Shown here one piece after another: positions 1-64,000 of a stretch of DNA of 64,000 nt. The stretch's first letter is position 1, and each line of letters opens with the position of its first letter. Source of the stretch: Ceratodon purpureus (taxonomy: Eukaryota > Streptophyta > Bryopsida > Pseudoditrichales > Ditrichaceae); assembly GCA_014871385.1 (NCBI GenBank), contig CM026422.1, positions 16,556,153-16,620,152 of the forward strand, read 5' to 3'. A model generated the notes under the pieces. The model did not search any database and was not told where the DNA came from. It saw nothing but the letters and a program-made list of their open reading frames with translations. The position numbers and the translations under genes were made by a program.

Positions 1-130
1 TTAAAACAAATTTCTCCCGCGAGCAAAATAAACAAGTTAAAAAGCCTCATAAGAAGTAAATAATAATAATCATAATAAATCATAATAAAGAAGTAATTTC
101 GCAAAAAAAAAAAAAAACAAAATTCAAAAA
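1..130. other. AT-rich flank left of the satellite
   Basis: AT-rich sequence with a short (taa/cataa)n stretch at about 60-90 and a poly-A run at 105-117. No gene is visible. Just before the first full satellite unit, at about 131-142, lies an inverted fragment of the satellite motif (GGCTTTGCTACT, the reverse complement of the unit's AGTAGCAAAGCC). The left edge of the array is therefore rearranged. Confidence 0.6.
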
Positions 131-3100
131 GGCTTTGCTACTCATTGGAGGCTCGTGGCCTCCTCGGCCAGGGCTCCATGCTACTGCTCCACAGTGGTTT
201 CTGCTCCGAAACGAGTAGCAAAGCCGCAAGCATACAAATGGAATTAAAAAAAAACTTAACCACCAAGCCTCATTGGAGGCTCGCGGCCTCCTCGGCCGGG
301 GCTCCTTGCTACTGCTCCACAGTGGTTTCTGCTCCGAAACGAGTAGCAAAGCCGCAAGCATACAAATGGAATTTAAAAAAAAAAAACCACCAAGCCTCAT
401 TGGAGGCTCGCGGCCTCCTCGGCCGGGGCATCTTGCTACTGCTCCACAGTGGTTTCTGCTCCGAAACGAGTAGCAAAGCCGCAAGCATACAAATGGAATT
501 AAAGAAAATATAAACCACCAAGCCTCATTGGAGGCTCGCGGCCTCCTCGGCCGGGGCTCCTTGCTACTGCTCCACAGTGGTTTCTGCTCCGAAACGAGTA
601 GCAAAGCCGCAAGCATACAAATGAAATTTAAAAAAAAAAAAACCACCAAGCCTCATTGGAGGCTCGCGGCCTCCTCGGCCGGGGCATCTTGCTACTGCTC
701 CACAGTGGTTTCTGCTCCGAAACGAGTAGCAAAGCCGCAAGCATACAAATGAAATTAAAAAAAATATGAACCACCAAGCCTCATTGGAGGCTCGCGGCCT
801 CCTCGGCCGGGGCTCCTTGCTACTGCTCCACAGTGGTTTCTGCTCCGAAACGAGTAGCAAAGCCGCAAGCATACAAATGGAATTAAAAAAAATATGAACC
901 ACCAAGCCTCATTGGAGGCTCGCGGCCTCCTCGGCCGGGGCATCTTGCTACTGCTCCACAGTGGTTTCTGCTCCGAAACGAGTAGCAAAGCCGCAAGCAT
1001 ACAAATGGAATTAAAAAAAAACTTAACCACCAAGCCTCATTGGAGGCTCGCGGCCTCCTCGGCCGGGGCTCCTTGCTACTGCTCCACAGTGGTTTCTGCT
1101 CCGAAACGAGTAGCAAAGCCGCAAGCATACAAATGGAATTAAAAAAAATATAAACCACCAAGCCTCATTGGAGGCTCGCGGCCTCCTCGGCCCGGGCTCC
1201 TTGCTACTGCTCCAGAGTGGTTTCTGCTCCGAAACGAGTAGCAAAGCCGCAAGCATACAAATGGAATTAAAAAAAAACTTAACCACCAAGCCTCATTGGA
1301 GGCTCGCGGCCTCCTCGGCCGGGGCTCCTTGCTACTGCTCCACAGTGGTTTCTGCTCCGAAACGAGTAGCAAAGCCGCAAGCATACAAATGGAATTTAAA
1401 AAAAAAAAACCACCAAGCCTCATTGGAGGCTCGCGGCCTCCTCGGCCGGGGCATCTTGCTACTGCTCCACAGTGGTTTCTGCTCCGAAACGAGTAGCAAA
1501 GCCGCAAGCATACAAATGAAATTTAAAAAAAAAAAAACCACCAAGCCTCATTGGAGGCTCGCGGCCTCCTCGGCCGGGGCATCTTGCTACTGCTCCACAG
1601 TGGTTTCTGCTCCGAAACGAGTAGCAAAGCCGCAAGCATACAAATGAAATTAAAAAAAAAAAACCACCAAGCCTCATTGGAGGCTCGCGGCCTCCTCGGC
1701 CGGGGCTCCTTGCTACTGCTCCACAGTGGTTTCTGCTCCGAAACGAGTAGCAAAGCCGCAAGCATACAAATGGAATTAAAAAAAATATGAACCACCAAGC
1801 CTCATTGGAGGCTCGCGGCCTCCTCGGCCGGGGCATCTTGCTACTGCTCCACAGTGGTTTCTGCTCCGAAACGAGTAGCAAAGCCGCAAGCATACAAATG
1901 GAATTAAAAAAAAACTTAACCACCAAGCCTCATTGGAGGCTCGCGGCCTCCTCGGCCGGGGCTCCTTGCTACTGCTCCACAGTGGTTTCTGCTCCGAAAC
2001 GAGTAGCAAAGCCGCAAGCATACAAATGGAATTAAAAAAAAAAAACCACCAAGCCTCATTGGAGGCTCGCGGCCTCCTCGGCCGGGGCTCCTTGCTACTG
2101 CTCCACAGTGGTTTCTGCTCCGAAACGAGTAGCAAAGCCGCAAGCATACAAATGGAATTAAAGAAAATATAAACCACCAAGCCTCATTGGAGGCTCGCGG
2201 CCTCCTCGGCCGGGGCATCTTGCTACTGCTCCACAGTGGTTTCTGCTCCGAAACGAGTAGCAAAGCCGCAAGCATACAAATGAAATTTAAAAAAAAAAAA
2301 ACCACCAAGCCTCATTGGAGGCTCGCGGCCTCCTCGGCCGGGGCATCTTGCTACTGCTCCACAGTGGTTTCTGCTCCGAAACGAGTAGCAAAGCCGCAAG
2401 CATACAAATGAAATTTTAAAAAAAAAAAACCACCAAGCCTCATTGGAGGCTCGCGGCCTCCTCGGCCGGGGCATCTTGCTACTGCTCCACAGTGGTTTCT
2501 GCTCCGAAACGAGTAGCAAAGCCGCAAGCATACAAATGAAATTTTAAAAAAATATGAACCACCAAGCCTCATTGGAGGCTCGCGGCCTCCTCGGCCGGGG
2601 CATCTTGCTACTGCTCCACAGTGGTTTCTGCTCCGAAACGAGTAGCAAAGCCGCAAGCATACAAATGAAATTTTAAAAAAAAAAAACCACCAAGCCTCAT
2701 TGGAGGCTCGCGGCCTCCTCGGCCGGGGCATCTTGCTACTGCTCCACAGTGGTTTCTGCTCCGAAACGAGTAGCAAAGCCGCAAGCATACAAATGGAATT
2801 AAAAAAAAACTTAACCACCAAGCCTCATTGGAGGCTCGCGGCCTCCTCGGCCGGGGCTCCTTGCTACTGCTCCACAGTGGTTTCTGCTCCGAAACGAGTA
2901 GCAAAGCCGCAAGCATACAAATGGAATTAAAAAAAAACTTATCCACCAAGCCTCATTGGAGGCTCGCGGCCTCCTCGGCCGGGGCTCCTTGCTACTGCTC
3001 CACAGTGGTTTCTGCTCCGAAACGAGTAGCAAAGCCGCAAGCATACAAATGAAATTTAAAAAAAAAAAAACCACCAAGCCTCATTGGAGGCTCGCGGCCT

Positions 3101-6100
3101 CCTCGGCCGGGGCATCTTGCTACTGCTCCACAGTGGTTTCTGCTCCGAAACAAGTAGCAAAGCCGCAAGCATACAAATGAAATTAAAAAAAAAAAACCAC
3201 CAAGCCTCATTGGAGGCTCGCGGCCTCCTCGGCCGGGGCTCCTTGCTACTGCTCCACAGTGGTTTCTGCTCCGAAACGAGTAGCAAAGCCGCAAGCATAC
3301 AAATGGAATTAAAAAAAATATGAACCACCAAGCCTCATTGGAGGCTCGCGGCCTCCTCGGCCGGGGCATCTTGCTACTGCTCCACAGTGGTTTCTGCTCC
3401 GAAACGAGTAGCAAAGCCGCAAGCATACAAATGGAATTAAAAAAAAACTTAACCACCAAGCCTCATTGGAGGCTCGCGGCCTCCTCGGCCGGGGCTCCTT
3501 GCTACTGCTCCACAGTGGTTTCTGCTCCGAAACGAGTAGCAAAGCCGCAAGCATACAAATGGAATTAAAAAAAAAAAACCACCAAGCCTCATTGGAGGCT
3601 CGCGGCCTCCTCGGCCGGGGCTCCTTGCTACTGCTCCACAGTGGTTTCTGCTCCGAAACGAGTAGCAAAGCCGCAAGCATACAAATGGAATTAAAGAAAA
3701 TATAAACCACCAAGCCTCATTGGAGGCTCGCGGCCTCCTCGGCCGGGGCATCTTGCTACTGCTCCACAGTGGTTTCTGCTCCGAAACGAGTAGCAAAGCC
3801 GCAAGCATACAAATGAAATTTAAAAAAAAAAAAACCACCAAGCCTCATTGGAGGCTCGCGGCCTCCTCGGCCGGGGCATCTTGCTACTGCTCCACAGTGG
3901 TTTCTGCTCCGAAACGAGTAGCAAAGCCGCAAGCATACAAATGAAATTTAAAAAAAAAAAAACCACCAAGCCTCATTGGAGGCTCGCGGCCTCCTCGGCC
4001 GGGGCATCTTGCTACTGCTCCACAGTGGTTTCTGCTCCGAAACGAGTAGCAAAGCCGCAAGCATACAAATGAAATTTAAAAAAAAAAAAACCACCAAGCC
4101 TCATTGGAGGCTCGCGGCCTCCTCGGCCGGGGCATCTTGCTACTGCTCCACAGTGGTTTCTGCTCCGAAACGAGTAGCAAAGCCGCAAGCATACAAATGG
4201 AATTAAAAAAAATATGAACCACCAAGCCTCATTGGAGGCTCGCGGCCTCCTCGGCCGGGGCATCTTGCTACTGCTCCACAGTGGTTTCTGCTCCGAAACG
4301 AGTAGCAAAGCCGCAAGCATACAAATGGAATTAAAAAAAAACTTAACCACCAAGCCTCATTGGAGGCTCGCGGCCTCCTCGGCCGGGGCTCCTTGCTACT
4401 GCTCCACAGTGGTTTCTGCTCCGAAACGAGTAGCAAAGCCGCAAGCATACAAATGGAATTAAAAAAAAACTTATCCACCAAGCCTCATTGGAGGCTCGCG
4501 GCCTCCTCGGCCGGGGCTCCTTGCTACTGCTCCACAGTGGTTTCTGCTCCGAAACGAGTAGCAAAGCCGCAAGCATACAAATGAAATTTAAAAAAAAAAA
4601 AACCACCAAGCCTCATTGGAGGCTCGCGGCCTCCTCGGCCGGGGCATCTTGCTACTGCTCCACAGTGGTTTCTGCTCCGAAACAAGTAGCAAAGCCGCAA
4701 GCATACAAATGAAATTAAAAAAAAAAAACCACCAAGCCTCATTGGAGGCTCGCGGCCTCCTCGGCCGGGGCTCCTTGCTACTGCTCCACAGTGGTTTCTG
4801 CTCCGAAACGAGTAGCAAAGCCGCAAGCATACAAATGGAATTAAAAAAAATATGAACCACCAAGCCTCATTGGAGGCTCGCGGCCTCCTCGGCCGGGGCA
4901 TCTTGCTACTGCTCCACAGTGGTTTCTGCTCCGAAACGAGTAGCAAAGCCGCAAGCATACAAATGGAATTAAAAAAAAACTTAACCACCAAGCCTCATTG
5001 GAGGCTCGCGGCCTCCTCGGCCGGGGCTCCTTGCTACTGCTCCACAGTGGTTTCTGCTCCGAAACGAGTAGCAAAGCCGCAAGCATACAAATGGAATTAA
5101 AAAAAATATAAACCACCAAGCCTCATTGGAGGCTCGCGGCCTCCTCGGCCCGGGCTCCTTGCTACTGCTCCAGAGTGGTTTCTGCTCCGAAACGAGTAGC
5201 AAAGCCGCAAGCATACAAATGGAATTAAAGAAAATATAAACCACCAAGCCTCATTGGAGGCTCGCGGCCTCCTCGGCCGGGGCATCTTGCTACTGCTCCA
5301 CAGTGGTTTCTGCTCCGAAACGAGTAGCAAAGCCGCAAGCATACAAATGAAATTTAAAAAAAAAAAAACCACCAAGCCTCATTGGAGGCTCGCGGCCTCC
5401 TCGGCCGGGGCATCTTGCTACTGCTCCACAGTGGTTTCTGCTCCGAAACGAGTAGCAAAGCCGCAAGCATACAAATGGAATTAAAGAAAATATAAACCAC
5501 CAAGCCTCATTGGAGGCTCGCGGCCTCCTCGGCCGGGGCATCTTGCTACTGCTCCACAGTGGTTTCTGCTCCGAAACGAGTAGCAAAGCCGCAAGCATAC
5601 AAATGAAATTTAAAAAAAAAAAAAACCACCAAGCCTCATTGGAGGCTCGCGGCCTCCTCGGCCGGGGCATCTTGCTACTGCTCCACAGTGGTTTCTGCTC
5701 CGAAACGAGTAGCAAAGCCGCAAGCATACAAATGAAATTTTAAAAAAATATGAACCACCAAGCCTCATTGGAGGCTCGCGGCCTCCTCGGCCGGGGCTCC
5801 TTGCTACTGCTCCACAGTGGTTTCTGCTCCGAAACGAGTAGCAAATCCGCAAGCATACAAATGGAATTAAAAAAAATATGAACCACCAAGCCTCATTGGA
5901 GGCTCGCGGCCTCCTCGGCCGGGGCTCCTTGCTACTGCTCCACAGTGGTTTCTGCTCCGAAACGAGTAGCAAAGCCGCAAGCATACAAATGGAATTAAAA
6001 AAAAAAAACCACCAAGCCTCATTGGAGGCTCGCGGCCTCCTCGGCCGGGGCATCTTGCTACTGCTCCACAGTGGTTTCTGCTCCGAAACGAGTAGCAAAG

Positions 6101-6370
6101 CCGCAAGCATACAAATGGAATTAAAGAAAATATAAACCACCAAGCCTCATTGGAGGCTCGCGGCCTCCTCGGCCGGGGCATCTTGCTACTGCTCCACAGT
6201 GGTTTCTGCTCCGAAACGAGTAGCAAAGCCGCAAGCATACAAATGAAATTTTAAAAAAAAAAAACCACCAAGCCTCATTGGAGGCTCGCGGCCTCCTCGG
6301 CCGGGGCATCTTGCTACTGCTCCACAGTGGTTTCTGCTCCGAAACAAGTAGCAAAGCCGCAAGCATACAG
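131..6370. repeat. Satellite array, about 49 units of about 128 bp
   Basis: Forty-nine head-to-tail units repeat every 127-129 bp. I counted them by the recurring GGAGGCTCGCGGCCTCC block, from 147 to 6280. Each unit has a GC-rich core of about 110 bp that is almost invariant, followed by a variable A-tract linker. Variation is concentrated in three places: GGGGCTCC versus GGGGCATC in the core, GGAATT versus GAAATT before the linker, and the linker itself (poly-A, AAACTTA, AAATATGA, AAAGAAAATATA). The first unit (about 142-250) is diverged, and the last is cut off after AAGCATACAG. Long open frames occur on both strands only because the unit lacks stops; the period is not a multiple of three, so they are not genes. 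Known plant satellites of 120-180 bp often form heterochromatin or centromeric domains. Whether this one does is unknown. Confidence 0.97.
1523..5119. repeat. Higher-order repeat within the satellite, 12-unit period
   Basis: The same succession of core and linker variants recurs with a shift of 1,533 then 1,532 bp. Blocks starting near 1551, 3084 and 4616 are essentially identical, including linker lengths. The AACAAGTAGC variant appears in the second and third copies (about 3149 and 4681) but not in the first. Twelve monomers of about 127.7 bp make one period. Such higher-order structure normally arises by unequal exchange of multi-monomer blocks and implies recent homogenisation. The third copy breaks off after about four units. 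Confidence 0.85.
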
Positions 6371-6734
6371 AGGAGAGCAACCCGAAGCACCCTAAACCCG
6401 AAGTAGCAACAGCAGAGAAATAAACCCGAACACCAAGAAGTGAAGCAATTCCCACTCCCCAAACCTCCAATCTCCAGTACCGCAATCTCCATTCCCCAAA
6501 CCCAACTCACTTTCAAATTCACATTCTCCGAACCGAAGTGTAGCAAATCCCGAATCCCGAAACCAAGTTCATCCGTAGTATCCGAAATCCGAATCTAAAA
6601 ACCCCAAGTCGCGAATCTTCTTCAAGCACAAGCATTTCTCGAATTTAACTTCACCACACATCCCAACAACCGCGGAACCCGAACCCACAACATTCAGAAT
6701 CCCTACACAAAGAATCCGCAACATTCTCAAATCC
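6371..6734. other. C/A-rich flank with scattered CCCGAA motifs
   Basis: Unusually G-poor, C/A-rich plus strand with many CCGAA/CCCGAA words. Around 6531-6560 it reads CTCCGAACCGAAGTGTAGC, close to the satellite core CTCCGAAACGAGTAGC, so this flank may be related to the source of the satellite. It may also hold the 3' end of the minus-strand gene at 6735-7924. No independent gene is seen. Confidence 0.45.
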
Positions 6735-7924
6735 TTAAATCTTCCCAACAGCCGCGAATCTCATCCACTCAAGAGAAACGCAACAAGCTTCAAATCCGCA
6801 AGCAAACCCATCAAACCCAAGCACCCACCAAGCACTCATACAAACATCCAAGCACCGAAGCACCCTGCAATCTCTCAACAATCCCCCTCGAACTCCCAAC
6901 CAGCTTCCAGCAAGTAGTTTGAGCAAACACAAAAGCTCGCCTACCTCGTCGTCGTTGTCGTCGTCGTCGTGCAGGTCCTGAAGCTGGTCTTCGACGTGGT
7001 CCCCGTGCTGCACTCCGACCTGATCCTCGAGCTCCACACCTCCATCGACCTCCACGAGATCACCTTCGCCGCGGCCGCCCACAATCTCCACAGGCTGCGC
7101 AGCCATTGCTCTCCCTCCCTCTCCTGCGTCGAGAATACCTTGCCTCGCTCTTCTCGCTTCGAGACGCAGGTGCTCAAACTCGATGCAATCTCCAACTGCG
7201 GAGCCACCAGATAGATCCCCGACCCCTCTCATCCTCTCGGGGCTCTGTGTAAAAATAGCAAACAAATAAATTCATGATTCCTGTGTGTCAAGTGCCGCGG
7301 CCCTCTCGATGAGACTTATGATTCGAATGTGTAAATTGCCGCGGCCCCTCTCAAATAGACTTAGAACGAACCTCACATACTTTATTAAAACTTTTCAATT
7401 ACTTACGTTTTACTAAAACACTAGATTACACAAATAATTCACATCACCGTCGTAATAGAGAGAATATAAATACTTACCTTGTCGGGGTTTAAACAAAAGT
7501 CTGATTGAGAATCAGGCTCCCCTGTCGAGAACTCATTGAATGAAATCGATGGTTGCGGAGACTCTAGTTTCTGACTACAATTAAAGACTAATTCTTCACT
7601 CATGGCCTCACGTGCTCCTCTTCTTAAATGTACAACCTGTTCCTGCTCGTGGTTCTCGACGTCCGTGTTCTCTAATAATTCCTCTTTCTCCTCTACTATA
7701 GAGTCAAGAATGAGTTTGCGAAGGCTACAAAACTTCAAAGCTACAGGCAGGTCTCCTCCTCTCCGTTTCACGGGTGCACTCAAATGGTCACTTTTAAAAT
7801 CTACCTGCTTACGTGATGCTCTCCTCTTTCTAGCTCTTCTATTTGTAAAATCAGTGCGGCCAGGTTTCCTTCTCTGTTTAGGAGTAACATAAGTGGAGGG
7901 AGATGGCCCTCCACTCTGCTTCAT
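6735..7924 (-). CDS. Two-exon hypothetical protein, basic N-terminus and acidic C-terminus
   Basis: I do not recognise the family. Exon 1 runs 7924-7478 (149 codons from the first in-frame ATG, MKQSGG). It ends at a strong donor, AAG then GTAAGTATTT. The next exon begins at 7244 after a good pyrimidine-rich acceptor (TTTTTACACAG), and both boundaries are phase 0, so the frame is kept. Exon 1 is rich in Lys/Arg clusters (KQRRKP, NRRARKRRASRKQ, VKRRGG), which suggests nuclear localisation. Exon 2 turns acidic (LVEVDGGVELEDQVG, then LHDDDDNDDE). The end is uncertain: the frame stays open to a stop at 6735-6737, but a plausible donor (GAG then GTAGGC) lies near 6945, after the Asp run. The GC-rich plus-strand frame at 6969-7214 is taken as its antisense shadow. 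A TATTTAAG box lies about 60 bp upstream. It could be an accessory gene of the neighbouring MULE-like locus. Confidence 0.5.
7274..7362. repeat. 44-bp tandem duplication inside an intron
   Basis: Two adjacent copies (7274-7317 and 7318-7362) both start ATGATTC, share TGCCGCGGCCC near the middle and end AGACTT. They are about 75-80% alike. They lie in the predicted 233-bp intron of the minus-strand gene at 6735-7924. Confidence 0.7.
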
Positions 7925-7982
7925 GTGTCTAACCAAGGGAAGGACTCTCTCACAAAAAGACTTTCATGAAAACTTCTCCCTA

Positions 7983-7990
7983 CTTAAATA
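7983..7990 (-). promoter_or_regulatory. TATA-like box TATTTAAG
   Basis: On the minus strand TATTTAAG lies about 60 bp upstream of the ATG at 7924, a workable TATA distance. The same octamer occurs upstream of the other small minus-strand gene (start 12946), in a similar context. Confidence 0.45.
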
Positions 7991-8560
7991 CCTCTCACGT
8001 ACAACTATTCTCCTATAACCCTAAGTTGATATACAATCTCAACAACTGACACAGTGTCTGCCCACTTTATATTAAGAATATATTTAACAATTCTATAATT
8101 GAAGCTAGATTTAAAATATCAACCTTTAATTATAAGGAATATATCTAAGTGCACTATAAATTGAAAGATTTGAATCTAGCACTTCAATCATGCTCCTTTT
8201 TATATTCATTGTTTTAAATGTAGAATTAAAATGACGGCTCATTCTAATCTTATAATACATCATGTCAAATAGAATCCGCTCTACGATTCAAATTTTAAAG
8301 TACAGTTCAATAAACCTTACCTCATATACTTAGACCTGCAAAAAGTGGCACTGTAATTAGTTAGCGCCGCCTCTCTTAAATCATACATTCGTTACCTAAC
8401 TGACAGCATCATTCCCCAACTATTCACATGGACATTCCAACCTGAATAAAATGATCATCAACGATGCATCATTCCTCTCACTTTGCTCTCGCGATAGCGC
8501 TTGGCTGATACACTCACTCTCCTCCCTTCTTCCACTAGTATCTCTGAGTTGCCTGCGAAC
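7991..8560. other. Divergent intergenic region of the MULE locus
   Basis: About 570 bp of AT-rich DNA between two head-to-head genes, so it probably carries both promoters. Three pyrimidine-rich or AT-rich blocks are visible but no clear plus-strand TATA box. A possible 3' splice site (TTCTTCCACTAG at about 8527-8538) just before the first in-frame ATG of the transposase gene leaves room for an upstream 5' exon. No other feature is seen. Confidence 0.4.
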
Positions 8561-11500
8561 ATGGGGATGGTCTGTCTGTACGCCCAAGGCATGGGCATCC
8601 CTCTTAGGTTTCGCGTAGATGACAATGGTCTAGCTACGGTGTCCTCTCTTCGCCTCAGTCTCAGATTCCATTTCCGTGAGGATTCCATCAGTATAGAGGA
8701 GGAGATCTTTGATGACGTTACTGCCGAGGTTACCCACACCCTCGGGCAACCTTCAGTGAGAGATGAGAACAACATGTTGCAGTGGAGACTCCTCCCTGGA
8801 TCCTACAGAGTCTATGGTCTTACTGATTCTCTGATGGCTGCATCCACTGAGATCCTCACCCCCCGTCGCTCTTCTACTTGCACAATTCAGACTCCCTTAC
8901 CTCGTGATGTCAAGGTCAAAGTCGAGCCTGGTACCGAGACTTCAGATGTAGAGAAACCTCCTCCGACCGTCATATCTCTGTCCTCTGATGACGAAGTCAG
9001 TCCCGTCAAGTTGGTGCCTAAGGTCCATGCAGATGCTCCTCCTTCCAATGTGTCTCCTCCATTGTCCCAGGTCACAGTTAGCATTGTTCCGCTCCTTCAA
9101 GAGATTGCTAAGACGCGTGGGTCCAAAAACATTTTGAAGAAGATAGACTATTCCACTATTAGACACGAGAGAGTAGAGTACTTGCCTGCGAAGTTTGATG
9201 GTCCGGTTCTTTTTGAGTTGCCCCCAGCTGCTGCAGGATCCTCTAAGCTCGCCGCCAAGTCAATGCAGGGAATGGACAAACGATACGACGGACACTTGTG
9301 GACCAAGACCATCACAACAAACATCAAAAACGACTTCGGACTCTCTTTTCGAAGTTCCACCTGCGTCGGATGGCTGCGGTGCACGAACGAGGAGTGTGAC
9401 TTCCTGAAGCGTGTTCCCAAGATCTTCGAGGTTAACGAGACTGAGTTCGAAGGCTGTACCCTGGAAGCTTTTGTCATCGATCAGCCTCCTCCATCTGACT
9501 CCACGCTAGTGTGCAAGGTATGTAAAGAACCTCCATCATGTGTAGCTACATGCGAGGCTAAGATTTATTATGTTGTGGGCAAACCAAATCAGACTAGAGC
9601 TTGTATTCACATAGGAACACATCATCATCCAGTGAAAGTTGGAGACTACAGAGACTCTAAAGCAGAGATTAGTAGCTTAATAGAAGAGCAGGTAGAGATG
9701 AACAACAAAGCAACAAAGAGCGCCGTTGTCCTGGAGGCGAGCAAACTCCTCATCGGCAGCTACCTTCTACAGCCCGAGGATGCACCACCGAGGAAGCTGA
9801 CGATGGAGGAGCTGGTTCCTGTTCTGGATCGATGCAAAGATATGGCGTCGCCGAACATCCGCAACAAAGTCGCCACCTTCAAAAGATTCAAAAGGTACGG
9901 AATCATGGACGGTATCACCAAGCTCCGTGGTAACAGTCTCTGGGCGTATGTCCAGGAGAATAGGTTTCCTGGTCAGGGATCGATGCGTGACAAAGTCTTC
10001 CTCTTCAAGATGTCGGAGGTTAGGCCGGGAAGTGGTGTCGACTTGGTCAGCCGAATGCAAGCTGGTGGCGACTTGGAGAACGCATGGATCATGTTCGACC
10101 ATGTAAAACGCGTCAAAGACTGGTCGACCATGGCGTGCCATGTGTACGACGCCACGTACTGCCGCGTGATGACAATCGCCACTTGCGACATGCAGTCTGA
10201 GGACACGGACGCCCAGCTCGTCTTCTGGAAAAACCTGAACCTGGTCATGGAGATCAATGGCGTTGCAGCGCCGAACTTCAAGGGGTTCATGGCGGATAAC
10301 GCACAGGCCAATTGGAATGCAGTGCGGATCCTTTACGGCAATGGCAACAAAGAGGACCCAATGGAGGACCGAGAGAGGTCGTGCTTGTTCCACTGGACTC
10401 AGAACATGGTGGCGTATACGCAGAAGCACTTCCCCGAAGAACTCTGGGAACAGCACAAGAAGATGTGCATTCAGTACAAGAATGCGACCAGCATGGCAGA
10501 GGCGGAAACTCTGTACCACGCGTTGCGAGCATGGTGGGCATCCACCGGGGTCGTTGGCGAAAGCGGGCTCATCAAACTCGATCAGTGGCTGTCATTCTGG
10601 CACCACCGCTTCCGCCAATGGGGGGGATTCATGACCGAGGTATTATCTCTGAACTCTGTTTTGATGTTTTTGATACTGGTTTCCTAGCCCTAACCTACAA
10701 AACTCTAATCCGTGAATCTAATGGCACCTACTGTCAAAATTGCAGAAATTCACGGAAGAAGAACTCACAGAGATGCCCACCTGTAACCTCGCCGAAACAG
10801 TTCACAACAAGTGGCTCCAGGCTTCTGGAAACAACGGGAACGACCTCTACGTTGCTACCGTGGACGATTTCGTTCGGGCTTTTCTTCAAGTTGTTAACTA
10901 CTACCAATTCCTCAAAGGTGACGTCGGCGGAACAGGACCGTCCAAGAAGGAACTCAGACTCCGGATGGCTGAACGCAACGCCAAGAAATGGGGAAATCCT
11001 ACACTGCTCGATAAGCCCATGCTCGATATGCCAGGCGCGGATGAGTTCTGCACCCGTCAGCCTATCATGCCAGGAGCGGAAGTCTTCGGTTCACAGAAGC
11101 GAAAAGCCGACGTCCCCATCGGAGCTGACGAGGAGTCTCATCGCCCGGACAAGACAAACTTCTCACGCCCAAGAGGCCCAAGACGTGCCGTCAGGGCTCG
11201 CCCTATGCAGATGCCCGTCATTGTGGAAGACGACTCCGAACACGACACCGAGGTACAATGTACGCAACCTCCTGCCCAGGAAGTTGATTCCCCTTTACCT
11301 TCACCTGTGAACAAGGGCGGCATTCGCCATGTCAACGCGGTTGAAGAAACCAAGGTGGACGTGAAGGAGTGGCACATTTCGAGACTTCACAAACTTTCTG
11401 CGAAGTGCTGCTGGGCCCAGAGAGCTGAAACGAAGAAGAAGTGCACTGAGAGAATCGTCAGGGGGCCCCTTTGCACAGCTGCACCGACCTACACTGGGCT

Positions 11501-12239
11501 GTGGACTAACTATCGCAGGAACACTGTTGAGAAGACAGAGTTCTTCTTCTGCTCCGACGATATTGAGCGCTGCGTGAAAGGCTCTAAGCGCAAGTGGATA
11601 GCGCACTACTCAAAGGACCAGGAATTCCCCTCCATTCCAGAGGTCTGGCCAGTGAAACTAGGTACTAATCTAAAACTGACTGAGATTCTTGCCCTCGAAG
11701 CAGCAGGCTTTCAACTTCCGCCTAAAAAGCCGGTCTCCCCAAGACGCCTCTTCTCCTCTGCCCCGCCCCCTGCGAATCTCAACTCGGTGCCAGTCCCTGC
11801 AGACGCTGACCGCTACCCAGGCAAGAGAGACGGCAAGATGGTGAAGCGCACTGCCACTCGTCCCAATCCGGCGCAGCGACTATCCATGGGCTCCTCCGAG
11901 TCTCTCAAAGCGCGCCTCCGTTCCGTCACCATGATACCTGAGCCGGGCCACGGTTGCATCATTGGGCTGGATTCGGGCGTCGCTCCTCACATCACACGTT
12001 ACCAGATTACCATCAGTTCTTACCCTGGTTGCACTTGCCCAGCATTCAAGAAGACGATGACTACGTTCAAAGGCAGGACTCAGTTCACGTATTGTAAGCA
12101 CCTTTACTACATACTCTTGAAGGTCTGCAACCGTGATCCCGAAGCCGAGCTTTTCATCCATGCGCCTACCTTTAGCTTCAACGAGGTCAAGCTTCTCCTA
12201 GAGAGTGGAATCTTGCGTCACCCCTTGGCGAAGAAGTAG
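8561..12239 (+). CDS. MULE-type transposase-like protein with SWIM zinc finger
   Basis: Model join(8561..10639,10746..12239), 1,190 aa. The frame opens at a TTG at 8501 after an in-frame stop, and the first ATG is at 8561. The 106-bp intron is GT-AG and phase 0. Exon 1 carries a Cys/His-rich region (about residues 268-360, Cys pairs followed by a GTHHHP-type His cluster) like the WRKY-GCM1 fingers of MULE proteins. It then carries the MULE DDE core: D530 in VYDATYC, D579 in FMADNAQ, then a CLFHW block and a candidate Glu near 647-649. Exon 2 ends with a SWIM finger, CxC at 1122/1124 and CxH at 1143/1145. Near the N-terminus a sumoylation consensus (VKVE, K120) sits beside a SUMO-interaction motif (VISLSSDDE, about 137-145). 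There is no stop or frameshift, so it may be an active transposase or a domesticated regulator of FAR1/FHY3 type. No terminal inverted repeats were found around it. Confidence 0.85.
10640..10745 (+). other. Intron of the MULE-like gene
   Basis: A 106-bp intron begins GTATTA after GAG and ends ATTGCAG before AAATTC. Both flanking codons are intact (phase 0), and the intron carries an in-frame stop, so splicing is needed to join the DDE core to the SWIM half. Confidence 0.8.
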
Positions 12240-12493
12240 GTAGCCCTCCTACTTTAGAACTGCCATTTCCACAATGGCCATTTGTCACGTAGTGAATGAT
12301 TTTAGTAATATACCATGTACTAAGTCAGCTATTCAGAAGCTGTATTGACTTTTTCATTATATTAAAGGCTTTGTCGTTCACATTGATTGCATTCTATTTC
12401 AATACATTCTATCTTGAAGAAGTGCACTATATACCTCGTATCCTCTGACATGTACCCTTTATTACAGCAAACATATACTTGTTATTAGATGTC
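12240..12493. other. Convergent 3' region
   Basis: About 250 AT-rich bases between the stop of the plus-strand transposase gene and the stop of the minus-strand gene at 12494. This is presumably shared 3' UTR/termination sequence. No canonical AATAAA was picked out. Confidence 0.4.
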
Positions 12494-12946
12494 CTAATCT
12501 TCGAACCTAACACGTTTAGGGTTGCCCACTACACTATCAGCAGGATTGCGAACCTCTGACTGTACTACAGGACAAACTACATTCGCATTCACTTTCGTTC
12601 CCACACTTGGAGCGTGTCCTTGGTATGATCGTTTCAGCAATGGCCCACCTCCCCGCCTCCGATTCACTGATTCCCTGGAATAGGTTCCCCTTGGGATCTT
12701 TCCAACCTTGGAGTATGCATGAGGTTGCAAAGGCACATCTGCGTCCTCCTCCAGCACTCTGATATCATCCGAATTTCCTGAACGTGGAGGGTCAGCTCTA
12801 ACATCCGGTTGCACGTCAACATCCGTTGTTAAAGGACGCCCTTGGCTGTTGGCCATCACCTCTTCTTCGTCCTCCACCTCAACATATGGTTGAAATGGAC
12901 AAACATCGTTAGCAAGTGAAACAACAATATCTCTGACGTCTTCCAT
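12494..12946 (-). CDS. Small hypothetical protein, 150 aa
   Basis: A single uninterrupted frame starts at a true ATG (MEDVRD) at 12946 and ends with PKRVRFED. I do not recognise the family. The first third is acidic (YVEVEDEEEV). The middle and end are basic and Gly/Arg-rich (NRRRGGGPLLKRS), and the C-terminal PKRVRF looks like a nuclear-localisation or docking motif. It runs antisense to and just downstream of the transposase gene. It has a TATTTAAG box about 75 bp upstream, matching the layout of the other small gene on the far side of the transposase. I infer a possible accessory gene of the same locus, but a host gene or a chance frame is not excluded. Confidence 0.45.
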   Translation of the reverse strand: MEDVRDIVVSLANDVCPFQPYVEVEDEEEVMANSQGRPLTTDVDVQPDVRADPPRSGNSDDIRVLEEDADVPLQPHAYSKVGKIPRGTYSRESVNRRRGGGPLLKRSYQGHAPSVGTKVNANVVCPVVQSEVRNPADSVVGNPKRVRFED

Positions 12947-13022
12947 AACTGCTGTCCCGCAGTACGGAAAAGAGCTTCACAAAACACCAACAGAAAAGAG
13001 GAAGAGACATTCCATAATCCTA

Positions 13023-13030
13023 ACTTAAAT
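13023..13030 (-). promoter_or_regulatory. TATA-like box TATTTAAG
   Basis: GGATATTTAAGTTAGG on the minus strand lies about 75 bp upstream of the ATG at 12946. It is the same octamer as at 7983-7990. A TATA-type promoter for the 150-aa gene is the simplest reading. Confidence 0.4.
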
Positions 13031-13227
13031 ATCCGTGAAGGAGATGCTTGGCGCCCTTGAAAATCGGATATTCATTCATTTGGAAGTTGCATCTTCCTCA
13101 ACTGAATGAAAAAGGATGAGGGTTGAGCAGAAGTCATTTAGCTTTTAAAATTAAAAAATAATAAAAAAAATTATAAAAGCAAAAAGGAAAAAAAGCAAAA
13201 ATAAATATTAAGGTTGAAAATAATATG
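13031..13227. other. Spacer before the minisatellite
   Basis: No gene visible. AT-rich, with an A/G-rich stretch from about 13146 that grades into the 17-bp array. Confidence 0.4.
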
Positions 13228-13990
13228 AAGGCGACTAAGAAAATGAAAGAGAAAATAAAATGAAAGACAAAATAAAATGAAAGAGAAAATAAAATGAAAG
13301 AGAAAATAAAATGAAAGACAAAATAAAATGAATGAGAAAATAAAATGAATGAGAAAATAAAATGACTGAGAAAATAAAATGAATGAGAAAATAAAATGAC
13401 TGAGAAAATAAAATGAATGAGACAATAAAATGAAAGAGAGAATAAAATGAAAGACAAAATAAAATGAAAGAGAAAATAAAATGAAAAGGAAAATAAAATG
13501 AATGAGAAAATAAAATGAATGAGAAAATAAAATGAATGAGACAATAAAATGAAAGAGAGAATAAAATGAAAGACAAAATAAAATGAAAGAGAAAATAAAA
13601 TGAAAAGGAAAATAAAATGAAAGAGAAATTATAATGAAGGAGACAAGAAAATGAAAGAGAGAATAAAATGAAAGAGAAAATAAAACGAAAGAGAAAAAAA
13701 AATGAATGAGACAATAAAATGAAAGAGAGAATAAAATGAAAGACAAAATAAAATGAAAGAGAAAATAAAATGAAAAGGAAAATAAAATGAAAGATAAATT
13801 ATAATGAAGGAGACAAGAAAATGAAAGAGAGAATAAAATGAAAGAGAAAATAAAATGAAAGAGAAAAAAAAATGAAAGAGAGAATAAAATGAAAGAGAAA
13901 ATAAAAGGAACTAGAAAATAAAATGAAAGAAAAAATAAAATGAAAGAGAGAATAAAATGAAAGAGAAAAGAAAATGAAAGAGAATTAAAG
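13228..13990. repeat. Purine-only minisatellite, 17-bp unit
   Basis: About 45 copies of a 17-bp unit close to GAAAGAGAAAATAAAAT. Point variants include GAAAGAC, GAATGAG, GACTGAG and GAAAAGG, and a second-order block of several units repeats at about 13430, 13550 and 13730. The plus strand is almost entirely A and G apart from one T or two per unit. The minus-strand frames (Phe/Ser/Ile-rich) are artefacts of the repeat. Confidence 0.95.
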
Positions 13991-14420
13991 GAAAGGAAAG
14001 ATAGATAGAGTAATGGAAGTTAATATGAAGAATAAAAGAAATAAACCATGTAGACCATGGCGGATGATTTCTAACAATGTTAAGAAATTGTTACGATATT
14101 AAATGTTACTTTATCCCTCTTAAGAGCTTTAATACCAATACATTTTATGCGGTAATTTGCATATAAATTTGAGGAGATAAAGGGAATTAATGTATGCCTA
14201 AACTAGTTAGAAGGAGCTGGAGCATAGTAATTGGTGCACGTTAAAAAATGAATCATCAAAAAAAAAAGAAAACGAACTACAAATTCAATGAAAACACTGT
14301 AATTATTCCACGGTTATAGGGTCAATAAAATTACTAAAATTAGTATTTTTCCAAAAATGTACTGAGAATATTCGAATCTTCTAAGTTTATATTTTATTTT
14401 TAGTAAAAAAAGTGCTATTT
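13991..14420. other. AT-rich spacer, nothing recognised
   Basis: No coding frame, repeat or RNA gene could be supported between the purine array and the CTC-rich repeat. Confidence 0.4.
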
Positions 14421-14504
14421 TTAGGTTCTGTCCCCCACTCTGTGCTCTCCGCTCTCCAAATCTGCGCTCACCGCTCTCCGCTCTACGCTCTCCGCTCACG
14501 TACA
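14421..14504. repeat. Short CGCTCTC-type tandem repeat
   Basis: Irregular tandem copies of CGCTCTC/CGCTCAC (Ser/Gly/Glu/Arg-rich when read on the minus strand) over about 80 bp. Pyrimidine-rich on the plus strand, the opposite polarity to the purine array 500 bp upstream. Confidence 0.7.
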
Positions 14505-14946
14505 AGCTACGTCCCTTCGAGTCGAAGGAGTCGGAAAGTAAGAGGAATTATCTGCTTGGAGAATTGATTCCTTGGCTTGCCAGTTTGAAAGAATCCAAAC
14601 TCCCCGTGCCCGAGTACTGCCAGAAACACTCCGAATTCGGTCAGCGTCGTCTGTTTCCGGGGGATGAAGCTTATAGTCTCTTCTCTCCACACATTGATTG
14701 CCCTAAACGAAAGAGAACATAGTAGATGTAGAAACTGTTTTAGAGAGCATGCACATGATTCAGTCGGCTGCCCGCCGATGAGATCTTCATGTATTTAGAC
14801 TTTTTCAGTAAATAAAGTTTTCCTCCTTTTAAATATATGAGAACGGAACTCAGTGTCGAGAGTGTGTATTCTGTCGTGGGTGTCTTATTGTGTCTCCATT
14901 TGTACACTAGAGCAAGTATGAATTGAGAGCATGCGATTGATCACCC
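14505..14946. other. Region upstream of the first FCP1-like gene
   Basis: No gene is visible. It contains the first member of the palindrome family (14763-14779) and a possible TATA/initiator region around 14825-14840. A 5' exon of the FCP1-like gene could lie here, because the next coding segment begins with a good splice acceptor. Confidence 0.35.
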
Positions 14947-16077
14947 ATGTTTTCTTGGAATTTGTCCTTCATTTTTCAGGAGTCACTGGAGGATGACGCT
15001 GAAATTGAAGTGCACCAGGGACCTTCCCTTCTTAGTATGCTCTTGGAGGAGTACCCAACATCTCCTGATGGTGATGCTCACAGAGAAGAGTCTCCGGGAG
15101 CGGAAGCCGAGAATGAAAGTGATGGGAAGGACGAGTACGACTATCCAGTCGGCGGGCCGCCGACGCTGTCTGCTGCACATAGCTCTGGCCGGTGTGCGAT
15201 GGCTTCCACCTCGTTCGTCGAGACCAACGTCGCGATCCCGCGCACCGGTTCCCCGCGCGATGATTCCGTCAGTGTCAGCACTGATATTATTGCGCGTAAT
15301 ATTGAGGTACCTCTCCAACGATACTACCTTGTCCTTGACATTAAGGGATTGCTCATCGCGGAGCACCACGGGTATATCGGTGATGACCAGAAGACAAAAA
15401 TTCATATCCGGGCTAGACCAGGACTTCTTTCATTTCTAGAGTTCTGCACGGCGAATTTCGAGGTAGTCTTTTGGTCCACGGTTTCTAAAAAGAATCTCGA
15501 TCGTCACTTCCAGAAGCTGTTAGCCATTCATCCTTTGCTCAGGAGCAATTACAGACGCCTTCCAGGATTCTGGTGTGATATCTCAACAAGGACTAATCCG
15601 AATGGGAAACGGGAGTACTTGTTGAAGCGTCTAGATAGACTTTTCTGCGACACTAGGCTACTGGCTCGATCAGGTGCCACTGTCCAGAATACCCTACTGG
15701 TAGACGACCGCCCTTATAGGAATGTACTTAATCATCCATTTAGCGCTGTCCATCCTAATTCTTTTTTCTCGGACTCTGCAGAGTGCAAAGAACCTCAACC
15801 CACCCCCAATCCCTATTTAACTAGGGTAGTTACACCATTCCTTGTAGGACTTAAGCAGTCTGGATTGGATGTCCAGGAGTATTGTAGGAAGAATTCTAGC
15901 GTGGGGAAGCCACGTCTTTTTCCAGAATCTCGCGAATACCAGAAGTATAGGGAGGTTATTCCTTCTCATGCATGCGGGTTTGACGTCCTGGGTGATCCTG
16001 GATCTTGGTTTGTGAATTTACCTTGTCCTCCGGAGGCCCCTGGTAGTTCCATCATCGGCGGGCAGCCGACTGATTAG
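14947..16077 (+). CDS. FCP1/NIF-domain (HAD-type) protein, catalytic motif degenerate
   Basis: 376 aa if the ATG at 14947 is used. A strong acceptor (TTCATTTTTCAG) at 14979 lets the real exon begin at E12 after an upstream exon. Residues 1-120 are acidic and low complexity. Residues 121-325 match the FCP1/NLI-interacting-factor phosphatase fold: strand LVLDIKGLL (128-136), the RPGLLSFLEF segment, VVFWSTVS (173-180), KREYLLKRL (221-229) and LLVDDRPYRN (250-259), then a PFLVGLKQSGLDVQEY helix. The family's catalytic DxDx(T/V) is here D131-I-K133-G, so the second Asp, the acid/base, is Lys. I infer a pseudophosphatase or a divergent binding protein. Two palindromes of the local family are translated inside it. 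A related but shorter domain follows 310 bp downstream on the same strand. Confidence 0.75.
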   Translation: MFSWNLSFIFQESLEDDAEIEVHQGPSLLSMLLEEYPTSPDGDAHREESPGAEAENESDGKDEYDYPVGGPPTLSAAHSSGRCAMASTSFVETNVAIPRTGSPRDDSVSVSTDIIARNIEVPLQRYYLVLDIKGLLIAEHHGYIGDDQKTKIHIRARPGLLSFLEFCTANFEVVFWSTVSKKNLDRHFQKLLAIHPLLRSNYRRLPGFWCDISTRTNPNGKREYLLKRLDRLFCDTRLLARSGATVQNTLLVDDRPYRNVLNHPFSAVHPNSFFSDSAECKEPQPTPNPYLTRVVTPFLVGLKQSGLDVQEYCRKNSSVGKPRLFPESREYQKYREVIPSHACGFDVLGDPGSWFVNLPCPPEAPGSSIIGGQPTD

Positions 16078-16386
16078 AGCCTATATCAGCGGCGCCACTA
16101 GTATTAAAAATCACATATGATACTCTGCACTCTTTAGTTTAATACGCTAAGACTGTTCCCTTTCTGAACTTCCCTGCACCACACAATTGTTTCCAGTGCT
16201 GCAATTCGGTACTTCTTTTTGTAGATGCATGCATGACATTTCACTTGCTGCACATTTACCTTTGAGGTTTCTTCAATGCATCGTTTTGTCGGCGGGTCGC
16301 CGACGACTTTGAATGTAGTCCATTTCTTTCATATACTTCGTCCTGTTCCTTGATTTCCTTCACTGATTGCATTTCATATTCTTCAG
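16078..16386. other. Spacer or intron between the two FCP1-like domains
   Basis: About 310 bp, T-rich toward the right, ending in a good acceptor (TTCATATTCTTCAG at 16373-16386). It carries palindrome copy four at 16288-16304. It could be the intron or promoter region of the second FCP1-like unit. Confidence 0.5.
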
Positions 16387-17064
16387 GGTTCCTCGTTTTA
16401 TTTCAAATGCCTTCACGGTCCACCTCATCATGTCAAGAAATGTATTGTCCTATGCGTCAATGGCCTTCTCTGCTATGTGGATCCCAGGATAGAGGCTTTG
16501 CCATGGGATACGCATCGGAATGTAGTGAAGCGCCCAAGTTTGAAGAAGCTTTTCGACATGCTTTTCTTGCATTTCCATGTTGGTCTGTGGTCGAAGATGC
16601 CCTTGGGAGAACTGAAGCCTTTACTCACACATATTCTGCCGGCCGGTGTAATGGAGAGGCTGTCCTTCGTGTATAGCAGAAGTGACCTTATCGACCGGGA
16701 GAATTTCCCCTGGAGTTATAAGACGTTAGGTCAAGTTTGCTCCAAGGTACAGTCTAGAAACGTCTGCAAACTAGATCAGGTGCTATTTGTGGATGTTGAC
16801 CCGAGGTCATTGAGGAGGACACCAAACTGTATGTGCTACATTCCTTGGCCTTTTCAAGGTCATCTAAACTTTCCGAACGATGACGGCGTTATACCTAACA
16901 TTGCTACAGATATCCTTCCTCTGGTTTATCCCTTGCACAAGTTCGGATCTGTACCGGAGTATATGGCGCAGGCGTGTAGGCCGGGGCAAGTGCACTGGGC
17001 AATTGAAGCTGCGAGAAAGTTTGGACGTGCACGAGTGGACTGGACTGAAGTTTGCTGGGACTGA
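16387..17064 (+). CDS. Second FCP1-like exon, 5' end missing, catalytic motif lost
   Basis: The open frame begins at the acceptor at 16386 with no in-frame ATG upstream before a stop, so it is a 3' exon or a 5'-truncated copy. Its 225 codons start GSSFYFKC and run to a TGA at 17062. Residues 17-30 read KKCIVLCVNGLLCY. This aligns with the FCP1 DxDx(T/V) strand, but both Asp positions are gone (C23, N25). FHVGLWSKM matches the second HAD motif region, and VLFVDVDPRS the final acidic motif. The rest (YIPWPFQG, then a Trp-rich tail) is shared only in outline with the first gene. No stop or frameshift is seen. Either a non-enzymatic paralogue or a pseudogene that lost its first exon. Confidence 0.6.
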   Translation, partial: GSSFYFKCLHGPPHHVKKCIVLCVNGLLCYVDPRIEALPWDTHRNVVKRPSLKKLFDMLFLHFHVGLWSKMPLGELKPLLTHILPAGVMERLSFVYSRSDLIDRENFPWSYKTLGQVCSKVQSRNVCKLDQVLFVDVDPRSLRRTPNCMCYIPWPFQGHLNFPNDDGVIPNIATDILPLVYPLHKFGSVPEYMAQACRPGQVHWAIEAARKFGRARVDWTEVCWD

Positions 17065-17599
17065 GTTAGGCGGACTTTTTCGCCTCCAACTTGCACTTCT
17101 TCCCTCCTCCTGACCAACAGAACACCTTCCATCGGCTGCCCGCCGACTTGGTCGACCCGTTTGTGCGGCCTTCAAATATATGATTTACTCATTGACCTTA
17201 CGGCTATGCTTTCAGGGAAATAGTTTTCCGAGTAGGTTATAATGTGATAGGATTTACGTCAACTTGGTACATAGTGCTGGGTGTAGACTTAATGTTGTAG
17301 GACTTCATGACTCAAAGTGCTACGGGACTAGTTAGTTTAGCGTGTTCTATTATCGGCGGGTCGCCGACTCTGTATTGTACATTTCATTACTTGAATCAAC
17401 ATGATATTCTTTAAAGTATTCATTGTAACTCTTATTCTGCATTATATGTCGCAATCTTCGGGTTCATATATCCATCACTGGCAAATTCCGCCCATGCACA
17501 TCTCGATGTCTAGTTTTGCATTCCATATTCTGTGGTATTCATGTACAATGACACTGTTCATCTGTGGTCTTCATCCATCGGCGGTCCGCTGAGTTCGCA

Positions 17600-20500
17600 T
17601 TGGTCATTTTTGAATTCTGGACTTTTTTTTGTCCAGAATTACCTAAATATCCCTTCAAAGCATTTGAATCTAGATTGAATACTTTGTTTAAATTTTAAAT
17701 TAAAGATCAATAATTTGATAGATTTTTTTAAAATAATGTAAATAATATTAGAATTATCAATTCCATAAAATTCAATTTTCATGAAATCCTCCAACAATCT
17801 CAAATGAAACCTTATCATTCCTCTTCTACTACAATCTAACAAACTTTATTTCAAAAACCTGAACCCTTCTTTAATCTTCTAAATCCACTTAAATAACACA
17901 TCACCTAACAATCTAATCCCCACACCAAAAAAATTGAGTGATTTATAGCCAATACAAGATGAAGGGTTATAATCGCGGCTACTACTTGATTTTTCACGAT
18001 TTTAGGTTTTTTCATTATATTTCATTAATTTAATAAACTTTGTTGAAACCAAGTCGATGAAAGTATCCACTTTGTAATCCATCTTTTAGAGATATAAAAA
18101 AATCTAGTATATGAGACATCAAATTTGAAACTATACCATTTTAAAGAAATTTTTTAATGATGAATTGAGACCACTTTACATAGTGACTACTATAAGGTTC
18201 TAGTTTGTCATATACATCTATGCTAAATATTTCATAATTTTTTGGTATAACTTTTATTTGATATGAATTTTCTTTGTTTGTTTTGATTTGAAAATCTATT
18301 ATAATTACATAATGGAACCATTAACTATGATAAAATTACTATTTGTAGATAATACGTGTATCTAGCTAAGAAATTTAAGAACTTGTATATTACATTAGTT
18401 ATAGAAAATTAAAAACTCATATATTACATTAGTTATAGTAGCCAAATAGATCATGCCGAGTTGAACTCTATTTCCGTCGTCATAAGTTCAAGCGTTTGGA
18501 GGTCAACAAAGACTTCAATTAAGAGACCACCAAACACTTCTATATCTAATAATTAATTATAATATAATATAGAGTAGATAAGTAAAAGTAAATAAAAAGA
18601 GATAAATTAGAAAAATAATTAAATATTTGCTAAAAAGTTTCTAAATAATCTAGAACAACCAATGGCAAAGACATATGTCTTATCTTTAAATAATAAAACA
18701 AATGTGCAAAGGTAGACAAATGACTTGTCTTTTTTATTATGAATGATAATGAATATATATATTATTTTAAGGAAACTGACTCAGGCATATCTAACATACT
18801 TCATTTGAATTTAATTGAAGTAGACGGAGAAAGGGGAAAAGATGGATAGAGGGTGTTACATATGTTGCACATTTTCTTTGTTTTAATTAAAGAAGTTGGA
18901 GAGTAGGTGATGCATGTGTTATATGTTTTATTGAACTTTAGTTATAGAAAATTGAAAATAAAAGAAGGGGAATTGAAGCTCACATCACAAATTTCATTCA
19001 ACCATAAACTAAACACATGTTTTACCTTCCAATGATTAAATTGATGCATGGAACTAAGACACAAATCTTACTTTCTCAATATTATTACTTGTATTATAGG
19101 ATGACATTGATATTTTTTCTTAATTTTCAGCATATTTCTAAAAAAACCGTTGTGGATGATTTTTTTTTACGACTGCAGTACTTATATTTTGATATAATTT
19201 TACATAATTTTTAAATATATTGAAATTCTTGAAAATACACTTTGTTGGTGTCACATACATCTCAAACAAAACTTTTTTTTTTATATATAAACATTAACCC
19301 CTAAACGCGCCAAGTTTGTTGGATTTGAATCATTTTCAAAGATTTATAATTAAATTGATGACAGAGACGTATTTAGGTCTTGACAATCAAATAAAAGTTA
19401 AAGCTTCATATTTTTAGGTCAAATCTATACGATTGGATTTACTATTATTGTCACTAATTTTTTTCTATAAATTTTGAAACAAAAAATTCAAAAATTCTTC
19501 TAAATTAGGTTATGAAGAGGATATTCATGATTTTTGAGTAAATGTTTATAGAATGGATTTGGAATGTGGTGATCTCACACAAATATTTTTGGAGAATTTT
19601 TTCAAACTAAAATTTCATTATTTTGATGGCCATCTTGAACTAGAAATCAACCCCTAGCTTACATCTTTTTTCAAATTTTTATTGGATTATGCAATAAAGC
19701 AATATCAAATCCAACCATTGATTAGTGAAATAAACTTGTTAACCCCTAAAGTTCTGAGGGTGTATTTCATCAAAATTGCCTGAAAACAGCCCTCTTCAAA
19801 TCAAGGTGAATTTTGCTAAGTTGGGGTCTTAATTAGTACATCTAACCTTAAGATCTTGTAGCTAACTTCTATGTCTACATGTCCACCAAATCTTAGACAC
19901 TCGTTCCTCACCAATTGCAAGATTGTAACATTCAAAGTTGAAAATTAAGTTTTTTTCCCTGCGCAAAAAGGGAACAGCAGAGTTTTGAAGGCCCAAAAAA
20001 CCATTTTTTTGCATTATGGATTTTGGCGGTTTTGATGCACATCAAAGAAGACTGAGTTAGCTAATATCAGTAAAAAAATCATATTCAAAAAAGTTGTGGA
20101 AGGTTGCCAAAAAAATCATTTTCCGCTAGGGGGTATACTGAAATTCACAAACAAAGGCCATTTTTTGACAATGGTAATAGCATATGAAAAAAATTTGGAT
20201 TATAAATCCGAACGGTGGGAACATGCTTTACTGCCTTATCTATACATAGAAATTTTTATTTTTGAAAAATATCAAAATCTCAATTTTTGGTGGAATTTCA
20301 AAGTTTTGTCTTTGGGCAGATTTTGGTAATTTTGGGCAGTTTTGGGCAATTTTGGGCAGAATTTGCTGCATTCACTGTCATTCTCATTGGCTAACTGACT
20401 GCCTTGGAGGAGCTTTTGCGGTTCAGAGGTGAATAACATTTCACTCCGACATCGGAATTGAGAATAAAAAATACCGACACGAAGCTCTCACCAAGGCCTA

Positions 20501-21106
20501 CTTTCATTAAAATTTTCATAAATTTTGAATTCAAATTGCATCCGCAGGTACATGCCCAAACTCCCAAATAGCCCCATTTTGCCACATTGTCCTTTAGGGG
20601 TTAAGCTACCTTATAAAAAAAATCCAACCTAAAAAAATCTAACATTAAGGAGTAACTGCTCTCTGAAAAATGTCATCAACCCAAAAACAGGTCGATTTGG
20701 CCTTTAAGGGTTAAAGAGCCATTGTTAATTTTCTTAGTCATTTTAAAAATCAATTTAAAGCTTTATTATTTTCATAAAGGTCTTTATTCTCAAATCTATA
20801 GATTTTTAGTAATTCATATAGTATTGATAAATAGTTTTCTCAACAATATCCATCAAAAGTATTTTAAAAGAGTACCAGAGTCTTTGTTCTTAGCAAGAAT
20901 AATGTCCTCTTCTCCGAGAAATAGTAACAATCACAATAGAATAACCCGTGATTTTGGCCCCAGATTACAATTTCAATGTAGAAGGCACACAACAAGAGGA
21001 AAAACTAATTCATCAACTTAAAGCTAGGTTTGATTTATTATTGCACTGTAGAAACAGGCTAGCAATTTCAGCTCAATACTGTGAGCAAAAATGGAGAGAA
21101 TCATAC
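17600..21106. other. AT-rich gene desert
   Basis: 3.5 kb of strongly AT-rich sequence with no convincing coding frame. An inverted pair TTAACCCCTAAA (19294-19305) and TTTAGGGGTTAA (20593-20604) brackets about 1.3 kb. A short tandem TTTTGGGCA run lies at 20311-20361. Long poly-T and poly-A runs are common. The rest shows nothing I can name. Confidence 0.6.
20311..20361. repeat. Short TTTTGGGCA tandem run
   Basis: Four or five imperfect copies of a word close to TTTTGGGCA(A/G) spaced by 10-20 bp. Low complexity; no function suggested. Confidence 0.65.
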
Positions 21107-24100
21107 TCATCCTCTGAAACATCCCTTCAAAAGCTGGGGTAACCGCATCCGTCCCCTTCGCTCAGAGTTAATAACTGGGTCAGAGTATACTTCCTCAACT
21201 ACTGGGTCGAAATATACATTACATTGAGGAGGACACGATGCTCGCAGTTGATCAAAATCTCCCAAACTCACTCCCCTGCATCCCCTCACATCGAGATCAA
21301 GCATTTTGGTCAAAGGCTCACTACTGGTCAACGACACTAACCCACTGCATCCAACAAGCCTAAGATATCCCAATGCCGGAAACATGATCCCCAGATCTGG
21401 CACTGCTTCCACACCATTGCAGTTCTTGATGGCAAGAAATACCAAACCAGGCACGGGCTCAGAGCTTGTCAACCTCGTCAGGAAGCCACATTCCCAAAGA
21501 AGGAGCCAATTCAAGTGAGGGAAGTTGCTCAGATCGGGCAGCTCCCTCACTGGTAAGTTCCGAATACACAACCTCTCCAACTGCCTGAAGGCTCCAATGC
21601 CCGTCACATCTGCTAAATTGCTGCACCTGCTGAGATCCAATCTTCGAAGGCCAATGAGCCTCTGAAAGTCCCGACGATCCAACTGCGTATTACAATCTTG
21701 GCGCTTGCACGAACTCTCCTCGCCTCGTCCCACGGCCGAATCCCAGCTCCTCAACATGTCACAATTACTAATTATCTGAAGCGATTCCAATCTCGTGAGT
21801 CCTTGCAAGTCTGGCAAGACCTCCAACAGTGTGCATTCATGAATTTCAATTTCCTCCAACGTGCTCAACTCGCTCAAACTTGTCGCATTCTTGAATTCGC
21901 AATCCCTCAGGGTCAATTTTCGCAAACTGGTCAGACCCTCGAAATCAGGCAGATCATCCACACCCTTACAATCCTCGACAAGGAGCGTATGCAACATCGT
22001 CAAGTCGTCTATTGCTATCAATTCTGCTAAACTCCATCCATGGATGCTCAATTCCTGCAGCTTCGTAAGCTGCCGGAGATTTGGCCTCTCCAACACTTCT
22101 CGAAAGTCAGCGACCAATTTCTGCAAGGAAATTAAACTGTCCAAGCCGGGCACTGCCTGCAAACGACGACCACCTAAATCCAGCACACGAAGGTTTTTCA
22201 GCTTCCTCAAATCAGGCAACTTCAATCTAGCTCTACACCAAAATATCTGATCTGAGGCATGAAGTTCCTCCAGTGCCACCAAATCTTCCAGACCTGGCAA
22301 TTCGGTGATCAATTCACACCCATCGATGTCCAATATCCGCATATTTCTCAACTTCCGTAGACTGGGCAACCTCTCAAGCTTCTCACAGCCCCAACAATTA
22401 AGCTCCTCCAGAGCAACCAAGTCACCCACACCAGGGCAGCTACGCAACTGCCTACACCCTCGCAGATTTAACACTCGCAAGTTGGTCAAGTTCAAGCTCA
22501 ACCCTGCCAATGTGGCCGCATTCTCACACTCGTAAAACTTAGCAACGCGCAAGGAAACCATGCTTCTGATATCTGGTAGCTTCCGACCTGGATAACAAAT
22601 CAAGCATAGACACTGCAGGTCTTCAAGACAAGCAATCTGCTTCACAAACTCCTGTGTAGGAGCTGTCACACCCAAAGAATCACAGCCGTAGACGAAATAC
22701 AAGAGGCTCCTTGGCAAACCTTGTATGACAAGGTTATCACCCGATTCAAAGCCCCACACCTCCAAGCTCTTGAGGTGAATGAGTCCTGACAAGTTGATCG
22801 CAACCTTCTTGGACATCCGCCTCTCCAATATTGAAATCTTCAGAACTGTCACGTTGGCAAAGTGACCAAAGTCCGCTTTCTCCAAACTCCTCGGATCATC
22901 ACCCAAGAACGCCATTCGCTTCACATTCTCCCAGCAAGCGCCAGACGGACTCGCTTCAACAAGTTCACTGCTGCAGTTCACTGCCTCGTACATCCACCGA
23001 CGCTGTCCCATCTCCCCACCATGGGTCTCCGCCAAACAAAATGCTCGCCACAAGTCATGCATGCCAATCCGTTCCTTAACTCCGTCACCCACCCTCTCCA
23101 GCAATGATTTTGCCCTCAGCCTCTCCAGCTGCAAATTAACATACAGAGTAACCGAAAGCAGGTCATTCCTAGTCATTGAAATGAGGGTCACATAAACTCA
23201 AAGTATACATGCTTAACCAGCATTCAATAAACTTTAAATTCAGTGCAAACTTAAGAATTCAATATTCTATAGGGCAAGATTCGCTGGTAAGGGCTGAATC
23301 CCAAGCTGCCTGCTGATCTGATACCACCAGAACACGGAAGCTAAGAGTTGTTTTGGATTACAGTCCCAATTCAATGTCACATCCTGCGTCATCAGATCAG
23401 AAGGGAGTATAGAGACCAGCCCATCATTACCAGACCAACAAACTACGTCAAATTCCACTTGCAAGAACCTAGAAATGGTCCTCAAATCTGTATACGTAAT
23501 GATTGCAGAGACGCCACGCCTTTGCTTACAAACTCACCGCTCTTATCACATCATCAACCCTTTGCAACTTATGCACCATGCCAAGCCATTCGAACACGCT
23601 GTAATCACCTTCGTAAAAGTATGAGTCTACATCTGGTAGATATAATGCAACATCCACAAACAACAACTGATCGCCAGGAGACAATGCATCAAAACTCTTC
23701 CTCAAGATGGAGAATATTGGATGATTGTTCTCCCTTGATTGGTTGAAGATGTCTTCGTCAATCCGATCTAATAGCATCACCCACTCATTCAAATTAGCCA
23801 GTCGGGACAATTGACTGCCCAATACAATCAATGCCAATGGATGGTAATGGCAACTCCCACTATCATCCTCCTTCTTAAAATAGCACCGTTGCACACATCG
23901 TAGTATTAACTTCTCATCCACACTATTCCTCAAGTGTGCATTAGATGATTGTGCAAATAAAGACTTGGCTTCTTCTAACAACAACTCGGGCATTTGCATG
24001 CACTTGCTGTCAACTATGTATGGATTCACACGCAATAGCCAATCTTTAGAACGTGCTGTCACCATCACAATGCTTCCGGTTGGAAGCCTCCCAGAGAGGT

Positions 24101-25806
24101 ATGTGAGCACTTCAGCTATTGATCCATCCTGGTCCGACATGTTGTCTAGAGCTAAGAAGATAGGATCTTTGATAATTCCTTCCTTTAGAGCATTTTGTAA
24201 CTGCAACCACAAATGTAAAAAAACATCAATCACCAACTTGGCATCTGTCTTAAAAATTGTTCCTAGAAAGTCTGTAATATATTGATCATATTGGCATTAC
24301 TTTGATGTGTTCACATTACCTGATTTTCATTGAACTCGTTCAATCGTTCCCGGCTAGTATTTGTAAGACTCTTTAGTACTTCTCTGAGCAAGCCTTCCTT
24401 GCTGCCTCGTTCTAATTCCGCATGACATACCTTCCCATGGTATTTTGTAAAGAAATCATTGCACAAAGCTTTGCAAATGGAGGTCTTTCCAATACCTCCC
24501 ATTCCATACAATCCCAAGACACAAACTCCATGAATGGGGTCCTTTCTCAAGGCATCAATTTTGCTTTGAATTATCTAGACAATAAATCACATAAACCAAA
24601 ATGTTAGCATGTATTTTGATATATAACATCACCTGTTACAAACCTAAAAAAGAAGATGAAATATCTCTAAAATATGATCTATTAAACATTTCAATGTTAT
24701 AAATTCAAGTCTAAGACAACCTAAAGAAGACCTAAAGCTTCATTCATGAAACTTACGTGATATGAAGCGACAATTTCATTTAATTCATATAAAATGATTA
24801 AGCAAAAAAATTTAAGCAATCCTACACTTACATTGCATATACGTGACTTTCCTTGAATATGAGAATCTTCCATTTTGATTTCCGCAGGAACCACTTTGCA
24901 TATCTCATCAACAATCTCCTTCACAAGCTTCATTTCACCAAATCCTTCAAACACCACACCATTTAATTTGCGAAGGTACTTCAATGCAGCTTCCCACTTT
25001 CCAACCTGGACTCTCTTAGGATTCTTTCTAGCCAACTCTTGCCAAAATGAAAACCACCCACTACACTTGTCATGGTCTTCAAGATCTTTTGGTGAAGTCC
25101 TAAAAAACACGGGTATGACTTTGAAGTTGGACTTCCCCTTCTCCACTTCATCAAGCACCCTCTCATGCATGGCGACCAACTCCATCATTGGCCACTTTGA
25201 TGTGAAGAACTCATCCGACAAGATGACCACTCCCACATCACATTGCCGGATTGCATCGAAGATATGCCTTGGAAAATCTTCCCCAATTGGTAAGCTCTCT
25301 CGGCGCTTGTCAAAGAAGGGAAACCTGTAGCATCCTTCCAGCTCCATACACAAGTGCTCCACAAAACCTTTCTGAAAACCGCTATGGCTCAAGAAAATCT
25401 TATGTTTAGCTTGTAGTGCAACATCTTCACCATCATCCATGCTCCCACCATCCCTGAAAGTCATCCATGAAGTTGAGAACAAGAAGAGTCTAAGAGGAAC
25501 AGCACTTCAGTAAAAAGATCGCACAATGCCACTTTGATCATCTTCATTCCACAACCGTCATCGATACAGTACAAGAAGAACGAAAGACATTAATTGGCCC
25601 ATGACGTTCTCCTCTCAACTTGGCAGACAGCACAGTAACATGAAAGTCCTAAACTGAATTCCATGGCGTTTAGACAAGTTTGGAAAAGCCACTAAATCCT
25701 TTCCAGTCAAATTATAAGTTGTGTCACATGCTATTAGTTTAATTGCAAAAATCCAAATCACTTACATGTTGCTACTGGACGTGGATGCAACGCTCTGGTG
25801 CTCCAT
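21107..25806 (-). CDS. TIR-NB-ARC-LRR (TNL) immune receptor
   Basis: Model complement(join(21107..23128,23538..24200,24320..24574,24832..25453,25766..25806)), 1,200 aa. All introns are GT-AG. The first exon is 41 bp (MEHQSVASTSSSN) and splices in frame to the TIR exon; the other three junctions are phase 0. TIR, about 30-190: KHKIFLSHSG, the FPFFDKR segment, and WPMMEL, whose E105 is at the position of the NADase glutamate. NB-ARC: P-loop GMGGIGKT (245-252), Walker B-like FLALDN (321-326), VMVTARSKDW sensor, HPLAL in place of GLPLA, and MHD at 550-552. From about 610 the protein is LRR to the end, in the plant C3 style (LEELNCWGCEKLERLP). It is expected to sense pathogen effectors in the cytoplasm and signal through TIR NADase activity. 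The WPMMEL and HPLAL variants resemble bryophyte TNLs. It looks intact. Confidence 0.9.
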
Positions 25807-26850
25807 GCTCTGTAGCTTTGCAAGTCTGCAAAATATCTCAAAATTAACATCATGCATCAGAATCGGCACTCTGACTCATTTCAAAATCAGTCTCTAATAG
25901 CTCATAATAGCCACATCACACCTTGTGCGACACATGAACCTAAACATGCCCAAAAACATTGCAGAACTAATTCGGATGAATTTTGTGCAAAGAAAAAAAA
26001 AAGCTCTAGATCAGTTATGCCCTAAGAGGATGTGCTTAATGCTTGTCGTTGAAACTCTCCGCACAGATAGTTCCGATGGCAAGAAATGTGCTGTCCAACA
26101 ACAGGGAGTGGCGAATATTTTCTAAGGATCGGAAGCTAGAATATGGAGTTCAAAAGGAAGTATGCAGGATAGACAGATCGATTAGTAGAGTACCTGCGTA
26201 GTAATTCGGCCAACAGATGGCAAGCCACAAGGTCGGCTGGTGATTACCGACCTTACCGACAAGTGCGCTCATTGAAAACTTACCCGAGATCTGCAACTGG
26301 AACTACTCTAGCCTACTGCCATAGCGTAAGTTAACTCTGGGGAAGCACTTCCCATCGTGCTCAAGTCGGCTGAATCGACCACGCCATCTTTTTCCAGAAA
26401 CCCTCGCCGGTCGACCCGCTTTGTCCGCTTCGGAACGAAGATACGATCCAAAACGAGAAACTCTAGTCAGGTAAATTTCTGGCTATATATGAACATGATT
26501 TTGCAACGCAACTGGACTAACTTACTACTGTACATCGTGATTTAGAGCCTGGAAGATTAGACCAAGAGCGGCACCTACAGACGAGGGTTGCAGCATAGGG
26601 AACCTCGCGCCTGGACATGGCCTTCGAGAGTGTCGGAGCCAGGACTGGATGTACAGTACTGTACAGCACAGACGACGAATGGAGCATGGCCTGCAAGTGA
26701 CTTGTTCGCGGAGCTTGCACTTTGACTGTAGCGATGGAGCGCTACAGTGATGAGGCCCCAGTTGAGTCCCGACTCCCAAGCTTGGCGATGCACGAGTTCC
26801 TTCTCGTGCAATCGTTTGAAATTCTGCCCAATCACCAGTTAGGGTGATTG
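25807..26850. other. 5' flank of the TNL gene
   Basis: About 1 kb between the TNL start and the TIR element at 26851. It presumably contains the TNL promoter. An 8-bp-arm hairpin (TGCACGAG ... CTCGTGCA) lies at 26789-26810. No coding frame here has family support. Confidence 0.4.
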
Positions 26851-27207
26851 TACCTAAAACCACCAATTTAAAGATTTTGAGCCTTTCTTTTCAAGGTTAT
26901 TTTTGGGGTATAATTTTTGCATGTAGGAAAGTTGTTTTCTAACATAGTACAAAATTTTCAAAATTTTCTTCCCAATACATAAATAGATACAAATTTCTAA
27001 ACACAAAACTGATCTGTAGACTTTTTCCATTGTCACACCTAGCTGGTACTAATTTTCACTCACTCATGATCCGACCAAAAACCACCAGTTTTTTGAGTGT
27101 TTTGATTGATCAATTTGAATTGAATGTTCTGACAATGCTAGTTTAGCCTAATTGCGGTTATGGGGAGACCTGCAAGTTGGTTCTGAGGATGCTGGTGGTT
27201 TTAGGTA
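26851..27207. mobile_element. TIR element family B, copy 1
   Basis: About 357 bp bounded by the inverted repeat TACCTAAAACCACCA at 26851-26865 and its complement at 27193-27207. TA at both edges may be the target-site duplication, as in Tc1/mariner or Stowaway-like elements. Its reverse complement matches the element at 58979-59374 along the whole length (roughly 75-80% by eye), including the words GACAATGGAAAA and TTGGGAAGAAAATTTTG. It encodes no transposase. The small minus-strand frame beginning MTMEK is shared with the other copy only because the DNA is. Confidence 0.8.
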
Positions 27208-28872
27208 TATCAATCCTAGTTACATACCAAGGAGTCGAAGTTCCTAACCTTCTTGGCAATTGTAGACAAAATGTAACTATGGCAATTAATTCCAATGAAC
27301 ATAAAACTTAGGTCCACCTTACTCTAAGAATGAAGACCTATTTCAAGTTATTACATGCTTAAATCCTTACAAATGGTTAATTGGATTCACAAAATCAACA
27401 CCAATTTCCTTACATGATGTACTCCAGGCCATTCCTTGAAATTGGTAATTTTTATTTTTCAAATTTCTTCGTACAGTCGTCCCTGTCTATTATGACATGT
27501 TTAAGAAGCCTTAACTTTACAATGGCAAACATGGATTAATCATAGAAACGACTTGTCCCATGTGTATTGCTTAAAATAATAATATGGTCATATTATGGAG
27601 TGTCATAATATGGAGATTAGACTGTAGCAAAGGTTTTATACAATAATTGTATGATATTTGGGTAATACTTTAGTGATAACATGTTTACATATAAGTAATA
27701 TCTAAGCTTTATACAATCATATTTCCTTAATGTTTCGCTAAAAGTTTTCCTTTAATTTCAAAATTTCTTTTAAAAATAAGTAACTAGATTTTCAGTGTAA
27801 CAATTTGATTACAAACAACTAAAATCATCACTATTAAAATTCATATTTAATGGCCAGGAATTATAATTGAACAAGTTGAAATTTTATTTAATCTAATTTG
27901 CGACCTTTAGGTTGTATGGAGGCTTATTTTGTTATATAAAACAAACCTAATACCATAGGTTATTAGTAGCTTCGGCAAAAAACACTTATTTACAAATCTA
28001 AGTAAATTTTCTAAAAATTCTCAAACTCTATTTGGTCAAAAAAAAAATCAAATTATAGTGCTAGTAGTGGAATATGATGGTTTTGAAGAGTCCACTGCAA
28101 AGCATAAGATAAAATTGCCCAAATTTGTTATATTCTTTTTCAAGTTCCATTGCAAAGCAATATCCAAAACTGCCCAACTTTGATGTATTATTTTTCAAAT
28201 TCCATTCCAAAGCAATGTCCAAGCTGCTAGAAACCTAGAGCATAAAATGACAAAGCAATTGTTGTTACCAACATATGATTTGCATTACCCTTGTCTAAAT
28301 GATAAAGAAATTATTGTCATTGACATATAATTTCTATGACGTTGTCAAAAGTTAGAACTTTTGAAGGATTTTTTAGAAAATATCTAATATCTTACAAATT
28401 ATGTTGGCATTAATTTTTGTAAGTTTTTGAAACATATTTGCAACATATCCTTCGTGACTCTTTAGTTTCCAGAACACTTGATTTTTTATCAACAATCCTT
28501 ATCACTTACAAGTCAACCAATGCCTAACCTGTAGATTAATCATATTATTATTTCAACATATTCCACAAACTATATCTATCACTGGTAAGTATGTTTGTTA
28601 TCACAACAGATGTAGTTGCTTCCGGGTAGCATACACCTTGTTCCAAGGTCCAACCATTCTACTATGGACACCGTCACATGTCATTGAAACATGTGGTTAT
28701 CATGGCTTAATTTTTCATGAAATCAAGCTTCTACTACACTCATGAAAGTTGATTCCAAAAACACCTCCGTTCATCAGTTTAACAACCCTGGATAAGAACC
28801 AATTATTGAGTTAAATTAAGCTATATACATTAATTTTTAAATAAAATAAATGGATAATAAAATTTTGATGAC
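27208..28872. other. AT-rich spacer downstream of the BODYGUARD-like gene
   Basis: 1.66 kb with no gene. It includes a degenerate ~58-bp repeat at 28088-28227 and a duplicated TCATATTATGGAG-type word at about 27586-27620. The 3' UTR of the minus-strand gene at 28873 lies at its right end. Confidence 0.5.
28088..28227. repeat. Degenerate ~58-bp tandem repeat, 2.5 copies
   Basis: The segment TTCCATTGCAAAGCAATATCC, followed by a TGCCCAA-containing stretch, recurs with substitutions at about 28094, 28147 and 28203. It is AT-rich and non-coding. Confidence 0.65.
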
Positions 28873-31655
28873 CTATTGGTAATGACCAAGAATTTGAGTC
28901 TCCAATTCTTGAGCGAGCTCCTGTTCTCGACCCAAGACAACTGACAAGTGATCAGCTCCGGGGATTCTTGAAAGAGTCACATTCGTGAACTTCCGAGTGA
29001 GGGCAACACCGCATTCCACAGAGCATGTTCCATCGTCCTCTCCATGGATCACATGGACATGCCGCCCAGCTTTGGCAAGCTCTGTCATGGAGTGTTCCAT
29101 CACAAAGGGCCCAGCGCAGATGGTGTTGTGGAACATCTTGAAGGCCGAGTTATGGCTATGCTGCATGTAATCGTGTATGAAAGAAGCCGGCATTCTGCAC
29201 AGAAAACCAGTCAACACAGGGTTTAGCAATGAGTGATAAGGTAGATGAACACACTGCCACTCTTGGGATTTTAGCATACACAGAGATGGACAAAGAACTT
29301 GGGCTAATTCGCCTCGTTTCATTAATTCAAGGAGATGAGAATTACTAAAGCATTAAGAGTTGATAAATTCAACAATTCATGAGAAGTGAACAATTTTTCA
29401 AAAATTATGTTCAGAAGGACTTTGAGACAATTGTAGACTTCTCCACACAACATAAATACATGCACAACACTGCGTGCAATGATAGGATTTTTGAACAAAC
29501 GTTAACGCAAACTTAATGTCACAAGGTGCAGGGTTAATGATCGAGTTGGAAGAAGACCCTGGGCATGGTGGTATTGGGACCCTTGTAGGATAGGGTTCCC
29601 TAACTCAGTCGCACAAGAGGGGCTCGTTTATTTTCTCATATAGAATAAAAAGTTAACGCTTCTCTGTTGATAAATATTTCCCTTTCAGCTTGGTACAAAA
29701 CGATTAAGACGATGCGTCGGAATAGAATCTAGTGATATGTTTGATAATTAGAACCAGGGGTTAAGTTGTTTTAACTTGTTCGGCAAGACTGAATGACATG
29801 AGATAATAATAGTATTGAGAAAGAAGGGGGTTTAGGGCAAGAATCACCTGCTGCCCAAAAGTTTGGAGAAGAATGTCATGAGAGGAATCCAGAATCTGTG
29901 GTGTTTGCAAAACACAAGGCACACGACTCTTCCCAGATGCTCGTACCAGGACATGAGTGCGTGAACAAATGCAAAAAAGGGCCAAACTTTCTGTGGTGCC
30001 ACATTGCTCAAAACATAGGATGCAGGCGGCACGCCAGGTCTCGTTGGGAAGTAAAGCTGCAAAATAGGTCGTTAAGTAGCAGTTCGGCCATCAGAAAATT
30101 AAAAGACATTCATTTTGAAAAGGCCAACTTTTCAATTTTTCTTCCAGCACATTTTCAATCTTACTCAAAAAGAGACAAAGACCTACACACTCAGCTGTCC
30201 AGCAAACAACAGGATAGGTAATTATAGGGGAGTCGACGTACCGGCGCAAGAATGGTGATGGAATTTACAGCAGCTGGATCCTGACCAGCCAAGGCCAACG
30301 CAATTGTGCAGCCCATGGAATGTGCCACCAGGTGGAACTTCTTGATTCCATATTTCTCAAGAACGGATCTGAAAGAATGGTCATTACAGGGCTACACGTA
30401 AGCCACGATAAGTTTCAAACTAAGCCAAGTTCACGCAACCCACATACATCCCCATCGGGAAAGAAGAAAGAGGCTCTCCCAGAATCTCCCAGAGAAAAGG
30501 GATTTCAAGCGGCTCTTTAATCTGAATTAGCTCTTGGCCAAGTGGTGAGCTTGTGTTCGAGGATCCTTGGCACTGAAATGCATAAGTGATGAAATTGAAA
30601 TTAAAAACACTTTTTCAATTTCGAGAATATTCATCGCAGTACATGTCAGCCATGGACATTCGAAAACCTGATTGATGCATTAAGAAGCAGATGAACCATT
30701 TCAAGCACCACAACACTCACAAATACTTCCTAAGTTTGTCTGTAAATTAAGGCACAATCTTGATTCTGGAATTCAATGCGACGGTTGCAAAAATTAATGT
30801 GAAGTCCAGGTTTACCTTCGGATCATCTCCACGTGGTCCGCATTCGTGTACAAAAACTCGTGAGGTCGAGGGCTCTTCCCAAACCCAAGCACGTCCACAG
30901 CAAACAACCGATGTGACGATCGGACCTCCTTCGACAAATGCGGCAGCACCGTTTCCACCCAAAACGACGACGACGACAGAAACCCGTGCACAAATATCAC
31001 ATTATGCACTCCAGAATCAAACTCCTTCCCATCGAAATCTGCCAACACCAGAGCATTTCAAAACCCAAGTCACACTCCAAAACTCCTCCAAAAAAGCCAT
31101 CAAACCACATAACCTTAAAAAAAAAAAAAACCAAGACACACCTTTGCAATCAGCATGAACGTACAGAAGAGTCTCCTTCTTCAGCCAAGCAGTGCACGTC
31201 TCGCATCCACAATCCGACCAACACGTCGACCGCAAACGCTTACTCTTCGTGGCCACCTCACTCGAAGGCGCCACCGCCACCGCCTTCCGCCGGCCCCTCG
31301 TCTTCCATCTCTCCACGAAGCTCACAATCCTGGAGCTTCCCACCGCATCCTCCTCCTCACCCCCTCGCCCAGCATTCCACTTCTTCCCCCGCTCGTAGAG
31401 CGTATGACTCGGTCCCCTCCAAAAATCCAGCGCGTTGTACACACTCCCGCCATCGCCAACTCCTAGGGCACTCGGATGAGGAGCACAATGACACGGCGTG
31501 GAATTCCGGTCCACCTGCCAGTCCAGGAAACGAAACACCGGGCACAGCAGCTTATCCAGCAACCCACAGATCCCAAACACAATGTAGTTGAGCGCCGACA
31601 GCCAAACCTCCACACTTCCCACTCTCTGAACAGCCATCCTCAACCGGTACTTCAT
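28873..31655 (-). CDS. BODYGUARD-like alpha/beta hydrolase
   Basis: Model complement(join(28873..29194,29848..30056,30242..30368,30816..31038,31142..31655)), 464 aa, the usual BODYGUARD length. All five junctions are GT-AG and keep frame. The family (Arabidopsis BDG1 and relatives) is needed for cutin formation and cuticle organisation at the cell surface. Visible marks: a hydrophobic N-terminal helix (about 15-45), the signature WSDCGCETC with AWL in exon 1, the HGFLSSSSFW oxyanion region, AVDVLGFGKSPRP, the nucleophile elbow HSMGC (S263), MSWYEHLGR followed by CKHHRFW, a candidate acid in HGEDDG (D411/D412) and a catalytic His in GADH (H440). The start is ATG 31655 because the frame further upstream opens only with a TTG. 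A 104-bp intron contains a poly-A/T run. Nothing is broken, so it is likely functional. Confidence 0.92.
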
Positions 31656-32582
31656 CGCTCCTCTACCCTTCCAACAACTCAACCAAGCTCCTACCCTTTG
31701 ACCTCCAATCTCCAAAACCTCTCAGCATCAACCCAAGTCATCCTCCGACCTCTCCTTCAATCATCACTCATCATCCTAAAATGATCCTCCAAATCCACCA
31801 CAACTCATAGTTTTATCTGCAACTTGATGTCCAGGTTTCAACCCAAGGTTAGTGGAATCTGAAACCAATTGGGTAAGGTACACAAGCACATCAACCGGAT
31901 CGACCCAAGTCGTCCCACCTTCAACCTTCAACCTTGCATCATAGCACTTCAACCTTGCATCATATGACTTCAACCTTACATCATATGACTTCAACCTTGC
32001 ATCATATTACTTCAAATTTGCATCATATCACTTCAAGTCATCAACCTAGCATCATAACTTAGAACTAGACAGGTAAACAAATGCCGCCGATGCAACTATA
32101 AGTAAGAAGCTGAGTTGTTTGGTGTGGTATGAACCCAAGGTGGGAGAGGGAGTTTGGTAAGGTGCAGGCTGCAGGGTGATGATGAAGATGGGAGTTTGGG
32201 ATTCGGAGGTGGCACCATGGCAGCTGAGGATTCTGTGTGATGATAAAAGAGAAGAGACGGCAGGTGAGTGTGACGACTCGTGTTGGTTGTGCAAGTTGAC
32301 CACTGTGGATGGAAATGGGGGCTTGGCATCTTGTAATTGTTACTTGTGATTTGGAATTCAAGGAAATGGGGGCTCAGTGGGCAAAGTGGTGGGTGGGCCT
32401 GGTCAGGTGTGCAGTGTTGGAGCTGTTTTGGTGGAAAGTTCGGGGTGATGTGGCAGGGGAGGTGGCAATGCCATGGCTTGTTTCAACTTGGGAAAATGGG
32501 AGGACTTTTGCATGCCTTGGAGTTGGAACTTGGAAGTGACTCGAGGAAGGTGATGTCATTGGACTGGAAGTCCTGCTTGCAA
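31656..32582. other. 5' flank of the BODYGUARD-like gene
   Basis: About 930 bp containing the gene's likely promoter and the 21-bp array at 31921-32060. No convincing coding frame; the Pro/Ser-rich frames on the minus strand have no family support. Confidence 0.4.
31921..32060. repeat. 21-bp tandem array near the BODYGUARD-like 5' end
   Basis: Six to seven copies of CTTCAACCTTGCATCATATGA at an exact 21-bp step (31927, 31948, 31969, 31990 and on) with a few substitutions. It starts about 270 bp upstream of the start codon. Because 21 is a multiple of three, the minus-strand frame is a 7-residue repeat. Confidence 0.85.
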
Positions 32583-33033
32583 TATGGTAAACTGTGCTAT
32601 GACCGCCACTTTTCTATGACCGTCATCCTTAGAAGTGGCATTCCCCATCTATGAATACCCTATTTATGAACGCCCCCCATCTATGAATAACGTAGTGGCA
32701 GTCATGGGATATTAGTGGCGACACCCTTTAAAATTCTATAACTAATTCATATCATGTCCAAAAATTATGCTTCCACCTCCTGTCTTCTTTAAATCTTAAG
32801 TTTTATCTATGAAAAATAGTTACAAAATACAACTACATGCCTAATATTGCTGAATCCTTATTGTGGCGGTCATAGCACTAGTAGAAAAGGTGCACAACTA
32901 TACCAAAGGTGAACACCTAAATGTGACCAATTACACCAAAAACTTGAAATATTCGGTGTAATTGGTCACAATTTGGTGTTCATTTTTGGTGTAGTTGTGC
33001 ACCTTTTCCACTAGTGTAGGCCAGTTTACCATA
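32583..33033. mobile_element. Small TIR element, interrupted near its right end
   Basis: The left arm 32583-32609 (TATGGTAAACTG ... ATGACCGCCAC) is matched, inverted, by the right arm split into 32863-32875 and 33017-33033. If the inserted CACTA-type element and one copy of its 3-bp duplication are removed, 25 of 27 positions pair. The ancestral element was about 307 bp. TA at both ends fits a TA-targeting family. It has no coding capacity. Confidence 0.8.
32876..33016. mobile_element. CACTA-type foldback MITE, 141 bp
   Basis: It begins CACTAGTAGAAAAGG and ends CCTTTTCCACTAGTG, with long inverted arms of about 60 bp that make nearly the whole element a hairpin. It is flanked by TAG on both sides (32873-32875 and 33017-33019), the 3-bp duplication typical of CACTA elements. 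CACTAGTAGAAAA termini are known from plant CACTA families. It sits inside the right terminal repeat of the element at 32583-33033, so it is the younger insertion. Confidence 0.92.
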
Positions 33034-36000
33034 AACCTTCTTTTGTGCTTTTTTAGTCAGGACTCAGGTGAGGTGTGATGTTCAGACTTATGTTTTTTCA
33101 CTGTGATATTGTGTAAAAGCTTTTGGAACGTGTAGGTGCTAGAGTTGTGGGAAAATAGTGTGGCAAAATTTGTTCTACTTTTGATAGTATCCAACTGCAT
33201 GAGTATCATTTGAGGTAGATATCAATGTGTATTTATCTTTATTGCATCAAACTTTTGATGAAAGTCAATGTGTGTTTAATAGTTTGACATTGTAGGTGCA
33301 AATATCTCATGTGTATTCAACTATGTGACATCAGAGTCTTTTTGGTACTAGTAAATGTACTTCAACTTCATGTCCAGGGAGGACTCTATCTCTTTGAGAA
33401 GCCGACTTAAATTTTTGTGTTTTTTCTTAACTACCTTGTGCAAATGTCCATACCTCAAAATAAATTAGGCTGCCCAAAAGAATTGCAATCAGAATATGAT
33501 CTCAAAGAATTTTAGGAGTTAGCGATGTCAGAATGACATCAGCATATGGACACTCCAGCATAGCCTCACTTCAAGTGGCAACTCTCTCTCTCTTCATACT
33601 CAGGGCTCAGTTGTTGTTGTCGGATCAGTGTAATTTAGTGCTACGAGCGGTTTTCGGAGGGGCAGGGTTGATGAGCCCTTAATTTAGGTGTCCTTCTAGT
33701 CTAATTCGGAGGCGCAGGCCCCATTTTTGAAATAAAATTTACCAAAAATAACCTTGGGGGGTCCAAATTGAAAATTTCACTGAGGGTTTTGGAAGAAAAA
33801 AAGCCAACCAATGGGAGTGGCTCCTAAAAAAGCTCGTAGCACAAAAATACAGGGATCCGTTGTTGTCTACTTTCCCCATCAAACTCAGTGCAAAACAGAT
33901 GGATCGTGGACCTGCTCCTGAGGACGTCATGTAATTTTCAATGGTAGAAGTTAGTCAATGTCATCTGGTCAAGAATGATACATCACATTTTCCAAGTCAT
34001 GCAAACTTTCTCCAACAGATGAATTTATGAAAAGTAACCATTTATTGGCCTACTATGCTGATCAGCATTGTGTTGGGCAGAAGGATCAGCATCATGAAAG
34101 GTTATTTGTTGTTGTCCACTTTCCCCATAAAAAATCAGCGCAGAACAGATGGAGTTGCATCTTTGTATTGACTCTGGAAGCTATTCTAACAGCTCCATCT
34201 AAGGTCAGCTTCACACGAACATTCATCTAGGAGAAATAGGCAAGGCTTCAACAATGAAATGAGGGTGCCAATACAAATTTTTGAGCACTTCAAAATGACC
34301 ATATAATATCTCCTCACAAATTGGCTAGTTCCAACACTGAAAGTACACAGTGTCAAAAGCATCAAGTACCTTGTGATGAGAGACTCAGTCATCTTTGCGA
34401 ACTCATGTGAAATCCTTTGTAAACTAAAATGAAAGAAAATAAAATCAAGACATAAATGAAAAGAAATATCTGAACCTATCACTTGTGCCTCAACACTATT
34501 CTAGGAGTGATACCGCCTTTGATGAGTGACTAAGCTCGGGAAACCAATCTTCTTGTGGAAGCATACATGGTGTAGTCAACAAGTTCAAAACTTAAAGGTA
34601 TGTTTCCACCTAGTCTTAGAGGTGGTCTTACAAGGGGGTCTTTCATCCTTTAAAAAGTGTATGTTCCCACCTACATTCTTTGGTAATTACCGATCCTTCA
34701 TGGATGTACACATTGCACACTTTTAAGAATGAATATTAGCTAACGTTTAGGAGGACAAAAAATATTTGAGCAATAGTAGACAATTGTTAAGGGAGCACCA
34801 AAATAGAAAATATTCCCTAGTTTTGAACACTAAAGAACGGTCTTAGCTAATGTGGCACTTGAGGGGCCATTATGTAATCCCCTTACTGTTGCTAACACCT
34901 TTCCAAATCTCACCTTTCCTACAAAAAAAGGTATTTTTCCAAAATTGTGAGGTGTTATATTTTTATACATGGTCTTTGCAAAGACCAAGTGGGAACAAGC
35001 TATAAGTATTATATCTCAATGTCTCTTCCATTAACCTACCCCTGAAGAATATGATTGAGCCATATTCATTAGCTTTCAAAGCTAAGTATTTCTCCCGTCC
35101 GTCTTTTTATACTTGATGTGACAATTGCCAAACATATGAAACAACTCCCTTGACATGCTTTGACAACATTTGAATATTTAGAAATGTAAACATCAATAAG
35201 TAAGTCAAAATATGACTTATCTAACTCCTTTTGTGTCTCTTGATTCTTCTCATTAGAAGACATGTCAAACGTCATTCTCAATAGCAAGGTGCGACATGTG
35301 GCAAAGATCCTTTTGGTCAGAATGAGCAAGCAAATCCATCTTGTCTTAACATTCTATAGAATCTTGTTTCCAATAATTTCCATAACCATGGTCCATCGCA
35401 ATTTTTTGCAGCTCACCATGGTAGTCATGGATCTTTCCAACATAATCATAAACTAACTTCATAGTATGGTCTTTTTGCAAAGCCACCATGAAGAAGCCGC
35501 ACAACTTCTTCATTGCCATATCAATCTTATAAAAATAGAAGTATAAGCCAATTACTAAAGCTGCCTAGCTACCATAATTTTTTTTAATTAGACCGCCTTA
35601 ATTACTTCACAAGATGTTGCCACTATCAGCTTTAGATGTCTTTGACACATGAAAAATACACCTAACACACAACCACCAAAATGTCATTAAGAATTTAAGC
35701 CCCACACAATAAGCCCTTGCAACTCAAACCTTATTCCAACACCATGTGACATGTGACTCCTCTTTTTGCCAATTTGAGAACCCAACATCATCACACTTTA
35801 GGTGCTTCCTTTGCAACATCATAAACTTGCAACTATTTGTGCTTGTGGCGACAATCATAATAGAAGTAAAGTAAGACGGAGTCACATAGTTGAATATATT
35901 TATCTCTTTTGTCTACTATTGTACACTTCCCCAAAGAGAAAACACCACAAGTAGAAAGTGAAATCGGATGCACTATCTTTGACTAAATTTGCCATTTTGA

Positions 36001-36787
36001 GTCATTGCAAGGTGTCGAGGAACATAAACAATATTTTGTAATACTTAGTCACTATTTAGCTAGTGCTAGTAAGCATTATGACATTCCCAAAGTTGGTCTT
36101 AATTATGGTAGTGAAGCTTATGCTTGATTGAAGTAAGTCCCCGAGTGGTATACAAGGTTGGTTGGAAACTTACAAGGAGTTTTATCCTGAGATTGCAGTA
36201 AAGTTTGAATGTTGGAATACATGTTGTGAGGTTCATCGATATCTAAATATATATCTCAATCAAGGTGATGTATTTGGTTCCATGATCAGCCAGTCGTCCG
36301 AGAAAACTGCGAAATAACTATCTCCGGAAGGTTGTATGTTATAGCTTCTGTAACTTTGAACTCACATTTAGTACTGTAAACAAGAACAACTCCTGGTTCT
36401 GCAGGAAGTAACATACAAGTGCAAGAATTGGAATATAGCAATCACTCCAAACTTGACACTAACGTATGTAGCAGTACAAATCATGTTTGAATCCCCAACT
36501 AAGCAATACACATCATAAAAAGGTAGAAGCTTCGATTTACAAAAACAACTTTCGTTATACAGCTTTACATATGTAGTAACTTTAGGCTATGCTTAAAGAT
36601 ACATCATTGTCATAAGCTGCCAATGTATGTCAACCACATGCAACACAAAAGAGTAGCTACACAGCAAGTGTAGATATTCTTCTCCTTAGGACCACAATCT
36701 AACCAACAAACTGTACACAACTTCTCTACTGAGAAAACAAAACGCAAATTTCAATTACAAGGGTGAAGTAGAAAGTTTTCAGCAGGC
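33034..36787. other. Gene-free interval with decayed repeats
   Basis: 3.75 kb with no confident gene. Two imperfect direct copies of a ~45-bp segment (GTTGTTGTCTACTTTCCCC ... ACAGATGGA) lie at 33860-33903 and 34108-34153. The minus-strand frames at about 34860-36060 are long but interrupted and I could not assign them. They may be remnants of an old DNA transposon. Confidence 0.45.
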
Positions 36788-38729
36788 CTACTTTCCGCCA
36801 GCAAGATTCCCTATGGCACGGTTATCATAGGCTTCCACCTTTTCTCCTCCAATCCCCTTCCCAGCAACTACTGTCATTGCCTTGGCTACCGAAGTAACGC
36901 CTATGGCTGCTCGTCCACCAGTAAGGAAATTCAGGGGCTTGTGTATCGCGACCCCAATTGACTCCGCAAGTCTTGGCTTCTCCCTCTTATCGCCATCATA
37001 GACAAGAAGTCCAGGTCGGAAGATTGACAATTTTGCAAACCCTAACTCAGTGATATGCTGCTCCAACAGCCCCTTTGTCTTGGGGTACAGCATGGAAGAG
37101 GTGGCGGAAGCGCCTCCACTGGACAGGAGACAAAAATGGAGGGGCTTTGAGGGGTTCGCCTCCTTGAACAAACGGGCAACATGGAGTGGAATGTCGTGGT
37201 CTATCTTGATGAACTGCTCAGGGGTTCCAGCATCTTTTGCTGTTGTCCCCATAGTATTGAACCCCACATCAAGATTCTCAAGCAACGACTTGTGTTCATC
37301 GATCTTGTCGAAGTCCACAACATGTTGATCGAGTTTCTCCTTGCCAGGACCGTCGTAGGCCACCACTCGCCTGCCCATGGTCACGATCCGGCTGAACTGC
37401 TCTGACTGTGCGAGCTCCGCTACAAGCTTTTTGCCCACCATCCCTGAAATCCAACCCTCCCAACCTGTTCAGTCGAGTGCAAACGCATCTTGAAACTTTT
37501 CAAGTCTTGAGATAGATAGCAATCAACTTTTGATTGTCGTGAATCACTGCCTAGAATAAAACATTGAAAAGATAGTTTGTCTGTAAAACTGATAATCGAA
37601 GGTCTTGGTGCATTCACATGCCATGAAACGATCAAATACCAGTAACTGCGGAAGAAGATATTCTGAATAGTTCTTTTGAGCTAGGCAAGTAGAGACACAG
37701 AACTACACAACAACGATGGCGACCTTGTAGATCCAGTGTCAACTCTGAAGTAAGGCAAAAGCAGAATATCACGAGGAGCAACTACTACAGAAGTGAACGT
37801 TCATGGGAGAGAGAGGATCTATTATGAGAAAGAAACGGTTTCATTTAACATCTGAAGTGGAACACATTTGAATTATATGTAGATTCCATTGGTTTTGTGT
37901 TAGTGACCAAAGGCGCAACATGTACTCCACTCAGGTGGGTCAAACATCGGTGCTTTAAGTATGTGCTCCAAACGTGATTGAGGTAACGAAGAAGCTGAGG
38001 TTACAGATGACATGGTAACGTTATCCAAACTGCGGGTAGGTCTGGTTGGATTCCACAGTGAGAACAGTGAATTTGAATGTGCGTTGCAAATACACTACAT
38101 GAATCTTAGCATTCTGCGATCATCAAAGCATTCTAGGATCTCATTCAAAGCTTACGAGGATCCTCAAAGCTTACTCTGGATGTCATATTGTCACCTTGAG
38201 TAATTTAGCCGTTTTGAGACCATCAAGCTCTTAGATTTGGTATATTTGCAACTCACATTCAAATTCACTGTCCTCGCTGTGGAACCCAACCTTCAACCTA
38301 ACCTTAATTTAAGATAACTATGGGATGAGAGAGTGGGTAAGATTACAAATAATTCTAATATCACCAAAGTATGTATCATAGTGAAAAACTACACTCCCTA
38401 CCCATCTCTCACTTAAACCTATCAAGGAAATATTTCACACGATGTTATGTTCGTTATCTCGTGCGCCACAACATGATTGATGTACTATCGCTAAGTTTGA
38501 AAACACTATGGCAATCAGATCTCTGAGAGAACGTAGAAGAAGTGGAGTCCAAGAGCATCGTGGCCCACATTAATACTCTTAAGTGAACAGTACAACCGTC
38601 GAAGACCACAGGACTCTACAGTACATCGTCAATTGTCCTTGAATCGCTGCAAAACCAAAACATACCTGTGCCGCCGATGACGAAAGCGGCCATAGTGGGC
38701 ACAGCTGAAGCTTGCTCCGTTGTTGTCAT
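36788..38729 (-). CDS. HTATIP2/TIP30-like NAD(P)-binding oxidoreductase
   Basis: Model complement(join(36788..37443,38666..38729)), 239 aa, close to the ~242 aa of human HTATIP2. The single 1,222-bp intron is GT-AG and splits the nucleotide-binding loop: exon 1 ends FVIGGTG and exon 2 continues MVGKKL, giving GGTGMVG at 19-25. Further matches to the atypical short-chain dehydrogenase family are VTMGRR (41-46), the VGFNTMGTT strand, LLSSGGA (127-133), YPKTK (Y141, K145) as the YxxxK active pair, and SIFRPGLLVYDG. In plants the family is usually annotated as an uncharacterised HTATIP2-type oxidoreductase; its substrate is not known. ATG 38729 was chosen because it gives the family's usual N-terminal length. 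No breaks. Confidence 0.88.
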
Positions 38730-39981
38730 AACCCCTCCTTTATCCTCCACGCCACAAAACCCTAACCCCCTGAACTCCCCGTCGCCTGCATCAACAAACC
38801 ACACAGAACCCAAATCAACTAAACAACTCAAACAAAAGACCAACCCATCCCCCTACCCTCAACCTGCAAATCCACGCTCTCAATGCCAACAAGACACATC
38901 CCACATCCAAAACTATCAAAACAACACAAAATCCCACATCCACAAGAATGCAGAAACCTAACCACAGCTCTCAAGGGTGTCCGCATCAGAGATCGCCACC
39001 ATAACACCAACCCAAACCAGCACCCATTGCCAAACTCCCAACCCCATGCCAATCTCCAAAACTATCAAATTTGAACTCAAATCCAAAAAAATAAAAAAAA
39101 TCCAACAGAATTCACGCTAAGCTCCTAAACTCATAAAACTTTCTCCTGAAGGTAAATGAGATGCATCCCACTAACAAGATCTGCACAGGATGTGTGCAGA
39201 TTGTTCAACACCCTAACTTAGTGCATGAAGTGATAGACTGAGGATATGAGAATGCGAAGATGACAATGGGCATGCATCATCAGTACAGTCATCAATCAGA
39301 TCTGTGGAATGTTGTAAATTATGAGAGAGTTTGCATGTGTCATACCTGGTGTGGGAGAGGGAGAGCAAGCTTGGATCTGGTTGAAGGTGTGTTTGGAGCT
39401 CCGTAGGTGTTTGTTTGTTTGTGTGATTGTTGGCCGGTGTTTTTGGTGCAGAAAGGACAGAAGGAAGTGTTTTTGGAGGGTTCAAAGTTGGTGGAGGTGG
39501 AGTGGGAATGAGGTTGGCCAAGCCCATACTGTACTGAATAGCCTGGAAATGTTTGAGAAGGATTGTTTCTCACTGAGTGAGAGCATAGCTCTTTTTGCCC
39601 CGCCAACCTCAAAATCCCAGGGGTAGTTGGCGTTCAAGCTCCCCACCCGGCCATAAATGGACCCCACCAACGCATAAATCCATGGCGCCACACCCCTCTA
39701 AATCTAACTTCCCGGAATAGTTTCAAGGGCCTTGCGGCTCGTTTTCTCTCCCTTCAAACCTTCCAAAGTAGCATCTTTGTAGTTCGTTATGGCCGGAAGG
39801 TCAGCTTTTGAGTCAAAGATTATTTTTAATCACAAGTGTCAAAGTGGTCACGGTTTGAATAAAGGCAAACAAGGGATTTGTTCATGAGGAATTACCAAAA
39901 GCATTGTTAAATTCTAAATTTTGTAATAAAAATTCCAAAGTTTTGAGCAAAATATTTGAAGCACCTCAAAATAATTGAAAG
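38730..39981. other. 5' flank of the HTATIP2-like gene
   Basis: About 1.25 kb. The frames over 39213-39691 on both strands are Pro/Ser- or Leu/Trp-rich without family resemblance and are not called as genes. The region near 38760-39060 is C/A-rich on the plus strand, possibly 5' UTR or promoter of the neighbouring gene. Confidence 0.4.
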
Positions 39982-40140
39982 TTTGAAAATTATAAATGGA
40001 AGATTAAAAATCATAAATAGATTCAGTTCAAAAAATCATAAATGGAAGATCAAAAATCATAAATGGACGATCGAAAATCATAAATGGAAGATCAAAAATC
40101 ACAAATGGAAGATTGAAAATCATAAATGGAAAGTTAAAAT
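39982..40140. repeat. 21-bp tandem array 1
   Basis: About seven copies of a unit near ATCAAAAATCATAAATGGAAG at a 21-bp step, with one interruption (ATTCAGTTC) at 40021-40029. Confidence 0.85.
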
Positions 40141-40190
40141 TTAAAAATAGATATTTGGTAAGATAAACGAGATATCTAAAGATGATTTTT

Positions 40191-40305
40191 GAAAATCCAA
40201 AAATGAAAATTAAAGATCCAAAAATGAAAATTGAAGATTCAAAAATGAAAACTAAAGATCCAAAAATGAAAATTGAAGATCCATAAAGGAAAGTTGAAGA
40301 TCCAA
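40191..40305. repeat. 21-bp tandem array 2
   Basis: Five to six copies of ATCCAAAAATGAAAATTGAAG at the same 21-bp step, 50 bp after array 1. The two units share length, an AT-rich body and the ending GAAG, so they probably have a common origin. Confidence 0.85.
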
Positions 40306-41739
40306 ATATATTATTGAAGTCTAAAGCCTCATGGTTCTTCAAAGGAGTGCCCTGAAAAAATAAATTCAATTGAATTTTTTAATCCAGGGTAGCCCGAGAA
40401 AAAAACTAGAAGAATGGTTCAAGTTTAATCAATGCCTTGTGATTTGTACCAAGGGAATAGACTTGGACAACGTGCAATAAACTGGATTTTAGAGTTTTAG
40501 GGTGGGGCACTATACTCCCTCCCCTCTATAAACCCCTTCGACAGTTCCTCCATTATCTAGATCAAGGGGCTATTTGAAGGGATTGCAGTAGAGATGCTTC
40601 AACATACCAAAAACCCTAGCAGCTTCGGTCACCAAATATATTAGCCCTATATAATCTTCAGGAATATTTGGCTGGAATTTCAGCTCTTGGAGTGGTTAAA
40701 AGGAGGGGGCATCTTTGTAACCAACATCTTTAGCCAATTGAAATCTTAGCCAATATTTTTGGAGATTATGGTAGAGACACCTAAAACCAACCACTTAAGA
40801 GAATTAGCATACATAATTGAGGTGTATTGTTGCAAGATTATTTTTTCAAATTTTTTGAACCAATATGCAAGTAATCGTGAATTTTTGAACCAAAAAGTGT
40901 TCTGAAACTAGTAACCAACCATTAGGCTCAGAAGAAATCGTGAATGGAAATCGGTTAAGAACCTTAGTTAAGTTTTTCCATAACTAATTAAACTGTGAAC
41001 CACAAGTCAAACCAATTAGTATTCCAAAAAATGGTAGGTCGAGGCATCAAACCTGTGCGTTCCCAACCCTTGTGAACAGTCCAAGTATCGACCCCAAGTC
41101 CATGCAATCCCTACCCTCTTCGTGACATGGTCATCCCTAAAAAACAAAACTCCCGCGCGTTCTCAACGGTCATTCTCCTAAGGAGACGGAAGTGGTGATG
41201 CTCCTCGTTTGCAAGATCTTCTTCCTGCATGTTTCAGTAGTTGCCTTGCTCTTGCTTGTCCGATCATACGCTGCCTCTGTCAATTGAATGCCACTGCTGG
41301 TTTGAACGTTGTGCATGCAGAGGGATTGCCAAGTGTCTGCCAAGTTTGACATTGGACCGTGAGGAAGAGGAGGGTTGCGCGTTCGGCAACGTCGGACACA
41401 GGCGGATTGGAAGACCTTTTGCTCAAAATTGTTGCATGTGTCGGTAGAGGGGATCTAGTGGTGGCGAGTGCAACACAAATGATACAAGAGTGGCAAATCC
41501 TGGGACGGACGGATTGGAATCCTTCAGTTGTACGTTCCAAGCAGCAAAATTGCTACTCCTTCCTTCAGATTAGGAGTCCGTTGACTTGCATTGCAATTGC
41601 GGCCTTATGGTTTGCCGCTCTTCTGCCGTCTGCGTAGTCCTCAAATATTGGCAAAGAGCCCATTCCCTTGCAAGGGTGAGTTCCATTGCTGCTGTATGCG
41701 CTTTACAGGTCCGCTCCTTCCAAGCTTGAAGAGCTCGTT
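40306..41739. other. Gene-free interval
   Basis: No supported gene. A lone end of family B type (GGTAGAGACACCTAAAACC) is visible at about 40766-40784 without a clear partner. From about 41200 the sequence may be the decayed 3' end of the transposase pseudogene that follows. Confidence 0.4.
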
Positions 41740-44720
41740 TGGCCTTCTGTCATTGCGTGTCTTCTTATTTAGCAAGGCTTTGCGGCTTTGAGAGATGTAG
41801 CCTCCGCAGCTCAAGCTGCCTTTACCGCACGGGTTTCTTCACGTTGTGCCGCCTTTTGTGCGCAAGCCTTTGCGACCTGGGCTACTCATGCTTCCTTTGC
41901 CCGTCGCTCTTCCTAGCGTTCAATTTCCTTCCTTTTCTTGTGCTCCTCATTTTCAACCCTTGCTTCCTCTTTTTGTCTTGCGGCCGCTGCTTTGGCTTCT
42001 TTCATTTGCCCTACATCGTAAATATACTACACAGACGTGAGCAAGATTGACTTGCTGAAGTCGAGTATTGGATCTTGTGTCTATGGACTAACTCTTATTG
42101 CAATGGTTGGCAGAATTAGAAATTGCATAATCGAGCCCCCATCATTAGCGTTTTGCTCCAAACCAACAACCTCCTCCGCAATTGTAGTGTCACTGGGGTC
42201 TTTCTTGACAAAAAAATGGACGGCAATGGAGTTAGGGACCTCAGCAAGCTCAGCCTTGATGTGGCAGTCTGTACCTCTAGTATGTTCCCCTCTTCAGGCT
42301 CATTGTCCTATAACTCTCCTCTTGCACAGTCTTGGTCAATTCTCGCAATTACTGGTTCTTGACTCGCTTCTGACATGCTTTCTCTCTACTGCGGCTGCTA
42401 CACTTTGGTGTACCGCTAGGTCTTACATGGACGCATGTGCTCCTGTACCGCATTGAAATTCTAGAGAAGAATTCTAGTAGCACTAAATCTCTTCTTGATG
42501 TTGTTAGGAGTTAGAGCTCTCCTTAGAGCTAGTGACACCCCTTTAACTAAAGTATCTTTAGAGTTTGCTTCGTTGAAGTGATTGCTACTCCGGAAGTCAT
42601 GGTACTCTCTAAAATATTGCTTGAATGACTTGACATTAGGGGAAATTTGGGGTCTCTAAAAGGCCTTTGGGTTTCCCTCGTGCCTAAAATTTTAGTGAAA
42701 CTTGTGCACTTTATCTGTTGGCACCAATGGTGCCATGTTTCTGTCAACATTAAATTTTGTCAGTCAAGCCAATTGTTGCCGGCGACGGCGTGTGCCACTG
42801 CTGTCAACGCAGTCAACAATGCCAAAAGTAATGACGTTGTCAATACTATAGCTCTTGATGCTATCAGCAGGCAAGATATCGACCATTGGGATTACATAGA
42901 GAGGCATGTGTAGGCAGTAAGTTCACCTACCTCGGGCTGTCTTATAAGGCCTTTAGGGGACCCCACATTTCTCCTAATGCAACTCCCACATCTAACGGTT
43001 GAAGTGCTTGTGACGTGTGTGCAGGAAGAGTTAACAAATCCAAGCCGACAGCGCTTTCCTCCATAACAACATCTAAGATGACATGACTATTATGTCCATC
43101 TAAAATAAACAAGTGGCAATTTTTATGAAGAAATACCGTAATATCTTTTCACACTCAGAATGAATTGTGATGTCGACGCCGAGAAAAGGTAAGATGTCAT
43201 CCATGCTCTTTGGTGCATAGCTATTGTAGCTCCAGCCTCACATTTCTCTATGTAGTTCTGGCGGAAATGCCTAAGTTAGAAAATGTAAAAGGCTGAAATA
43301 ACAGATTCAGATGCATTGATGCACACTAAGATAGATAACCATTCTCTTTGATTTGGCATGATGCTGTTAACTCGACGTGTCCCTATTCTAAGTTCTAACA
43401 ATGACAATTGCCCCACCATTCCTCTCACCATGAGTCCGAGATTCATCGTAGTTCCATATCTTGTCAAGTGTATGTTTGTCCAAATCATAGAGTTGCTGCA
43501 GATTCTCATAAAAACTTCAGACATTCTCCTTGCATGGACCATTTGCATGTGCTAATTCAAGTGCTTGTGAAACTCACAGCGTCAATTTTGAGTGTCTCCG
43601 CTTCCACCTGCGCATCCACCCATTGCTTGGGATCCCATTCCAGAAGGGTGTCGACCTCGACTACGTTATTTTGTAGACCTTCATTCATAGAGCTGTTGGT
43701 CTCAAGTCGTATCTTCTATCACACATCTTTATCAAATAGGTCACCAACACCTCCTCTTCAACAGGACTGAAGACGTTGGGCGGGCCCTTCTTTATGCTCC
43801 TACAAATTCCATAACACTGGGAGAGCACAATAAAGTGGACCACAAAGTGCAATATGTGATCACCGTAGAAGTGAATATGAAGTGTGCTATTTTTTAAAGC
43901 TCAAAGCTGATTTTGAGCATTTTGGTGTAGTTTTTGAGCATTTTAGTCACTTTCCAGGGTGTCGAAACATATCTTACACGCATCTTCATAAAAAGAACGT
44001 CCTCAATTGAAACTTAATTTGACCACTATTTCTAAATCATGAAAATGAACTTTTCTGAAGTCTTAATTTCTTTATTTGGCACCGTCTATTATCTTTAGAG
44101 GATGTTTTTTTCAATTTAAAAAACAATGTTCGGTGAAAAAAAAACCCCAAAAAGTTTCGCAGAAAACTGGGTCTCAATACCGTCCTTGCGGTACTTCTCG
44201 TCCGCCATAACTTTCATTTGAAGTAGTCATTGTCATTTCTACAACCGCAATTCACATACAGAGGGCACCATGGAATCAAAAGTGAATTCCGACAACATTT
44301 GGCAGATGTTCTTATCACTTTTTCAAATGACTGCATTCACTTTGTCGGACTTTAAGATTCTCGTACGGCATTGTAAAAGACGCGAATTCATATCATATTC
44401 TTCCACACTTTAGATAATCAAGTCTATTTTCTATACCCAAACTTCTTCCCATCATACCAACAACCAAGATGCCACTTTTTTAAGTCTTTGCAATAAGGGC
44501 TGAAATTGGCAATGAACTAAGCACTTTTGTAGTTGACTTTATTGTGCTTCCCCCCAACACCATTCCCAGAAACTTGAGTAAGGTATGATGTACATAATTG
44601 CAGCCCTCTTCATGCTCTATCTTTTGTCCACAACCACTAGAGCTTGCTGCAATTCTTCAATCTTGCGGCGTGCTCTAGCTGATGTTGTTCGCCTCTGTAA
44701 TCCCTTTAATCATTGCGTCC
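41740..44720 (-). pseudogene. Decayed pogo/jerky-type DDE transposase, interrupted
   Basis: Read on the minus strand from 44720. An N-terminal helix-turn-helix segment (KIEELQQALVVVD, then KRAAIMYIIPYSSF) stops at 44556, where the 737-bp TIR element is inserted. It resumes at 43815 with KKGPPNVFSPVEEEVLV. The DDE_1 core follows in pieces: IWNYDES near 43455, QREWLSILVCINAS near 43350, RQNYIEKCEAGAT near 43250, LLILDGHNSHV near 43095 and LTLPAHTSQALQPLDV near 43000. Downstream, at 42040-41740, lies an Ala/Glu/Lys-rich coiled coil (KEEARVENEEHKKRK) broken by several TAG/TGA codons. Frameshifts and stops throughout mean it cannot make a protein. The pattern matches CENP-B/jerky-like transposases of plants. 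The boundaries are approximate. Confidence 0.8.
43819..44555. mobile_element. TIR element family A, copy 1 (737 bp)
   Basis: It begins GGGAGAGCACAATAAAGT and ends ACTTTATTGTGCTTCCCCCC. It aligns over its length with the element at 60381-61118 (same length within 1 bp, about 80-85% identical by eye). It is flanked by AACACT and AACACC, a near-perfect 6-bp duplication. It splits the helix-turn-helix part of the DDE transposase pseudogene, so it arrived after that gene. It has no coding capacity for a transposase, so it is non-autonomous. Confidence 0.88.
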
Positions 44721-45200
44721 CCCGATTGACAGTCCCTACATCAAAGATGACATGACACTTGGCATAACTTTGTTAGTGTAGGAAACATGATCATAAATGT
44801 TGTTTTAAATGATCCTTTCAACTGAAAAGAACAAAAAAATTGCTGTCTATTTCAATGTCTTGTGTTCTGTTTATGTGTTAATTGTCAAGACTTACCCATT
44901 TGTTCATTCAAGGTTCATATACAGCAACGGTGAAAAATCTACAGCAGCAAAAGGGGAGTTTCATGTTGTCTCTCCCAAAGGCTGACTCTGTCCTTGATTT
45001 CTTGGCCATATGCGACGTCTAGCTGCAGTGTTTCTCGGTGTGTCGGAGCGCAAGCGCACTCGTGGCAAATTGAATGGTGACACAATGGATTGAGTGCTGC
45101 GGTAGATGAGCCCTTGGTTGGCTCTAAACTGCAGTGGTGTTGTAGCCACTAGAGGTCTACTCCTTGCCCCACCTTCTACATAGATAGATATATAGAAACA

Positions 45201-45240
45201 CCAGCCAATTGAATGGCTGGCGTGAATAAAGTGTCTGTTC
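45201..45240 (-). repeat. 40-bp hairpin motif shared with 56604-56642
   Basis: CCAGCC-loop-GGCTGG is followed by CGTGAATAAAGTGTCTGTTC on the plus strand. The same arrangement with a few changes occurs near the 5S-like sequence at 56.6 kb. It probably marks the 3' region of one repeat family read on the minus strand. Confidence 0.6.
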
Positions 45241-45343
45241 GTAAGGCTACTGACCCGGTGCCCATAGGACAGGGGGACAGTGAGACAAATGCCTTCTGCA
45301 TAACTTTGTCGCCTTGACCCCTTCTCCCGTCCGCCCATTGCTG

Positions 45344-45556
45344 CTAGAGAGCCTCGAGGTCGCTATACTTGACGACCTGCGTCCTGATAGGGGACTCGTC
45401 ATCTTGATTGCCTAAATTCTCTTCAGAATTCTTAGAGGAATCATAGGGCAATTCGGGGAAGCACTGTGGATCATCGTAGTGCAGGGAGAACACATCTTTA
45501 TTAAACAAACCATGATGGTTGCGGCGACTCGTACGACATGGGACCTCGTCCGCCAT
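45344..45556 (-). CDS. Possible small protein, 70 aa
   Basis: A short frame starting at an ATG (MADEVP) and ending YSDLEAL. It is acidic in the second half (NSEENLGNQDDE). Beyond the stop the frame degrades. Family unknown. It could be the first exon of a small gene, a remnant of a transposon gene, or chance. Kept only because the ATG context and composition look coding. Confidence 0.2.
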   Translation of the reverse strand: MADEVPCRTSRRNHHGLFNKDVFSLHYDDPQCFPELPYDSSKNSEENLGNQDDESPIRTQVVKYSDLEAL

Positions 45557-45726
45557 GACCAAAGCTAAAGGCTCAAATGTGCTTCTAGTAATTAGGATTT
45601 AGAGTACTATTGTTGACCAAATGTGAGACTGATTGTGAAATGATATTCATGGCTTGCAGTTCAAGCAAATTTCATAATGAAATTGTCAAGAAGTGTTGGC
45701 CAGTATTGTGTTATGGAACTACGTAG

Positions 45727-45741
45727 AAACTGTTAATTGAG
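45727..45741. repeat. LINE target-site duplication, left copy
   Basis: AAACTGTTAATTGAG, identical to 48855-48869 on the far side of the LINE poly-A tail. Confidence 0.92.
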
Positions 45742-48357
45742 TCCTCCCTAGAATTATTAGGCCTAACCAAACAGGGTTTTTTAAAGGTCGTAGCATCATA
45801 GACAACGTTTTCTTAGCCTTAGAGACTATGGGTTGGGCTATAGAGTCAAACCAACCGATGGTTATGCTTCTATTAGATTTTGAGAAGGCCTATGATAGAG
45901 TAGAATGGGGCTTCTTAGAGGGCACCATGTTGGCCATGGGCTTTGATAGCACTTGGATAGCATGGACAAGAGCCCTATACATAGAATCGTGGTGTGTTGT
46001 GGGCCTAAATGGCACTACTAGTGAGCCATTTAAACTCACTCGATCCATCCGCCAAGGTTGTCCGCTTGCCCCCTTCCTCTTTCTCTTTGTTGCAGATTGT
46101 CTAGGCTATGTCCTTAAGAACGACCCTCAAGTGGAAGGTATTCTTCTTCCCAATACCTCTAAACCTCTCATTGACTGCGAATTCGCGGATGATACTAACC
46201 TCTACTTCTCAGACACTCTTCAGAACCTTAACAGTGCCAAAGCCGCCCTGAAAATCTTCTGACTAGCTTCTTAGGCGTGCATCAATTGGCACAAATCAAC
46301 AGCCATTTGGGTTTCCAACAACCCACAGCCCTTCACATAGGGCACAGAGGTGAACCTCAGATGGCTCCAACTAGTTGAGTTAACCAGGTACCTTGGGTTC
46401 CAAATTGGCTTTCAGGTTTCGCCGGAGGATAGATTTGCTGCAATCTTGGCTTCCTTGCGGAAGAAGCTAACATATTGGAGCCCACCTACCTCTGCTTGGC
46501 GAGCAGAATTCTAATTTCTAATCAGGTGCTCTTATCATCAATATAGTATGTGGCTAGCTGTTGGAGCCCACATCTCCGTTCCATAGCTAAGGTAAGAGCA
46601 CTCATTCGAAACTATATATGGTATGGGGAAAACAGCGATCGTAACTGCCGGGCCAAGGACGTGGCATGGAACTCTCTGATCCTTCCACTCAAGCAAGGAG
46701 GAGTGAAGCTGCTGGACCCCGAGCTACAAATCCAAGCCCTTTTGGTCAAAATCTTCGTTCGAGGCCTCATGCAAGGAGACGCTCCATGGCGCGCCCTGAT
46801 ACAACATCGAGTTAACAACATCCGTCCCAAGAAGGGAGGTGAGTGGCCTCCTCACATCCAGTTTATCCTTTATGCAACCTCTATTTGAACCAAAGGATCT
46901 AGCCTCTGGCTCGGGATATGGAAAGCATGGGTAAGCATCCGCCACCAACTCTTTTTTCAACAACCAACCACCCCCAAAGCAGTCATCCGGCAGAACATTT
47001 TCTGGAATGGCGAACTGCTAGACGAAGCTGAGAATATGTTTGGAGACTCAGCCTACGCCTATGCCATATGGCTGCACCTGGATGCGGCGAAAAATTATTC
47101 AAGTGGGAGATCTCTAGGACCCCCTTCTGAACATGTGGAAGGCAGCCCAGGAGCTGGCGCTCACTCTCGGCAACCGACAGCTCATCGACTGCAAGAGCGC
47201 CATCCTGCAGGCTATCCCGGCCACATTGAAACTAGCTCCAGAAATCCTGTTCGCACCCTTTGAATGGCTAGCCACCCTCAACCCTGAAGGAAAGTTAAGT
47301 TCCATCTTTCAGCTGCATTCCCCGGGCTTGGGCTCACTCTTTGTACAAATCATAGCTAATTTTTTTGAGAGAGCACACGGTCCTCTACAGGATATCAGCT
47401 TCCTCACTCTTCATCGGGCCTGAGTCGTCACACCGTGTGGTGATCTGCGCACCACCACCATCAACCCCAAGGCAGAATATTCAGACGATATCTGGTGCAT
47501 GGGAATCGGCGCAAAGCTCCCCTTCGACCCCTATGAGTGGAATTGGGACAAGGTCGGCCTCATCAAGGAGCATGCTTTCTTCAACTATTCAGCTCGCAAC
47601 GGATACCGCACTGGCCTTTTCTCATCAAGCCACAGAAAGGGAGACTACTCCTCAAGCAAGCCCAGCTTAACCTCACTGAAGACGAGACGAAGCGCGCCAT
47701 CAAGTTGCAATGGAACTCCATCAAGCCGGCAAAATTACAATTCTTCTCATGGCAGTGTAACTCAGGAGGACTACCTACCGGTGCGTGGGCTAAGGTAATG
47801 GGCTTCGACGCGGAGTGCCGCAGCTGCGCTGTTGGTTTTGAAGAAACTTTGGAGCACTTGCTGTCGGACTGTAGGTTTGCGAGGTGTGTATGGGCTTGAG
47901 TCGCTGGCATCAGGCTGGCACTGGGTCTCTCCGGGCAACTCTCTTGGAGGGAGAAGCTCACCGGGATCCCCCAGGCCTCCACCCGTTCTCGGCTAGTGCT
48001 GCGCCATCTCCGAACCCGCCCAATCAAGCTTGGGACGTGCTACGAGTTGCCTTACTGTGGAGTTTATGGTGTGCACGTAAGCGGTTCATTTCCAAGAATG
48101 AACCCTTGAATGTGCTCCAAATCTGCCAATCTGCTTGGAGGGATACGATCTGCGCCGGTATGGCCCGTAGGTCCATAGTGCTTAAGAATTGGCAGAACTG
48201 TGGTGAGACTCGTAAGTCTAAATTAGAGCAGGAATTTATCTCCATTTGGTGTTGTAAGGAGGTCTTCTGCAAAGGAGGCCTTCACTCCCCCCAGTGGCGG
48301 TTCACCCCGGCCCTCACCACGAACCTAAGACCCTTGATTTGGGACCCAGATTGATTC
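45742..48357 (+). pseudogene. LINE reverse transcriptase and zf-RVT remnant
   Basis: The translation starts in mid-domain (PRIIRPNQTGFFKGRSI, then LLLDFEKAYDRVEW). It includes the RT motifs RQGCPLAPFLF and FADDTN, the latter being the catalytic YADD-type box. The frame is open to 46262, then broken by TGA and TAG codons (many look like CpG decay). Typical LINE C-terminal pieces follow: an LPLKQGGVKLLD segment near 46690, the zf-RVT block KPAKLQFFSWQ with CRSCAVGFEETLEHLL near 47730-47860, and VLRVALLWSLW near 48040. At least two frameshifts. Non-functional. Confidence 0.9.
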
Positions 48358-48412
48358 TACTTCGCTTTTTCCTCCCCCAGTTTTCACTGGGCTTGGGGGG
48401 TTTTTTTGCACT

Positions 48413-48817
48413 AACATTACGTGCAAAATGGGGTCATGAAAAGGCTGTGTAAGCGGCACGTGAGAGAAAAAAACAGGCGCTGCCCGCGTACTTTTTGACA
48501 CGGCACCAAAGGTGCCACCGTGGTGCCAGCAACCGCCACGGGGGCTCAAACCAATGACCTCCGAGCGAGGCGTGTGGGGGGCACAATCTACAGTGCCGGG
48601 CTGACACCATCTACCCACTTGGGACCAAACCCCGAGACAAGTCATTCATGTCTCAAGAATTATTCCTCGGAGGATTGTTCACAGTGCGCCACGCAATTCT
48701 GTGCGGGCAGCAACTCTGGCACCCGCTGCCAGCGACAGTGCGGGGGGCAGCAGGGGGTTCACCTAGAAAGGGCAGGCTTACACGGCCTTTTCATGACCCC
48801 ATTTTGCACGTAATGTT
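48413..48817. mobile_element. TIR element nested in the LINE 3' UTR, 405 bp
   Basis: A 42-bp terminal inverted repeat (48413-48454 against 48776-48817) with a single mismatch starts AACATTACGTGCAAAATGG. The interior is GC-rich with smaller hairpins (GGCACC-AAA-GGTGCC at about 48502) and no coding frame. LINE 3' UTR sequence continues on both sides. No clear target-site duplication could be defined. Confidence 0.88.
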
Positions 48818-48854
48818 TGATGGTCACCTTTCCCTCAAAAAAAAAAAAAAAAAA

Positions 48855-48869
48855 AACTGTTAATTGAGG
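48855..48869. repeat. LINE target-site duplication, right copy
   Basis: AAACTGTTAATTGAG directly after the poly-A tail. The first few A residues could equally be tail. Confidence 0.92.
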
Positions 48870-50206
48870 ACTCCGATCTTGTTAATATGCACATGATCAA
48901 AACAAATCTACAGCCACCTAAACTTGTGTTCCTAAACTTGGAATTCCACTTGGATGCATCTTCAATTCAGCCAACAATCCTACCCTTCCATAAATATTAA
49001 CGGCCCCCATTACCAACGACCAGCAAAAAAATTAGGTGCGAATTTTTGCCAGTTGCTTACCTGTTTTCAGGCTGTGCGACCTACATACTAGAAAAAATGA
49101 GAAATTTAGCGGATGAAATCGCCAATGCCCTCCGAAGAAGTACACAAAAATCGCCACTTTTTGGATGAAAATGTCTTAGAATAGAAAAATTTATGGATGA
49201 GCATGTTTGTATGGATGATTGTGTGCATATTTACCTTACTTCCCTACATTCCTAGTTGCCAGTCGCGCTACCAGCAAAAAAGCATAATTTTTTCGCTGCC
49301 AACCACGTTGCAAACCTATTATCTGAAGTCGCCATGCACAAGGCTGTAAACAATGCGCATGATTTCCAAGTCACCGCAAATCAGCTAACCCATTCCATTT
49401 ATGATTTTGGGCCCATGTCTGATATCATTTCTATAGAATCTGACCCAAATTTGATATCATTTCTAAAGTTGAGTCAAATCATTTCTTGCTATATAAATGG
49501 AGCATTTTTTTGATGATTTATTTTTAGCTCTTTAATCGTGGATTATAGTATGGAATACATTCTTTTACAATAAAAACATGTATTGATAAAAATGGAATCC
49601 TTTTAATTCCAAGATTGACTTGAAATATGACTCTCATTGGCCGACTCAAAAAATTGGTGTAAATATATCAGAAAGAGCTTGTTTGCAACAATTAAAAACA
49701 TTCAACTTTGATAGTGTAAAAATTTCAATCCTAAGGGAATTGAAGTCTACTAATCTTGTCTGATATAATAGAAAACTGTGTCAAATACAAAAATTCTTTG
49801 CTTCGAAAGCTTTAATCTTTCAATCCTTATGGTAAAAATTTGTATAGACAAGACCACACATTTTTTAGTAGCTAGATTGTAGATCAAGGAGGTGAAGGTA
49901 GGAAAAAATCATTTCAATTTGGCATATATGATATAGTAAAACATTGTCAAGGAATCTTAGAAATAATTGTTAAATTTATTCATTGATTTAAGGCTTCTTT
50001 ATTTAATGGTGTACAAAGGAAAATATGATATATTTTTTGTGAACAGAATGATCCAAAAATTTACTAAAACAAAGATATTTATGTCTAAGTTCTGAAAAGA
50101 AGAATATATATGTCCTCTTTGGCAAAGTAATTTCTCGATTACAAATAGCACAAAAAGATGTTTTCATATCAACAATGCATGACCTTCGTGAAGCTTAATC
50201 ATGCTA
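48870..50206. other. AT-rich spacer
   Basis: 1.3 kb with no supported gene, RNA or repeat. Confidence 0.45.
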
Positions 50207-50639
50207 CAGTCTAACCTTGATAATGTCACCCTTGTTAATAGAACACCTTGATATTGTCACCTAAAAGTTTGAAACCGATTTTCCTAGTGTAAAACTCCCT
50301 CGTTAATATCACTATCACCCTTGATAATGTCACTATTTTTTTCCAAAATCTGTAGTGTAAGTGTGATAATATCAAGTATGGATGGATGTATTTGATGGTT
50401 GGATGGACAGATGTATGGATGAACAGAGTTTATGGATGGACAGATTGTAGGGATGGACAGATTATATGGATGGACAATTGTATGAATGGACAGATTGTAT
50501 GTATTTGGCTATACTCTAACCTTGATAATATCACATTATGTACAAATCTTCAAAATGTGACATTATCAAATATGTCACACCTTGTTTATATCACACTTTA
50601 TGGTGAAACGGATGGTGTGATATTATCAAGATTAGACTG
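50207..50639. mobile_element. Tc1/mariner- or pogo-like TIR element with internal minisatellite
   Basis: The ends CAGTCTAACCTTGATAATG and CATTATCAAGGTTAGACTG-like match as a ~23-bp inverted repeat with two mismatches. TA flanks both sides (50205-50206 and 50640-50641). Element-end words recur inside (GTGATAATATCAAG near 50365, CTCTAACCTTGATAATATC near 50513), so it may be two elements fused or one with duplicated ends. No transposase frame. Confidence 0.78.
50379..50503. repeat. TGGATGGACAGAT minisatellite
   Basis: Six to seven imperfect copies of a 16-19-bp unit around TGGATGGACAGATTGTA, sitting between the two internal end-like sequences of the surrounding TIR element. Confidence 0.8.
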
Positions 50640-51441
50640 TATATGAAGATTAGAAAAGATTAGATAGACTCTGCAAAATACAACGAGAGTTTTTGGATTA
50701 CTATAGTTCAACATTAACATGACGTTGTGGCAATATGTAAAGCTCATTTTACAATACAACTTGTCTTTTTCTTCGTTTTCTTCTTGTTGTTTTTTTAATT
50801 AATTAATTGTTTTGTTGTTGCACAAATCGAACAGTTTCCTTCCTTCAGTTGCAAGAAAACAAAATACAAAGCCGATCTACTTGTCTGTATTCTTTTTACT
50901 TACGGCCAGATATAGACCCAAAAATTAATAATAAGAAATAATTTTATTTTCAAAAAAACTTTGACAATGTTGGAATTTAGACTATCCTTGTCTGTGAGCT
51001 ATGCAACAGTACCGGTTGTCGGTGCAGAATATATGCAGAATATGTGCAGAATATGTGCAGAATATGTGCATCTTTTTCAATGATAGCAAATACTTCTTTC
51101 TTTTTTAAATTTTTAATTGGATAATAGCAAACACTTGTTTCATATCCGTTCTAAAGTTTCCCTCCATTCTGATTGAATTCTGGCTTTTTCTGCAGATTCC
51201 AAGCCTGTGAAGAAGGGCTTAGGTAAATTTACGGCGCACACTATTCTGAACAACGAATGATCTAAGGGCTTCTTCTGTGGTTGTTGAAAAATACACACTA
51301 ATTAATTGTTGATTTCTCAATTTACATTTGAAAAAATGTAATAAAATTTTGGTGTGAATAATAACCACCAATTATTGTAAGTGACACCAATTCATTCAGT
51401 AGACACTACAGCTATTTGTAAAGGCATCCGGTATTTGACTT
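50640..51441. other. Spacer with a small tandem repeat
   Basis: AT-rich. Four copies of TGCAGAATATG (11 bp) lie at 51023-51069. The imperfect palindrome TTGGTGTGAATAATAACC with ACCAA lies at 51347-51371. No gene. Confidence 0.45.
51023..51069. repeat. 11-bp tandem repeat TGCAGAATATG
   Basis: Four almost perfect head-to-tail copies; the first differs in one base (TGCAGAATATA). Confidence 0.85.
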
Positions 51442-51726
51442 AGATACCATGAGTTTTGCTTAAATGTATTATTTTTTTATTTCAAATAGTCGGGAGACAT
51501 GGAAGAACTTAGTGGTCTCACTATATTCGGTGTGTAAGGGCTTGGTGGTCTTAAAACTCAAGGAAAATTAGTTTTCAAGGATGGAATGACGGCAAAACTA
51601 GTTTTCCTTTATTTTAGAGACCACCAAGCTCTTACGCTAGTATAGTGAGACCACTAAGTTCTTCCATGCCTCCCAACTATTCGAAGTAAAAAAAAATAAT
51701 ACATTAAAGCAAAACTCATGGTATCT
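51442..51726. mobile_element. Foldback MITE, 285 bp, nearly one hairpin
   Basis: Two arms of about 135 bp (51442-51577 and 51592-51726) pair around a ~15-bp loop. They start AGATACCATGAGTTTTGC and share the blocks CATGGAAGAACTTAGTGGTC and TCTCACTATA. Mismatches and a few 1-2-bp indels suggest moderate age. It has no coding capacity. Long hairpins of this kind often feed the small-RNA pathway in plants. Confidence 0.88.
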
Positions 51727-54278
51727 TTTTAAAACACAAAGTGACTTTAAGGATAACTCTACTAGTCGTATAATCTTTGCCCATGAACTTAAATAAGAAG
51801 AAAAATAGAAAATCTATAACTCCAATGTGTGGTTTAACATTTTGCATCTGCATGGAATTATAAAACAGAAGTGATAGTTTGTAGAATTGAATTATAACGT
51901 CCAACAAGTCAATTCTAACAATCAGTGTTTTTTTTCTTTCATTTTCAGCAACTACTCAACTCGCAACATAGAATTTAGATGTCTCACTAAATTTATCTAC
52001 ATTCATTCAACTTTTGTACATTAAATGATCTTTCATCCATTTATTATTGATGTCATCCAAATTTTGGAAATAGTTGTTTCAAAGTTGGCTTCTTCATCCA
52101 AATTTTTCACTTAAAATTTACAAAGGCTGTTTTTAAAGGAGAAATTCGTTGCAATCAGGCTGCTAGCAGCCCAAAAAAAAAAACTTCCCTACCCCTAAGG
52201 GTGGGTGGGCAGGACATTCCTTTACAGGGAAGCTTTTATCACCTTCCTCACCAAATTTCATTCTCAATCAGCCCATTCTCAATTCAAACCTAAACAAATA
52301 TGTACACTCTCTTGTGATTCCAAATTACCAATATAGACACATAGTGCTTTTCACCAGAGAATTCTCAATCAACACACTACTTATAATATAGTAGTGTATG
52401 ACAAAACAATCCAAATAATAAAGAAAAGTTTGTCTTAAAACTGACAATACAAGATCAAACACAAAATAGTTTGAGTCTCCAGAAATCTTTTCATCCCTTG
52501 AATGTTGGTGTAGTAAAGTAAGAAAAATCCAGAGGTAAAGGACCTCACTTGTCCCCATATACACAACCAAAACCATAGTTAGGATTATGTTTGTAGACAA
52601 GGTGTCAACAGCCCTTTACAGCTTGTTATTGCAGTCACAAGAAAAATCAAATCCTACACCAAACATACAAATCAAAGGGAGAGATGAAAGAGTCTAATTG
52701 CAAACATAAATTAGAGGACACAAATCAAAGGGAGAGATGAAAGAGTCTAATTGCAAACATAAATTAGAGGACCTGAGTAGTAGTTCCTCCAAACTCAGCC
52801 ATGTTGCACTTTGCTTCAGCTCCACACCACCATAAACCAAAACTTCACAAGCTCTAAAAATCTCTCACACACATGTAGCAAACTAGAATTACTTTCAAAG
52901 CAGACAAGTAAACAGATGCATATGGCCAAGAAACTCCCATGGTTTTATACCCTCAAAGAAGTCTATAAAGATTCACTTGTTTGTTATATGGACAGAAATA
53001 GCCTCGCTGGTCCAATCATCTTTGACCCTTAGATGAAAGTTAACCTAGATCAAATGGTCATAAATTAATGACTTGCTAGAGTAAAGTTCAAGCTTGTAGT
53101 GAGCCCCAAGTAAAGTAAGCTTCAAGTTTGGAGTAACTACCACTAAGCCATGTGTAAGGGAGGTGGGTGGGTTTCACTAATTTACACCTTATTCAGCATA
53201 TCATGCCATAATAAAGTAACTATGTAATTGCTTGCAAAGTTTTACAAGTAATGTGCAAATTTATTTTGCAAGCCTACATAACTGAAGAGTGCAACTTCTG
53301 TCTGAATCATTGTAATAAAAACCTTATTCAGAAAATAAATTCTAAATTAAATACGTGTATAAGATCTTCCCAATATTTTTTTTTTAAAAAAAAAAAAAAG
53401 AAGAAAAAACACTGCTAACAATGTAACAAAAGTAATTGAATTATGCATATACAAAATAGTTCACTTTCATTGAATTATGTTTGTCTAACTTCTTGTAAAA
53501 CCAAACTTTTAATAAAAGATTGAATTTCCAATGATGTAATTGGTTTAAGAAGGTGATATGTAGTCACTGCTTTAAATGTAATCAAAATACATCATATTTT
53601 ACTTGCTACATATGCATCCTATAAGGTATAAGGGTTAGAAAATTTTAGTCCTAAAAAAGTGTTTTGGTGTGAATAATAACCACCAAAGTAATTAATTAGT
53701 AATTTAGGTCTGAATAATAACCACCAATGTTGTCTTTCAATTATAATCATTTAAATGTATAAATATCTGCAATGCTTATTCTAAATTTCCAAATTGAAAA
53801 TTTATGAAATATCTTGAAGGAAGAATATGAAAGGAATTGTAGCATTGATTGAAAAGTTTTAAAAGTTCACTTGTTTTCAAACAAATTTAACAAGTTTTGT
53901 ATCATTTCAGTGTTGGTGCATTGGACTGGGTGTCCACCAATATAAATTGGAAATGGCCTCTCCTCATTTTTAACCCTAATTTTGTGAATGCTCTCCACCT
54001 TTTCTTTCCAATCACATGCCCAGTTAAATTATTTTTGACCTACAAAATGCAATAACCATGGGGTGACTCCGCTCTGCACCCCAAACTTCCCCTTTAAATT
54101 GGTAATTTAGGCTCCTATCCGCACTCAATATTGAGGTTACCTCAATGTTTTTGTATTCAAAGGTCAAAGAAACTTGACAACTTCTCTAATGCGCAAAGAG
54201 CTCAAAGAGAGGTGGAGAGCCCTCACAGGTCTAGGGTTACAAATGGTGGATAGTGTGTCTCCACTTTATATACCCATA
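51727..54278. other. AT-rich interval with two small repeats
   Basis: 2.5 kb without a supported gene. It contains the 53-bp duplication at 52667-52772, and copies of a GGTGTGAATAATAACC word at 53662-53686 and, partially, 53706-53727. A ~30-bp poly-T/poly-A inverted run lies at about 53370-53400. Confidence 0.45.
52667..52772. repeat. Perfect 53-bp tandem duplication
   Basis: 52667-52719 and 52720-52772 are identical (ACAAATCAAAGGGAGAG ... TTAGAGGAC) with no substitutions, so the duplication is recent or an assembly artefact. Confidence 0.93.
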
Positions 54279-54338
54279 CCCAAGTTTAAGCAAATGAAAG
54301 CAATAATTGTGTTTTCATCTTCATTTGCTTAAACTGGG
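54279..54338 (+). other. 60-bp hairpin just after a TATA-like box
   Basis: The arms (about 54279-54298 and 54320-54338; CAAGTTTAAGCAAATGAA) pair over 18 of 19 positions with a loop of about 22 nt. CTTTATATACCC lies at 54264-54275, directly upstream. Precursor-like shape, but nothing else shows transcription; a small foldback insertion is the alternative. Confidence 0.35.
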
Positions 54339-54339
54339 G

Positions 54340-56603
54340 TAAAGAATGCAAGCTGGTGACTCAACAGAGAACTGAACCACCATAGTGGAAAGTGATCTTA
54401 TACTGACGACTTATTGGTGTGTCTGTAAATCAGTAATTAATTCATTTCTAACTCATTGGCAAATATGATTCAACTTGTTGACATCGAATTATGGATCCAT
54501 GATCCATAGTTCTGTGGATTGTTTTCCTCTAAATTCTGAGATTTGGTGTAACAATGTTTCTTTATTCTTTACCTAAATTTAGCACATGACCACTTCTAAA
54601 AATGTAAAGTTTACAGCATACCATTTTCTAATTTAACTTACTTGGAAATATAAAACATGTGCTCTACCACACCTCTAGAGTTAATTCGATGGGCTGAATC
54701 GTTCATGAAGCAATCAAATTAGTCAGTTAAAATTTTCACGAAACTTTCAAGGAAAAAAAACGACAACAAGTTGGTGTGCATATGAATACCAAGTTGAAGA
54801 TTCATGTTCCCAGTAGGTGGTGCAGTTGAATAAAGATGAAAAATCTAACGTACTAGTTATTACTCAAAAGGCTTATTCATCTGAGAACATTTGGTCCTAA
54901 ATCTCGATCCGGATCGACACGTATTAAAAATTTAACTTGAAAGCATGAATCATGTGGTCAGATCGAATGAGGAGTTGGTCTCAGAAACTTAAATGCATGG
55001 GCCTTGCGATCAGTGAATTTGTCAAAGATATAGCTTGATATATTTCAGCAAGAAATATGCTGACATCATACTTATGCGATCTAGTGGAGATCAATTCGTT
55101 GGTAATCGCGTTGCCTGAATTGTGGGATGTTGTCTATGACTTGATTACGAGCATCATGGAAAATTCTCGCACGTCGAAAGCATAAAATCATAGTTTGACG
55201 ACCGATGCATGGTAGAAAGATATCAGGAATCTTCTCTTAATTACAGGTGAATGTCGTGAACACATACCACCACAGTAGCTATTGGAAGGAAAGATCTATA
55301 ACTGCATTATTTGGGAAAGCTCTGCGCCACATGTACAATATTCGAAAGTCTTCTCAGCCTCCTGATAAGTCGAGGCTGATGAGTCTGCATCACGTCTGCA
55401 TCACAGATTGAGTTGTCACCTTCTCCATAACATGATTCTCAGCCTATACTGCACCACTCCAGAGTCCAAATCAAGCCGGAATATAGTACCACCATGCCAA
55501 ATTGCACACTATACAGCATTTGGAATCAAATGTTTGAGGTTACGCACTGCTGATCTCACTCGCTTCGCATGACGAATCGTTGCCATATAATTGAAAGAGT
55601 AGCTAGCACCGTTCGGAATGGAGTTCAGAAGACTTGAACTAAAATTAAATTATTGGTCTGTATATGATATCATACCTACGATTTGGAGTTTAGTGACCCT
55701 ATATACCTCTGTGAATTGTCGGCATGCCTAGTGTGTGAGTGTTATCCAGTCACTTGCACTGTCAAACTTCAAGCGGTCAGCGACTCAGCTGTTAGAATGG
55801 TGGGTGGCTTGTGGCCCACTCTCCAATTTTCTGGCTTGGATCACAATAGATCCACTCATTTCAAAGTAATCGGGTAGCTGTACCAGGATCCATTCGTAGA
55901 CTTTATCAGTATCTTCTTACATACCACCAAATTATATATGATGACTCGAATCCAAGCTACTGATCCACTGTAATATAAGACTTTGCACAATAGATCAGTT
56001 TGACAGAGAGTACTGGTACTCATGGATGATTTTGTTGACTGAATAAGTTGTCTGCGTTTTGGACGAATAAGTCAGATCATCTCTTGAGCAAGGTGCATCA
56101 AGGCATAAGTCGGTTGCCTAGAGTTGGTGCTTCTTTAGAGGTCTACAAGGTATAGATCACTAAAGCAGAGACTCGGAACTGATTTTCAATGCATGACACC
56201 CTACCGATCGGCCTGATACCCAGCATCCACAACCTGATCAATCTTCCTGGTACCGATAGCTGGTTTCACTAAAATTTGGCAAAACTAAGCTTTTACGATT
56301 CACACACCATATTGTTATCAAGATGGCCACAAGTTCCATGCACTTATAGGTACTAGATTCCGGTCAATCTCCATTCAAAGCTGACAGAGATTTGATTGCA
56401 ATCTAACTATCAATGGGATGTCAACCGATCAGAGTGATTCCTGAGAGCGACCCCAAGACTGTATTGTTCTATGAATTGCTATTAAATTATTTTAAAAAAA
56501 AATCACACTGTAAGTTTGTAACGAAAGTCCAGCTACTAGCAAAACAATTGTAACAAAAGTTGCATGATAATACAATTTGTTACACAACCACAGAAGAAGA
56601 ACT
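54340..56603. other. Spacer, nothing recognised
   Basis: 2.2 kb of moderately AT-rich DNA. No frame has family support and no repeat or RNA gene was identified. Confidence 0.45.
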
Positions 56604-56642
56604 CCAGCCCCAAAGGGGTCGGCGTGAATATAGTGTTTGTTC
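56604..56642 (-). repeat. Hairpin motif shared with 45201-45240
   Basis: CCAGCCCC-AAA-GGGG is followed by CGGCGTGAATATAGTGTTTG on the plus strand. It lies 230 bp from the 5S-like sequence and, read on the minus strand, downstream of it. It may therefore be the 3' part of a 5S-derived SINE. Confidence 0.55.
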
Positions 56643-56872
56643 ATTCTATTTACTAATCCAATTTGGCCATTGGGCAAAGGATAATGAATCTAGAGCTACT
56701 CCATCCTTTCGAAGGTAGACACTTTTTCTACACTAAGTAGTAAGTGCCTCGAAGACAATCGACATATCATCCCCCAAGGTCTTTTTGGATGCCCATACAA
56801 CGAGATCTCAAGACCCCACCATAGTTAGGTGGACTATGGTAGTAGGCACCACGTTGGCATTGGGAACTTATG

Positions 56873-57000
56873 GATGTAGCACCAAGACTTCCCAGGAAGT
56901 CACCCATTTCAGTACAATACTATTCCGGCCCAAAGGCGCTTAGCTTTAGAGTTTTGATGGGATATCCCATCTGGTGTAGTGGCTTTGATATGACTACATC
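56873..57000 (-). pseudogene. 5S rRNA-derived pseudogene (possible SINE head)
   Basis: On the minus strand it follows plant 5S rRNA from end to end. It has the CCCATCA-AAACTC block, AAAGCTAAGCG, GGGTGACTTCCTGGGAAGTC (the box C/3' region, one change from the usual GGGTGACCTCCTGGGAAGTC), and a TGCTACAT end. The middle has many substitutions and a short insertion (GGGATATCCC). It is too diverged to be a working ribosomal gene. As a single copy away from an array it fits a pseudogene or the pol III promoter head of a SINE3-type retroelement. Confidence 0.85.
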
Positions 57001-58978
57001 ACTTATGTAACCACATAAACTTTGCAATCCAACTAGCATTAACTCAATAAATTAAAGTTTCATATGTACTCAAATGATGGACGTTATACATTAAGAATTC
57101 GATTTCTATTATTATTTTTCTTTATTTTTGTTAATATATGTTGCAAAAATTCTACCCATCTAGGTAGGAGGCAACATTTGTAACATTTGTTATAAAGCAA
57201 TTTGTTATAAAGCAACATTTGCAACATTTGCAACATTTGTTATAAAGCAATTTTGGGATCATCATTGTTTCTTAGCCATTCCGTAACCAATTTCCATCTA
57301 ACCGTTGATAAAACAGTCGCTATCAAACCGGTAGTCCTCAGCTGGACATGATGAAAATTGAATCATAATTAGGACAACTTGAGTGCCTACTCTTGAAAGA
57401 GGAAAGTGATTCTATACCATTACCATATGTCCCGTGGACATAGGTTCAGTGCTGGAGCGAACGAACGGAGCGGTCTCCGGAGGGAGACCGGCGTTTCTCG
57501 TCTACATAAACAGGACAAATACAAAACACAGAAAAGCTAATGGTTGAAACTGAAGTAAAAACCGGTGGTTGTGGTCAAGCAACTGTCATCAACTTGGGTC
57601 AAGGATTCAGGAGCTTTGGATTCATTCTTGTATTTCGTGAATTCTACAGAGGCAGAAGGCTGGTGGTGCATAGAGTTTCGGCGCTTGAGAATATGAATTA
57701 TATTCCAGAATAACTCACGTACGGGTCACGACATTGCCAGCATCGACAACTTGGATCAATCCATCTGGCCCACGTCTCGAATATAACAGTGTCGATTCAT
57801 AAATGTGTTCATCAGGCGATAAATGAACAGTCCAAGACTCAAAATGCGGGCCGATCTCAGACTGGAGGCAAGAGCGGTTGGTGCTTCCTCTTCACCCGTG
57901 GACACGAGCAGTCCCTCTTCCCCACCTCACATCATATCAGAGCAACCCTTTATCAATGCCTTGAAACAGAGACATTGAATATCGATATCACACTGCACTC
58001 ATCGATATCCGAGCTGCCGGTGCCTCCCCTACAGTTAATGCCTCTTGCAGAATCGTTAGAAATACAATCACCCTCTGATCCACGAGAGCAAGCGGTCGAT
58101 CTACCCTCCCAGCTTCCCCCTAATCCACGTGCCTCTTGGAGCTGGCAATGGACAAGGAAGAATCCCTGAGATGCAGCTCGCGATCCTAAGCTAATCCCAA
58201 CCCATTGAATACATTATGCATCGAGCCAAACACACACAACTATCACCTGTAACTTCCAAAATGCAGACAGTCCAAGTTAATAACCCAGCCTGGGCATGAA
58301 TACAGTTCCAGAAATGTTCTGCAAGTCTCCTGGAATTTACGTCATTCGGTGGAAGTTTGCAGGAAGGGAATCATGAAAGTGCAATTAGCAGATAATTAAC
58401 TTACTGTCTTATCGATTCGTGACGTCTGGACCATCGCTAGGTTCCTGAATATTTCAGGAAACATCACTGCCACGCGATCCACCGTCCCAGGCTAGATATA
58501 ATGGTTTCGAACCAAAGGTGATTTGGAACTTCCTTCGTCGAAGTTGGCTATCATGATACGAACGCGGTCGGCGTTGCTGGGCTTTGCACTGTATGTGTCA
58601 TATACAGTAGAGTTGCTACAGTGAGTTGATCAGGCTGTGTACAGCAAGCAGTAAAGCAACAACTGTTGTACAGCCAGTTGTGGCAGAGAGGTGAGCAAGT
58701 ACCAATGTAACTTGTGCAGGTTGCCCCCACCCAGCCACTGCCCTCTGGACGGAATCAAACTGCTACCAAGGAGTTGTGGGCCCTTTGTAGTTTCTTCGAA
58801 GTGGTGCTCAGGCTCAGAGTCCAGAGTCCAGAGTCCAGACCAAACTTATGTGGTCATGGACCGACCATGAAACCATTCCTGTCAGGACCTGTGGCCGTGT
58901 CCTGTATTTGCGCTTGAGGGCCAGCTCCTTAGAACTTAGATTGCAATCAACGGTTAGAGCATCGCAGTGGTCCTTTAG
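57001..58978. other. Spacer with a short tandem repeat
   Basis: 2 kb. GCAACATTTG/TTATAAAGCAA words repeat at 57171-57250. A GC hairpin CGGTCTCC-GGAG-GGAGACCG lies at about 57469-57488. The 126-codon plus-strand frame at 57789-58169 opens only with a GTG and has no family match, so no gene is called. Confidence 0.45.
57171..57250. repeat. Alternating CAACATTTG / TTATAAAGCAA repeat
   Basis: Five copies of (G)CAACATTTG and three of TTATAAAGCAA interleaved over 80 bp. Confidence 0.75.
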
Positions 58979-59374
58979 GGTAGACAGACCTCAAACCACC
59001 AGCACCCCAAGAACCAACCTGTAGATCTCTCCAAAATCGCAACTTGGCTGAACAGCCTGAACTAGCGTTTTCAGATCAGTGAATTCAATCTGACCAACCA
59101 AAACACTCAAAATCCTGGTGATATTGGGTTGGATCATGAGTGGAAATTAGTACTAGCTAGGTGTGACAATGGAAAAGTCTATAAATCAGTTTGGGTCACA
59201 AAGTACTTTTGTGTTTAAAATTTATTACCTATTTCAATATTGGGAAGAAAATTTTGAAAAAATTTGCATTCTATGGAAAAACCTATTTTCGACACGTGAA
59301 AATTACACCCTAAAAATAACCCTGAAAAAAAAAAGCTTAAAAACCTTAAGTTGGTGGTTTTAGATGTCTCTACC
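58979..59374. mobile_element. TIR element family B, copy 2
   Basis: About 396 bp with ends GGTAGACAGACCTCAAACC and, inverted, GGTAGAGACATCTAAAACC. It matches the reverse complement of the element at 26851-27207 along its length, including GGATCATGAGTG, TAGCTAGGTGTGACAATGG and the C-terminal-like TTGGTGGTTTTAG edge. The outer GGTAGAGACA part is better preserved here than in copy 1. Non-coding apart from the shared MTMEK frame. Confidence 0.78.
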
Positions 59375-59442
59375 TTAACCCCGTAATCCTCCATCCGGGT
59401 TACAAGTTTAGGGATGTGAAATAGGCCCACTAGTGACGTCCG

Positions 59443-59557
59443 AATACCTTTATCAACTAAGTCGTCGCTTCTAAATACCTTTATCATCTAGGTCGTGGCT
59501 TCTAAATACCTTTATCATCTAGGTCATAGCTTCCAAATACCTTTATCTAGAAATTGT
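59443..59557. repeat. 31-bp tandem repeat, 3.7 copies
   Basis: AATACCTTTATC begins each unit at 59443, 59474, 59505 and 59536, an exact 31-bp step, followed by a CTAGGTCGTGGCTTCT-like half with substitutions. Confidence 0.9.
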
Positions 59558-60380
59558 AGTTTGATTCAGGTTGGTTATAAGTGCCACAAATAACAACAAC
59601 TAGGAGAAGCCATGCTTTGATTGAGCTAATGTCGGGTGTTTACATTGCCGAGGCACGGAAAACGCTTACAAGTTATAGTATAGAAAGGTCATAAGTCGAT
59701 CGGAGTTCCACCCTACATAGAAAGGTATAGGAACTTGAGTCGTTGAAGCACCTTTAGGAGCTTAAAGATAAAAAGTCTACTTGGGTTGCTTTTCCCGTGG
59801 TCCTTGTTGTAGAGTAGAACATAAGCAACAAGGTATTAGCACTAGAAACCATCAAAATTAGAATAGAGTCTTCTCGTTAAATGACATAGGAGGTATGCTA
59901 AAAAAACATGATGAAGGTTGTGCAAAAATGGATAAGAACAAGAAAATCAAACTTTTGGCAATGGTATAGAATTTTCTATTCATTTTTAGAAGTTCAAAAA
60001 CTAAAACTCCATTAGCATAGAATAAGCGTTTATGAAAACTGCCAATGGCGGGTCATAGAAAGAATGAGTGTTCAACTATTAACTAGCCGATGATGAGCCA
60101 GTAGCCACTAACATGGACTATGGAAAGTTGGAAAATGGTGTTACCATAAGTCAATTATAAGAGGTTTAAAATATTTGTAGGTATTGCACAATTATTGGCA
60201 CCTTCACTTAAGGTCATATGATTAGTTTATGAAATTTATGTAAGAATGGTGGAAAAGTCCATTGATGACCAGTTAAGAATTTTTGTTTTAATATATGGTC
60301 ATCTCATGCTAAAGATGGTATGCTCCACAAGATTCAAAAATTCAAAAAAAAAAAATGTCGAGATAATTTGATTTGTCATA
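59558..60380. other. Spacer, nothing recognised
   Basis: About 820 bp between the 31-bp array and family A copy 2. No supported feature. Confidence 0.45.
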
Positions 60381-61118
60381 GGGGGGAAGCACAATAAAGT
60401 GTACCACAAAGTGCAATATGTGACGACTAAGAAGTGAATATGAAGTGTGCTGTTTTTGAAAGCTCAAAGCTGATTTTGAGCATTTTGGTGTAGTTTTTGA
60501 GCATTTTAGTCACTTTTTAAGATGTCATAAGATATTTTACACGCATCTCCATAAAAAGAGCATCTTCAATTGAAACTTAACTTGACCGCTAGTTCTAAAT
60601 CATGAAAATGAACTTTTTCAAAGTTTTAATTTCTTCACTTGGGGACCTCTATTGTCTTTAGAGGATGTTTTTTCCAATTTAAAAAACAATGTTCGGTGAA
60701 AAAAACCTCACAAAAAGTTTCACGGAAAACAGTGTTTTAAAAAACGTCCTTGAAATACTTCTCGTGCACCCAAACTTTCATTTCAAGTGGTCATTGCCAT
60801 TTATACATCCGCAATTCACAAACGGAGATCCCGGTGGAGACAGAAGTGATTTCCGACAACATTCGACATCGTTCTTATCACTTTTTCAAATGTGGACATT
60901 CACTTTGTCGGACTTTGAGCTTCTCGTAGAGCATTGTAGAAGACACGAATTCATACCATATTTTCCCACACTTTAGAGAATCAAGTCTATTTTCTAAACC
61001 CATACTTCTTCCCAACATACCAACAATCGAGATGCCACTTTCTTATGTCTATGCGATAGGGGCTGAAATGGACAATGAGCAGAGCACTTTTTTGGTACAC
61101 TTTATTGTGCTTCCCCCC
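60381..61118. mobile_element. TIR element family A, copy 2 (738 bp)
   Basis: Perfect 25-bp terminal inverted repeats begin GGGGGGAAGCACAATAAAGT at 60381 and end at 61118. CATA directly flanks both ends. It has full-length similarity to the copy at 43819-44555. The better-preserved ends make this the younger-looking copy. No transposase is encoded. Confidence 0.92.
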
Positions 61119-62424
61119 CATAATATAAACACCATATGCATAATCTTACTAGACAACTCAACATCCAACAGATCCAAAAATGCTTGGAAACCCTCAAAAA
61201 TAACATTTACTGAAGGCAATCAACACATAGGTAACACTACAATATTAGGTAGTATATAAAGGGTATTTAGAAAATTCAAAACGGTCAAGGGTCTTAAAAA
61301 CAACTCTAACTTAAAAATGCCCATTACAAGTAGTGATACACGCTAACATTTTGATTTATTTGGAATTATTCCACACTTCATATGGATTTAAGATAAAAAG
61401 TGAAGCAGGACTGCATATTGATGTGGCTCATTAAAATTCCCACTGGTAACTTTTCTACGGAAGAAAAATGCCTAAACTACATCACCATATCCACTATCCC
61501 CAAAGGATTTTTTCAAGGGTTACCAAAACTGAGCCAAGCCTTCTGCCATCTCGTAACTCGAACAAAACTGGTTGAAATAATGACCATAATGATTTATCAA
61601 TTTGTGTTGCCTTCAACCTTGTGCCCCCCAAAAAATATTTAAAACAAGACCTAGACATCATCTGCCCCAGAACAAGGAAACGATAACTTAGCACCGAACG
61701 AAGGGATAAGTTACTGTGAAAGGATGCCAGTGCCTTTGCATAAACTTGGCACAAAACTGGGCCTGTTTCTCAGGATCACATTACCCACACGCTTCTCTCT
61801 CTTCCCAGCAACTTCCTGGCATCTCAAATGGCCATCAGTTACATTCAAATCTTAGAAATTATTTGTTCCAAAAATAAAAATAAATAAAAAAATCTTAGAA
61901 ATTATCATATTCTAAACGCATTTATTTTGTTATTAGATGTAATTTTTTTATTTTTATTTTTTTTAAATTTGAAATTCGTATTTGAAGTTTGCATAGTGAA
62001 TTTTTATTTATTTTTATTTATTTATTATTCGTTTTTGAAAACGAATGGAGCTTTTATTCCTTTCTAGCTTTCTCATTGTAGTCAAACTGTAGTCAAAGTT
62101 TTCTCATCATTTTCACTCAAGATTAATTAAAAGACATGGTGAGAAATACTGAAATTATATTAGGGGTTAAAAAGTCATTATTTGAACATGTTGTATTATG
62201 ATTAAGTTGTGGAATTTCTTAGGTTTTATTCAAAAATACTAAGTAACTACATACAACTCATAAAGTGTTGGCATACCGTACCATACTATGCCATGCACAT
62301 GGGGTGGTTGGGTGGGTTCTGAGCAATTTGACACAAGCCAACAAATGAAATTCTAATTTGCTAACCAAGACCTACTTTGATACTCCTACTTTATAATGTT
62401 CAAGATGTTGGTTTGTAGTTTCTA
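61119..62424. other. AT-rich spacer
   Basis: 1.3 kb with no supported gene. Very AT-rich at 61860-62040. Confidence 0.45.
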
Positions 62425-62537
62425 CCAGAGTTGTGCGGGTATTTCTTAAATCTGCTTCTAATGAACATGAGTATGACCACACTAAATGTTACATGTACCT
62501 ATTGCGTAGATTTGGTGTGATACCCGCACAACTCTGG
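62425..62537. mobile_element. 113-bp foldback element with 6-bp duplication
   Basis: It begins CCAGAGTTGTGCGGGTAT and ends with the exact inverted complement, with a second short inner stem (AAATCTGC ... GCGTAGATTT). Identical TTTCTA flanks at 62419-62424 and 62538-62543 mark the insertion site. Confidence 0.88.
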
Positions 62538-62543
62538 TTTCTA

Positions 62544-64000
62544 CTCTACAACAAAGGTGACGATTTCGAAGTCCCAACAGTTGCTGACAGAGTCACAACT
62601 ATCAAGAAGGCAACCTTTGGCCTTGTAGAAGGAGATCCTGAAAACCAATGAATAAGTTAAAACTGGGCCCAAAACTGGCATGGTAACTTGCATTGTGGAC
62701 AGTGTGGACCACCACAGTGAAGCAAAGCCGTAGATTGTGATAAATGAAGTGCCAGAGACAGGAACCAAGAATAGAAGGTAGTAGATGTGGGGGTCGCACC
62801 GCAGTCGGGTCAGATACTGTAGATGGCAAAGAGCTGAGGTTGGAGGGATGAGATATTTGCTCGACCAGAGGAGCGACCAACATTCCGAATGAATCCTCGA
62901 GCGGTGACATTCTTCCAACTTCTGGGAACTGCACATCTGGGCAGATATTGCATTTATCACACCTTCTTCTCATGTTCCCGAACCAGCTGAAGTCATAACG
63001 AAGACGCCGCGTTAACGCGGGTTGCAGTTGCTGCGCGAGTCCCGTGCATGCCAATCTAGAGCTGGAAGTCGGAGAGAAAAAAGATTGTTCACTAGGCCTC
63101 GGAGTGGAGGGACTGGCAGTGAGCTGCCACATGTGGTGCCTGGTGCTGCTAAAATCGAGACAATACCGCGGGCGGAAGACCTTCTGAGCCTTGGGAGACT
63201 CGACGCACCTCAAGACTGGCGGCTGGCTATCTAGGCAAGCCGATGAACAACAGCTTTGGAAGTTGGGAGCAGAGCTTAGGCAGGCGATAAATTTCAAGAT
63301 CGAAGCGGACTTCTAGCAAGTAGTGGTCTTTTTCGTTGCATTCACTGCGCTCGTGCTGAGTAATTGAAAGGTGAGGCACTGAGAAGTTGGGGACGACTTT
63401 GCTGTCCTTTTGTCACCTAAGCGCGCCAATTTTTTTGGAATCATTTCACGAACTTCCGGAAGAAGTGCACCTGCAACGTTTCTGGATGTACCCAGTTGCA
63501 GATCAGCTACTGGGAACACCTCCTTTGACTACTTTTAAATTCAACCTGAGGGCTAAGGGCGTGAAGGTAGAGTAGGAGAGATCATAAAGAGAATGTCGCA
63601 GAGAATGCAGGAGAGAATGCACTGCGGTGGGACTGATGCTTGAATTGCAGGTGCGCGGTACTCTCTGTTGCGGTTCTGCTGCCCTGATGTTATTCATTTG
63701 TGTCTTTTTGGTTGTACCGAATTTTTCTTCGAAATGTTCGCAGGAAGGCCGTCAGAGACGAGTCTGCAATGTTAGTTTTGTTGTCGCCTCACATTGCACT
63801 GCGCATAAGCCTCATATGTAGACTTGCTGTACAGATGGCGAATGAGCTTCTAGGAAAGAGAAGCTTTTGTTAGGGGGACTTTCCATTTACCCACTTGACC
63901 GCCAGATTCTGGCCCCTCCACCCCACACTTTAGCAGTATGTATTTCAGTACATGAAACATGAAAAGTCCTCGATAGAGTACATTCTTATCACCAAGAGAA
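62544..64000. other. Right end of window, nothing assigned
   Basis: 1.45 kb of more GC-balanced sequence with several short frames on both strands, none with a recognisable family. A 12-bp palindrome CGCGTTAACGCG lies at 63008-63019. A gene continuing beyond the window cannot be excluded. Confidence 0.4.

Follow-up and report, generated by a model that had tools for sequence, protein, structure and literature searches.

The 64-kb stretch of moss DNA analysed here (the window) raises the question why one short palindrome recurs again and again around a few FCP1-like reading frames. The earlier note had described seven clustered 17-bp inverted-repeat sites with constant arms and a varying centre, and none in the other 61 kb. 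The cluster is real: seven dyads of the form TCGGC-N5-GCCGA lie between positions 14764 and 17592, six of them exact and the seventh with a single arm mismatch, GCTGA (Table 1). It stands alone apart from one further match at 21725, found when the whole window was scanned with up to one mismatch. Shuffles of the window contained a mean of 0.63 dyads and reached eight in none of 100 cases. In 2000 dinucleotide shuffles of positions 14401–17650 the exact motif occurred 0.0025 times on average and at most once, compared with six observed, confirming the excess over shuffled sequence for which the note had proposed a check; no palindrome with 5-nt arms and a 5-nt gap recurred more than twice in these shuffles, against six in the real sequence. 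The variation of the centre turned out to be in part one centre read on opposite strands (TGCCC is GGGCA reversed, and 14760–14781 is the exact reverse complement of 16052–16073). Instead of a 17-bp palindrome, the dyad is better described as RTCGGC-K-G-N-C-M-GCCGAY, where a G and a C are conserved around a free central base.

Table 1. Positions of the dyads, transposon parts and reading frames within the window
Feature	Position	Strand	Remarks
Truncated left end (element bp 1–3142) of a ∼15.6-kb DNA transposon	14514..17655	-	99.0% identity to copy A across 3142 bp; inverted orientation
Third FCP1-like frame, C-terminal part	14514..14722	+	cut by the truncation
Dyad TCGGC-TGCCC-GCCGA	14764..14778	.	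follows the stop codon of the third, truncated FCP1-like frame
FCP1-like (NIF, PF03031) frame, 378 aa stop to stop	14941..16077	+	E 1.8e-10
Dyad TCGGC-GGGCC-GCCGA	15149..15163	.	inside open frame, upstream of the FCP1 domain
Dyad TCGGC-GGGCA-GCCGA	16055..16069	.	end of second FCP1-like frame
Dyad TCGGC-GGGTC-GCCGA	16289..16303	.	between frames; exact 19-bp gap there in copy B
FCP1-like (NIF, PF03031) frame, 236 aa stop to stop	16354..17064	+	E 1.3e-4; 22.1 bits, cut-off 21.8
Dyad TCGGC-TGCCC-GCCGA	17132..17146	.	3′ of the last FCP1-like frame
Dyad TCGGC-GGGTC-GCCGA	17353..17367	.	
Dyad TCGGC-GGTCC-GCTGA, one arm mismatch	17578..17592	.	starts at element bp 64
Subterminal inverted repeat AATTCTGGAC-T8-GTCCAGAATT	17613..17640	.	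arms 17613–17622 and 17631–17640; read from sequence
Left terminal inverted repeat AAGGGATATTTAGGTAATTCTGGAC	17631..17655	-	element end is 17655

All seven palindromes belong to a truncated, recent copy of a DNA transposon of ∼15.6 kb. As the entire segment is transposon, a cluster of regulatory sites for host FCP1 genes is ruled out. The copies read comprise two full ones (A at C1:1251698–1267319, 15 622 bp; B, 15 748 bp), the window fragment and one miniature derivative of 381 bp, which has the same ends and one exact site at bp 59. The ends (AAGGG..) are inverted, with 26 of 29 end bases matching between both ends of copy A. Perfect 4-bp target duplications flank all three intact copies read: TTAT/TTAT for A, ATAA/ATAA for B and GTAT/GTAT for the miniature. 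Copies A and B differ at 380 of 15 577 aligned positions and by eight indels only.

The element codes for a DUF7869 protein (E 4.5e-44), the probable transposase, and for three FCP1-like frames, so that the two FCP1-like genes seen before are accompanied by the C-terminal end of a third. The 68 DUF7869 frames scored are 99–100% identical and 58 of them contain no stop, and this identity suggests that the element is young. Left-strand frames of copy A lie at bp 6520–8124, 5189–6679 and 3960–5150. Candidate acidic motifs chosen by eye in the DUF7869 protein are HDKMD, QLDN and GHTHEDID. Only DUF7869 and NIF scored above the cut-off when the scanned element frames were searched with Pfam, and five NCBIfam queries gave no match. 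The N-terminus of the transposase showed a sub-threshold match to the PcrA/UvrD tudor domain (21 bits, cut-off 23.9); a TNPA-type domain of CACTA elements, suspected there by eye, found no Pfam support and was dropped. We likewise abandoned a ParB/parS-like reading, as the eye-catching GGQHTFEACREL motif in L024:3214-4821:- had no ParB match in Pfam, PDB or NCBIfam. Searches of viral and prokaryotic contigs for FCP1-like relatives, of prokaryotic contigs for DUF7869 and of viral contigs for the ParB-like candidate returned nothing, which carries little weight in collections of non-plant sequence.

The genome-wide search that the note had proposed covered 362 Mb in 151 contigs and yielded 4737 exact dyads compared with 51 for a reversed control pattern; the refined form TCGGCKGNCMGCCGA occurred 3644 times and its control not once. 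Among the first 50 refined-motif matches listed of these 3644, 44 lie inside the two full element copies, five close to a third DUF7869 frame, whose position comes from the transposase-frame search, and one in the miniature. Sites with a T at −1 exist as well (14 forward, five reverse). The exact 17-mer TCGGCGGGTCGCCGACT was also encountered in seven stretches of viral contigs, each with a GC content of 64–71%; we take these matches as chance.

Copy A carries 29 dyads (TCGGCKG-N-CMGCCGA, up to two mismatches) from bp 64 to bp 15242. The spacing of the arms is strict: 25 TCGGC..GCCGA pairs have a gap of 5 and one a gap of 19, while none was found at gaps of 0–4, 6–18 or 20–24. Copy A contains 59 half-sites versus a mean of 3.4 and a maximum of 12 in 300 shuffles, and two in 14.4 kb of its flanks. 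Eight of the 11 half-sites that stand alone are arranged as four pairs 21–22 bp apart, all within bp 8476–9416. The densest cluster of dyads, five in 276 bp (bp 8163–8438), is a tandem array that separates the divergent gene sets and comprises five dyads in A and seven in B. These two additional array copies aside, 28 of the 29 sites of A are present in B too. The exception is the dyad at window position 16289, whose place is taken in B by the exact 19-bp gap; since copy B lacks this whole dyad, not every site is essential.

Two comparisons bear on the constraint and the placement of the sites. The arms and the inner G/C differ between A and B at 2 of 337 positions, compared with the 380 of 15 577 overall (P ∼0.011, uncorrected; a modest test with the dyad deleted in B set aside), and the variable dyad positions at 5 of 84; both core differences fall in the tandem array. 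Furthermore, the 3419 bp of coding sequence classed as conserved hold none of the 29 sites (P ∼0.0008; 0.003 if tandem copies enter as one site), in a test that assumes uniform placement and uses intervals picked with the sites known, one of the four by eye. Several dyads lie inside open frames outside the conserved coding sequence. One dyad directly adjoins the stop codon of the transposase, and at least three sites (5196, 6659 and 11316) are located between GT and AG splice-like borders as judged by eye.

We consider it probable that an element-encoded dimeric DNA-binding protein recognizes each dyad, and that this protein would coat a large Sola-type transposon, control its genes and counteract its silencing. 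Among the three candidates raised by the earlier note (sites for a dimeric regulator, tiny hairpin transposons and RNA hairpins) the first fits best, because of the fixed half-site spacing, the conserved G and C flanking the free centre and the pairing of the lone half-sites, although the sites are not a regulatory cluster of host FCP1-like genes. We infer that the partner is an element-made, sequence-specific dimer, one monomer of which would contact each TCGGCKG half-site. The dyads appear to be retained in introns, UTRs, intergenic DNA, protein linkers and the tandem array separating the two gene sets. Bound at these places, the putative dimer could coat the element, turn its genes on or off and, by analogy with known systems, keep it accessible despite host silencing. 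The end-most sites would probably also aid the joining of both ends for transposition, and the FCP1-like proteins may be cargo or accessory factors.

Elements of the Sola superfamily, Physcomitrella Sola1 among them, are described, in excerpts of the published accounts, as having 4-bp target duplications, inverted ends and a DDD-type transposase, as exceeding 15 kb in some cases and as occurring in moss (PMC10741241, PMC9033089, PMC3627910). The 4-bp duplications and the inverted ends were both found here, and size and moss host agree as well; from this we infer a Sola-type element. However, whole-length dyads and FCP1-like cargo do not feature in the portions of the Sola descriptions examined. 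Neither the dyad 15-mers in six spellings nor DUF7869 together with transposase were found in open-licence literature, and titles and abstract beginnings there gave no account of the present element.

Short motifs repeated across non-coding parts are also a feature of VANDAL elements of Arabidopsis. According to excerpts of PMC5735166, the VANC21 motif YAGTATTAY is repeated in non-coding VANDAL parts including introns and is gained and lost through tandem repeats. It is arrayed in a single orientation and, unlike the present motif, is no dyad, and no VANC-like protein was recognized among the element frames scanned. VANDALs are Mutator-like elements. Membership of this group is rejected by the 4-bp duplications found here, Mutator-like ones being 7–12 bp long (PMC10741241, in part). 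CACTA elements (En/Spm, Tgm) resemble our element in their numerous inverted and direct copies of an element-specific short motif, which are regarded as binding sites of the element protein TNPA, and have 3-bp duplications (PMC2613891, in part). Their repeats are subterminal, whereas the sites described here extend over the full length, and the AAGGG.. ends with 4-bp duplications, in place of CACTA termini and 3-bp ones, rule out CACTA membership. By analogy, the dyads are best read as operator sites that may work in the manner of VANC anti-silencing or TNPA sites. A bolder version, which we offer tentatively, is that a young Sola-like plant transposon has placed its 15-bp dyad in introns, at gene borders and in a promoter, and that a self-encoded dimer coats the 15.6 kb against silencing, as a VANC-like system of independent origin whose transposase differs and whose code is palindromic. 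If the dyads do bind an element protein, a large and recently active transposon would bear one palindromic address over its full length; as far as the excerpted literature goes, this would be a second, independent case of a transposon recruiting a protein to itself, perhaps escaping silencing, outside Arabidopsis.

It is possible, though we would not favour it, that the dyads serve transposition alone, with TNPA-like joining of the ends and repression of internal transcription in place of anti-silencing. The end-most site lies 64 bp from the left end, the miniature has kept its site at bp 59 and possibly (by eye) a degraded one near its other end, and CACTA elements offer a precedent for an element protein that binds repeated motifs (PMC2613891, in part). 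However, the sites extend over all 15.6 kb, with 3 of 29 in the first and 2 of 29 in the last 600 bp of copy A, and the densest cluster is internal.

We regard it as unlikely that a host transcription or silencing factor reads the dyad and that the element exploits this factor or is marked by it. The GCCGAC of the half-site is reminiscent of the DRE/CRT core known from plants, as TCGG-N7-CCGA is of paired auxin-response half-sites. Yet every one of the 50 refined-motif matches listed lies in an element copy, beside a DUF7869 frame or in the miniature, and the full TGTCGG is present at one of the seven window sites (16289).

That the palindromes act at the RNA level, be it in splicing, transcript stability or the production of small RNAs, is very unlikely, even though in a 23-nt context 27 of the 29 sites can fold with a stem of 5 bp or more (some 7–9 bp) and several are found in apparent introns or 3′ of stop codons. 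Of the 25 exact-arm sites of A, 23 have a non-Watson–Crick inner pair. Among full-motif sites, 18 of 20 in A and 21 of 24 in B have inner positions that do not complement each other; in the five exact-arm sites of A outside the full motif that pair is complementary but the next one mispairs (G-T or A-C, tolerable in RNA on one strand). The G and C flanking the central N are kept in 52 of 58 cases, which a loop would not need, compensation is absent from the four arm-mutated sites, and the regularly spaced lone half-sites form no hairpin.

It is highly improbable that each dyad is a minute element in its own right, able to move or duplicate, which has spread within the transposon: the 50 matches listed follow the element as described above, 28 of the 29 A sites are shared with B, the window copy and A both retain the 16289 site, and the gap in B is edged by a mere 2-bp CG repeat, as expected for slippage deletion at a hairpin. 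The exact 19-bp presence or absence of this whole dyad, one of the eight indels between A and B, gives the idea of tiny hairpin transposons a small foothold.

The seven palindromes that the earlier note had described within 2.8 kb of the window were recovered at their places: six are exact TCGGC-N5-GCCGA dyads and the one at 17578 carries a single arm mismatch. Their excess over chance was borne out as well, with 8 dyads observed at up to one mismatch compared to a mean of 0.63 after shuffling of the window (0 of 100 shuffles reached 8); in 2000 shuffles of positions 14401-17650 exact dyads averaged 0.0025. The same note had described the centre between the arms as varying. This holds only in part, as TGCCC is GGGCA read backwards and some, but not all, of the variation is such a strand effect. 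Positions 16052-16073 are the exact reverse complement of 14760-14781. The window corresponds to C2:16556153-16620152 of a 362-Mb genome, in which we found the dyad 4737 times versus 51 times for a reversed, non-complemented control, and the tighter motif TCGGCKGNCMGCCGA 3644 times versus 0. Among the first 50 distinct places of these 3644 matches, 20 lie in copy A (C1:1251698-1267319) and 24 in copy B, two full copies of a DNA transposon; five adjoin a DUF7869 frame at C1:5720556 and one lies in a miniature element at C1:2805556. The places beyond these 50 presumably also lie within elements. The dyads recur as a built-in feature of a DNA transposon that is present in many nearly identical copies.

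Four copies were read: the two full ones, one fragment in the window and one miniature. A (15,622 bp) and B (15,748 bp) have inverted ends beginning AAGGG(A/G)TATTTA, are flanked by perfect 4-bp target duplications (TTAT and ATAA, respectively) and share two long blocks with 96.7 and 97.1% identity. Positions 14514-17655 of the window match bp 3142-1 of copy A with 99.0% identity, and no further element segment turned up anywhere in the window; the window therefore holds a left-end fragment, with the element end at 17655 and a truncation at 14513/14514. A full copy probably lies immediately upstream of the window, as there is a DUF7869 frame on the minus strand at C2:16539586-16541532. In the miniature derivative a possible degraded dyad with a gap of 6 can be seen near the end opposite its exact dyad, by eye only and absent from the scan results.

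The right half of the element carries a 678-aa open frame with a DUF7869 domain (E 4.5e-44), its probable transposase, in which A and B differ by 16 synonymous and 6 nonsynonymous codon changes; motifs picked by eye could represent a DDD triad. The left half encodes on the opposite strand three FCP1-like frames matching Pfam NIF; in the third the match is confined to the N-terminal part, and one match is barely above the cut-off. Three other long left-half frames gave nothing above a cut-off in profile scans. Genome-wide, the best 68 of 1305 first-look DUF7869 candidates were scored, so that 68 is a lower bound that may hide diverged copies: these frames are 99-100% identical, 58 of them are stop-free and 17 lie on contig C6. 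Sola elements, which occur in moss, are described as having a DDD transposase, 4-bp duplications and lengths that may be above 15 kb (PMC10741241, PMC9033089). The tested features, 4-bp duplications and inverted ends, fit Sola elements, and we use ‘Sola-type’ as a working name for this putative member.

Between bp 64 and bp 15242, copy A bears 29 sites at up to two mismatches. Over both strands (58 rows) every arm position is either invariant or kept in 56 of 58 rows. Further in, position 5 is G/T and position 9 A/C, a G at position 6 and a C at position 8 occur in 52 of 58, and position 7 is free. A half-site TCGGCKG followed by one free base and the inverted half-site is the pattern of a site bound by a dimer. 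The spacing is strict: a census of TCGGC/GCCGA dyads in A gave 25 at gap 5, one at gap 19 and none at gaps 0-4, 6-18 and 20-24. Eleven half-sites stand alone, of which eight form four pairs between bp 8476 and 9416 at a spacing of 21-22 bp, about two helical turns. Full-motif sites mostly combine unlike halves, one TCGGCGG and one TCGGCTG; with tandem relatedness ignored, this applies to 18 of 20 such sites in copy A (binomial P about 0.0002) and to 21 of 24 in copy B (P about 0.0001). In the five remaining exact-arm sites of A, positions 5/9 are complementary and 6/8 mismatched. Long perfect palindromes are consequently rare (2 of the 25 exact-arm sites of A), which argues against hairpins, although 27 of the 29 could still fold as RNA, some into stems of 7-9 bp.

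Comparison of the copies is consistent with constraint on the dyads. With the dyad deleted in B set aside, A and B differ at 2 of 337 aligned bases in the 12 constrained positions versus 380 of 15577 overall (P about 0.011), and at 5 of 84 in the three variable positions (P about 0.058). One of the eight indels between A and B takes out exactly one dyad (19 bp) and another extends the central array by two repeats that bear dyads. In the 3.1-kb left end, A, B and the window copy show no substitution in the core of the seven sites, apart from the dyad missing in B; this 19-bp gap (at about 6566 of the stretch L026, versus 16289 in the window) is the sole internal indel among the three copies there. 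None of the 29 sites falls inside 3419 bp of conserved coding sequence, a total to which the entire DUF7869 frame, two NIF stretches from Pfam and a further one delimited by eye contribute. By eye, the sites at bp 5196, 6659 and 11316 lie between splice-like GT and AG borders and the site at 13392 adjoins the transposase stop codon; some others are read in open frames as peptides such as VGGQPT, VGCPPT or RRPAD, by eye in linkers.

The sites are probably bound by a dimeric protein, presumably encoded by the element itself, and binding would control expression, accessibility and end pairing. In Arabidopsis, the transposon-encoded VANC21 is described as binding a 9-base motif that recurs in non-coding parts of its own element, leading to loss of methylation, with targets evolving by tandem repeats (PMC5735166); TNPA on the subterminal repeats of CACTA elements is a second reported precedent (PMC2613891). 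The spread of the sites along the whole element and between the divergent genes speaks for a VANC-like role, and the terminal site of the miniature copy for a share of a TNPA-like one. By analogy the moss element might work like the VANDAL/VANC or TNPA system, but it belongs to neither transposon family.

Other features of the window are collected in the table. Judged by eye, the two long open frames between the satellite and the AT-rich repeat look like a transposase-like gene that ends in a zinc-finger-like tail.

Features of the window outside the dyads, and the miniature derivative of the element on the stretch L029
Feature	Position	Strand	Details
128-bp satellite unit, about 49 tandem copies	141-6369		96% matches
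Two long open frames, 729 and 505 aa	8498-12239		without Pfam matches
17-bp AT-rich tandem repeat, about 45 copies	13216-13984		upstream of the element fragment
TIR domain and leucine-rich-repeat frames	21107-25506	minus	apparent resistance-type gene
Reverse transcriptase fragment (RVT_1)	45741-46262		E 4.7e-16; probably a retroelement remnant
Single 5S rRNA match	56871-57001	minus	52.9 bits; possibly a stray or degenerate copy
Miniature derivative of the element	L029:5498-5878		381 bp; retains the two inverted ends, a GTAT duplication and a single exact dyad (bp 59)
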